Origin: Perognathus longimembris pacificus
Taxonomy: Eukaryota; Chordata; Mammalia; Rodentia; Heteromyidae
Assembly: GCF_023159225.1 (NCBI RefSeq)
Contig: NW_025957123.1
Coordinates: 1 to 64,000, forward strand
Length of the DNA stretch: 64,000 nt
Reading direction: 5' to 3'
A program made the translations under genes and the position numbers. This document shows, piece by piece, positions 1 through 64,000 of this stretch. The notes beneath the pieces were generated by a model, which worked only from the letters and a program-made list of their open reading frames with translations, searched no databases and was not told the DNA's origin. How positions within the stretch are numbered: position 1 is the stretch's first letter; each line of letters opens with the position of its first letter.

Positions 1-685
1 TTCCACAACTTCCTTCTTACTTGGTACCTTCCTTAGCTCCGGATTTTTGGTATATTACCTCTTATCTTTTTTTAATCTTTTTTTCATCATCATTGGGAAC
101 ACTGTGGCTACTTGCTACTACGATTCTGTTGTAGAGTATGCTGTTGCCATGTGGCAAAAAGGACATACTCATGTCTAATATGCTTTGGTCATTATGCACT
201 TCCTGTTTAATATTGGTAACCCAAGACGACCAGGATGAGGACAAATTGATCATCATTGTGCAACACATGCATGCATGTAGATGCCAGTTATATGAATAGT
301 GGAGCTGGAAGTAAACAAGGCTCCTTGAGGGGAATGGATAGAAATGGGAAAATGGCCAATTGTTCACCCATGTTTGCCTAAGTTTCATATATCGTTTGGA
401 ACACGTCTTGGTCAGTTTCAAATTGAAGCACATGTTTGTTTGTTGATCTCTTTCACTAAGGTAGGTGTGACTGGAGTAACTAGCTCATTTGTCGCCCCGG
501 GTAGTGAGACATTTCCATTTGAATATAACCCATTATTTATGCTATAGTTTAATTTGAACTAATGGTCAATTGGCAATGATGCTAACCTCTTAGATAAATG
601 CATGGAAATGCCTTGAGAAGTTTGGGTTTTTACAGCCCAAGTGGTAGTCTCAACATATTGATGTCTGAAAACATGAGATGAAGCG
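1..685. repeat. R block, partial copy R0 (left edge of window)
   Basis: This is the right-hand part of a repeat found again at 6,196-8,175, 11,296-13,305, 17,510-19,405 and 23,922-25,390. It starts in the tail of the polypyrimidine tract and runs through the landmarks 'aacactgtggctacttgc', 'ttgttgatctctttcactaa' and 'tgatgtctgaaaacatgag'. It is nearly identical to 12,621-13,305 and more diverged from the other copies. It lies directly downstream of the HSFY-like gene, which is read from the minus strand. No coding potential is evident. Confidence 0.85.
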
Positions 686-793
686 CATCCCACTGTTGAA
701 ATAAAGCAACATTTTAGTTTTATTTGCTATTGGCCTATAAGAAACAATACAGTTGAATGACCCTTCATTGCTTGAATAAAGCTGGGCAGAGTC

Positions 794-803
794 TTTATTT
801 ATT
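794..803 (-). promoter_or_regulatory. poly(A) signal of HSFY-like copy 1
   Basis: On the minus strand two overlapping AATAAA hexamers (AATAAATAAAG) lie about 20 nt beyond the stop codon at 825-823. If used, they would give a very short 3'UTR. The second gene copy keeps one of the two hexamers (13,413-13,418). Confidence 0.5.
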
Positions 804-822
804 ATAACAATACACATCGAAA

Positions 823-2730
823 TTAATTTTCCTCCCAACTCTGGCACTGGCTTGGGATATTACTCTCTTTCTGTTCCTTGTAAACTGGTGCTATTATATG
901 ATGATATTTTGAAAATGCTGTGGCAGATATTTCGCGTGTGGTGGCATTGGAGCACCGTTGATTGGATGCTGTCACTAGCATGCTTGAATGTGGCGATTCG
1001 TACGCCATAAAATAAGAATATCCAATTGGAATAGCTGAAGTTGGCATCATCTCTCTGAAATTTTCGTTTGATAATCGATCTGATTTTTCATATTGAGAAT
1101 TATAACTTTTATCAAAATTCACAAAGCAGTCATGTGCCTGGAGGTAGCTGTTGTTTGACAGCACATGAAGTGTGGTCAAATGACTAGACATGGCTCCCTG
1201 ATCCATAAACTTTTTGTGTGAATGTCTGACGGAAGAATCTCTGACAGGATTGTCATTTTTGAGTAAATGTGCTGCAGTTGCCAGCATGTGCGTGCCAGAT
1301 GGCTGGGGTCTATGAGACAGCAGTGAACTTCGTGATGTTGAAAGGATTCCTTCAGTACTAGTGTCAGAGACTAAATCTGTTTTGGGATTACTGGCATTAC
1401 CCTCATGTCCCAGGTGCAGTTGTTCATCCAGCTGCACAGGCAATGATTCACTTGTTACAGAAAACTTTTTAATCCTGACTTTTTGTCTTATTCTTGCTAA
1501 CAGTTCAGGACATCCTTGTTTGAAATTTGGATTCTGGTAGCACAGAAACTAAAACAGAAGGAGAAAGTTACTTGGAGACATTTGAAGCAGAGAGACTCAG
1601 AGCCAAACCTAGCCAAAGGAGATGAATTACCATTTACTCTCAATGGCAAAGGAGTCAATTGACGCATAAATACTTTAACTATATGCAGGGCTTAGTAGAA
1701 GAGAAACAGATAAATACAACAATGTTCTGAACCAATTGGATCTGCCACGTTGAACACAGAGAATATGTTATGTGGTTTTGTACACAGACCAAAGGTGTAA
1801 TTCTAATTGGCTAGCGATATTTCTGTAAATTCTAATGGTGAAGTCAAAATTTGTTCTTTACGAAGTGAACCTTTCTTTCCGTTACATTTTGTTTGCCCAG
1901 TCCTGGGCCTGGGACTCAGGGTCTAAGCACCGTCCCTGTCTTCTTCCCGCTCAAGGCTAGCACTCTGCCACCTGAGCCACAGCGACCCTTCTAGCCGTTT
2001 TCCACATATAGGTGGTGCTGGGAATTGAACTGAGAGCTTCTTGTATAGGAGGCAAGCACTCTTGCCATAGGCCATATTCCCAGCCCTTTCCGTTACATTT
2101 GAAAGTAATTTGAGCTTTGGTATTCCTCTACCTCACTGATAGAAGAAACAGGTGTACCAAGAGAGGTATGCATAGCTATGTAAGGGAAAAGAAAATTGAA
2201 ATTACCTTCCTTAAAGACGAGCCTTCCTCTTCCTCAGTCAAGAAGTCAAGCAGAGAAGCAGAACGATCAAATTGGTGATGAAGTTTACTGAACCCGTACA
2301 GATTCAGCTGTCGAATTACACTTTTCATGCTGTTCGTTTCAAATATCTTGAAAGGATATTTTCGTCCCAAAATTTCTTCTTTAAATACATCTTCATTAAT
2401 CACAACAGAAGATCCCTCCTCACCCCACCAAATTGACTTGAATTTGTCACTTTCTACTATTGTCCAAAGCTTTCTGGGAAAAGTCAGGGAAAGAAAATCA
2501 GGGTCTGGAACCGATTCCAAGTCACAATCCTGGGATGGTAGTCCTTGGACCCAAGATGGCTGACACAAAGCTTGAAAAGCCAATTCCTCAACCACAGACC
2601 TTAATGCCGCCTCCTCTACGAGTGAGGGTTCCCACCAGGAGGGTAGGTTGGAGGTCTCTGCACCTGTACAGCTCTGTTGGAACGTATTAGGCACATTTGA
2701 AAAATGTTCCTTCATGTCAGTTTCCTGCAT
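823..2730 (-). CDS. HSFY: HSFY-like heat shock transcription factor, intact two-exon gene (copy 1)
   Basis: This is an HSF-type DNA-binding protein, presumably nuclear and, by family, testis-associated. Exon 1 runs 2730-2206 (175 codons) and exon 2 runs 1548-823 (241 codons plus stop), giving 416 residues; human HSFY is about 400. The intron (2205-1549) is phase 0 with donor AAG|GTAATT and a pyrimidine-rich acceptor ending TTTTAG. The frame is open throughout. The HSF domain spans about residues 79-165, with FPRKLW at its start and the recognition-helix stretch RQLNLYGFSK at 140-149. Exon 2 opens with FLCYQNPNFKQGCPELL, which lines up with the segment after the domain in HSFY. The HLTTLHV segment near residue 298 matches the HSFY C-terminal region. 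I chose the ATG at 2730 (A at -3); the frame stays open a further 26 codons upstream, but without an ATG. No HR-A/B leucine-zipper trimerisation region is apparent, as usual for this subfamily. HSFX is the main alternative. The retained intron argues against a retrocopy. Confidence 0.88.
1890..2085 (-). mobile_element. ID-like tRNA-derived SINE in the HSFY intron
   Basis: The element is in the same orientation as the gene. A perfect 15-bp target-site duplication, CTTTCCGTTACATTT, flanks it at 1875-1889 and 2086-2100. The same insertion sits in the intron of copy 2 (14,511-14,706), so it predates the duplication. Confidence 0.93.
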
Positions 2731-3721
2731 GTTCAAGTCCTCCTCCCATCTGCAGAGTAGGGTACACTGCAGCTTAAGGAGTCCTAGAGGGTAGCTATGT
2801 CTGCTCAAGTAGGTCTAGCACACAGCTAGACCATAATGAGCATTCTGTGACATCACAAAAACGTCTTTGGTCTCCTACCATGTGCTAGGTAACCAGTCAG
2901 AAGCTTTCCTAGAAACTCTGATGCTAATCCTTTTATCCTAAATTGGAGACTGAATTTTCCTCTGTGGATAATGTGTGTACCTATGAGTCCAATAGAATCC
3001 TGCACATTGACATGGGAATCAATCAGCTGGTCAGACTCTGATACGCCTAAAAGTTATTTTTTGGCATTCACTGCCTCTTGCCTTTCTAGCTTAATGTCCA
3101 GAGCCGAGGGCTGCCTACTTGCACTTCCCAAATGTGATGGAAGTTGATGACAGATCTGTTATATTAACATGAGTCTTCCAACAATGAGCATGTTAGTCAG
3201 TGTTTCATAATGACAGGGACAATGTACAAGTCCTGTCTGAAAACATGATTATGAAAATGTTCCTGAAAATTCAGTTGCTGACATTATTAGGGTTGGCAAT
3301 TTTCACTGTATGGGATGATCTCACAGAAAGAGCTAAAGCTGGCACAAGGAATGCCTGTGACACTATATCTGCAGGAAGGGAAGCTACAGATAAAAGCACA
3401 ATACTTTGATGTTGTCATCTCACAAGTGGATGCGAGTATAAAATTGATAAAGTGTAGATATCCTACAATGCTGCAACTCATCTTCTGTGAAATTATCTGC
3501 CAGTTTTTTCTATTTCAATTAACTTAGAGAGGTGAAGAAATAAAATTGTTTCAGATGGAAACCTGTGAGATAATGTGCATGATTTCATTATCATTTCTCA
3601 TCTATTTACTAATGGACTCTTCAATACTGCATACAGAATAATGAGCCCCAAGCCTTGAGGTAAAAAGCAGTGCAAGTGAAAACATAGGGTCCTATTCCAG
3701 CTATAGCAACTGCAAGGCATT
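2731..3721 (-). promoter_or_regulatory. 5' flank of HSFY-like copy 1
   Basis: This single-copy-looking sequence lies upstream of the start codon and is repeated at 15,352-16,350. It contains a CRE-like octamer at 2848-2855 and the 119-bp segment 2871-2989 that reappears at 17,391-17,509. Around 3315-3527 a short plus-strand frame of 70 codons is open in both copies. The four residue changes between the copies, with no clear excess of silent changes, do not support a gene. No TATA box was recognised. Confidence 0.5.
2848..2855 (-). promoter_or_regulatory. CRE-like site upstream of HSFY copy 1
   Basis: The minus strand reads TGATGTCA, one mismatch from the palindromic CRE TGACGTCA, about 118 bp upstream of the chosen ATG. 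It is conserved in copy 2 at 15,476-15,483. CRE-like sites near the start are common in testis-expressed genes that respond to CREM. Its use here is inference. Confidence 0.3.
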
Positions 3722-3724
3722 CTT

Positions 3725-3775
<51 letters not shown>

Positions 3776-3973
3776 TTTTTTGCCAGTCCTGGGCCATGGA
3801 CTCAAGGCCTGAGCACTGTCCCTGGCTTCTTCCCGCTCAAGGCTAGCACTCTGCCACTTGAGCTACAGTGCCGCTTCTGGCTGTTTTCTGTATATGTGGT
3901 GCTGGGGAATCGAACCTAGGGCCTCGTGTATCCGAGGCAGGCACTCTTGCCACTAGGCTATATCCCCAGCCCC
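3722..3973 (-). mobile_element. ID-like SINE with expanded (TTTA)n tail
   Basis: This is an antisense SINE body (3,779-3,972) whose A-rich tail has become a long (TTTA)n microsatellite at 3,722-3,778. The approximate target duplications are 'caaggcattctt' and 'caagcgattctt'. The copy at 16,351 has a much shorter tetranucleotide run. Confidence 0.9.
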
Positions 3974-4437
3974 ACAAGCGATTCTTGGATATAATAAAAC
4001 TTAGGTTTCATTGTGATAGGTCCTGAGCACTGAAAATGACATATTATTACAATTCCACAGTTACAGCAGGCTGAGAAATAAGAACTGCTGTTGAAATGTA
4101 GAAGCTACTTGACAGCCATGAGTGAATGTGGGGGTGTTTAGTCTCCCAAGCTCTCGTGTACTGCGGAGAGTTGGGAAAAAACGCCCCTCCCTGATGAGCC
4201 AAGAAGAGGAAAAGAGGGCAGACAGACTCCTATCCCAGCCCCACTTTCCTCAGCGGACAAACAGACAGTCTGGGAACCAAGTCAATGCTAAGACTCATTT
4301 AATGGTAGAAAGAGCTGCACTTTTAAACGGGTGGGAGGGCGGCAGAAGGGGAGGAGTAGAATCGCCTATTAATGATACAAAGCACCTGGGGCGGGAGTGG
4401 CCCACAAGTAATGATTTGCAGGTCCTTTACCTAAAAG

Positions 4438-4811
4438 CTCACCTACACACAACCACAAACAAGCAGAAATACACACACATTCACACCCCTAGATCAACAA
4501 GTTCTCCCAAATCCACATGCATAGATAGTGGAACTATGACATCCCATTGAACAGAGGGAGACTTAGCCTCAGCAAGGATTTCTGACACCCTTTCCTGGAA
4601 CTCCTGGGGTCCAGTTGAGGAAAACTCACCTACACACAACCACAAACAAGCAGAAATACACACACATTCACTCCTCTAGTTCAAAAAGATCTCCCAAATC
4701 CAAAGCATAGACAGTTGAACTATGACATCCCATTGAACAGAGGGAGACTTAGCCTCAGCAAGGATTTCTGACACCCTTTCCTGGAACTCCTGGGGTCCAG
4801 TTGAGGAAAAC
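4438..4811. repeat. two direct repeats of 187 bp upstream of HSFY copy 1
   Basis: The units begin at 4438 and 4625 with 'ctcacctacacacaaccac' and share 'ggaactcctggggtccag' near their ends. They are about 95% alike. A minus-strand frame of 60 codons (4663-4481) spans the unit boundary and is preserved in the second amplicon copy, but I do not recognise it. The preceding 4,122-4,437 sequence carries GC-richer purine stretches and no identifiable gene. Confidence 0.8.
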
Positions 4812-4834
4812 TCCTCCTAAGGGTTTCCTCTGTT

Positions 4835-5196
4835 TGTTGGCCAGTCTTAAGCAATTTGTCATGAGATTCTCCTTCCCTGAATAGAAAACTCTTGGATTGT
4901 ATTGTTCCTCCAACTACTCCTGAGATAATGCTTTCACAATATTAGGCATTCTATTGTGAAGTCAAATGAATTTTGGGGAAGCCGATTAGAGTTTTATATT
5001 TGCTAATCTGATCCGGTGTTGTAGTGATATCCATGATATGAACAGAGTGGCAAATTTTTCTGAATTGTTCTTGCAATTATTAATTGATCTCTAAACCCAT
5101 ATACCCCTGACATCCCAAAAATAAAGCACATGCCTTCTTCTCAAAAAACCACGTCTCCCATATCCTTCCTTCGTTGCAGTTACCATTTGTCCCACA
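4835..5196 (+). mobile_element. class II ERV 5' LTR (betaretrovirus-like)
   Basis: The segment ends in CCCACA, two bases before a lysine-tRNA-type primer-binding site. An AATAAA lies at 5120-5125, about 70 bp before the LTR end, as expected for R/U5. The 5' edge is a guess: a TGTTGG at 4835 is the best TG start and would give 362 bp. This LTR is present only next to HSFY copy 1 and is absent at the corresponding point of copy 2. Confidence 0.65.
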
Positions 5197-5198
5197 TC

Positions 5199-5216
5199 TG
5201 TCCCCCAACGTGGGAC
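5199..5216 (+). other. ERV primer-binding site, lysine tRNA type
   Basis: TGTCCCCCAACGTGGGAC differs at a few positions from the lysine-tRNA complement typical of class II ERVs. It lies exactly 2 nt after the LTR end. Confidence 0.7.
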
Positions 5217-6195
5217 ATGGCATTTGATCCAAAGGAGATCCAGGAAACTACGTTGTGAACTCTCAAGGGGAACTAAGGGACATTTTTAATCACAAGAGAT
5301 AGCGAATCTGTGTAGCGAGCTCTCCAGAAGAACTGAAATCATTATGGGGATATGGGACAAGCTTAAGGTGCTTCTTTGTCTAATCTTATCCACCAGGTTC
5401 TGAAACGTAAATGGGCTATGATCTCGCATTCGGAAATACATGAGTGCATGCAGGAGGTAAGGGAGTATAATCTTTTATTCCCAGAGGAAACGATTTTAGA
5501 AGATTAGAGGAGGATTTTAGACTTAGAAGCCTGGAAGCGAGTAAAGAGTAATGCAGAAATGGCATATGGTGTGGTGACAATGTTCCAGCTCCATTGAGGT
5601 CTATTTGGGCCTTAATGCATGCAGCTCTCCATATGATTTCTCACAATGCTGTCATAACATCAGCTGCTGAACTAGTGGCTAATATGGGGAAAGCAAGGAA
5701 TACTTATAATCTTCAAGAGGTGGCAAAACCTCGAAGTGGACCACAGGTAACAGTTCAAACTATACCTGAGCAATCTCCTGTCAGATCTGTTACAAAAAAT
5801 TTAAACATTCTTCGGCGTCTGTATATGATCCTTCAGAGAATGACGCTAATTTAGGCAGTTCAGCAGCACAGTGGGAGGTCTACATAGGTTATTGAGTCCT
5901 GCAGGTCCCATCAGGAAGTAGAAAGTGACAAACAATAGATTTCCTCCTCAAGGTCACTTGACAATTCTTATTGTAATTCATATGATTCTGTTTCCCTCAC
6001 TTGTTTTCTTGCTGTTCCTGTCATTCAACCCTGTCCAATGGGAGGTGTAGCTCAGCCCCCTCATGATGTATATTGACCTCATTCACTTAAATTAGGGAAG
6101 TTGTAATACGGGGCTCACAGATGGCTCTGTTCCAGTGAAGTGAGTTTCCATATCATCTTTTCTTTACAACCACTCACTAGCAGGGGAGCTGCCGC
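5217..6195 (+). pseudogene. ERV leader and broken 5' gag
   Basis: This follows the primer-binding site in sense orientation. A gag-like start (ATGGGACAA at 5352) runs into a stop after four codons. Further on, an FPEE-type motif and a KRV segment in changing frames resemble betaretroviral matrix. The frame 5594-5854 is the longest surviving piece. The fragment ends without capsid or pol where the R block begins at about 6,196. It is non-functional. Confidence 0.55.
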
Positions 6196-8175
6196 ATCAC
6201 TTTGAGTTTTATTTCTTAGGTCCCTTACATTTAGTACTAACAGACAAATAGCCTCGCCATTCATCTAAATGACCATCTTTACCGACGTTGAGGCATCACA
6301 TAAAACTCATTTTCCTTAAGAGAGAATAGAAAATTCTTACTAGAGTCACGATATTTTAAGTTGGCTTTGGGAATTTATTCATCACCCCCAAGACTGAGAT
6401 GGGGACCCCCGTGACCCAGAGTCTTACAGAATCAACTTTTGCATAAGTCTGTTATAAAATCCTCTACTAGTTAGTGCTTTGTGTTTATGTACTGACTGAA
6501 ACAGGTCAGTGAGTGTTGGGTAGGTGATGTGGTGGCTTGGACACAAGTATACACCCTTAACTGGAAAAAGTTCAAGAGTTCATCCCTTCTTTTGGTCACT
6601 GGAGGGTTAGGTTTTGTCTCTGTGGGCACTGTCATTAAACTTGTCTCATGGTTTTGTTGTTTCTTACTGTCTATTTGGGGGCGGTAGATTTTCTCTAACT
6701 CTTTCCATTATCAAGCAAGTCTTCTGTGTTCCTTGAAGGCATTGCCAGTTGGTCTCAGCAGGGTGTCTTCTTGTGGATAGAAATATCCAGAGGGGAGGAT
6801 CACCATGAGATGTGTCAGGGCACAGTGTTCTTTCTGTCACTCTGGGAGTCAACTTGTCAATGCCTGTCTTGCATTCCATAGAAGATATTTTTGTGAATTA
6901 TTTAGAAATACACTTAGAAACCTAATGACCTGGTGCAGCTCAAAAATAATATTTTCTATAGTAGAAACTGAGTTTCATTTTTTCCTATTGGAAATGACAC
7001 TACAGCATTGTTTGTCAGATCAATTATAGTGAATATCTGATATCAGTGTACTAAGTAGTGTCCAAGTAGAAGCACAGCTTTATTAATTCCCTATGAATTT
7101 TTACGAATTTCCTTGCTTCCCTCCAGATATCCTTTCTTTTTCATCTGACCTGTCAATGCTTTCATATTGCCTTGCTTCTATCTCCAACCCAAGTCTCCCT
7201 TGCTCTCATCTTTCCTTCCTTTCTGCAATCATTCCTTCCTGCTACCTTTTCTTCCTTCCTTATCTCCCTTCATCTCTCTCCTTCCCCAGGCTTACCTTCA
7301 GATCCTCTTCCTCCATACTTCCTCCATTAACTCTGTCCCAGCCACTGTCCATAGAAACCACAATCCACCTCTCCCTGCCTCCTTCCCTGCCTACATTCCT
7401 TCCCTCATTGCTACCTTCCCTCCTGTCTTCCTTGGCTTCATCACCCCGCTCTTTTCTTTCTATCATTCCTCCTTCCCTCTTTTCTTACCTTCCATAACTT
7501 TCCTTCCTATTTTTACCTTACTTAGCTCTTGATTTACATTACTTTTATCTTTTTTTTCTCTCCATTTTTTCCTTCACCATTATGAACACTGTGGCAATTT
7601 ACTACTACTAATCTGTTGTGGAGCACTCTTTTCCCATGTCGCAAAAAGGACATACTCATGTCTAAGATATACTTTGGTCATTGTGCACATCCTGTTTTAT
7701 ATAGGTTACCCACCACAACCAGGATAAGGACAACTTGATCATCATTGTGCTAGACATGCATATGTGTAGAGGCCAGCTTTATGAACACTGGAGCTAGAAG
7801 TAACCAAGGTACCTAGAAGGGACAGGATAGAAATAGGGAAATTGCCAATCGTTCACCCATGACTTGCCTAAATTTCATATCCTTTGGAACACCTCAAGGT
7901 CACATTAAGATTGAAGCACATGTTTGTTTGTTGATCTCTTTCACTAAGGTACAAGTACTGGAGGAATTGGCTCATTTGTGGCCCCAGCTTGTGAGTCATT
8001 TCCATTTGAAAATAACCTATTATATGTGCATTAGACCTGTATTTCAACCAGCAGTCAATGGGCAATATTGCTAACCTCTTAGATAAATGGATGGAAATGC
8101 CTTGTGAAGATTGGGTTTTTACAGCCCAAGAGGTAGTCTCAACATATTGATGTCTGAAAATATGAGAAGAAGCCA
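6196..8175. repeat. R block copy R1 with polypyrimidine tract
   Basis: It starts at 'cactttgagttttattt', shares 'aatgaccatctttaccgac' and ends at 'tgtctgaaaatatgag'. A C/T-rich stretch at about 7,110-7,535 (ccttcc motifs) is followed by 'gaacactgtggc'. It pairs best with R3 (17,510-19,405), both being followed by the same antisense ERV fragment. The long open frames inside the pyrimidine tract are low-complexity artefacts. Confidence 0.85.
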
Positions 8176-9958
8176 TCCCCGGGACATTCCCATTTTATGT
8201 TTTGAAACCAAAAATTGTCGGAAGACCAAAAAACTCCTTTCTCCCCTTGTGTTTGTAGTTGCTGAGTCACCGACAAAAAATAAAGGAACCAGCATGAGCT
8301 GCCAGGATAGAGACAACACTAGCCGCCACTGCAGCCATGATTTTATTTCTCCATTAGTATCCTGATCTATCACTCCTGGAATAATACATAAGCCCATCAG
8401 TGCAGAGCAGCTGTAACCTAACAATTAGCCAACAGATTCCCTTGGAAGAGGGCCAAGAACTCCTGGATGGAGGGCCTGAAATCCCATTTCCGAAGTCAGT
8501 ACTGTGCAGGTAGAAGAACAGAGATCCAGCCCTGAACTTCCTCAGAGGAAGTTGCTCAGAGGAGACTTGAACCTGATTTTTGCTGCAGGTTGTTGGGGGA
8601 TAGGCTTGAGGTTGGGGGAAGGATGGAGCCGCCAGAAATTTTTTTTGTGGGGCCAGGTGCTGGCTCCTCTGCCAGTTTACTGAAATCTGGTGGCCACAGT
8701 CATTAAAAGTAGATCTGCAATTTGTAACACAATGCTTCCCGTTTTTAAAATAGGGACAAATTTCACTCATATTTCTCCTTTTCTGATTAGGTCAGTGAGC
8801 CATTAAGTGGTCCATTTGTCTTCAGGAAAAACAGATGCCGGGAATCCCAGCCGTACATAGATGTCCCCGTCGCCTTCTCCCCCATACAGTGCATGTGTAA
8901 GAACTCTGTCACAGTCAGCCCTTGGAGCCCTGCAGCGAGCGTGAGGCCCTGAACATAGGATGGCCCAATGTCTGCACAAAGTTGAATATAGTCATTTATT
9001 CCTCCTTTTTTCTTAGAAGGCCTGACGGCTGCTTGGCAATTTGGGCATAAAGTTTCAGTAGCCCAGGTTTCAAGAATGACTTCAGTGTGCTGGGAATATG
9101 GCCTATTGGCAAGTGTGCTTGCCTCATATACATGAAGCCCTGGGTTCTATTCTCCAGCACCACATATATAGAAAATGGCCAGAAGTGGCGCTGTGGCTCA
9201 AGTAGCAGAGTGCTAGCTTAGAGCAAAAAGAAGCCAGGGACAGTGCTCAGGCCCTAAGTTGAAGACCCAGGATTGGCCAATGAATAAATAAATAGATAAG
9301 AATGACTTGAGTAAACGGCACTGTAGGGCCATATTGAACACAAGCATTCTTTAGATCTCTTATTGGTTGAAATGGCAAAGCCTGATGAACCCTTTTGTTA
9401 TCTTCATCCTGCCTGTCAGGGAATAAATGAAAACCAGGAATGTCCTCCCTTCTTGAGCAGCCTGAGCCAAGGAAGTGTGCCACGCTTACGGCTAGGAGGG
9501 CCAGGAGCCTTTACCAGCACACGCTGAGACGGTACTAGCTGTGAGACTGTATCAGGCGGAGGTTGTGGTGGGAAAGGATCAAAGACCGCCAGGATTCTGG
9601 GCAGAGCCCACAAGTCTCTCCCTTTACAGGAGATTGCTGTTTTGGATGATATTGTGATTCCAAAATTTTCTCCACATGGGTCAATCTGTCTTTACTAGGC
9701 TCATTACATAATTTTTCCTCAGTGTCTGAGCCATCTTAGTCTTCCTTTTATCTAGCCCAGTGGGTTGAGATGTTTTTTAATTTTCTCAGCTCTTCCCATA
9801 CAGCTGCATAAGCTTGGGGGTTGGGTGATGCTCATCAAGTCCCTGTTCAGTTTCTCTGATCGACTGTTTGAACCTAATCCGTTCATATCTACAAGGGCAA
9901 TATTTGTAACGGATTCAGATTACGACCATAACCTACCTCATGCCACACTACTTCTTCT
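8176..9958 (-). pseudogene. class II ERV gag-pro fragment, copy 1
   Basis: Reading from high to low coordinate, the minus strand shows gag capsid N-terminal sequence (about 9,480-9,310, ending near a YGPTVPFTQV motif), interrupted by a SINE. Then come capsid C-terminal sequence (9,085-8,800, with YIRLCADRGP-like residues in the second copy), a nucleocapsid zinc-knuckle remnant with CPYFKNGKHCVTNC near 8,755, and a dUTPase-like region to about 8,180. Frames are broken repeatedly. 9,480-9,958 is gag-like sequence upstream of capsid with no clean frame. The whole fragment is duplicated at 19,406-21,240 with roughly 8-10% differences. Confidence 0.7.
9087..9297 (+). mobile_element. ID-like SINE inside ERV capsid remnant
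   Basis: This is a sense SINE with recognisable A and B boxes and a tail of 'aataaataaatag'. Its target duplications are AAGAATGACTTCAGT (9072-9086) and AAGAATGACTTGAGT (9298-9312). The same insertion is at 20,311-20,524. Confidence 0.93.
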
Positions 9959-10330
9959 TTTGTTCTCGTTTATTTTATTTTTTCCTTTATTGTCAGAGTG
10001 ATGAACCGAAGGTTTAGAGGTTCATAAGTGAGTCAGTAAGTATATATCTCGTTCATCATTTTCCTCCTCCAACACACCCCCTTCCAAATCCTTTGTTTCT
10101 TTCCCCCTGAGAAATTGTAGAATTGGTTTACACAAATGTTTGTGTAAATTTTGCTTTTGGAGGCATTTGTACTTTTAACCTTTTTCCCTTGATTTCTGCA
10201 TAACCTGTCCCTTTACTAGTGTTTATACAAGAATCAAATTATTTACTCTTTTCTTTCACTAATTTGTGGGGCAACTGTATATACAAGTTTGTCTGACCAA
10301 GATGAATTTAGCCAAGCTAATATTTATTGA
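9959..10330 (-). mobile_element. old L1 3'UTR fragment, antisense
   Basis: It aligns with the antisense L1 3' ends at 22,460 and 27,945: 'tttattgtcagagtgatg', a pyrimidine-rich stretch and 'ggtttacacaaatg'. It is clearly more diverged than those. It is duplicated at 21,241-21,600. Confidence 0.6.
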
Positions 10331-11295
10331 ATGGTTCCAGTAATATAATGAATTATGTACTTCCCAACCACAACACTGCAAGGGGATCACCAGTACCCAA
10401 GGTGTGTACAATTATGTTTGGAGACTGTGTAAACGAATCAAGGAACCCTTCCCTTGAGATTTCCTTTTTCATTTTAGCTCAATATTTTTCAACCATGAAC
10501 TATCTATTATGATCTCTAAATTGTTTTCCTAAAATCAACATCTTTTCCCACTGCACATATAGGTCCCCTTGTAAAGGAAGGAGAGATTCAGGACTCCTCT
10601 GTACCTAGGGATGATTTTAAGTATGGTGTCTTCATAGCTCTCAAGTGGTTGTTGAGAAAGAAATTTTTAGGAGCCCAAACTAAATGTCTACAACAGAACA
10701 CAGTCATCTCCTTTGAAGTATCCATTTAGTAGTGCTTTCATTCCAACCTCATTGGATCAAACAAAACCAGTGCCTAGTCATACTGTTACTTATATTTTAC
10801 TTTGCAATACTCAAGATGGAGTGAACGAGAGGGTTATTATTTCATCCCCATCAAACCAGTTCACTATAGGAAAAATTAACACCAGAAATCATAATGGAGT
10901 TTTCCTTTAGACAGAAAAGAGGAGATACAGCTTCTCCCCCCATTTGTACATGTCAACCACATATGGTTCCATCCTTGATAATGGACTCTAAGAGTATCAC
11001 TGGCTGCAATTGTACTATTGCAAAATGACGCAAATGGGGAGGGCTGGAGGGAAAAGCAGAGGACATGAAATGTGTCACAGTTGGCATTTCCTTATCCCAA
11101 CATTGGTGTAAACGCTATTGGGTGTCCATTACCCACCATACAAGACAAAGAAATAGAGTTCCATGTAAATTTTAATTGATGTGCCTGTCTTGTGGTTCCC
11201 TGCACTGGTCGAGAATATTTTACACACCACTATTGGAAGAAAAAATATGTGACTTTTTTGTAACTTGGTGCACATTGAATTTTACAATATATAAA
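10331..11295. other. unassigned sequence, duplicated at 21,601 onward
   Basis: This stretch is about 90% alike to 21,601-22,459 plus 23,798-23,921. Plus-strand frames at 10,327-10,512 and 10,713-10,910 are short and are not preserved as the same frames in the other copy. The context between ERV and R sequence suggests more ERV remnant, but I found no diagnostic motif. Confidence 0.4.
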
Positions 11296-13305
11296 CTCAC
11301 TTTGTGTTGTATTTCTTCTGTCCCTGACTTTTAGTAGTCACAGACATATTTCCTAGCGTTTCATGTAAATGACCAACTTTACCGACCTTGAGATATTCCA
11401 TATAAATCATTTCCCTTAGAAGAGGAGAGAAAAATCTTACTAGAGTCACTTTATTTTAGGCTGGCTTTGGGAATTTAGGGAACTCCCTCCAAGACTGTGA
11501 TGGGGACCCCGTGACCCAGAGATTTCCCAGCGTCAACTTTTGCATAAGTCTTTTGACAAATCCTCTAGTGGTGTTTTGTTTGTGTTTCATGCACTGACCT
11601 AAAATGGTCAGTGAGTGCTGGGTTGGTGACATGGTGACTTGGACACAAGTTTACACCCCTGCTTGAGAAAAGAGGCAAGATGTCATCCCTTCTTTTGGGA
11701 CCTCGTGGGTCAGGTTTTGTCTCGGTAGGCATTCTGTCATTACACTTGTCTCTTGGTTTTGTTGTTTCCTACTGTCTATTTCAGGGACTTAGATTGTCTC
11801 TAACTCTTCCTAATATCAACAGGTCATCTGTGTTCCTTGAAGGCACTGCCAGATGGCCTCATCAGGGTGTCATCTGGAGCATAGAGATATCCAGAGTGGA
11901 ACATCCTTAGGAGATGATACAGGGCACAGTGTTCTTTCTGTCACTCTGGCAGTCAACTTGTCAATGCCAGTCTTGCATTCCGTAGAAGAATATTGTTGAG
12001 CCTTACTTAGAAATTCGCTTAGAAATCTCATGACCCTGTGCAGCGGATGAATAACATTTTCTATAGTACAAACTGAGTTTCATTTTTACCTATTTGAACT
12101 GACACTACAGATTTTTATGTCAAGCAAACGATACTGAATATTTGATATCAATGTACTAAGTAGTGTCCAAGTAAAAACACAGCTTTATAAATATGAAATG
12201 TATTTTTATGATTTTCCTTGCTTCCCATGAAGTATCAATTCCTTTTCATCTTCCCTCTCACTGCTTTCATGGTTCCTTACTCCTATGTCCCACCCAGTCT
12301 CCCTTGTTCTCATCCTTCCTTCCTTTCTGCTTTCATTCCTTCCTGATTTCTTTTCTTCCCTCCTTATCTCTGTTTGTCACTCTCTCCTTCCCCAGGATTC
12401 CTTTTGGATCCTTCTTTCTCCATACTTCCACCTATAACTCCATCCCTCACACTGTTGATACAAACCACAATCCATCTGTCCCTGCCTCCCTGCCTGCCTG
12501 CATTCCTTCCCTCCTTTCTACCTTCTCTCCTGTCTTCTTTCCTGAATTCTTGTCTTCCTGTGCTTCATCACTCCATCCCTTTTCTTTATATCATTCATTG
12601 CTTCCCTCTCCTTTCTCTAGTTCCACAACTTTCCTTCTTACTTGGTACCTTCCATAGCTCCGGGTTTTTGGTATATTACCTCTTATCTTTTTTTAATCAT
12701 TTTTCATCATCATTGGGAACACTGTGGCTACTTGCTACTACGATTCTGTTGTAGAGTATGCTGTTGCCATGTGGCAAAAAGGACATACTCATGTCTAATA
12801 TGCTTTGGTCATTATGCACTTCCTGTTTAATATTGGTAACCCAAGACGACCAGGATGAGGACAAATTGATCATCATTGTGCAACACACGCATGCATGTAG
12901 ATGCAAGTTATATGAATAGTGGAGTTGGAAGTAAACAAGGCTCCTTGAGGGGAATGGATAGAAATGGGAAAATGGCCAATTGTTCACCCATGTTTGCCTA
13001 AGTTTCATATATCATTTGGAACACATCTTGGCCAGTTTCAAATTGAAGCACATGTTTGTTTGTTGATCTCTTTCATTAAGGTTGGTGTGACTGGAGTAAC
13101 TAACTCATTTGTCGCCCCGGGTAGTGAGTCATTTCCATTTGAATATAACCCATTATTTATGCTATAGTTTAATTTGAACTAATGGTCAATTGGCAATGAT
13201 GCTAACCTCTTAGATAAATGCATGGAAATGCCTTGAGAAGTTTGGGTTTTTACAGCCCAAGTGGTAGTCTCAACATATTGATGTCTGAAAACATGAGATG
13301 AAGCA
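11296..13305. repeat. R block copy R2
   Basis: This is a full R block: 'cactttgtgttgtattt' at the start, 'aatgaccaactttaccgacc' at 11,367, a polypyrimidine tract at about 12,230-12,650, and 'tgtctgaaaacatgagatgaagc' at the end. It lies just downstream of the HSFY pseudogene (minus strand). From 12,621 on it is near-identical to the window start. Its left part pairs with R4 at about 90%. Confidence 0.85.
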
Positions 13306-13412
13306 CATCCACTGTTGAAATAAAGCAACATTTTAGTTTTATTTGCTATTGGCCTATAAGAAACAATACAGTTGAATGACCCTTCATAGTTTAAATAAAG
13401 CTGGGCAGAGGC

Positions 13413-13418
13413 TTTATT
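13413..13418 (-). promoter_or_regulatory. poly(A) signal of HSFY-like copy 2
   Basis: A single minus-strand AATAAA about 25 nt after the stop position corresponds to one of the two overlapping hexamers of copy 1. Confidence 0.4.
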
Positions 13419-13441
13419 CATTATAACAATACACATCGAAA

Positions 13442-15351
13442 TTAATTTTCCTCCCAACTCTGGCACTGGCTTGGGATATTACTCTCTTTCTGTTCCTTGT
13501 AAATTGGTGCTATTAAATGATGATATTCTGAAAATGCTGCGGCAGATATTTCGCGTGTGGTGGCATTGGAGCACAGTTGACTGGATGCTGTCACTAGCAT
13601 GCTTGAATGTGGCGATACGTAGGCAATAAAATCAGAATATCCAAGTGGAATAGCTGAAGTTGGCATCATCTCTCTGAAATTATCGTTTGATAATCGATGT
13701 GATTTTTGATATTGAGAATTATAACTTTTATCAAAATTCACAAAGCAGTCATGTGCCTGGAGGGAGCTGTTGTTTGACAGCACATGAAGTGTGGTCAAAT
13801 GACTAGACTTGGCTCCCTGATCCATAATCTTTTTGTGTGAATGTCTGACGGAAGAATCTCTGACAGGATTGTCATTTTTTGAGTAAATGTGCTGCAGTTG
13901 CCAGCATGTGCGTGCCAGATGGCTGGGGTCTATGAGACAGCAGTGAACTTCGTGATGTTGAAAGGATTCCTTCAGTACTAGTGTCAGAGACTAAATCTGT
14001 TTTGGGATTACTGGCATTACCCTCATGTCCCAGGTGCAGTTGTTCATCCAGCTGCACAGGCAATGATTCACTTGTTACAGAAAACTTTTTAATCCTGACT
14101 TTTCGTCTTATTCTTGCTAACAGTTAAGGACATCCTTGTTTGAAATTTGGATTCTGGTAGCACAGAAACTAAAACAAAAGGAGAAAGTTACTTGGAGACA
14201 TTTGAAGCAGAGAGACTCAGAGCCAAACCTAGCCAAAGGAGATGAATTACCATTTACTCTCAATGGCAAAGGAGTCAATTGACGCATAAATACTTTAACT
14301 ATATGCAGGGCTTAGTAGAAGAGAAACAGATAAATACAACAATGTTCTGAACCAATTGGATCTGCCACGTTGAACACAGAGAATCTGTTATGTGGTTTTG
14401 TATACAGTCCAAAGGTGTAATTCTAATTGGCTAGCGATATTTCTGTAAATTCTAATGGTGAAGTCAAAATTTGTCCTTTACGAAGTGAACCTTTCTTTCC
14501 GTTTCATTTTGTTTGGCCAGTCCTGGGCCTGGGACTCAGGGTCTAAGCATCGTCCCTGTCTTCTTCCCGCTCAAGGCTAGCACTCTGCCACCTGAGCCAC
14601 AGCGACCCTTCTAGCCGTTTTCCACATATAGGTGGTGCTGGGGAATTGAACTGAGAGCTTCTTGTATAGGAGGCAAGCACTCTTGCCATAGGCCATATTC
14701 CCAGCCCTTTCCGTTACATTTGAAAGTAATTTGAGCTTTGGTATTTCTCTAGTTCACTGATAGAAGAAACAGGTGTACCAAGAGAGGTATGCATAGCTAT
14801 GTAAGGGAAAAGAAAATTGAAATTACCTTCCTTAAAGACGAGCCTTCCTCTTCCTCAGTCAAGAAGTCAAGCAGAGAAGCAGAACGATCAAATTGGTGAT
14901 GAAGTTTACTGAACCCGTACAGATTCAGCTGTCGAATTACACTTTTCATGCTGTTCGTTTCAAATATCTTGAAAGGATATTTCCGTCCCAAAATTTCTTC
15001 TTTAAATACATCTTCATTAATGACAACAGAAGTTCCCTCCTCACCCCACCAAATTGACTTGAATTTGTCACTTTCTACTATTGTCCAAAGCTTTCTGGGA
15101 AAAGTCAGGGAAAGAAAATCAGGGTCTGGAACCGATTCCAAGTCACAATCCTGGGATGGTAGTCCTTGGACCCAAGATGCCTGACACAAAGCTTGAAAAG
15201 CCAATTCCTCAACCACAGACCTTAATGCCGCCTCCTCTGCGAGTGAGGGTTCCCACTAGGAGGGTAGGTTAGAGGTCTCTGCACCTGTACAGCTCTGTTG
15301 GAACGTATTAGGCACATTTGAAAAATGTTCCTTCATGTCAGTTTCCTGCAT
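13442..15351 (-). pseudogene. HSFY: HSFY-like heat shock transcription factor, disrupted copy 2
   Basis: This is the paralogue of 823-2730 with the same two-exon layout: exon 1 15351-14827, intron 14826-14169, exon 2 14168-13442. Splice sites are kept. Two lesions break it. Codon 32 is TAG (15258-15256), where copy 1 has TGG. The T run at 13875-13880 has six bases instead of five, a +1 frameshift at about codon 272 that stops within a few codons. The DNA-binding domain itself (FPRKLW to RQLNLYGFSK) stays readable, but only a non-ATG restart downstream of the stop could express it. Nucleotide differences from copy 1 are few, so decay is recent. Confidence 0.88.
14511..14706 (-). mobile_element. 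ID-like SINE in the intron of HSFY copy 2
   Basis: Orthologous to the SINE at 1,890-2,085. The left target duplication has drifted (CTTTCCGTTTCATTT at 14,495-14,509), while the right one remains CTTTCCGTTACATTT. Confidence 0.93.
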
Positions 15352-16350
15352 GTTCAAGTCCTCATCCCATCTGCAGAGTAGGGTACACTTAAGGGTACAG
15401 CTTAAGGAGTCCTAGAGGGTAGCTATGTCTGCTCAAGTAGGTCTAGCACACAGCTAGACCATAATGAGCATTCTGTGACATCACAAAAACGTCTTTGGTC
15501 TCCTACCATGTGCTAGGTAACCAGTCAGAAGCTTTCCTAGAAACTCTGATGCTAATCCTTTTATCCTAAATTGGAGACTGAATTTTCCTCTGTGGATAAT
15601 GTGTGTACCTATGAGTCCAATAGAATCCTGCACATTGACATGGGAATCAATCAGCTGGTCAGACTCTGCTATGCCTAAAAGTTATTTTTTGGCATTCACT
15701 GCCTCTTGCCTTTCTAGCTTAATGTCCAGAGGCGAGGGCTGCCTACTTGCACTTCCCAAATGTGATGGAAGTTGATGACAGATCTGTTATATTAACATGA
15801 GTCTTCCAACAATGAGCATGTTAGTCAGTGTTTCATAATGACAGGGACAATGTACCAGTCCTGTCTGAAAACATGATTATGAAAATATTCCTGAAAATTC
15901 AGTTGCTGACATTATTAGGGTTGGCAATTTTCACTGTATGGGATGATCTCACAGAAAGAGCTAAAACTGGCACAAGGAATTCCTGTGACACTATATCTGC
16001 AGGAAGGGAAGCTACAGATAAAAGCACAATACTTTGATGTTGTCATCTCACAAGTGGATGCGAGTATAAAATGGATAAACTGTAGATATCCTACAATGCT
16101 GCAACTCATCTTCTGTGAAATTATCTGCCATTTTTTTCTATTTCAATTAACTTAGAGAAGTGAAGAAATAAAATTGTTTCAGATGGAAACCTGTGAGATA
16201 ATGTGCATGATTTCATTTTCATTTCTCATCTATTTACTAATGGACTCTTCAATACTGCATACAGAATAATGAGCCCCAAGCCTTGAGGTAAAAAGCAGTG
16301 CAAGTGTAAACATAGGGTCCTATTCCAGCCATAGCAACTGCAAGCCATTC
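15352..16350 (-). promoter_or_regulatory. 5' flank of HSFY-like copy 2
   Basis: Paralogous to 2,731-3,721. The CRE-like TGATGTCA is kept at 15,476-15,483. A short insertion near 15,390 ('aagggtacagctt') duplicates neighbouring bases relative to copy 1. Segment 15,507-15,625 is the likely template of 17,391-17,509. Confidence 0.5.
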
Positions 16351-16569
16351 TTTTATTTATTTATTTATTTATTTTTTGCCAGTCCTGGGCCTTGGACTCA
16401 AGGCCTGAGCACTGTCCCTGGCTTCTTCCCGCTCAAGGCTAGCACTCTGCCACTTGAGCTACAGTGCCGCTTCTGGCTGTTTTCTGTATATGTGGTGCTG
16501 GGGAATCGAACCTAGGGCCTCCTGTATCCGAGGCCGGCTGTCTTGCCACTAGGCTATATCCCCAGCCCC
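16351..16569 (-). mobile_element. ID-like SINE with short (TTTA)n tail
   Basis: Paralogue of the SINE at 3,722-3,973. The tetranucleotide tail is only about 22 bp here, against about 57 bp in copy 1. Confidence 0.9.
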
Positions 16570-17034
16570 ACAAGCGTTTCTTGGATATAATAAAACCTAG
16601 GTTTCATTGTGATAGGTCCTGAGCAGTGAAAATGACATATTATTACAATCCCACAGTTACAGCAGGCTGAGAAATAAGAACTGCTGTTGAAATGTAGAAG
16701 CTACTTGACCGCCATGAGTGAATGTGGGGGTGTTTAGTCTCCCAAGCTCTCGTGTACTGCGGAGATTTGGGAAAAAATGCCCCTCCCTGATGAGCCAAGA
16801 AGAGGAAAAGAGGGCAGACAGACTTCTATCCCAGCCCCACTTTCCTCAGAGGACAAACAGACAGTCTGGGAACCAAGTCAATGCTAAGACTCATTTAATG
16901 GTAGAAAGAGCTGCACTTTTAAACGGGTGGGAGGGTGGCGGAAGGGGAGGAGTAGAATCGCCTATTAATGATACAAAGCACCTGGGGCGGGAGTGCCCCA
17001 CAAGTAATGATTTGCAGGTCCTTTACCTAAAAGC

Positions 17035-17390
17035 TCACCTACACACAACCACAAACACAGAAATACACAGACATTCACACCCCTAGATCAACAAGATCTC
17101 CCAAATCCACATGCATAGATAGTGGAACTATGACATCCCATTGAACAGAGGGAGACTTAGCCTCAGCAAGGATTTCTGACACCCTTTCCTGGAACTCCTG
17201 GGGTCCAGTTGAGGAAAACTCACCTACACACAACCACAAACAAGCAGAAATACACACACATTCACTCCGCTAGTTCAACAAGATCTCCCAAATCCAAAAG
17301 CATAGACAGTGGAACTATGACATCCCATTGAACAGAGGGAGACTTAGCCTCAGCAAGGATTTCTGACACCCTTTTCTGGAACTCCTGGGG
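17035..17390. repeat. 187-bp direct repeats upstream of HSFY copy 2, truncated
   Basis: Two units start at 17,035 and about 17,219. The second is cut off at 'actcctgggg' (17,390), where the sequence switches to a different part of the HSFY flank. The preceding 16,570-17,034 sequence matches 3,974-4,437. Confidence 0.8.
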
Positions 17391-17509
17391 TCTCCTACCA
17401 TGTGCTAGGTAACCAGTCAGAAGCTTTCTTAGAAACTCTGATGCTAATCCTTTTATCCTAAATTGGAGACTGAATTTTCCTCTGTGGATAATGTGTGTAC
17501 CTATGAGTC
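17391..17509 (+). repeat. 119-bp templated segment at the rearrangement junction
   Basis: This is a near-identical third copy (one visible mismatch, c to t) of 15,507-15,625 and 2,871-2,989, in direct orientation. It is joined on the left to the truncated 187-bp repeat and on the right to the R block. Short shared bases (ggtc; ct) sit at the joins. Confidence 0.85.
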
Positions 17510-19405
17510 TTTACCGACCTTGAGATATCACATATAACTCATTTTCCTTCAATGAGAAAAGAAAATTCTTATTAGAGTTACTTTATTTTAGTATGGCTTT
17601 GGGAATTTATCGAACACCCCCAAGACGGCGATGGGGATCCTGTGACCCATAGTCTTCCAGAGTCAACTTTTGCATAAGTCCTTTCTAAAATCCTCTAGTA
17701 GTTAGTGCTTTGTGTTTCATGTCCTGACTGAAACAGGTCAGTGTGTGTTGGGTAGGTGATGTGGTGACTTGGACACAAGTATGCACCCCTAACTGAAAAA
17801 CGTGCAAGAGTTCATCCCTCCTTTTGGTTGCATGTGGGTCAGGTTTTGTCTCTGTGGACATTCTGTCATTAAACTTCTCTCGTGGTTTTGTTGTTTCTTA
17901 CTGTCTATTTGGGGGCTGTAGATTTTCTCTAACTCTTTCCAATATCAAGCAAGTCTTCTGTGTTCCTTGAAGGCACTGCCAGTTGGTCTCAGTAGGGTGT
18001 CATCTGGAGGATAGAAATATCCAGAGGGGAGGATCCCCTTGAGATGTTTCAGGGTACAGTGATCATTCTGTCACTCTGAGGGTCAACTTGTCAATGCCTG
18101 TCTTGCATTCCGTAGAAGATACTTTGTCAATTACTTAGAAATTGACTTAAAATCTTATGACCTGGTGCAGTGGATGAATAATATTTTCTATAGTACAAAC
18201 TGAGTTTCATTTTTTTCCCTATTTGAAATGACACTACAGCATTGTTTGTCAGATCAATGATATTGAATATCTGATATCAGTGTACTAATTAGTGTCCAAA
18301 TAGAAGCACATTTTTATAAATGTACTATGTATTTTTATGAATTTCCTTGCTTCCCACCAATATCCTCTCTTTTTCATCTGACCTCTCAATGCTTTCATAT
18401 ATCCTTACTTCTACCTCCAACGTAGGCTCCCTTGCTCTCATCTTTCCTTCCTTTCTGCTATCATTCCATCCTGCTACCTTTTCTTCCTTCCTTATCTCCC
18501 TTCATCACTCTCCTTCTGCAGGATTACGTTCAAATCCTCTTCCTCCATATTTCCACCATTAACTCGGAATCACCCACTGTCGATACAAACCACAATCCAT
18601 TTCTCCCTGTCTCCTTACCTGTCTGCATACCTTCCCTCCTTGTACCTTCCCTACTGTTTTCCTTGGCTTCATCACCCCGTCCCTTTTTTGTATATCATTC
18701 ATTCCTTGCCTCTCTTTCTTACTTTCCATAACTTTCCTTCTTATTTTTACCTTACTTACGTCTTGATTTATGGTACTTTACCTTTTATCTTATTTTTATC
18801 CTTTTTTTTCTCATCATAATGAACACTGTGGCTACTTGCTACTACTATTCTGTTGTGTGACACGCTTTTGCCATTTGGCAAAATGGACATACTTATGTCT
18901 AAGATATATTTTGTTCATTTTGCACTTCCTGATTAAAATAGGTTACCCACCACAACCAGGATGAGGACAACTTGATCACCATTATGGTAGACATGCATGT
19001 GTGTAGAGGCCAGCTATATGAAGCTAGAAGTAACTAAGGAACCTAGAAGGGAATGGATAGAAATAGGAAAATTGCCAATCGTTCACCCCATTTCTTGCCA
19101 AAGTTTCATATCGTTTGGAATACTCCAAGGGCACTTTGAGATTTAAGCACGTTTGTATTTTGATCTCTTTTATTAGGTACCAGTACTGGAGGAATTGGCT
19201 CATTTGTTGCCCCAGCTAATGTGTCATTTGCATTTGAATATAACCTATTATATATTCCATAGACCTATAATTCAACCAGCGGTCAATGGGCAATGTTGCT
19301 AACCACTTAGATAAATGGATGGAAATGACATGAGAAGATTGGGTTTTTACAGCCCAAGAGGTAGTCTCTACATATTGATGTCTGGAAATATGACAAGAAG
19401 ACATT
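17510..19405. repeat. R block copy R3, left-truncated
   Basis: It begins abruptly at 'tttaccgacc', inside the R block, and continues colinear with R1. The polypyrimidine tract is at about 18,350-18,750. It ends at 'tgtctggaaatatgac'. The open frames in the tract are compositional. Confidence 0.85.
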
Positions 19406-20310
19406 CCCGGGCCTTTCCCATTTTATGATTTGAACCCAAAAAATGTCAGAAGACCAAAAACTACTTTCTCCCCTAGAGTTTGTGTTAGCTGAGGCACCGA
19501 CAAAAATTAAAGGAACCAGAGTGAGCTGCCGGGATAGAGATAAAACTAGCAGGCACTGCAGCCGTGATTTTTATTTCTCCATTAGAATCCTGATCTATCA
19601 CTCCTGGAAGAATACGTATGCCCCTCAGTGCAGAGCTGCTGCGACCATACAATAAGCCAACCGATTCCCTTGGAAGGGGGCTAAGAACTCACGTAGGAAG
19701 GGCCTGAAATCCCATTTCTGAAGTCAGTGCTGTGCAGGTAAAGGAACCGAGATCCAGTCCTGCAATTCCTATTGTTGCTCAGAGGAGACTTGAAACTGAT
19801 TGTTGCTGCAGGTGGTTTGGGGATAGGCTTGAGTTCAGGGGAAGCAAGGAACCGCCCCAAATTTTTTCTGTGGGGTGAGGAGATGGCTCCTCTGCCAGTT
19901 TATTGAAATCTGGCGACCAGAGTCATTCAAAGTAGCTCAGCAATTTGTAACACAATGCTTCCCATTTTTACAACAGGGACAAATTTCAGTAATAGCTCTC
20001 CTTTTCTGATTAGGTCAGTGAGCCATTAAGTCGTCCATTTGTCTGCAGGACAAACAGATGCTGGGAATCCCAGCAGTACATAGATGTCCCTGTCGCCTTC
20101 TCCCCATACAGGACTCTGTGACCGAACTCTGTCACAGTCTGCCCTTGGAGCATTGCAGCCAGCGTGAGGCCCTGCACAAGGGATGGCCCCCTGTCTGCAC
20201 AAAGCCGAATATAGTCATTTATTCCTCCTTTTTTCTTAGAAGGCCTGATAGCTGCTTGGTAATTTGGGCATAAAGTTTTAGTAGCCAAGGTTTCAAGAAT
20301 GACTTGAGTA

Positions 20311-20524
20311 TGCCGGGAATATGGCCTAGTGGCAAGAGTGCTTGGCTCATATATATGAAGCCCTGGGTTCTATACCACAGCACCACATATATAGAAAATG
20401 GCCAGAAGTGGCGCTGTGGCTCAAGTAGCAGAGTGCTAGCCTAGAGCAAAAAGAAGCCAGGGACAGTGCTCAGGCCCTGAGTTGAAGACCCAGGATTGGC
20501 CAATGAATAAATAAATAAATAAAT
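20311..20524 (+). mobile_element. ID-like SINE inside ERV fragment, copy 2
   Basis: Paralogue of the SINE at 9,087-9,297, with the same flanking AAGAATGACTTGAGT-type duplication. Its (AAAT)n tail is slightly longer. Confidence 0.93.
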
Positions 20525-20580
20525 AAGAATAACTTGAGTGAACGTCACTGTAGGGCCATATTGAACACGAGAATACTTTA

Positions 20581-20715
20581 GATCTCTTATTTGTTTAAAT
20601 GTCAAAGCCTGATGAACACTTTTGTTACCTTCATCCTCCCATTTGATCTCTTGTTTAGATCTCTTATTTGTTTAAATGTCAAAGCCTGATGAACTCTTTT
20701 GTTACCTTCATCCTG
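20581..20715. repeat. 77-bp tandem duplication private to ERV copy 2
   Basis: 'gatctcttatttgtttaaat' starts at both 20,581 and 20,658, and the following 55 bp are repeated with one or two changes. The other copy (about 9,354 onward) has a single unit. Confidence 0.85.
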
Positions 20716-21240
20716 CCTATCAGGGAATAAAGGAAAACCAGAAATGTCCTCCCTTCTTGAGCCTGAGTCAAGGAAATGTGCCACGCTTACGGGTAGGGGG
20801 ACCAGGCACCTTTAACAGCACAGGCTGAGATGGTAGTAGCTGTGAGACCCTATCAGGCATAAGTTGGGGTGGGAAAGCATCAAAGTCCGCCAGGATTCTG
20901 GGCAGGGCCCACAATTCTCTACCTTTACAGGAGTTTACTGATTTGGATGATGTTGTGAAAATAGGGCTATAATTGATACCAAAATTTTCTCCACATGGGT
21001 CAATCTGCCTTTAGTAGGTTCATTACATAACTTTTCCTCAGTGTCTCAGCCATCTGAGTCTTCCTTAATATCTATCCCAATGGGTTGAGATCTTTTTTAA
21101 TTTTCTCAACGCTTCCCAAACAGCTGCAAAAGCTTGTGGGTTGGGTGATGCTGATCAAGTCCCTGTACAGTTTCTCTGTTCGACTGAATCTAATCCGGTC
21201 AAAGCATTAATTCTAACGGAGTCAGATTAGGACCATAACC

Positions 21241-21600
21241 TACTTCAAGCCAAACTACTTCCTCTTTTTTGTTCATTTTATTTTTTCCTTTATTGTCAGA
21301 GTTATGTACCGAAGGATTAGAAGTTCATATGGAAGTCAGTAATATATTTCTAGTTCATCATGTTACCTCCTCCGTCACCCCCCACTTCCAACTCCCTTGT
21401 CTCGTGCCCCATATAAGTTGTAGTATTGGTTTACACAAATGTTTTTGTAAATTTTGCTTTTGCAGATATTTGCATTTTTATGCATTGGCCCATGATTTTA
21501 GCATAAACTGTCTCTTTACTAGTATTTATACAGGAATCAAATTATTGACTTTTTTCTTCCACTAGTTTGTGGGGCAACTGTGTATACAATCTTGTCTGAC
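21241..21600 (-). mobile_element. old L1 3'UTR fragment, copy 2
   Basis: Paralogue of 9,959-10,330, retaining the 'ttattgtcagagttatg' and 'ggtttacacaaatg' landmarks. Confidence 0.55.
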
Positions 21601-22459
21601 CAAGAGGAATTTGGCCAAGCTAATATTCATTGAATGGATCCAGTAATATAATGTATTATGTACGTCCCAACATTAACACTGCAAGGCGATCACCAGTACC
21701 AAGGTGTGTACAATTATGTTTGGAGACTAAACCAATCAAGGAACCCTTCCCTTGAGACTTCCTTTTTCATTTTAGCTCCATGTTTTTCAACCATGAACTC
21801 TTATGATCTCCAAATTGATTTCCTGAATCAACAACTTTTCCCACTGCACATATAGGTCCCCTTGTAAAGGAAGAAGAGATTCAGCCTCTTCTGTTCCTTG
21901 GGATGATTTTAAATATGGTGTCTTCATAGCTCGCAAGCGGTTGTTGAGAAAGATGTTTGTAGGAGCCCAAACTAAATGTCTACAACAGAAGACTATCTTC
22001 TCCTTTGAAGTATCCATTCAGTATGCGTAAATTCCAACATAATTGGATCAAACAAAACCCGTGCCTAGTCATACTGTTACATAGATTTTACATTGCAATA
22101 CTCAAGATGGAGTGAATGAGAGGGTTCTTAAGTCATCCCCATCAAACCAGTTCACTTCAGGAAGAATTAACAACAGAAATCATAATGGAGTTTTGCTTTT
22201 AAACATAAAATAGGAGATACAGCTTCTCAGCCCATTTGTACATATAAACCACATATGGTTCTATCTTTGATAATGTACTCTAAGAGTATCACTTGCTGCA
22301 ATTATATGATTGCAAAATGAAACAAATTGGGAGGTCTGGAGGGAAAAGCAGATGACATTAAATGAGTCACAGTTGGCTTTTCTTTATCCCAACATTGGTG
22401 TAAACACTATTGGGTGTCCATTACCCACCATACAAGACAAAGAAATAGAGTTCCATATA
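21601..22459. other. unassigned sequence, copy of 10,331 onward
   Basis: Colinear with 10,331-11,168. No convincing gene is seen. The young L1 at 22,460 separates it from its continuation at 23,798-23,921. Confidence 0.4.
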
Positions 22460-23797
22460 ATATTTTTTTCAAAATTTTTTTGTCAAACTGATGTACAGAA
22501 AGGTTACAGTTTCATATGTTAGGCACTGGATACATTTCTTGTACAGTTTGTTACCTTGTCCCTCATTCCCCCCTCTCTCTTCCCCATTTCCCTTCCCCCC
22601 CGTAGGTGTTCAGTTCACTTACACCAAACAGTTTTGCAAGTATTGCTTTTGTAGTTGTTTGTCTTTTTTTTACCCTGTGTCTCTCAAATTTGGTATTCCC
22701 ATTCAATTTCCTACTTCCAATACCAGTATACACGGTTTCCAATATACTCAGATAAGATTACAGAGATAGTGTATGTACAACCACAGGAAGGTGATACAAG
22801 AACATCATCAATAATAGAAGCTACAGATACACATAGGACGTTGAAAGTAGTTACAACTGTTTCCATAACATACAGTTCATTTCACTTATCATCATCTTAT
22901 GTGTTCATAAGGGTATAGCTATTGGGCCTTGTGATGCTCTGCTATGACTTGCCTAAACCTGTACTAATTATTCCCAATAAGGGAGACCATAGAGTCCAAG
23001 TTTCTTTGGGTCTGGCTCACTTCACTTAGTATAATTTTTTCCAAGTCCTTCCATTTCCTTACAAATGAGACAATGTCATTCCTTCTGATAGAGGCATAAA
23101 ATTCCATTGTGTATATGTACCACATTTTCCTGATCCATTCGTCGACTGAGTGACATCTGGGCTGGTTCCAGATTGTCGCTATGACAAATTGTGCTGCAAT
23201 GAACATTACTGTGATTTTGTTTGTGGTCTTTGGGATAGATACCCAAAAGTGGGGCTGCTGGGTCATAGGGGAGTTCTATTTTTAGCCTTCTGAGGAATCT
23301 CCATACTGCTTGCCAGAGTGGCTGAGCCATTTTACATTCCCACCAACAATGAAGTAGGGTTCCCTTTTGGCCACATCCCCTCCAACAATTGTTATGACTA
23401 GTTATCGTGATATATGACATTCTTACTGGGGTGAGATGGAATCTCAATGTTGTTTTGATTTGCATTTCTTTTATGACCAGTGATGTAGACCATTTTTTCA
23501 TATGTCTCTTGGCCATTCTCATTTCCTCATCAGAGAAGTCTCTTTGTAAGTCTTTAGCCCACTTGATGAGGAGGCTATTGGTTCTTTGTTGTTTTGTTTT
23601 GGAAAAGGCAAATTTTTTAGTTCTGCATATATTTTAGAGATGAGGCCTTTGTCTGTTGAATGTCCGGTAAAGATCTTCTCCCAGTCTGTGGGCTTTCTGT
23701 TTATCTTGCGAGCTATGACCTTTGCCGTGCAGAAGCTCTGCAGTTTGCTGCAGTCCCATTTGTCCAACCTTCCTTTGATTTGTAGCCATTCTGGGTC
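22460..23797 (-). mobile_element. 5'-truncated L1 insertion private to this copy
   Basis: The minus strand reads the ORF2 C-terminal part, with WIRKMWYIYTMEFYASIR and WKDLEKIILSEVSQTQ segments, then the 3'UTR and an A-rich end at about 22,460. The 5' end is truncated within ORF2 at about 23,797. The paralogous site near 11,168 is empty, so it inserted after the segmental duplication. Frames are interrupted, and the fragment is inactive because of the truncation. Confidence 0.9.
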
Positions 23798-23921
23798 TTT
23801 GATGTGCCTGTCTTGTGGTTCCCTGCACTGGTCGAGAATATTTCACAAACCCACTATTGGAATAAAAAATATGTGTGACTTTTTTGTAACTTGGTACACA
23901 TTGAATTTTACAATATATGAA

Positions 23922-25390
23922 GTCACTTTGTGTTTTATTTTTTCTGTCCCTGACTTTTGGTAGTCACAGACATATTTTCTACAATTTCATGTAAATGACC
24001 AACTTTACCGAACTTGAGACATGCCATGTAAATCATTTCCCTTAAAAGAGAAGAGAAAATTCTTACTAGAGTCATTTTATTTTAGGCTGGCTTTGGGAAT
24101 TTAGTGAACAACCCCCAAGACTGTGATGGGGACCCCGTGACCCAGAGTTTTCCCCGGGTCAACTTTTGCATAAGTCTTTTGACAAATCCTCTAGTGGTGT
24201 GTGGTTTGTGTTTCATGCACAGACCTACACAGATCAGTGAGTGCTGGGTAGGTGACATGGTGATTTGGATGCAAGTTTACACTCCTGCTTGAAAAAAGTG
24301 GCAAGATGTCATCCCTTCTTTTGGGACCTGGTGGGTCAAGTTTTGTGTCTGTAGGCATTCTGTCATTACACTTGTCTCTTGGTTTTGTAGTTTCTTACTC
24401 TCTATTTGACAGACTTTGGTTGTCTCTAACTCTTCCTAATATCAACAAGTCATCTGTGTTCCTTGAAGGCACTGCCACATGGCCTCATCAGGGAGTCATC
24501 TGGAGGATAGAAATATCCAGAGTGGAGCATCCCCATGAGATGTTTCAGGGAACAGTGTTCTTTCTGTCACTCTGGCAGTCTACTTGTCAATGCGAGTCTT
24601 GCATTCCATAGAAGAATAATGTTGAGCCTTCCTTAGAAGTTCACTTAGAAATCTCATGACCCTGTGCAGCGGATGAATAATATTTTCTATAGTACAAACT
24701 GTTTCATTTTTCCCTATTTGAAGTGACACTAAAGCTTTTTATGTCAAGTAAATAATACTGAATATCTGATATGAATGTACTAAGTAGTGTCCACTGAAAG
24801 CACAGCTTTATAAATGTACAATGTATTTTTATGAATTTCCTTGCTTCCCATGAAATATCGTTTGTTTTTCATCATACCGCTCACTGCTTTCACGGTTCCT
24901 TACTTCTATCTCCCACACAGTCTCCCTTGCTCTCATCCTTCCTTCCTTTCTGCTGTCATTCTTTCCTGATTACTTTTCTTCCTCCTTATCTCCATTTGTC
25001 TCTCTCTCCTTCCCCAGGATTCCATTCGGATCCTTCTTTCTCCATTCTTCTACCTTTAATTCAATCCCAAACACTATGGATACAAACCACAATCCAGCTC
25101 TCCCTGCCTCCTTTCCTGCCTGCATTCCTTCCCTCCTTGCTACCTTCCCTCCAGTCTTCCTTCCTCTCTTCTTGTCTTCCTGTGCTTAATCACTCCATCC
25201 CTTTTCTTTATATCATTCATTGCTCTCCTGTCTTTTCTCTCCTTCCCCAACTTTCCTTCTTACTTGGTACCTTCCTTAGCTCCAGATTTATGGTATATTA
25301 ACTCTTATCTTTTTAAATCTTTTTTTCATCATTATGAACACTGTGGCTACTTGCTACTACTATTCTGTTGTAGAGTACACTGTTGCCATG
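23922..25390. repeat. R block copy R4, right-truncated
   Basis: It pairs with R2 (about 90%): 'cactttgtgttttatttt', 'aatgaccaactttaccgaac' and a polypyrimidine tract at about 24,840-25,290. Homology stops at 'ctgttgccatgt' (25,390), where an antisense L1 5'UTR begins. The expected third HSFY block is therefore missing. Confidence 0.85.
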
Positions 25391-25549
25391 TCTGCCATTT
25401 TTCTTGTGTTCCTTCTGCACATTTGGAATGGGAATGCCATTCTACCAGCACCTGTGAGCACTGTTAAGACCCAAAGCAGCCCTTACCAAGCACTGTTGTG
25501 TAAATCTTACAAGTTCACAATTATATACAGATACCTTGTATACCTGTTT

Positions 25550-25760
25550 TTTTTTTTTTTTTTTTTTTTGGCCAGTCCTGGGGACTGGACTCAGGGCCTA
25601 AGCACTGTCCCTGGCTTCTTCTTGCTCAAGGCTAGCACTCTGCCACTTGAGCCACAGTGCCCCTTCTGGCCATTTTCTGTATATGTGGTGCTGGGAATCG
25701 AACCCAGGGCCTCATGTATATGAAGCAGGCACTCTTGTCACTAGGCCATATCCCCAGCCC
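25550..25760 (-). mobile_element. ID-like SINE in L1 5'UTR
   Basis: An antisense SINE with a long poly-T (its A tail). A perfect 16-bp target duplication, CCTTGTATACCTGTTT, lies at 25,534-25,549 and 25,761-25,776. The paralogous L1 at about 47,800 shows the empty site. Confidence 0.95.
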
Positions 25761-26080
25761 CCTTGTATACCTGTTTATAAAATTAGATTTGGTGTTCCTA
25801 AAGATTACAATTTCAATATAACAACCGATCCTGGGCACTGTATTCAGTAGTTACTTATTTACTGTTACAACCCTATAAGCAATTCTTGTTCTTATATTAA
25901 GTTCTTTTAGGACTGCTATTCTCTATGAATCCCTTTGTTTCACTGTGATTAAGCAGGGATAACCTCTATCCAATAACCAGGAGTCAATTGAACCTGGAAG
26001 TCCAGGCAGTAAGTAAGGAGTGTAAGTTAGAGGTAGTAAAGAGAATAGAGTAAAACATATTGGGGGGGAGGGTGATTTTT

Positions 26081-26282
26081 TTTTTGGGGGGGGCAGTCCT
26101 GGGCCTTGGACTCAGGGCCTGAGCACTGTCCCTGGCTTCTTCCCGCTCAAGGCTAGCACTCCGCCACTTTAGCCACAGCACCGCTTCTGGCCGTTTTCTG
26201 TATATGTGGTGCTGGGGAATCGAACCTAGGGCCTCGTGTATCCGAGGCAGGCACTCTTGCCACTAGGCTATATCCCCAGCCC
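26081..26282 (-). mobile_element. second ID-like SINE in L1 5'UTR
   Basis: An antisense SINE flanked by a 15-bp target duplication, GGGAGGGTGATTTTT, at 26,066-26,080 and 26,283-26,297. The L1 at about 47,500 shows the empty site ('atcaccctccccc' in inverse). Confidence 0.95.
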
Positions 26283-27944
26283 GGGAGGGTGATTTTTGTT
26301 TAGTTTCAGTGATGTGGAAATGTGAAGAGTAGAATCAGTAGAAAGAACAAGGGTAAAATGATAGACAATTGAGTGTTAGCAGAAAGAGTGGAGGTGGTAT
26401 TCATAGGAAAGTAATTTTTAAAGAAATAGAATGCAAAGAGAGAAATGAAGTAAAAATACTGGAAGACAGATGCATAAAACAGAGAAAAATTATTTTAAAA
26501 AGAAAAAAGAAAAAGAACCAGAAAAACAAACAACCAAAATAATAGCACAAAAAACTTGATAAAACAAACAGGTAAAAATGAAAAGAAAAAATCAACGATG
26601 TTTCAGAAGTGAAAAAATTTAAAAAAAAACTTTTTTTTTAAAGTTTACAAAATGTTTGAGAATAAAAAATAATGGAGTCTGGCTTGTTTGGGTAGTCCTT
26701 CCCCAGTCTCTGGTTTCCTTGAGTCTGGTCTGCAGTGTATTTTCCTGATTGGCTGGTTTGACTTGATTTCAGTTAAGAGAGGGTGGATCTGTTCTGACCC
26801 TTCTCCTTTGTTGGTGCAATCCTGGCTCTCTGTAGTTTACACAGCTTGCAGGTAGGCCTTGGGCGTCCTCTGTAGATGGGAACGTGAGCATTTTGGGGAA
26901 CTGTGGCTCCTCTGTCTGCTGTGGGCCTGGGGCCTTTAATGCCTGGCTTTGTATAGGCTGTGGACTCAGCAGGACAGGGCGCCTCTGACCTGGTTTACCC
27001 GGCTGAGCGTTGCTTGCCTTGGGAAGGTTCCTCCCTCCTGGGCAAGGCGGCCACCTGGTGGAGCTGGCTATGGAATTCAGCTCTCATTCAGGCTGGGAAT
27101 TGGGCTTCCTCTGTGACGGGATCATTTATTTGTCTCAGGAACTATTTGTTCCCCCATCTGGTGCTTCCTTGCCACTGGTAGCTTCTTGCTGCTTTTGCTT
27201 TAAATTTAAAAATTCTGGCAGGCAGGGCAGGGCACCTCTGGCTAAGCCATGGCCCAAGACACACCTACCTCCTGGCAGGTGGCGTTCTCTTGGGCAGAGC
27301 TGGCTCTCACTGGTCAGACTCTCTTGCCCATTTCAAAGATGGCTACTTTGACCTCACTTTCCCCAGGCCTGCTTTAGATCCAATCTGGTGTGACCCTTTA
27401 CCAGGGTCAAAAATGGCGCTTTTCTATGGCTTTAGGAAAAGGGATGCCTTCCAGAAGCTCCTCTGTGGGCACAAGTGAGAATATTTTTCCTGGGGTACTC
27501 ATGCTTTCTCTGGGATTTCAGGTCATCTGTGCTCAGCCGCCATCTGGAGGATTTCTACCTGGTCTATGCTGTTTGCTTCAGCACTGTGGAGTGCCGGTCA
27601 CTGTGCCAGGCACGGTGCTGGCGCCGGCACTGGCGCAGCAGCGGGATGCCACACGGACCTCAAATCTGTATTATTAGATGAGCAAAGTCAATTTTTCCTT
27701 CCTGGCCAGAATCCCTATAGTGTTAGAACTTACTCTGGCTTTCTTTCTAGGAGTAAAAGTTTCTATGGGCTGAAAAAAATGTGATGTCGGAGGGAGCTCA
27801 GCTAGGGCTCTGCTGCTCCGCATCCATCTTCCCTGAAGTCCCCGTGTCTGTTCTATGCTGACTCAAAAGTCACCACATTATTGTAAGTAAATAGTTTTTC
27901 ATAGCAATTGAGTTTACAAATTTTATGTATTTTTTGTATTTGTG

Positions 27945-28546
27945 GTGAAGTTTTTTTAATTTTTTTTGTCAAACTGATGTACAGAGAGGTTACAGTTTCA
28001 TTTGTAAGGCATTGGATACTTTTCTGGTACTGTTTGTTTACCTCATCCCTCATTCTCCCCTCGCCTTCCCCCTTTTTCTCTCCCCTCATACGTTGTCCAG
28101 TTGATTTCTACCAAACAGTTTTACAAGTATTACATTTGTAGTTTTTCTTCTTTTTGTCCCATGTCTCTCAAGGTTTGTATTCCCTATCACTTTCCTAGTT
28201 CTAATAACAGTATACAAAGTTTCCAATGTACTCAGATAAGATACAGTATAGTTCATGTACAAACAAAGGAAGGGGATACAAGAAGATTATCAACAATAGA
28301 AGCTACAGTTTCACATGGCATGTTGAAAGTTATTCAAACAGTGATATAATATTCGTTTCCAGAACATAGCGTTCATTTCAATTAGCAACATCTTATGTGT
28401 TCATAATGTATAGCTACTGGGCTTTTGTGATCCTTTGCTGTTACTAGCCTAAACCTGTGCTAATTATTCCCTATGAGGGAGACAATAGAGTCCATGCTTC
28501 TTTGGGTCTGGCTAACTTTACTTAGTATAATTTTTTCCAATATCAT
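27945..28546 (-). mobile_element. L1 3' end, antisense
   Basis: Highly similar to the antisense L1 3'UTR at 22,460 onward ('tttttttgtcaaactgatgtac' shortened: 'gtcaaactgatgtacagag', 'ttacagtttcat', 'ccctcattctcccctcgcc'). It reaches only the very end of ORF2 at 28,546. A SINE with its own target duplication follows immediately. Confidence 0.85.
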
Positions 28547-28560
28547 TGGAAGATATATAT

Positions 28561-28770
28561 TTACAAAAAATTTTTTTGGCCATTCCTGGGCCTTGGACTC
28601 AAGGCCTGAGCACCATCCCTGGCTTCTTCCCGCTCAAGGTTAGCAGTCTGTCACCTGAGCCACAGCGCCCCCTTTTGGCCATTTTCCATATATGTGGTGC
28701 TGGGGAATAGAACCCAGAGCTACATGTGTAGAAGGCAAGCACTCTTGCCACTAGGTCATATTCCCAGCCC
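28561..28770 (-). mobile_element. ID-like SINE
   Basis: Antisense SINE flanked by GGAAGATATAT at 28,548-28,558 and 28,771-28,781. It inserted next to the L1 3' fragment. Confidence 0.93.
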
Positions 28771-28781
28771 GGAAGATATAT

Positions 28782-30960
28782 TTTTAAAATAAGAATTGGT
28801 GAAAAAATTCAAATTCTACGAATATTATACTTTCCCCTTACCTGTACAAATCCTTATTAATGGTATTTTGCATCAAATTGTTGCCATGCATTCACAGTGA
28901 TGTAAAATGATAATGAAATTATGCAATAAAATATTCTCCCAGAAAGTGGTCAGTCATCTGGATAGACTGAATCCCTCTAACCCAACTTTATGTCATATTT
29001 ACATCAAATGAAATCAACAAAATTTAATTGATGTCACATTTCCTGTCACATATTTTTCAGGTGAGACTTGTCTAATATGGAGAATTTTGGCAGATTCATT
29101 CAGAACTGTTTGAGCTACATAATAAAGTATGAAAATTTACAAATTAATTAAAATTTCCTAGACCACGTACCACATATATCTAATCACATGCATCAGAGTT
29201 AGCTGGTAAGTGACATTCTTCAGGAATCACCTCGATTTTCTTCAAAGAAAATTTAAAACTCCAGGTGGTTTCATTTCAAATGTATTAAAAAATTTGTGAG
29301 ATACAGAACAGTACCTTTCTGAATGTTGGGATTTACCATCGTATATTGAAATAAGTATTAATTGGTTGTAGTTACTTTTTTCCAAATGTGCCCTGTATGA
29401 ACCAAAAGAAAACGGTATAAAAGTGAATGCTTCATAGTACAATGGTAAGGACATGAGGGGTTTTACAAGTCCAGCTGACTAGAGGTGATTTTCTTCCTTA
29501 ACTCTGTGGAACTGAGGTATTACATTAGTTCTATGCTTATTCCAAAAGAATATCTGAAAAAAGCCACATGGGACTGAGGAATTAGAATATGTGTGGTTTT
29601 GTTGGATAGTTTTGAAAATCTCTAATCGGAACAAAGTATATAGTCACCTACGTACTGAAAAAGAAAAGAGGCAAAGAGAATTCCCCCAATCTCAACAAGG
29701 AAAGCAAATTCTGCAAATAGACTAAAATCCACAGTTTTCCCTAAAGGTGTTTTCAAAAGGAAGGGACCAGGCTTGTTGTCTCTATTTGGCATTATTGGGA
29801 TATGAATAATTTATGTCATGTTCAGTTCATGATCTGAGTACATTAGCCATTTTGTACATCTCTTAAATCCTATCATACTTCTGGATTGAAATTGGAATAC
29901 CACATCTGACTACCTGCTATTATGATATCTTGCACTGGAGACATTTGTACTTACATTCACGTGATCTTTTTCCCATTGATGGTAATCTCCCTGATATCTC
30001 CTCACCTGCCGCTTGAACCTGTGATGACTTCCACTACACATCTGCCAGTATTATGTCTTCCATCCTGTACCCTAATCACGTACATATGAGGAAAAGCATT
30101 TTTAACTTCATGAAATATCAATTTGAACATTACACTTGTAACATTGAAACAGATTACAGTGAAGCATGAGTCCTCAACCACAGTTCTTTATGAAATTAGG
30201 CCAACGAAGGAGACAATTATTTTATGGAGGTATATTTCTATATAAATTGAATTCACGATGCAATTAGTGTTTGTCTAAAAGAACAAAACTGAAATTTTCA
30301 GAATCGTTTAGAACTTCAATCTGTAAAAATACTGGCTGTTCTTTGGGAAAGTGGATAACCAAGTATATAGCCTATTGTAATATGCAATGGATAGTGTATC
30401 TGCAAAGATTAACTGAATGCAATATGAAATTTATAATGATCACTGAAAACTAAAATTCCTCTTGCACACGTGTACTCTTATCTGCAATCACAAAAGACAT
30501 TTATTTCTAAGTCTCCACACACTCTGATTACTTAAAAATATTCTCTGCAAATATTCAAGGAAATGTGTCGAAGGGTGGTCAATAAAGTATCATTATCATC
30601 AAAGTGAGGACATCATTGAATACAGAGGTACAAGGGAAAAAAATCTGAACAGCATGTTCTTCATTCTTGTATCTACTGGAAACAAATCAGAACCTCTCTG
30701 TACCTAGGAAATGGTGTTTGTTTTTTTCTCCAATTGCAAGAAATTAAGCTGGGTTTTATTTAATTAAGAGAGTCTCAAATGTCTTCTTTTCTTAAGTAAT
30801 TATATAATTTTTATTATTCTGTGAATTGGATAATAGTCCTTCCAGTTTGATAAATGTGACAAAAAAATGTGAAACTTGATAATTAAAGGCAAGAGCACTG
30901 ATTCAGAGGTTACTCACAATACATTCAAGAATCCATTGGATTAATTGAGATCCCTGTTTT
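28782..30960. other. AT-rich intergenic sequence
   Basis: I find no gene, recognisable transposon or internal repeat here. Open frames are short (under 71 codons) and AT-driven. Confidence 0.5.
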
Positions 30961-31760
30961 GGAAGATGTTTAAAAGAATACACAGCACATCAGTATAGAA
31001 TGCTCTCAAGTAATTTAGGAAGTATTCTTTACTACACTTCCTTCATGTTTGAGACAAACTGGTTCCAGATGATGAAAGGTTTTCATTTTCAGTTTATCAG
31101 GCTAATGAAACAGAAAATGCATATGTGAATACTGACAAAATCAACATTTTCTCAGTGAGTAAAATTCTGAATATGTACTCTTGAAAGACAGAAAGAATTT
31201 CAACATGAAATTCGTGAAAACAAATTTCTTACTAAGCCTAAGATTAATTTAAAAGAAATCTGTGAGTTGGTTTCCATTTTATATTTAAACTTATAGGTGA
31301 TCATTTACATCTCAGAAACACTTGGGAAATGCAACTAGTAGCATGCAAAAGACATTTAGCTAAACAATGGAAAGGAATTTTCAATTACTTATCTGAATAA
31401 TCGCGTGCTACGTTTCATTCTTTTGCATCACCACAGAAGTAAATTTTTCAGTTCTAGAATGAGAATTAATTGTTCATTTACTGGATTATACTTGGAAGGA
31501 TTCCATAAATTAATGAAATTGATGTTGGATAAATAAACAATAAAAATATAGGGAGTAGTAATAATTCCAACTAACATAGTCAAGATGAGGGGCACAAGTG
31601 AAAAATCATAATATATATTGATATATGTACATCTGCATACATTATATCATATGGACCCATTGCTTACATTTAGATAGGAATGTGAATATATATGTATGTA
31701 TATCACTATTTATATATCTCTCTGTATACAGGTACATATATATGTGTACATACACATGTA

Positions 31761-31790
31761 CGTGTGTGTGTGTGTATGTGTGTGTGTGTA
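31761..31790. repeat. (TG)n microsatellite
   Basis: A run of TG dinucleotides with one A interruption, inside a longer AT/GT-rich stretch of D1. Confidence 0.95.
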
Positions 31791-33500
31791 CCTAAATGTA
31801 GTATGGATGTTAGGATGCGTATATGCAAAAATAAATAATTAAATTCGTGAAAGGCATGTTGTTTGGAAGAGTGAAAAAACGAAATAAACTGTAGAATCAT
31901 TCAATATAAAACACACTGTTAAAACATTTATTTAAAGGACAATATCAGTAATAAAGAGAAGGAAATCTCAATGTGTTTATATTGATGAATATCGTATTAA
32001 CATAGGCATGAATAAAAAGAATAGTTGAAAGTAAACCTGAACCAGTCAAATAAGACCTTGCATTAGAATTCTTGCCAGTATTTGAAATGCTGAATTTCAA
32101 ACTTTATGCTTTAATCCTGGCAACTAGCAAACATTTGGTGCTTTAAGTCAATCAGGTTTCATCCAAGCTGCGTTAATACAATATAGATTCCCCAGTTCAA
32201 CACTCCTACTTTTACGAAATAAAATATGAGATCATTTTCCAAGATAGTTCCCAGAAAGGTATGTCGCCAAAATCTTCCTCTACATTATTTAGTAGTTATA
32301 TTTGAGCAAGTAGTAATAATATTGTTAGTAACACGTTTGTGTTTTCCATATGCTTGTGCAGCAAAGTCTGATTTCATTTCTTTTAAGAAGAGGTTACCCT
32401 TTTTAGAGCAGTTGCTGTGATGTTTCCAAATGCATTATACTGATAATTGTTAGGTGAGTTCCTTAAAACAACACCTGAAATTGTAGTCATCACAACCTAA
32501 TATATGATTACTGAGTTTGCAGTAGGACTACCTTTATCACATAAAGCAGTTATTCTTTGGTTACTTTCCTCTGTTTTACTTCCTCATGAAGACCTAGAAT
32601 TTCACTATGGATACCATAATTATGAAAAAAGCTTTAATGTTTTATATATGTAATATATCATTTCATTATTGAGTATAGTACTTAAAATATTAAATGGAAA
32701 TCATTGTACAAGAAACATTACATTTTTGGCTATCCCAAAGAGGCATTTTGTTCGCTTTGGTAACAACGTGAGTTCAAATTTATGAAGTATGTAAATATTT
32801 CCCAAAATTCTTTGATGATTTTACTGTCTTAATAAAACACAAAATCCTGTGGAATCATTTCTCAATAGCAGTATGAGAACAAGGAGAAATGAAAATTGGA
32901 TTGCTATAATTTTGGCTTTCTAGGTGAACACTCTCATAAGGTTTAAAACAGAGAAACATTGACTTAATCATTCCAAAATGCAGTAACAAATTTTTCTCTA
33001 AATATCCATTTTGATAATGTGGTAATCCATCACCATTCCTTGTGTCATAATTCCATTATTCTAGGAGAAAATGAGAGATAGTCACTGAGAGAAACACATT
33101 CATATTGGGTGACATCCTTGGGTAAACCTGTTTCACAGATGATTTTCTATACCTGAAACACACTGTGGAATATTTTCTAAAACATTTGAAATGCTTTAAA
33201 TTACAAAAGAGAACTGTCTCTATTTCCATATTACATAGAGTTTTTCAACTTTCTTATCCTTAGAAATTTCATCCTATATTCTTTGCCTTAATAAATGCAT
33301 GTCCAGAATGGGAAATGATTTTCATCTAAATTTTGTAATGTTTTAGATAATTCACTTCAATTCCCAGGTAACATAATGATTCCAGGGGATAAATCCCAAT
33401 GAATATACTAAAATACACTTGACTTGAAATTATTGTGTTACTAATATATATATGTACATAATCTATCATATAATATATGTATACTACATATTTGTAAGAT

Positions 33501-33524
33501 GTATATATATATATATATATATAT
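33501..33524. repeat. (TA)n microsatellite
   Basis: Twelve uninterrupted TA-type dinucleotides inside D1. Confidence 0.95.
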
Positions 33525-35339
33525 CGTTCATTGTGGAGTATTTATAATGCAGAAATTGATGTAAAACTATGAGTTTAGTATAGAGTAAAGTTTGGCCAGA
33601 ATGCAAAATGGACAAATTAGAACTGATATCTAAACTCTTCCTTTTTATGCCTCCATTTTCCCCTCTGTTCTCAGCCCAAGTTATTCTGGTGCCTTATTCA
33701 TTGGTTCAAAGCATTATTTCAAAATGCAATGAATAGAAAGTGTTTTTTAATTTTTTTTGTTAATTGCTTCAAATACTGTGTCATCACTGGAATAAATCTA
33801 TGATTCTTCATTGGATTATGGCTGGATATTCATTCTGAGCAATGATAGATCTCTTGGAACGCTACTGGGGAACTTGAGATTTCTGTTGTGTTTTGGAAAA
33901 TTCATGGAAGTAGGATGAATACCTTGGAAAAAATTTCTCCTGTCTTCAAGGATTGGAAGTGTGGTAATCGTTTCTGGGATATGGGATGTCGAATATCTGC
34001 ATCCACTAGTTTCACATGGCTATTAAACACAATGAATTTATTTTGCAGCTATTGTAACAAGAGACTTGAAGAGAAGTGACCAATTCCGTGGCAGTTTTAT
34101 AAATTTGAATATTACAAAGTAGGTTGGATTGGTGGAAGACTTATTAACTATGAAGTGATGAGAGAGATGATGATAAAAGTGTAACATGCTGAAACACCTG
34201 GAAGATTCAAATTAAGATCAACTAGTGTGACTTCAACCATGCCAGAAAAGTCACAATTTTCTATTCCAATGGTCAAAATTCAAGGATTGGTGTGTACCAA
34301 CACATCTAGGGAAACATAATCACAAAGACCCCCTCAAAAGTAGAACTTTCCGGGGCTAATATTTCAGTATGGAAAACCATATTAAGAAAGAATGTGGGCT
34401 ACCTGGATATCTGACGCAGTGTGATTTTTATTTCCAAATAGAAGCTGAAAAACTCTTTCTAAAGAAATAGGAAAACATTTTGCATGAGAGCGTAAAAGGT
34501 TAATCATTTCTCCCTTCAAAGAAGTTGTTATTCCTTTAGACTGCTTGATATAATCAATTTATAAATTCCCTGTATTTCCCTGTTATTCTCCTAATTTGGA
34601 TGCCCTTCAGAATGACCAAAACAAACGAGTTCATCTCATCCGAATTTCTGGCCTCTGGGTGTGAGGTAAACATGGATGCTTCAGTCAATGAATATATAGA
34701 AGCTTTTGGCTGGACATAGAAATTATTTTTATTGTGTTACAATGAAATTGAAGATAGCAGATAAAGATGGAAGTCCAATTAGATTTTTCTCACAACTCTG
34801 AATAATGCAAACTTACTAAAATAAGAGAAAGGTTTGTTTAGGTTGCATCATTTTTGTTGGAAGCATATAGTTCCCTATGAAATGGCTGTAAGATATAACA
34901 TCATAATGTTTGATTACACTACAGGAATAATATGAACATTGAAAGTAAATTTTTTCTGTTAATAGTTTCACTTGTGAAAACACCAGCATGAGTTTTAACA
35001 TATTACAAAGCATGCATGTATTTCCTTGATGTTAACAACGGCTCTTGGCACTGACAATAAAATATCGAGGAAAACCTGCATTGATTTAATGTGAGCCAAC
35101 AGAAATATAATTGTTTATTTTTTACTTAGTATTTGTGAAGAAAACATATCAGGCGACTTGCAATAAAAACCTAATTCCCTCAAAGAAAATAGTTCACGAT
35201 GAAGAGTTATTGGAAATAAAAGCTTTCTGATTGTAGTCATCACATATTTATTTATATAAATTGGACGTTTTCTTTCTGAAATTGTTAAACGTAGCTCTCC
35301 ATGACTTGTGTAACAATGGACACTATCAATTTTGGGTGT

Positions 35340-38300
35340 GGTAATGATTCCATTAGCTTCCTAAGATAGATTCCAATGAAGTTTTTTGTTTCTTTATCTT
35401 TGGCATTATTTAGACTGGATATTTAAAGAACTGGTCCCAGATGATAAAAGGGTGGATCCGGCTAATGAAACACATAATGGTCATGTCAATATTGACAAAA
35501 ATCAAGTTTTCCTTACTGAGTAAAATTCAAAATGTTTCAAGTTGTGTTTTCAAAGAATTTCAATATGAAATGATCAAGAAACCAAGTATCCTTGTGAGCT
35601 TGAAATGACTTTAACAATAAGATTGTTCCACTCCAATTTAAATCAATATTTATACATGAGAAATTACATATCTTAGGGTCTTAGAAACATTAGTATGAGA
35701 GCAGTAGTATGGAAAACACATTCGGCTTTAAATGAAAAGGAGTTTTCACTTATTTATTTTCAGATTCTTTTAATACCTTTCAATTTCTTCTTTCAAGACA
35801 GTAGTAAATTGTACACTGTATCAGGTGTATGTGAATACATGGGTTTACTTAACAATTCACGGATGGATTCCCTAAATTATCAAAGGTACACTGTGAAAAT
35901 GAGGATCACTACATTATAGCAGCACATAGGTCGTTATATACATACATGGACATATACATACACAAATAATGGAGACCCACTGATTGTACATGTCCCTATG
36001 TAAATAAACATAATCATATATACATATATATCATTGAAACTATATATGAAATTTTGTTTATTATGTAGTGGTTGGTGTCTGAGAGCAAATTAAAATGTTA
36101 ATTGTATTAAAGAGAGGACATGGTAGTTTGAAGTGAGGATTAAAATAAATAATCTCCACATTATTTCAGGAGAAACAATAGTGTGGAAACAATTTTATAT
36201 TTAAAGGGCAATATAATCATTAGGATAGAGGAAAGCCAAATATGTTTACATTGTGGAGTGTCACCTAAAAGTAAGCATGAATACAAGGAATAGTTGAATG
36301 TAAACTGAGCCAGTCAAATAGGAGAATGCATTAGAAATCTCGTATTTTATAACATGGATGAATTCAGTATTTTTTGGTGCAATCGAGGAATCTATCATTT
36401 ATTGGATCTCTTTTGTCTATCAGTTTTGTGCCAAAGTGCTTTAGGCACAAGAAACACATCCCAAAAGTACAGGAAAAAATATCCATTTCCAAGATAATTC
36501 CCAGAAATGGCAGCGCCAATTATCTTCATGGAAAATATTTGATAGTTATACTTGTGCAGGTAGTAATAGTTTTTCGAAGTTATATTTCTGTTGTCTATAG
36601 GCCTGTGAAGCAAAGCCTGAATCCATTAGTGGCAACAGATTTTAACATTTCTTAGTTATTGTTGTAGTAAATTTTTTAATCCCTTGCACTGACATTCGAT
36701 CATTTTAGGTCAATAAAAAATTATATTTTGCAACAATATTCTTAGAGGCTTACTCTACTTGGAAGCAGAATAGTGGGGACCCTTTCATCCTTATGGTCTA
36801 CTCCATAAGCAATATAATAAGCAATTCATGCACAGGAATGTATATCAAGCCAATATACGGAAATGGGGGGTAATGAAAGCATATTTCGTTATACTGATCT
36901 CACTTATTTAAAACACTTCAGAAACAAATACCGAGGTCCCAAAGAACATGAAATTTCATGCATAGTATTTGCTGCCCATTTGTGTGATTCTCTCATCACC
37001 ATCCTTACAAGTGCTGAACCTACTTGTTTTCCCATAGAGTGGGAATGGATGCCATTTCTTGAATATAGAAGATTTTGAATTGACATGTAAACAGTTTTTA
37101 TCGTGTTACAGTTTAATTGAAGGCAGCAGACTACATATGAAATTTCTATTACATTTCTCTCATATATTTGTATAATGAAGAGTTAATATAGACAAAATAT
37201 TATTGAAAATTCTATTTCAAAATTTATTCTGCCTCATTTTTGGTGAAAGCATTTACATCCCTATGAAATTTCTTTACGGCATCAACTATTATATTTTATG
37301 TCCCTCCAAAGGAGTAATAGGAACATTGAAACATAATATTCCCTTAAGTATTTATTACTTAAACACCAGAAAATAACTGCATGAGTTTTGCTCTATGACA
37401 AAGCATCCATGTATTTCATCTAACAGCATCTCTGGGTATTGATATTAAAATACGAAAGAAAAAGTGAATTGCTTTCTTGTGAGCAAACAGATATATTGCT
37501 TATTAAGAATTAGTGCAGGAAATTTATAAGACACTGTACAATAATAAAATTTCATAAATATATGCATGTCAACTGCTGTTTGAATAGTTCAAGTCTACAG
37601 GCAATTGTCTACAGTTTCTCCTGTGTACATATGCTTAGAATATTGCATGAAAGTAAAAAAAAAAAAAAACACATTAATATTCTAATGCCCTGATGTTAGT
37701 GGGAATCCTTTTATTCTAATTGCATCAATAAACACATTGTTTCAGGCAAGTTTGTGTTGGAAACCATATTTTCCAAAATCCTAACAAGATGTTCTGAGCC
37801 AATCTTAGGTGTTTATGTCTTCTACTAAATTGTCATAATCATGTATGCTTCCCTATTTTATTGGAGAAATTTCATTTTTTATTTTGCTGTGGAAGTGAAA
37901 TAAATTGAAACACCATTCCAACATGTCAATGCAAAGACTTCACCAACATACATAAGAGTATTTCACATAGAAATTCAAAAGTCTACTGAAATGGCACAAC
38001 AGGAATGCATTAGCGCAAGTGATGTAAAGTAGCCAAATAATGATTTCCAAATTATTTGCAGACAAAATTGAAGGAAGAATTTTGTGCTCAAATTTTCACC
38101 TGTTAACGGTTAAGATTCTTCTCTACTATATTAAGAACAATTAAAACATTCTATTATATTTACCCTGGGTTTCCAAATTTGAATTACTATGGAGTCACAT
38201 AAAAGGACATGCCCAAATTTAATCATTGGGAATTAACACAGTAACAGTTAACTACATTTGGGAGTTATCTCACTTTCAAATTCAGACAGCGTATAGAAGA

Positions 38301-38560
38301 CTTACAAGATTCAGGAAATCTACTGCTGCTTATAATTGGTTTTCTGGGTATGAGTTTGGATAGATTTTCAGAAGCAAAATTACATTAACCTGAATATAAA
38401 TCTTGAACTTTACGTGTCCACTCATACAGTGTTGTTCTTGTAACAGAAGATGCTCATAACACATACAAGTGAAGATTTATTATGGAAGTAGACGTAATTT
38501 CAACTACTTATGGCCAGGTCATTTTGAGTGTCATATAAACCATCCATTCATTATTCTTGT
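35340..38560. repeat. unassigned diverged repeat unit D2
   Basis: It begins directly after D1 and is colinear with it, but lacks roughly 2 kb matching D1 32,450-34,600. From 37,380 it matches D3 ('atgagttttgctctatgac', 'ttcataaatatatgcatg', 'gctgtttgaatagttcaag'), lacking about 680 bp present in D3 at 58,180-58,855. No gene was found. Confidence 0.7.
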
Positions 38561-39560
38561 GTACTTAAAGAAGGAAGAACTCCAATAAATCAGCATTTAT
38601 ATCTATGCAGGAAAATGTTTCACAATCATTTCACATTTCTGAAAGTTTAACTATATTCGCAAAACTATGTACCAACATTATTATGGCAGCTTTTCCTCAG
38701 TGGTGATCATTCATAAAACATATTATTTTTACAAAATCATAGGGGAAAGTATGTTTAGTGGTGATTATGTGGTTTATAGTAAATCAGAGAACTGGGATTA
38801 CACTCTCCATTTTCTCGTTTGTTTCATGTTCTTTTCTCCCTTATTAGCTGTGTATGTGTTGTTCATGTCTTTGAACTTCATTTCAAATATGTGTCTTACA
38901 AATTGATTTTAGTATTCTAAAACAGAAAACAGAAGAAGTTGTTTACCACCAGCCCTGTTTGACGAAGGATTTGTGTCTCGACTATCAGTAGGTTTGAAAA
39001 ACAAGATTCAATCAAATCATATGGCATAACTTATTATCTAAAATGTATATGAATATTCACATGATTCTGTATTACTAATGTGGAAATGTTCCAATTGTTT
39101 CAAAACTTCGATGTTGTATACCAAATTTGGCACATTATCTCTATCTAATGGATCAGAATTAGAAAGAGAGCCTCAAAATTCTCCAGAATCAACTGATAAT
39201 ATTTACTTCCAGTTATTGCTTGTGCTAGGGTAATAGGAGTTTAAGTTACTCACAAAGCACAATTTCATTGTACCAATAAAGGATACAAAGGATAGATGAA
39301 GAGATTTTTAATAAAGAATCAATGAAATGTTGAGGGAGTATTGAGGTGAGTGAAAAATGTGCATAAATTTCTTCTCACAGCTGTTATTTCCTTACTCACT
39401 TTTTTCCTTTTTCCCTTCACATTGTCCTCTTGTACAAACCAACTTCCTTTTCCATTATTTTTTCCAAAACAAAAAATTTTATCCTTAAATGTCTATTGTC
39501 AATCTTGTCTCTAATGCTTGTAGCTTCTAGTATTATTAACTGTTAAACAATTCCTTGCAG
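38561..39560. other. AT-rich intergenic sequence
   Basis: No convincing gene. A plus-strand frame of 79 codons (38,667-38,906) is AT-biased and unrecognised. The last 150 bp are pyrimidine-rich and may be the 3' end of the following antisense L1. Confidence 0.4.
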
Positions 39561-41735
39561 ATCGGCTAGTATATAGTTATCCACCTGAATTTATGTACAT
39601 AAACATTAGTGTTTGTGTGTCACTTTTGGATACCTTTCTCTCAAGCATGTCCCTTGTCTCCCCGTGAATTGGTAGCTGAGTCCTGCTTTCTTCATCATGT
39701 CTGTGTTACTTATTTCTAACACACACATATCAGCCAGCCAATGCTCCATTGTATGTTCCACGCTTGTGTCCCAATGAAAACTGTTTTACAAATGTTTTCT
39801 AATCGTTGTGTAGGATTCTCTTGTATAGAGACACCATTTCCTTGGATCCAATCATCTATAGTGGGACATTGGAATTGTTTCCATTTCTTGGCTTTTTTGA
39901 AGTGTGCAACATAAACATGGGTGTGCAGGTTTTCTCGTCCTATCCTGGGTCTTGTTGCTCAGAATGGGACATGTGCTTTACCTTGGGTGTTCTATTCAAG
40001 ATACTCCACTCTCTTTTCAAGAGTGGTTGCAGTAGTTTACATTCCCAACAAAATTTCAGTACATTTCTTATTTCAGGGAATCACCTCCTGCACTTGTTGT
40101 TGCTTGAGTTCAGAATACATGTCATTCTGACTTGGGCAAGATGTTATTTCAGTGTTGTTTTTATTTACATATAATTTACTTCCAATGATGGTTGTTATGT
40201 TTCTGTGTTTCATTACCATTTTTATTTCGTCTTCTGTGAAGTCTGTTTTCAGATCCATGGTGAACTTCATGATTGATTTGTTGGATTTAGGAGGGATTAG
40301 TTTCTTGTAGCCCCTGCATGTGAGAAACATTAACCTATTATAATATTTGTCTGTTGCATTGCTGTTTGGCTGTCTGTCTGGTTTCGCGACCATGACCTTA
40401 GCTGTGCAGAACATTTTTATTTTAATGTAGTCCCATTTTCCAATCTTTCACCAATCTGTTGTGTGCCTCAGACTCTGTTCAGGAAGTTCCTCCCTAGGCG
40501 TAGAAGACCTGATATCTTAGCTACTCTGTTCTATTATAGTTACTAGGATTCACATTTGATGTTGATATCTTAATCCATTTTGAGTTGACATCGGTGCTGG
40601 TATTATGCTAGGGTCAGCTTTGATTTTTTATTCCTGTGCTGATCCTTTTTCCCCATCTCCAATAATTGAAGATGCTACTTTTTTCCATTGTATGTCTCTC
40701 ATACCTTTGCCAAATATCAGCTGACTGCATGTCTCTGGTTTCTTTGAAGGTGTTCTGCCATATTGTATTCATCATGCATCTCGTTTTTGGCATTAGAAGT
40801 TTGTATTTTTTTAAATAATGCTCTTGTAATAGAGCTTGAAAGCAGGCATTTTGATACCTCTGTTGCTGCTTCTTTTGCCTTCAATTACTTTTGCTGTTCT
40901 AGATCTTCCTATTTCAAAAGAATTTTTGTATTGCTTTTCCTATTTCCTTAAAGAATATAGTTAGATTTTCATGAGTTTTCAGTGAATTTCTATAACATCT
41001 TTAGCAATATTGAAAGTTTACAATATTGGTTCTCCTTATCCATGAACATTGAAGGATGAGAAAGACAATCCTGGCCCTGGAGAGTATGCCCCTGCCCTCA
41101 GGGACATGGCATGACAGCACAGTTTGTACTGAAACCACATAGGATTTTGTATTCTGTTTTTGGATTCTGCTAGCTAATATTTTGTTTAGGAGTTGTGCAT
41201 CTTTGGTCAAATTTAAGATTGCCTTCTAATATCATTTTTGTATTGTACTTGTCTGGTTTTACCATGATATTAGCTTCATGGAGAAGGGTTATGATTTCTC
41301 TCTCTACATAAATTTCGCAAAAGAGCTTGAGGAGAATCGATGGTTTCCCCTCTTAGAAAGTTTTGTAAAATTGGATGGAGAATCCATCTTGGCTTTATTA
41401 AATTGGAAGATATTCCATTCCTTTTTGTATCTCATTTTATTTCATGGCTTTATTTAAGTTTTTTTATATCTTCTTGCCTCAGTTTGAGCAGTTTATGTTT
41501 ATGTAAAACTTCATCCATTTCCCTCAAGTGTTCATTCTTTAGTTAGTTTAGTTTCTGGAAATAGTTGTTATTTATTATTTGGATACTCTGGATTATTCAG
41601 GCAATTATGACTGGAGAGTCCCTGAGGGACTCTTCTCCCATTCTTTAATTTTTCTTGAAAATGATCTGTCAATTTTATTAATTTTCTTAAATATCTAGCC
41701 TTTATCTGAGACAATTTGTGGGGATTATAAAGAGA
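39561..41735 (-). mobile_element. old L1 fragment, antisense (ORF2 part)
   Basis: The minus strand carries decayed ORF2 from the reverse-transcriptase region (about 41,730) to the ORF2 end (about 39,800). Compare 39,850-40,200 with 23,150-23,420. Stops and frameshifts are numerous. An unrelated-looking stretch lies at about 41,060-41,130. Confidence 0.7.
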
Positions 41736-41804
41736 GCCAAAGACTAAGTAACACCATATCCTACATGGATCTGAAAGAGCTGTAGACTTTTTCACCCCAC
41801 AGAG

Positions 41805-44800
41805 GTCCCGTACATATTCTTCTCAGCAGCTCATGTAACATACTCAAAAGTAAATCATGTCATAGTACACACAAAGAACTTCAGCAAATAGTACAGAATT
41901 GACATTATCCCATGTATTCTATTTGATCACAATGGAATAAACCTAACCATCAATAAGAAAGGATACCACAGAAACTACACAAATAGTTGCAGGCTAAACC
42001 CAAAACATACATCTAAAATTTGAGACAGAGAGCAAATTAAGGACAAAATTAACGAATTCATAAGCCACAATGACAATGAAAATACAACAAAAAGAAATAT
42101 GAGAGACAGCAAATGCAATGCTGATGTTCAAGATGTTTGCCTGGACAGCACACATTAAAGAATGGAATAAGAACTGGTAAATAGGCTCATGGTGCAGCTA
42201 AAAGGTGTAAAAAGTAAAACCTTGAGAGAAATAAGAAAATAGGGAAACAGGAAAAGATGAATCTAAAACAACTTGGAGGAGAGAGATAAAAAAGTTTAAA
42301 GAAGAGATAAATCTGATTGAGATTTGAAAGTCCATTCAACAAATAAATAAAACTAAAAGTTGGTTCTTTCAGAAACCGAATAAAATTGAAAGACCCATTG
42401 TAAGACATACAAAAGAAGAGACTCATATTGGTTAAATGAGAGACTATGAAAGAAAAGTTACAAAAAATAAAGAAGACATTCAAACACACATAAGACACTA
42501 TTAACAGAACGTTTACTCGCTAAAGTATGAATCTTCTACAGAAAAGGATCAATTCTTAGAGAAGTATAAACTGCCCAAACTGAATCAAGAAGAAATAAAT
42601 CAATGAAATAAACCAAAAACTTACAGCAAGATACAGGAGCTAATCAAGAGTCTCCAAAGAAAAGTCGATGCCTAGAAGGTTTCCCCAGTGAATTCTACAA
42701 AACCTTCAATGAGGATCTAATAGCAATACTCCTCCAACTGTTCCTGAAAATAGAAACTAAGGAGGAAATTCCAAACTCATTCGATGAAACTAATATTAGA
42801 CTCATCCCCACACCAGGCAAAGTCCAAACAACAAAAGAAAATTATAGACCATTATTACTAAAGAATATAGATGCAAAGCCCCTTAACAAAGTATTAGATG
42901 ACAGGCTCCAGAGACTGATCAAGAACATTATACATTATGATCACTTATGCTTCAGTGGACCTACACAATGATGGTTCAACATCTGTAAATCAATAAACAT
43001 AATTCAACAATTCAACACAGGTGACACAAAGAACCACATTATCATCTCAGCTGATGTCCAAATAGCCTATGACAAAATAGGACAACCATACATGTTAAAA
43101 GCTCTGGAATGAGCAGGAATAGAGAGAATAGTCTTTAAAACAATGAAAGCCATATACAACAGACCAACTGCTATTATGATATTAAATGGGGAGAAACTAA
43201 GACCATTTCCCCTAAACTCAGGAACAAGAAAATGATGCCCACCCACCCTGCTTTTACTCAATATAGTGCTGGAATCCCCAGCCATAGCAGTAAGGCAAGA
43301 GGAGGACATCAAAGTGATCCACATTGGCAAAAAAGAAATCCCACAATCCCTATTTCCAGATGACCACATCTAATATCCAAGACACCCAAGAAATTCAGAA
43401 AATAACCCAGAAATTCATATGGAACAGCATAAGACCTAGAATAGATGAAGACATTCTACCCAGAAGAAGCAACGCAGCAGAATTCATAATACAAGACTTC
43501 AAGTTTTATTATAGAACCATTATAACAAAAACAGCCTGGTATTGGTACAAAAAAAAAAAAAAAAGCATGTGAAAGCTAACGAAATTGAAGAGCAGACCCT
43601 GAAATAAAGCTGCATTCTTACAGTCAACTGATATTCGCCAATGAACTGATATATACAAGAGAAAACATAGCATCTTCAACTACTGGTGCTGGGAAAATTG
43701 TGCAGGCACAAGTAGAAAATTCAAAGTTGACCCTAGCTTATCATCATGTACCAAGAAAAACTAAAAATGGATTCAGCATCTCAACATTACACCAGAATCC
43801 TTGAAAGCAGTAAAGAACAGTGTAGGAGAGACACTAGAACTTACAGGCAGAGGTAGGATTTCCTGAATATAGTCCCAAGCTTACAACAGATAGGGGAGAG
43901 ACTACACAAAAGGGACAACTAGAAAAAAAAAGTTTCTGCGAAACTAAAGCTATAGCCACCAAACTACAAAGACATGCAACCCTATGGGAGAGGATCATCA
44001 CCAGCTCAGCAACAGACAAAGCCCTAATTTCCATCATCTACAGAGAACTCAAAAACTAACCCTCTACAACCCCAGTACACTAAATATTAAATGGACAAAT
44101 GATATAAAGAGCGACTTCACAGAAGAAGAGACAAAAATGGCAAACTAAACATACGAGGAAATGTTCAACATCCCCGGCAGTAAAGGAAATGCAAATAAAA
44201 CATCCCTGAGATACCACCTCACTGTCATGAGAAGATCCTATGTTCAACTCAGGCAATAATAATTCTGGAGTGGATGCTGGCAAAACGGGTGCCTCCTCCA
44301 CTGTTAGTTGAGGTGCAAATTATTTCATCCAGTTAGGAGAATTGTATGGAGGTTCCTGAAAAAGCTCAGCATATACAGAACCTATGACCAAGCCATAATT
44401 CTACTAGGCATCAATCTTGATCAACAGGTCTCATGATATTATAAAGAGATCTATAAACACATATTCATCGCTGCACCATTCACAATAGCCAAAATATGAA
44501 AAGAACCCAGATTCCCCACTACAGGTGAAGGGATCCAAAATTGTGGTGCTATACACAATGGAATTCAACATAGCAATTTGAAATGAGAAAATATTGGTAT
44601 TCGCAGGGAAGTCAGCAGAACTTGAACAAATAATGTTGAGTGAGAAAAGCCTATAACACAAATAACAAAAGGGTATAGTCTCCTTGATATATGAGTGCTT
44701 GTGTGTAAGCTGGGAGAAAAAAGTAGAGACCAGGTTGGCAAAACAAGTATCTTCTTTTCAAATGGTATTTCCACAGGTTTGGGTCAAGGAAATTACATTA

Positions 44801-45165
44801 TGTATGTAAATCCAAACAAGTACTAAACATCAACAGGTCTAGAATAGAGTTATCAGTGAATCCCAATAGCTCAACAGCTTATGTACATATGCTCATAGAA
44901 TATAAGGATAAGCAAAAACAACTCCAAGAGAATTGCACTGGGGGAATTATGTTCTTGACCTTACATTTAAAGTTCTAGGTGAATTTTCTTTGGCATAATC
45001 TAAATGGATTACTATATATGATTTTGGTACACTGTGTATTGCACAAATGCCTACCTGATGTAGGGAAGGGAAAGAACACTGAGTGTTTGGGACATCAGAT
45101 AATATGTACTGACTGCCTTATTATGTAACTGTACCCCTTTTGCACAGGACATTGTCAAACAAAAA
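41805..45165 (+). mobile_element. old L1 fragment, sense (ORF2 to 3'UTR)
   Basis: It begins in the ORF2 endonuclease region ('cattcttctcagcagctc'-like, 41,815) and passes reverse-transcriptase sequence at 42,640-43,360. It jumps at about 43,370 past the polymerase palm to C-terminal sequence (KFIWNSIRPR). It ends in the 3'UTR with an A-rich 'caaacaaaaaaattc' at 45,165. A 16-base A run is at 43,549-43,564. Confidence 0.75.
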
Positions 45166-46924
45166 AATTCTAGCCTTACCCTGAGACCTTTTTATAACTA
45201 TTTACCATGTCAACTTAGCTTACAAATATAATAAGCATATTTATGAGTCATTTTCATATTGATTTTCCGTGATATCTACTTTTGAAGGCTAAATCTCAGG
45301 GAATACGATTTTCAAAATCATGATAGCAACTATAGTCTAAAATTTAGGACGTGTAGCAGTTTTTGTTTCCTTGCTTTAGATTAATGATATTGCTTGTGAC
45401 AACAAATCTCTCAAGGTAACCAAGAACAAGACAAGAAATCATACTTTATCATTTTTGTTTTGTTTATTTGTTGAGACCAAAATAAATGATAGGAGACCTC
45501 TACTGGCCTTAGTAAAATGTCACGACATCGAAACAGACTCTGGCTCCCCTACACATAGGTGTCTAGCTATATTCCAAATAAGAAGATTGTAATCTCTCGA
45601 GGAATTTCAGATTTTAAATATTAATGTTAGTGAATTGTGGGATATATCTTGTTGCTAGGGAAATGTATTTCTAAACAAACCTCACATAACAGAAGTCCTT
45701 AAGTTTATCTGAATTAAAAATATTTACAAAATATATGTTGTGCTAATATTTGCGATTATAAAGAAAACGAAATTAATACCATCAATTATTAGTCGGTCTG
45801 AGTCGGGTTTGAGAATGGCCTGGAGACACATGATGAGTGCTCTATACCACAGGATACAAGAGAAATGCAAAACAAAATGACTATCATATTAGACATAGCC
45901 CCAAAAGAATGTCCATTATCAGGAAAATTATTAAACATAAAAAAGGAATACTGTTAATAAGAAATGTTGGAAGCCTTCTGGACGAAAGGAATGCTATTAA
46001 ATATTGAAACAGATAGATACTTGTTCAATAATGGTGCCACATATGAGCTACCAATGGGTAGTAAAAGGGGAATCAAGCCTTCATAACTCGTGCATCCCAG
46101 GTGCGAATTCACAAAGAACTATTACTAATTTCATAAATGGTCGTCAACCCCCCCAAGCCCCATAACAATACTGGTGAAATACAGAAAAATGTTCTTGCTA
46201 TGACAGTTGAAATTGCCAGAAGAATCAACACATGATCCCATGAAAACAATTGTCAGGAACACAGAAACTATTTCTTGATGGTACATCAAAAATAAGGAAA
46301 GAAATGGAAGTAAAAATAGATACAGCCAACTCCTCATCTAAAGAACCTCATATTTTGAGGCCAACAGTGCATGAAAAAGACTCAAAATTCAATTACTTAA
46401 CATAAGGAAGTATCACATGGAGAGCTGATCAAGCTACCAATAACAGGTCAATTTCCATAAAGCTAATTATATTGGAGTCTGCATATCCAAGGACCGAAAA
46501 GAAGAATCGAGGATCTCATGATCTAAGACAACTCCACTGATATTCGACAGAGGGACTATCACACTCGAAAACGCCATCAAATATCATGTAGGATTTATCC
46601 ACGAAACACAGGACAAATTCAGGAGACATAATCTGCACATTGTTGGAAAGAATAAAGGAATAGTATATCAGAGCAGAGATATACCACTCATATTCAATAG
46701 AATTATTGCAGAGAATTACACCAATCTCAAAGCGGAAGCCTTACAGGAGCAGAAGAAGCATCCTGACCACCTAAGAGACCATAACCTACAGGAAAAAAAA
46801 CCAGACACAAAAAATTAAAGAGTTCAGAACTCTACAACAAGAAAACATATCAGAATCATGTCAAAACTCTCCATTAAAATTTTTGATGAAGGACAGCCTG
46901 GATGAACACAATTCAAGCACTAAA
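45166..46924. other. AT-rich interval with an old L1 fragment
   Basis: 45,166-45,830 shows nothing recognisable. About 45,830-46,440 resembles a very decayed sense L1 ORF2 3' part ('aaatgcaaaacaaaatgac', then the usual order of landmarks). 46,440-46,924 is unassigned. No gene. Confidence 0.4.
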
Positions 46925-48130
46925 CTATGCATGTGCCCCATCCACAGAGGATACCCAAGTCCCACTTGCAAGCTGTGTGAACCAGAGTAACCCAGGATAT
47001 TACCAACAAGGGATGCAGTTCAAAGCAGATCCAGCCCAAATACTGAAAGCAAGTCAAACACGGTAAGCAGCAAAATATACTGCTAGCCATTGCAAGGAAA
47101 CCAGAGACTAGAAAGCCCATCCAAACAAGGAAGGAAGACTCCATTTGTTCCCAAGATTTTTTAAGATTTTATTTATTTTTTCCATTTCTGTAATGTCATT
47201 GAGTTTTTATATTCATTTTTACCTGTTTGTTTTTAGCAAAAAATTTTTTCGGTTATTTGATTTTCCAGTTTTTTTTTTCACTTCTTTAAAATAAATTTTC
47301 TCTGTTTTGTGCATTTGTCTTCCACTATTTTTTCTTTATTTTCCTCTTCACATTCTCTTTCTTTAAAATTACTTTCCCTGGAATAACACCTCCACTCTTC
47401 TCTGTTAACTGAATTGTCTATCCTTTTAAACGTCTTCTTTCTACCAATACTACTCTTCTTCACATTTCCACGTCACTGTAAATAACCCACAATTATCACC
47501 CTCCCCCATATTATTTTACTCTTTTCTCTTCATTGCCGCTAATTGACCCTCCTGACTTATTTACAGGAACTCCAGATTCCATTGATCTCAGGTTATTGGG
47601 GATAGGGTATCCCTGCTCAATCATAGTGAATCAAATGGGTTCAAAGACAAAGCCAGCCAGTCCAAAAAGAACTTAATATACTAACAAAATTTGCTCATAT
47701 GATTGTAACAGTAAATACGTAACTACTGAGTACAGGGTACAGGATTTGTTGTTATATCAAAATTGTATTCTTCAGGAACACCAATCTCATATAACATACA
47801 GGTATACAAGGTATCTCTATATAATTGTGAACTTCAAAGATTTACACAACAGAGCCTGGTAAGGTATGCATGAGGTCTTCAACAGTGCTCACAAGTGTTT
47901 CTTGATTGGATTTCCCATACCAAATGGGCGGAGGAAACACAAGATCGATGGCAAAAAATGGTGTCTCATTTCACTGTATAAACAAACAGGAAGCAGAGCA
48001 GCCAATCAAAGAGAAGACAACCCTCAAAATGCTGTACAAAGTCTACTGATAAACATGATAAATAAAAATTGTGAATCTCTCCAGGAAACTATTCTATAGC
48101 ATGAAAAGGCAAAGCAAAAATTAATGGAGA

Positions 48131-48347
48131 GGGCTGTGAATATAGCCAAGTGGCAAGAGTGCTTGCCTCCTACACATGAAGCTCTCGGTTCAATTTCTCA
48201 GCACCACATATATGGAAAACGGCCCGAAGGGGCGCTGTAGCTCAGGTAGCAGAGTGCTAGCCTTGAGCGGGAAGAAGCCAGGGATGGTGCTCAGGCCCTG
48301 AGTCCAAGGCCAAGGACTGGCAAAAACAACAACAACAAACAAACACA
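48131..48347 (+). mobile_element. ID-like SINE interrupting L1 ORF1
   Basis: Sense SINE with tail 'caacaacaacaaacaaac' and a 9-bp target duplication, TAATGGAGA, at 48,122-48,130 and 48,348-48,356. Confidence 0.93.
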
Positions 48348-48349
48348 TA

Positions 48350-49205
48350 ATGGAGAATTTCATGGCTTCCACAAATAGAAAGATAAATGAGCTTCAAGAG
48401 TCAAATGAAAAGATAGCTACCCAGCTAAAAGATATGAGAGACAGCACTCAAAACCAACTTAATGAAGGTGATGAAGTAAAAAAGTCAATGCAGGACCTAA
48501 AAGATGACATGGAAAACATTAGGAAAGACGAGAGGGAAGAAAAAGGGAATCGAAATCAAGTAGCTAGCCTAGAGTCCCGACAAGCTGAGGTAGACGATCA
48601 AAACTCAGGAGCTGAAGATTCTCTAAAGTTGATGGAGAAAGTTCAAAAATCAATACAAAACCAATCTCATCGACAAAACAGATCGCTCCATGAGCTCAAG
48701 ACACAATCAGGAAGCTCAATTTAAGGCTAATATGTATTGAGGAAAACCTGTAGAAATAATTTAATGGAATAGGCAACAAAACATTAGCCAAATCCTTCCC
48801 AAATATCCAGAATGATAGGCCTATACAGATACAGGAATCATTTACAACTCCAAACCGACCAGACCAGAACAGGATATCCCAACAACAAATGTGATCAAAA
48901 CAGGATCAATACACTCCAAGGACAGAATCCTTAAAGCTGTTAGGGAGAAAAAACAATCACATATAAAGGAAAAGCAATTAGAATTAACCCAGACATCTCA
49001 GCAGAGACCATAAAAGCAAGGAGATCCTGGGATGAGGTATACCAATCCCTAAATGAAAATAACTACCAACCAAGAAAATTGTATCAAGCTAAACTCTCAT
49101 TCAAAACCCAAGGTCAAATAAAAGCCTTCCACACTAAGGAAAAAGTGAAACAATATATCGCCACCAAACCAGCTACACATGAAATCCTTAAAGACGTGCT
49201 ATAAA
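48350..49205 (+). pseudogene. L1 ORF1 remnant
   Basis: The first 124 codons (48,350-48,724) are open and form a charged, heptad-rich coiled coil (NRKINELQESNEKIATQL segment), as in the ORF1p trimerisation domain. The RNA-binding and C-terminal parts continue in broken frames to about 49,205, where a KQYIATKPATHEILKDVL-like end is followed by a stop. The SINE upstream separates it from its own start. Confidence 0.8.
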
Positions 49206-49310
49206 GGGAAAATAATCAAGATCACAATACAGACATAGAAATGAACCCTAAATAGTAAACTAGAATACTAGATCAAGAAATGGGAAGACACAGCATTTAA
49301 CAAGGTAGCT

Positions 49311-52300
49311 GTAATGAAAGGAACAAATGATCATCTCTCAATCCTAACTCTCAATATTAATGGACTTAATTCTCCAATCAAATGACATAGGCTCATAAGT
49401 TGGATCAAAAATCAAGATCCAGTTTTCTGCTGCCTCCAAGAGACACATCTATCCAGCAAAAGTAAACATCTTGTAAAAGTAAAATGCTGGAATCAAATCT
49501 ATCAATCCAATGGCGCCTATAAACAGGCTGGCATTGCAATCCTAGTATCAGATAAAATTGACTTCAAATTAAAAACAGTAAAAAGAGACAAAGAAGGTTA
49601 CTACATTCTAATAAAGGGATCTCTGCTACAGGAGGATATAACCATCCTATATATCTACACACCAAATACAGGAGCACCCAATTTCATCAAACGAACACTA
49701 CTGACTACAATCATTCACAGACCCAAACACATTGATAATTGGGGAATTTAACACTCCACTATCACCTTTGGACACAGCAACATCCAAAAACTGAAAAAAA
49801 GAAACCACAGAAATAAAAACCTGCGTAGATCAACTAGACTTAACCGACATCTACAGAATATTCCAACCAGCAACGACATAGCACACATTCTTTTCGGCAG
49901 CACATGCAACATTCTCCAAAATAGATCACATCTCAGAGCACAAAGAGAATCTGTACAAATTCATAATCAAGAAAACCATTGCCTGCATTTTCTCAGACCA
50001 CAATGGAATATAATTAGAGTTCAACTCAAAAAGGCACCGCAGAAAATCCTACAATACATGGAGAGTAACAAAACCAGTGGGTCATTAAAGAAATTAGAAT
50101 AGAAATTCAAATATTTATGGAATTTAACCAAGATGAGTATATAAAATACCAGCTACTTTGGGACACATCAGGCAATACTCAGAGGAAAATTTATATCTCT
50201 GAGGACGTAAACCAACAAATTGGAGAAACTCAAAAATTTAAGTATGTGACTCAATAATTTAAGGATGCACCTTAATCATCTTGAAAGAGAACAACACGCC
50301 AAACCTCAAGTAACTCGAGGGACACAAATAATTAAAATCAAATTATAATTAATGAATTAGAGACAAGGAAAACAAAATTTAAAAAAATCAACAAAACAAA
50401 GAGTTTGTTCTTTGACAAAATTAACAAGGTAAACACACACCTAGGAAACCTGACCAAAAAACGAAAGCAGTAAACCCATATAAACAAGATCAGAAATGAA
50501 GCAGATAAAATCACTTCTGAAACTTCCAAAACTCAGACCATAATAGGGGACTATTTTGCAATGTTTATGCCAAAAAATTTGAGAACATACATAAAATGGA
50601 TGATTTCCTAGGAAAAAATTGATAGCCACGAACTCAACCATGAAGATTTAAACCTTCTTAACAGACCCATATCCAGCATTGACATAGAAACAGCAATAAG
50701 TGATCTCACATGCAAGAAAAGCCTATGTCCAGTTGGATTCACAACAGAAGTCTACAAGGCCTTCAAAGAAGAACTCACACCAATATTTCTCAAATTCTTC
50801 AATGAAATTGAAATAGAAAGTTCAGTACCAGACACACTCTATGAAGCTAGTATAACTCTCATCCCAAAAGCAGGCCAGGACTCATTACAGAAAGAGCACT
50901 ATAGACCTATTTACCTCATGAACATAGATGCAAAAATTCTCAAAAAGCTTCTGGCAATCGACTTCAACAGGTCATCAAAAAGAATCATACTCCCCAACCA
51001 AACTGGATTCATCCCAGGTATGCAAAGATGGTTCAATATACACAAGTCAAGTAATGTAATCCAACACGTAAACTGAAGCAAGATAAAGAACCACATGGTT
51101 ATGACTGGATTTGGAAAAGGCATTTGATAAAATATGATCCTATACGTAAAGAACCCCATAGACACTACTCCCAAGCAACTAGAGCTAATACAAAACTTTG
51201 AGAAAGTTGCAGGGTATACAATAAACCCTAAAAAATCAATGGGTTTCTATATGCTAATGACCCGAATGCCGAGGCTGAAATCAGGAAAGCAACTCTTTTT
51301 GTAATAGTCTCAGAAAACATAAAATACCTAGGATGAACCATAAACAAAGATGGAAAAGACCTCTAGGATGAGAACTTTAAAAAACATGAAAAAAGAAATT
51401 GAGGCAGAATTAAGGAAATGGAAAAACCTCCCATGCTCCTGGATTGGGAGAATTCATATAATCAAAATGCCAATATTGCCAAAGGCTATGTACAAATTCA
51501 ATGCAATACACATTAATATCCCAACACTATTTTTAATGTAATAGATGAAGAAATTCAGAAATTCATATGGCACCATAAAAGACCCAGAATAGCAAAAACA
51601 ATCCTAAGCAGAAAGAACAGTGCTGGAGGAATTACAATCCCCAATTCAAGCTGTATAATAAAGTTATAGTATTAAAAACAGCTAGGTTTTAGCACCGGAA
51701 CAAGACTGAAGACCAAAGGAACAGAATTGAAGGTGCAGAAATAAACCCACAGAACTATGGCTACTTAATCTTGATAAAGGAACTAAAAAAAAAATAGCCT
51801 GGAAGAAAGATAGCCTCTTTAACTAATGGTGTGGGCAAAACTGGTTCATCACATGCAACAAACTAAAACTAGATCCTTATATATCATTATATCAGCCTGC
51901 ACCAAAATCAACTACAAATGGACCAAAGACCTCAAAATTAAAACAGGTATGCTGAAAACACTAAAGGAAGAAATAGGAGAAACCCTTGGGCTCCTTGGCA
52001 CAGGACCAAATTTTCATAACAAAGACCAACAAAAGCTACAAATTAAAGAAAGAATGGACAAATTGGACTGCATCAAACAGCAGAGCTTCTACAGGGCAAA
52101 GGACACAGCTCGCAAGATAACCTGAAAGCCCACAGATTGGGAAAAGATCTTTGCTGGCCATACAATGGACAAAGGTCTCATATCTAAAATATATGCAGAA
52201 CTAAAAAAATTATATTCCTCCCAAACAAAACCGCAAAGAACCAATAGCCCCCTCAACAAGTGGGCTAAAGACTTAAAAGAGACTTCTCTATAGAAGAAAT

Positions 52301-52872
52301 GAGAATGGCCAAGAGACATAAAAAAACTGCTCTACATCACTAGCCATAATAGAAATGCAAATAAAAACAACGTTTAGATTCCACCTCACCCCAGTAAGAA
52401 TGTCCTGTATAAAGAAAACTAAAAATAACAAATGTTGGTGGGGATATGGCCAAAAGGAAACCCTACTTCATTGTTGGTAGGAGTGTAAAGTGGTTCAGCC
52501 ACTCTGGAATGCGGTATGGAGATTCCTCAGAAGGTTAAACATAGAGCTCCCGTATGACCCAGCAGCACCACTTTTGGAAATCTACCCAAAAGACCACAAA
52601 CAAGAACACACTAACGCCACCAGCACAACAATGATCATCGCAGCCCAATTTGTCATAGGTAGAATATGGAACCAACCAAGAAGCCCCTCAGTAGACGAAT
52701 GGATCAGCAAATGTGGTACATGTACAAAACGGAATTTTATGACTCTATCAGAAAGATTGACATTGTCCCATTGATAAGGAAATGGAATGACTTGGAAAAA
52801 ATTATACTAAGTGAACTGAGCCAGACCCAAAGAAATATGGACTGTATGGTCTCCCTTATAGGGAATAATTAG
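49311..52872 (+). pseudogene. L1 ORF2 remnant with internal deletion
   Basis: Endonuclease sequence (49,320-50,050) is followed by reverse-transcriptase fingers and palm (50,650-51,130). At about 51,130-51,175 the sequence jumps from the AFDKI region to a point past the FADD catalytic box, so roughly 0.4-0.5 kb including the polymerase active site is gone. The C-terminal part continues to a stop at about 52,870, with open stretches at 51,826-52,125 and 52,490-52,872. Confidence 0.8.
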
Positions 52873-53400
52873 CAGAGGTTTAGGCAAGTCACAGAAATGG
52901 ATCACAAGAGCCCCAGAGTTATACCCTTATAAACACATAAGATGATGCTGAGTGAAATGAACTCCATATTATGGAAACGATAGTTATATCAATGTTGTAA
53001 CTAATTGCAACGTGCTATGTGTAACCATAGCTTCTATTATTGATAATTTTCTTGTATCCCCTTCCTATGCTGGACCTGCACTACCATTGTATCTTATCTG
53101 AGTACATTGGATAATGTGTATACCGGATTTAGAACTAGGAAACTGAAAGGGAATACCTAATTCGAGAGAAACAGGGTCCAAAAGACAACCAACTATAAAA
53201 GCAATTCTTGCAAAACGGTTGGTAAAAATGAACTTTACAACTTATTGTGGGGCAAGTTGACAGGGGAAGGGTGGAGAGGGAATGAAGGAGGAGGTAACAA
53301 ACAGAATAAGAAATGTATCCAATGTCTAACATATGAAACTCTAACATATCTGTACATCATTTTGACAATAAGAAGGAAAAAAGAAAGATTAACCAGACTG

Positions 53401-54180
53401 TTCTTCCAATGGCTAAAAATAGAAAATAATAATCTTATTTCCAGTTTTTATTGTCTTTTCCATTTAATTTTATGATATAATAAACATTTAGAAATGTCTT
53501 TTAATTACATTTAGAAATTGAGTATTAAAATAGGGAAATGCCCTGATATATCCAAAAGTTATAGTAGTAGCAGATTTTGATTCATTCAAACAAATTTCAT
53601 ATCCACCACAACGTGTAAGGTAAATATTGTTGGGAAACTCTGGTGTCTCCTTGTAAAAAGTATTTTAATGTAGAAACGAAAAGGGAATGTACGTGTATAT
53701 AGATTTCTCTCTCAGTTTCTCTTTGTGTCTACCTATCTACATGTTATCTACACCAAGACATAATTACTTGGCAGAATATTGAGGTAATCGATAAACAATT
53801 CAGGATTGTCCGGCATGATCCTCTTTCCTACAGCTTTCCCAAATGACAGAAAATGCTCTTGAGTGACATAACATGAATTTCATAGCATTCTTGTGGAGAG
53901 TTCCACTACCTTCCATTTAATCTCTGGTACATGGCAAGAAAGAATAGAGTAATTTTCCACACCTTGGATGTGTAACGGAGTATTGGGACAGAGTTTACGA
54001 CAGTGGTCCAACGTGTAAAATAGTCCGTTAATTGAAAGTCCCTTTTACCAATTGTTTCTCTGTAGAAAGCAAAAGTTAAAGTATTGTGTCATTAAATGAA
54101 AGTGGGTGTTTTCTCAGTGGATTTTGCGTTCAGCATTTCTAGAAACAGGAATAAAGAAACATTGAGGATAATTCAGTTTG
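53401..54180. other. unassigned AT-rich sequence between L1s
   Basis: No gene or repeat recognised. Confidence 0.4.
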
Positions 54181-55460
54181 TTGATGCCAAAACACTCCAT
54201 AGCAGGAAGAACAGTGCTGGAGGTATGTTAATATCTACTTTCAACCTTTTTGCAAGCTTCAGTTTGAAAATCTTTTTGGTCCTGGTACAACAAAAGGCCA
54301 AAAATCAAGAAAATGCGATTGAAGACACAGAAGTTAACATATACACCTATGACACCTTGGTTTTTGATACGTAAGACAAAAGAATTGGACAGAAAAGCAC
54401 AGCCTTTTCAAGAAATGGTAAGGGGTAATACTTTAAACTCTTCCTCCAAACTAAAGGTACATCCTTGTGTGTCTCCTCACACCACCAACAATTCTAATTG
54501 GATCAGGGACTTGAGGTAAAATGGATACAATAAATATGCAAGAAGAAAGAGGAAAATCACTAGGGCTTCTGAGCACAGGTGAACAGATTTGTATAAAATC
54601 TCACAAGCACATTAAATCACAGAATTGTACAAACGGACGTCCATGGAATTGGTAGCTCCATATATCAAATTATGAAGAGAGAGGAGAGCACAGAATATGA
54701 GAGAAGATATGCAAATAGGGCTCTCAAATACAAAATATTCTTGAAACACAAAAAATTAAATCACCCCAAAGTAATGCTCAAAGAAAGAACTCGGGCTGTT
54801 GACTTCAATAGAGTGTTCTTTGAAGACAAGGACTAATAGGATCAGTGAAGAAACAGACACCATATCTAGGCTTGTAAGAAGTGCAAATCAAAATCTTATT
54901 AAGATTCTACTTCTCCCTTCTTACAAGGGTGATTGTCAGGAAAATCAGTAACAATGGATGCTTGCAGGGATGTGGACAAAGGGAATGATACAATAATTCT
55001 TTGGGCGGTAGGGCGGGTTAAATTTCTTTAGACATTCTGCAAAGCAGTATAACATATGTGCAATAAAATATATACATAGATTATGATCGAGCAATCTCAA
55101 TTGTGGGAATTCACTGTAAAGATCATAAAGAATTGCCCATGCTAAACTTCCACCATGATCATGATCATTGCAGCATTCTCTCTTATAGCCAACATATGTA
55201 ACCAACACTTCTGGCCCTCAGTTGATTAATGGAACAACAGAAATGGATTTATATTCATAGTGGAATTCTAGGCTTCCTTCTGAAAGAATGACATCCTCTC
55301 GTTTGTAAGGAAATGGAAAGCCTTAGGAAAACTTTATGTCGTGTAAAGTGAACCAGCGGCAAACAGAGCCGATGGATGCACTGAGTGGTAAAAATGGCAT
55401 ACATGCCTAGGATTTTCCACTCAGAGTATCACAGTTTCTCAATACTTTGGACATATAATC
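54181..55460 (+). mobile_element. old L1 ORF2 3' fragment, sense
   Basis: It starts with 'gaagaacagtgctggaggta' (compare 51,612) and ends with the ORF2 terminal region ('tttgtaaggaaatggaaag', 55,294) and the start of the 3'UTR. It is heavily diverged. Confidence 0.6.
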
Positions 55461-55990
55461 ACAAACAATCATGGTACTAGTATTGATCTCAAATATATGG
55501 AATCCGGAGGTTCCTTTATTTTTACTTTGAAATCCTTATTTGAAATTATTCCCTTTGATTTAATTTTCTGTGTTTGACAACCAGGTGGCGCTGTAGTAGA
55601 GCATGGACCTCTTAATACTATCTCTTTCTTTATCGTAGTAAGGAAATGACTTCTTCACACTGTGAGAAGTACGAAGGGTGAAGGAATGCAACAAAGAAAT
55701 AGAAATCGTTGTAATTAACCGTTCAAAGTTGGTGAACAGTTGATTGGAAAGGGAATCAAGAGAAAAATGAGGGAGGGATTACCACGTTTGACAAATTTTA
55801 TATACCCTATCTTAGAAATGCATTTCTATGTTGATCACCATGAGACATAACTTTAAAAGACTAGGCACCACACACAGAGTCACTCACTTAAACACACACA
55901 CACAAACTCACACACACAATCAATAATTTGCTTCTTTCTAATTATCTACCAACACTTGTAATATTTCCAGCAATGCACAAATTTTATTAA
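55461..55990. other. unassigned sequence with (CA)n
   Basis: A short CA-rich microsatellite is at about 55,893-55,918. A short 'ggtggcgctgtagtagagc' at 55,585 may be a SINE scrap. Nothing else is recognised. Confidence 0.4.
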
Positions 55991-56570
55991 ATTTTGAATG
56001 TTATTTTTTGGATACATAGAAAAATATATTTTCCCACTGAAAATTGCACTTACACTTAATTTGTTTTCATTTTCTTTCTTATTTTCAGGATGCTGTACAG
56101 TGTGGTTACAGAAACATGCTTCATATAGTGATTACATATGTATTTCTACTCATACCTGCTATACCTTCCTGATTTTTCTCCCTTCATCCTTCTACTTCAC
56201 CCCTCCAACCACTCCCTCGATTTCTTAATTATTTACATATTAACTCTATGTTTTAGTAATTCTTAATAATATTATAAAGTAAAATAAACAGAGGTCTGAT
56301 CCTTCATGCTCAGTGTCACATTCATTTCTCAAAATTCTTATGTCCTCTATGCTTAGTAATTGTAAAGCAATTCATTCCAATATGGTGATATATGCATATA
56401 CCTCTCTTTCTTTATGCTTCCTGTAATCTGTTCCTCTTTTCCTCTGATATGTCTTTCTAAGGCCCTTGATTTGCTCAGTTTGTTCTGCTTACTACCCAAT
56501 TCACTTAGTGAGCACTTTCTTCTCTATTCCTCACCCCATTTTTCATTCATTCTGTCTTGCAAAATGTCCT
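55991..56570 (-). mobile_element. possible old L1 3'UTR, antisense
   Basis: 'gatgctgtacagtgtggtta' near 56,090, followed by pyrimidine-rich sequence, resembles the antisense L1 3' ends elsewhere in the window. Divergence is high, so this is tentative. Confidence 0.35.
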
Positions 56571-57996
56571 ATTTAAAGAAGTCAAAGAATGCTTGCATAT
56601 TGTCACATACTGAAATTATTTCGATATTGAGAATCTTTCCTAGTAAGAAAAGCTCACAGAGTTGAATTGTTTAAAAAAAACAAACTCCCAGAAGTTTTTT
56701 GGCTCACCAAATTGATGTTCACATAATATCACATGAATTGAAGTTCTCTTTTAAAGAGGTTAATTTTGTGATACTTTCTTACATGCAAGAAGACATAATG
56801 AAATGAAACTATAAGACTCATGTAAACCTAACTGAAGAACAATCGTAGGACTGTACATGTTACCGTACTTAGATTTCCATTTAATGATAATTGTGTTTCT
56901 CCTACCTAACTGTACTTTCGAAAATATTAAGTGATATACTTTTGTAAAGAAAAAAACACCTCCATTGATGTCAGAATTAATTGTAAAGAATATACACTGT
57001 AAACAAATTGGAGGTTTCAATGATTAGGGGAGGACTGAGAATATGACCAGGTTGCAAGAGTACTTGTCTGAATTATTAGGGGAAATCAAAAGACATTCAT
57101 ATGTTTAGCCTTTTTTTAAATTATTTTTACTCATAGATAAGACAAGGAGAAATACTTGTTGAACACACGGTAGGGCAACTGATTATTTCTGCAAAGGCAT
57201 AAATAAAAACACATTTTTTTCTTTCGGTGCATGAAGTGCTAACACATATGTCTGTATTGTGTCTACAAACACTAGAAACATCCTTGGTTCTTCTAGAGGT
57301 ACTGAAAATTGAACAATTGCCTATTATCGTGAATGAATTCCCTGCTTTCTTAACTTGCATATACACTGAAACCTATTAATTGGACAGCTTCTGGAAAAGT
57401 ATATTTGGACACTCGTGTGTCTTGACCCACGTGTAGGGAGTTGTACAGGTGAATCAATGAAAAACTCATTATTTTAAGGACTAGGGCACATTTCTTCAAG
57501 CCATACCCTAGGTTATACATATAGAGACACAAAACATGTAATGTCACCTAGTCTTAGGCCAAAAATAGTAAATATTTACGAGTACATGAGAAATCATAAT
57601 CCTAAGATTTCAAACCAAATTGATAATGTTTGACCTACATTTCTCTATCTAAAATGTGATACAAAACACAAATGTAAAAAGAAGGCACCATTATAGGGAA
57701 AGTGTCTTACAAAGGATAGAACAAAACTATGAGTACATGTCTAAATTTTCACAGGTACTCTCATCAATCCGCAGGTTGACAAGGATATTTTTGTTGTTCT
57801 CCCCCAGAATAACTTGCTGGAACAAGCAAGTGATAGCAGGGAAGAACATTCTTACATTTACACTGGATTCACAAGAAGAAATCAACCAAGAATTTAAATT
57901 AGAATCTATCATTGCCTTATCACTATGCATTCTTGAGCTTTCATCCTGTTTGTTATTCAAATAGAAATCACAAGGAATCACAGATTAAAGAAGAGA
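56571..57996. other. AT-rich intergenic sequence with SINE scrap
   Basis: A roughly 45-bp fragment of the SINE head lies at 57,028-57,070 ('ctgagaatatgaccagg'). Frames at 57,656-57,964 (plus) and 57,727-57,981 (minus) overlap each other and are unrecognised. Confidence 0.4.
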
Positions 57997-59684
57997 AAAT
58001 AGCGTCATGAGTTTTGCCCTATGACAAAGCATCCATATATTATTTTTATTTAACAGCAGCAGTGGGCATTGACATTAAAATATGAAGGAAAAGTGAATTG
58101 CTTTACTGTGAGCAAACTGAAATATAATATTGATTTAGCTTAAGAATTAGTGCAGGAAATTTATCAGGCAATGTACAATGAAAACGTACTTTATCCAAAG
58201 ATATGAGTTAATGATTCATAGTTATTGGACATAAAAGCTTTCTGTGTTTGCGAATCATATATTTATTTATATAAATTTGACGTTGTCTGTGTTAAATGCT
58301 TAAAAGTGGGTTGTGCATGTGCTATGTAACAATAGACACTGTATCACTTCTATATTGAGGCCCATCAATTTAAAATTTACAGTGTTGGTCATGATATAAG
58401 GCTAAACAAAGGGTTGGAATACCTCTCTTTTACAAGCCCATGGGAAATACCAAGGACTGTAACAGATATTCCATAATGACTTTGGGCTTTGTTAAACCAA
58501 ATAAAGGAAACTTATGAATATCACTGGAAATATTTTATTCGTATGATTCTTTAAGTGTCTGTTCTCTATTTTGCCTTCTAAGAGCTGTTGTACAACAGGC
58601 TACAAATAAAAATGGACTGTTTCAGATTGTATCATGACCTAATTTAAGAATACTATCAAAATTGGCAAAATTGACAATGATGTAATTCAGGGAACTTTAA
58701 GGACAATTCTAAGAGCTATCCTGGGTCTCTCTATCCTTAATCTTAACCAATAAATGCATCTTCATTTGTAACTGTGCAATGTCCAAGTACGTGAGCTATA
58801 TAAGCGTTCAATTATATAAGAGAGTTATAAAAGACAGTGTAGAGAAATTGATTATAATTTCATAAATATATGCATGTTAACTGCTGTTTGATTAGTTCAA
58901 GTCTACAGGCTATTGTTTGCAGTTTGTAATGAGCCTGTAGGGTTTGAAAAATTTTTAAAGGCACAATGCATTAATATTCTAATGTGCAGATGATACTGGG
59001 AATATTTATGTTCTATGTGGATCAACAAAGACTTTATTTTAGACTAGATTCAGTTGAAAACCATGTTTATTACACTCCTAACAAGGTGTCCTGAGACATA
59101 CCTCGGTGTTCATGACTCCTACAAAATTAACATAGTGATGTATGCTCCCCTAAATAATTAATGAATATATTACACTATTGATTTTGCCATGGATGGAATT
59201 AATATAAGTTGAAACACTATTCCCACATTTCAAACTAAAATTATGACCAACGTTCAGAAATGAATTACACATAAAAATAAAATGTCTATCAAAATGGATC
59301 AATATGAACATATTAGCACCGGAGATACCAAAGTAGCCAGGTAATGATTTTCAAAACATTTGGAGACAAAATTGAAGCAATTATTTTGTGCTCAATTTCA
59401 CCTGTTAAACAATCAGATTCTTTCCTACTACAATAATTACCATGGAAACACTCAGTTATATTTATCCTGGATTTCAAAATTTGAGTTACTATGGAATCAC
59501 ATAAAAGGATATGCCCAAAGATATTAAATGGAAAATAATACTGTAACAGCAAACTACTTTTGGAGGATATCTCACTTTCAAATTGAGACATACCATTGAA
59601 CATATGTAAGATTCGGCAACTCCACTGATTCTCATAATTGATTTTTGCAGTATGAGATTGTATAGATTTTCAGAAGCAAAATTA
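57997..59684. repeat. unassigned diverged repeat unit D3, truncated
   Basis: 58,000-58,340 matches D1 34,990-35,335. 58,855-59,684 matches D2 37,540-38,370. The region 58,340-58,855 is the part that D2 lost and D1 lacks. It stops at 'cagaagcaaaattatg' (59,684), where ERV sequence begins. Confidence 0.7.
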
Positions 59685-60110
59685 TGTTCGGTGCAGTTTT
59701 GTAACCACAAACCAAAATGTCTAGGATAGTTGTCTATCTTATAGGTGTGAGATCTCACAGACCAAAAGGACAGTCTAACCAGCCGAGTTCTACTGGGATT
59801 ATACAAACCTCCATGTTGAATCCAATATTAATATCTACAGGGTTAACATGGAGAATTGCCTAGACAGATAGCGTTAGAGAACTGAGAGTAAGAGATGTTA
59901 GAAGCTCGTCCTTCTTCCATAGGATAGACTGGAATGCCAGGCAGATAATGGGGAGAGATTATGTCAGGACTAGATGTAGAAACGGAGTCGCGGGCTCCTG
60001 TCCACAAATATGGATGCAATAAGGGAGGGTTAGAGATATCGGACCAATACAATATCTCTGAATTAGCCCCTGCCATAGAGTTACAAGTCACAGGTTAACA
60101 GAGAACACAT
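59685..60110 (-). pseudogene. ERV env N-terminal remnant
   Basis: The minus strand is open from 60,091 to 59,843 with LLHPYLW, SPHYLPGIPVYP and FSNAICLG motifs, typical of the surface-subunit N-terminus of betaretrovirus-like env. It then continues in other frames to the D3 boundary. No transmembrane subunit is present. Confidence 0.55.
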
Positions 60111-60179
60111 AGGCAGGAGTATATGTTCCAGAGTTAGCACCTTTCCAGTAGAGATCACTACCTGTTGGGCTTTGTGAGA

Positions 60180-60870
60180 CAGTGCTTTTACCTGTCCCCA
60201 TGAGGGCAAAGGGCCCTCATAAGGGCAACATAAACATACCATCGCCCCTGGTTTAACAACTGCCAAGGGGCCCAAAGTAACCCAACCACCAATCTAATCC
60301 AAACCGGATGTGGCTTGTCTAACATATGCGGAGCTAGGAAGTGTTGCTTGACTTTAGCCAAAACATCTCCTTGAGGCAAATTTAAAAACTTAAGAACAAA
60401 TAGTGCTTCAGCAATAACAGCTCAGGCTATTTTATAAAGGCTATTCATAGATGTGGCATACTCCTAAGTACTACACATATTCCCCCTTTTACCTTATTAA
60501 TTTGTCTTTTCAAAGTCCAGTGAGCTCATTGTACTCTACCTTGACCTTGAGGTTTATATTCAACTCATGTAACATGGAAGATGTTACGAAATTCTAAATA
60601 TATTAGTACTTATTTACTGGTATCAGCTGGTCCATTGTCAGTTTTTATTTGAGAAGAAATCAACATGACTGCACATGTTTCTAGTAAATGTTGAATGACA
60701 TGAGTCCATTTTTCCCCAGATAGAGCTGTGGCCTCCCAAAAAAAGAATGTGTCAATAGTTACAAGCACATCTTTTAGGAAGACAAATTCAAGAATGTGTG
60801 TTAAATCCATTTGCCAAATGTGTTAGGAGCCAAGCCTTGAAGATTAGCACCAAGGGGAAGTGTTTGTAAA
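60180..60870 (-). pseudogene. ERV integrase remnant
   Basis: The catalytic-core region at 60,810-60,610 shows VTIDTF and IKTDNGPA, which hold the first two catalytic Asp. C-terminal integrase sequence in another frame follows at 60,379-60,180. Frames are broken between them. Confidence 0.7.
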
Positions 60871-60930
60871 GGCAAAGATCAACAAGTAGGACAGTTAGCA
60901 ATAATTTGTTAGGTTGTTTAAAAGGAATAT

Positions 60931-61167
60931 TATTTTATTTTATTTTATTTTAATTTATTTTATTTTATTTATTCCAGTCCTGTGGCGTGGACTCAGGGCA
61001 TGAGCACCGTCCCTGGCTTCTTTTGGGGTCAAGGCTAGCTAGAACTCTCTCACTTGACCCACAGTGCCACTTCTGGCCATTTTCTATATATGTGGTGCTA
61101 GGGAATCAAACCCATGGCTTCATGTATATGAGGCAAGCATTCTTGCCACTAGGCCATAATCCAAACC
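60931..61167 (-). mobile_element. ID-like SINE in ERV pol
   Basis: Antisense SINE with a (TTTTA)n tail at 60,931-60,975, flanked by imperfect duplications 'taaaaggaatatt' and 'taaagggaatttt'. It splits the integrase/RNase H region of the ERV. Confidence 0.88.
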
Positions 61168-61679
61168 CTAAAGGGAATTTTATATGAGACAGGTAAATGA
61201 CTTGCATTAGAATGCCGAGCTGCATGGTCTTCTTTTGCCGAAATAAATGAGACTAAAGCATCTACATGAAAATTACCACATGCCATAGGACTTGTCAAAT
61301 TAGAATGATCAAGAATGTGAATGACACACAGTGAATGCTGTCTTTGGCATAACTGGATTTGAATTGTTTAAATAGTGAATCTAGTGGGGGGGGAGGTTAT
61401 GTGATAAATAACAGCAGAATATGTATTGCATAAAACATGTGATGCATACGTAGACTGAGTGATTAAATTAGAAGGTAGTAAGAAATTCTGTAAAGTACAT
61501 ATAATGGTCTGTGATTCATTTTGTGTGCCTATTGCCAGGGAGTGAGGAAAACTTGATATTTACCTTCTGTCCAAAAAGCACATTTGTTATTTTCGGTACT
61601 ATCTTCAAAAATATTAGGAGCATTTAGAATGGGCTTAGAAAGTCAAATATTATCAGTAATATAAATTTGTTATTGAAAT

Positions 61680-62900
61680 AATTGCCTTAAAGGGCCAGAA
61701 AGTAATTGGTATAAAACTTCTCCATTAAAGCCATTCAATGACAAAGGGAGGAGATCACAGGTTTGTAATGCAAATTTGAATTGTTATTTAGGTGTGGGGA
61801 TGATAATCAAGTAGGTGTCTTGCCCACTGATTTGCAGGCACCTTTTTAAGCCTTGCATGATAATAAAACTGATCACCTCCAGACATGTGGTTTACATTTC
61901 AGACAATGTGTGCCTGGTACATATCAAAGTCTTATTGTACTGTGCTATTCCCCCTGTGTGGTAAACTTTGTAAGTAGATTTAATAACCCATTAGAGACAG
62001 ATAAATCTACCCGGGATAAGAAATTTTGAGTCAGGGATTTTTCTACTAGAAGTAATTCCTGACTTTCTTCACTAGTTAATACACAAGGGCTACTTAAAGT
62101 CAAATCCACTTGAACAATGGAGAATAAATTATGCAAAGCATATGTGGCAATTCCTAAGGAAGCATGAAGCTAAATAATGTTCCCTAGTAACTTTTGAAAA
62201 TCAAGAGTATTTAATTCTTCATTACGAATTTTTATAAGTTGGGGGATAATTGCTTGTTTTTTTAACTAAATACCCTAGATACTTTAATGACTCCTCTGTC
62301 CAGATTTTATCAGTGGCAACTAGTAAACGGTAGTCTTGCAAGTGGAAGGGCAAAACTTGTAATAAGTCGAACAGAATATATTTTTTAGGTTGCAGCAAAT
62401 AATAAGTCATCCATATAATGAATACATGAAACCTGAGGAAATCTTCTCTTAATAGGTTCTAGTGCTCTCTCTACAAATGTTTGACACATAGTAGGTGAGT
62501 TTATCATGCCTGGTGGCAATAATTTCCATTTAAACCTTCTATGGGTTCCTTGGAGATTAATCTGACTTAAAGTAAAAGCAAAGCATGATTGGTCCTCATC
62601 AAGTAAGAAACTAATAAAGAAACAATCTCGCAAATCTATTAGCATAATATGCCAATTTTCAGGATTCATACAATATTGGGGCAATCTAGTTGTAAAGTAG
62701 CCATAGGCATCATAGCTGCATTTAGAGCTCATCAATCAATGAGCAATCTCCATTTGTGAGATTTCTTTTTAACAACAGAAATAGGAGAGTTCTAGGTAGA
62801 GATAGAAACCTCAATATGATTTGAACCTAATTGATCTCCACCAAGTCGCATTGAGGCCGCCAACTTTTCCTTAGATAAGGGCTTTTGCTCACTGCAATCT
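61680..62900 (-). pseudogene. ERV reverse transcriptase and connection remnant
   Basis: Fingers sequence lies near 62,800-62,760 (WNSPISVVKKKSHKWR). The palm at 62,735-62,385 has LPPGMINSPTMCQ and an intact YMDD box near 62,410. Connection sequence at 62,136-61,945 is followed by faint RNase H to about 61,690. At least three frame breaks separate these parts. Confidence 0.8.
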
Positions 62901-63026
62901 GGACAATCTCTCTGCCAAGAAATCTTACTGAGAGAGACATGCATCTGAACATCAAGGGAAAACTAAATGAGCTCTCCACTATTCAAAGAGGTCTAGTACA
63001 ATTAAGTTAATAGGTACTTACAAATA

Positions 63027-63225
63027 TTATGGATTAAAAATGGAATGTTGGCCTTCACCATCAGTAATATCCTGATATTCAACACTTTGTTTAATAAATG
63101 AAACTGGTGTACTACTGACACCTTTTATTCTAAGTTTGATAGATTGAGTCACCCTGCCCCGAGGCCATTCAGTCTGTCTGTTTATTGTGATGTCATAGCC
63201 AGTAGATAGCAATGCTTCAAATTGT
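63027..63225 (-). pseudogene. ERV protease remnant with altered active site
   Basis: The retropepsin signature region reads LLSTGYDITI where the family has DTG, so the catalytic Asp codon is now Ser. Downstream flap-like sequence (WPRGRVTQ, KGVSS) is recognisable. Confidence 0.65.
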
Positions 63226-63239
63226 GTCTTTTCTATATA

Positions 63240-63540
63240 AAAATTACAACAAGGTGGTTTTTATGCTTCATTTAAAATCCAGAAAACATATTGGTATTTC
63301 ATACTGCCAAAACCTCCTTGACAAGGGTTTCTAGAAGTTGATATAGACTTGTAAGCAAAGAAAATCAATTGTGCAATATGACCACTAGCATTACTATCAG
63401 AAGGTAGAGGGGAGGTAATAAGGATTTGAATTTGTCCTATGTAGTCAGAGTCTGGTACTCCTGGTACAACTAACACCACTTTAGCAATTAAACAGGAACG
63501 CCCCAAAAGTAGGTCCCAAGTCCCCCATGGCAAGGGCCCC
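63240..63540 (-). pseudogene. ERV dUTPase remnant
   Basis: A 90-codon open stretch (63,533-63,261) shows the trimeric dUTPase motif series: LLLGRS, PGVPDSDYIGQI, and a C-terminal GGFGS. Its place immediately upstream of protease is the class II ERV arrangement. Confidence 0.7.
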
Positions 63541-63699
63541 TATATGCAAGGTATAATTCTGGAAATTAGCAAGGAAAGTTAAGGTTTGGCTTGAGGAAAG
63601 TTCCACTGCCGCACTCGCACTAGGAGCTGGTTGTAACGAAAAGATTTTGGGGAATGCTCGTTCATAGGAATGGGACCATAAGGCTTGCCCTTTGCCCCC

Positions 63700-63940
63700 T
63701 TTCCTGAACACCTTGTACTTTCTCCCTGCGCTGCTCCCTATGAAAGGGGAAGCATATTACGATCAATGTCAGTTTTAGATCTAAATTCTTGGGCCCAATG
63801 CACTCCACGTTTGCAGCCAGGGAATTTCCTAGGCGACTTTGTATTTGCCAGTTTCCTTTTAACACAATTCATTATAGTATCCTCTTGTCCCCACATCCAA
63901 TACATTTAAATTTTCCGGATTTAGGTACTTTCACACTAGC
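63700..63940 (-). pseudogene. ERV gag nucleocapsid remnant
   Basis: The minus strand shows a first knuckle start (KCIGCGDK near 63,905) and a second, degenerate knuckle (CKRGVHWAQEFRSK near 63,800) in different frames with stops between them. Confidence 0.6.
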
Positions 63941-64000
63941 ACCCAGAGTTTGTCTCAGTAGCTTCATCTTTTGAATGTCTGAAAATACATTCCGACAAGC

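Follow-up and report, generated by a model that had tools for sequence, protein, structure and literature searches.

HSFY is Y-linked in most mammals and belongs to the few ancestral mammalian Y genes that have been amplified repeatedly, for reasons that, to our knowledge, are not known. T2T Y chromosomes carry 40 HSFY genes in cattle and 26 in sheep (PMC11436988), the cattle gene has two exons and is testis-specific (PMC3049798), and the pig has about 50 + 50 copies (PMC4460688). Mouse HSFY is present in spermatocytes and spermatids and disruption of its expression is associated with infertility, with knowledge of its role described as scarce (PMC12366260). Rodent HSFY has been described as autosomal (PMC4446799), the mouse has at least one retroposed copy (PMC4460688), and testis expression is reported for the rodent gene of the mouse Hsfy2 type (PMC4446799, PMC4460688). 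Among the open-licence papers listed for HSFY, we found no report of an HSFY array in a rodent. The array described here, from the Pacific pocket mouse, is an ampliconic HSFY, with near-identical tandem copies of which a part are intact, and as a notably divergent paralog it would be new in a rodent.

The window, by which we mean the whole 64,000-nucleotide stretch of Perognathus longimembris pacificus DNA that was analysed, is the start of a 73.8 kb scaffold (C1195), and the gene lies on its minus strand at positions 823-2730. Coding exon 1 (2206-2730, minus strand) supplies codons 1-175, with the N-terminal part and most of an HSF DNA-binding domain, and coding exon 2 (823-1548, minus strand) supplies 241 codons and the stop, with the end of the binding domain (to residue 198) and the HSFY C-terminal part. 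They are separated by a phase-0 intron of 657 nt (1549-2205, minus strand) with GT and AG ends (GTAATT...TTTTAG). As the sequence-only reading of this DNA had proposed, joining 2730-2206 to 1548-823 at these canonical sites gives a single frame, open in both exons, of 416 codons plus stop, encoding a 416-aa protein. The complete DNA-binding domain that it had also claimed is recovered by the Pfam HSF_DNA-bind profile (PF00447): exon 1 alone (residues 84-155 of the protein) matches positions 1-69 of 100 with 64.3 bits, and the joined protein positions 1-100 of 100 with 80.8 bits. Since only the joined protein fills the profile, the intron splits the binding domain and the predicted splice completes it. 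The exon 1 part is matched by 18 sequences, including solved structures of HSF1, HSF2, HSF4 and HSF5; NCBIfam, tRNA and Rfam scans returned no matches. The splice junction is retained in all 92 copies of the gene examined in this genome (GT and AG, with introns of 655-661 nt), and an intron occupies the equivalent place in a relative on scaffold C865. Such conservation of the two-exon frame and its splice across copies is far beyond chance and confirms that the gene is real.

Within the intron, at positions 1880-2087, is an element that we take to be a SINE; it recurs elsewhere in the window at 82-84 % identity, and an intron length that includes it is found in 92/92 copies, live and dead alike. 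Overlapping AATAAA poly(A) signals are situated just 3′ of the stop (794-803, minus strand), and about 120 nt 5′ of the ATG is the sequence TGATGTCA (2848-2855, minus strand), which we take to be CRE-like. The latter is present in 79/79 copies with enough upstream sequence, and AATAAA occurs within 80 nt past the stop in 74 of the 75 copies for which the stop context was found, although both are only hints of function because near-identical copies share nearly everything.

The family to which the gene belongs was examined with a tree of 48 proteins, namely the window protein and 47 of the retrieved records, with mouse absent. The window protein falls within HSFY, as had been proposed, in a clade of geomyoid rodents (100/100); it is grouped weakly with Dipodomys (94/58) on a long end branch (0.79), and the muroid rodent HSFYs form a separate clade. 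Behind the binding domain, alignments of about 200 residues show 36-39 % identity to four geomyoid HSFYs whose C-terminal part is complete, in keeping with the HSFY-type C-terminal part recognized in the sequence-only reading, and identity to five non-muroid HSFYs is 25-35 %; the resemblance is weak at distance, Arvicanthis reaching 19 %, a value that two HSFX proteins equal or exceed (19-21 %). The tree, the domain and the exon structure identify the gene as HSFY. HSFX, which the earlier reading had named as an option, has the HSF DNA-binding domain too, and an IWW motif in that domain is found in 7/9 HSFX records checked, but the motif is non-discriminating since it is also found in 83/120 HSFY-search hits. 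HSFX proteins occupy a clade of their own (100/100), and the two compared are only 40-46 % identical to the window protein in the binding domain as well as diverging behind it, so that an HSFX origin is ruled out by the tree; a retrogene is ruled out by the intron, retained in 92/92 copies. An HSFX-type gene or a processed pseudogene therefore has a negligible probability. We note that one guinea pig predicted protein (P0105, 682 aa) carries the HSF domain together with two other Pfam domains and is possibly a fused gene model.

The gene is part of a direct tandem repeat in which positions 1-3750 recur at 12621-16377 with 97.7 % identity, with weaker similarity extending to about 25.4 kb. Unit A corresponds to 1-12620, the window and the scaffold both beginning inside the unit, and unit B to 12621-25391, with the end of the amplicon near 25.4 kb; the two are 97.5-97.7 % identical over the gene part and about 87-90 % over the remaining aligned part. 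The HSFY copy in unit B (13442-15351, minus strand) is broken: a G-to-A change at 15257 makes codon 32 a stop, and exon 2 carries one inserted base near 13880. The description of the first copy as an intact, intron-bearing gene in a rodent tandem amplicon is well founded, its frame of 416 codons being open and the repeat evident, but it is not a lone survivor, as is clear from the genome-wide search.

The assembly that was searched has 6,180 scaffolds and 2,211,921,483 bases. The published Pacific pocket mouse assembly, from a wild-born male, has 6,180 scaffolds and 2,212,099,196 bases, of which about 290 Mb are unanchored and about 20 Mb of these Y-related; the RNA used for its annotation is given as fibroblasts, liver, muscle and heart plus kidney and spleen of two Chaetodipus species, with no testis named in the available text (PMC9348616). 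Searching with exon 1 gave at least 150 scored matches (291 candidates) on 67 scaffolds, and by hand tally, all counts being lower bounds, 135/150 have no stop, 127/150 are full length (residues 1-175) and 121 are both; together with the many intact copies this rules out the window copy as the sole intact survivor. None of these 150 matches, and none of 103 matches to a second HSFY query, is on scaffolds C1-C28, which, given their multi-megabase coordinates, presumably correspond to the 28 chromosome-length scaffolds in the published assembly. A search with non-coding intron DNA found at least 40 scored copies (196 candidates), and by hand comparison with the exon-1 list 30 of 40 have a full-length open exon 1, the other ten comprising four with stops, three that are partial and three absent from that list. 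On C915 and C986, among others, the units follow one another at intervals of about 12,578 bases. Single scaffolds such as C915 and C3923 contain several of them, C3923, at 1.64 Mb, being the largest carrier among scaffolds whose length was seen. C3923 also contains the gene in both orientations and, at 82-98 kb, a unit spacing of about 7.48 kb (~7,480 bases) instead of 12.58 kb. Judged by these sequence matches, the genome of the Pacific pocket mouse contains well over a hundred members of the family. The array is seemingly unannotated, since no protein near-identical to its copies is among the database matches listed.

The 92 copies examined are 80 from the upper exon-1 ranking, 10 lower-ranked ones (every fourth of the next 40) and the two in the window; another 28 matches, most of them partial or located at the end of a scaffold, lie outside this sample. 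Intact genes account for 59/92 (56/82 for the upper ranking and window, 3/10 for the lower-ranked copies) and represent 42 different coding sequences, which encode 38 different proteins. For the family as a whole this intact fraction is too high, because 82/92 copies come from the upper part of the exon-1 protein-score ranking, where a well-conserved exon 1 is favoured, and the low-ranking partial matches are left out. Breaks are scattered over several parts of the copy tree, in which the window copy is among the longer tips (0.01). In ten nearly identical copies (L009-L013 and L015-L019), two of which lie on duplicate scaffolds, the frame ends at a common stop, codon 203, situated five residues past the binding domain; these copies would encode 202 residues with the complete binding domain only. 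Four copies have a stop at codon 413.

A conserved HSFY is located on scaffold C865, in two copies (26500-28650 and 109550-111700; L099 and L100) that are 99.9 % identical and separated by about 83 kb. In both copies, splicing at the gene's own sites yields an intact frame of 400 aa. The database contains a 253-aa model from this animal (P0015) whose residues 1-246 are matched by C865 at 98-99 % and which ends early inside exon 2. We had considered C865 as a decayed ancestor, as the genome search reported two stops in its exon-2 stretch, and rejected this on account of the intact spliced frames. The array consensus and C865 share only 48 % identity; the two group together weakly (63/75), with a stem branch of 0.84 for the array versus 0.31 for C865. 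With the C865 gene intact and the stem of the array this long, the reading as a divergent paralog beside a conserved HSFY is supported. With C865 as an internal reference, it becomes possible to test directly whether selection acts on dosage, the binding domain or the C-terminal part.

Comparison of the array consensus with C865 gives an overall dN/dS of 0.7, with 0.20 over the 115 codons of the binding domain, 0.87 for the C-terminal part and 1.4 for the N-terminal part. We conclude that purifying selection has acted on the binding domain since the array and C865 separated, whereas the C-terminal part diverged fast, with no purifying selection seen against C865. The intact array copies have a similar pattern, with pN/pS of 0.20 for the binding domain and 1.40 for the part that follows it, and in those of standard length 6/115 residues vary in the binding domain versus 54/218 in the C-terminal part; within the array the synonymous to non-synonymous contrast between these two parts is not significant (Fisher p 0.24), and the main sample was picked by exon-1 protein score. 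The segment NSMKSVIRQLNLYGFSKL, which we call the recognition helix by analogy with HSF1/2, is invariant in 59/59 intact copies. In the ten lower-ranked copies the variant ratio is near-neutral (0.96, exon-1 part of the binding domain), and substitutions number 7.3 per kb in exon 2 versus 8.6 per kb in the intron. It is plausible that selection still acts across the array.

The closest relatives of the array are the geomyoid HSFYs of Dipodomys merriami, Thomomys bottae and C865 (at least five Dipodomys and at least two Thomomys HSFY-like records are among the matches listed), with which it shares a full binding domain and a length of about 400 aa, although some listed models are shorter; it differs from them in its much greater numbers and in the divergence from C865 and long stem described above. 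The gene is multi-copy with intact and broken copies as in cattle and sheep, with tandem arrays as in cattle (PMC11436988), and has two exons as in cattle (PMC3049798; the comparison covers the number of exons), but it is from a rodent and has at least 150 scored exon-1 matches. Because the copies cluster with geomyoid HSFYs, we take the amplification to be independent of that in cattle and sheep; with more copies than the T2T counts for either species, on unanchored scaffolds, it would constitute an independent replicate of HSFY amplification. The pig family likewise has many copies, an intronic SINE, and live and dead classes (PMC4460688), whereas in the pocket mouse the SINE-length intron is found in live and dead copies and some dead classes are instead marked by shared stops (codons 203 and 413). 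Mouse Hsfy2, autosomal and retroposed, is also a rodent HSFY, but the pocket mouse copies keep the intron and are massively amplified, and the muroid clade is separate, mouse itself being absent from the tree.

The reading that we favour, with a probability of about two in three, is that of a working-looking, divergent HSFY paralog whose tandem amplification in the lineage of the Pacific pocket mouse has produced well over a hundred copies. Testis expression of the array is likely by comparison with HSFY elsewhere, and the copies would be transcribed in male germ cells; the fertility role put forward in the sequence-only reading is a candidate one. The proteins may bind heat-shock-element-like DNA via the conserved winged helix, and transcription would be adjusted by dosage, a germ-cell factor being supplied at high gene dosage; lineage-specific activity could evolve in the fast-changing C-terminal part, and unequal exchange together with gene conversion may preserve some copies as others decay. 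The most likely function is that of a germ-cell transcription factor at high dosage, its binding domain being retained while its C-terminal part is able to change. A substantial possibility, though one we do not favour, is that the amplification was mostly neutral and satellite-like, that few copies (or only the HSFY on C865) work and that the open frames are young and undecayed. The C-terminal pN/pS of 1.4 in intact copies, the substitution densities of exon 2 and intron, the scattered breaks, the near-neutral lower-ranked copies and the full-length genes on C865 are all consistent with such a history, as is the pig, in which one HSFY form is largely dead and one partly live (PMC4460688), but it accommodates poorly the binding-domain dN/dS of 0.20 against C865, the invariant NSMKSVIRQLNLYGFSKL and the 59/92 intact copies. 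There is also duplication in the assembly: C3648 and C3649 are of equal length and identical over the compared stretch, matches occur at the same coordinates on C139 and C3861 and on C5338 and C3823, and some scaffolds, and so some copies, are assembly duplicates. That the copy number is mainly such an artefact, with duplicated haplotigs of few loci, is nevertheless very improbable, since 66/82 gene sequences are distinct and multiple units are present in single scaffolds (C915 and C3923). An extension of the favoured reading, which we consider distinctly speculative and improbable as a whole, is a rodent Y array of two protein classes, full-length and 202-residue binding-domain-only, the short class serving as a dosage-dependent decoy that competes with HSFs for their binding sites in spermatids in an X-Y transmission conflict. 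The codon-203 stop is in the last exon, so its mRNA should escape nonsense-mediated decay, and if true this would be a rodent Y array larger than the published cattle, sheep and pig HSFY counts.

The amplified paralog that we favour may reside on an unanchored, male-specific Y, and Y-linkage is likely, in that scaffolds of a male assembly outside C1-C28 fit a Y location, which is no proof. That the array is instead in unanchored autosomal or X heterochromatin, as a non-Y HSFY family, is rather unlikely but has points in its favour: rodent HSFY is stated to be autosomal (PMC4446799), merely about 20 Mb of the roughly 290 Mb of unanchored sequence is assigned to the Y (PMC9348616), and genome searches with ZFX/ZFY, SRY and RBMY markers placed no Y gene on any of the 67 HSFY scaffolds. 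Set against these are the 0/150 exon-1 and 0/103 second-query matches on C1-C28, and the Y-linkage and amplification of HSFY in cattle, sheep and pig (PMC3049798, PMC4460688, PMC11436988).

The marker searches gave several further matches. C28 has ZFX-like, SOX3-like and RBMX-like matches and is probably the X. The RBMY search matched C1, C13 and C28 only. Among unanchored scaffolds the SRY-box search exceeded 30 % identity only on C623, which is outside the 67 HSFY scaffolds and has an SRY-like HMG box in two overlapping frames (26611-26843). C634 (334 kb) contains three ZFX/ZFY activation-domain fragments near 32, 122 and 166 kb, two with a stop, and is a possible Y scaffold; a second ZFX-like copy is at 51.4 Mb on C28. 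We considered that C634 might share Y DNA with the window and rejected this, as all that an 8-kb piece has in common with the window is short sequences occurring there repeatedly, that is, interspersed repeats. Elsewhere in the window, an element of about 2 kb, pyrimidine-rich by eye, occurs twice per unit (6197-8178, 11297-13310, 17509-19404 and 23923-25392) with about 80-90 % identity, and contains ORFs at 12175 and 24798 that matched no Pfam family. LINE-1-like remnants are seen at 50612-51076, with a weak RVT_1 match below the cut-off, and at 23076-23633, by eye only and with no Pfam match. A further interspersed element is present at 22475-22819, 27960-28301 and 53032-53371; the ZFY-like scaffold C634 contains it too, with an identity of about 80-85 %.
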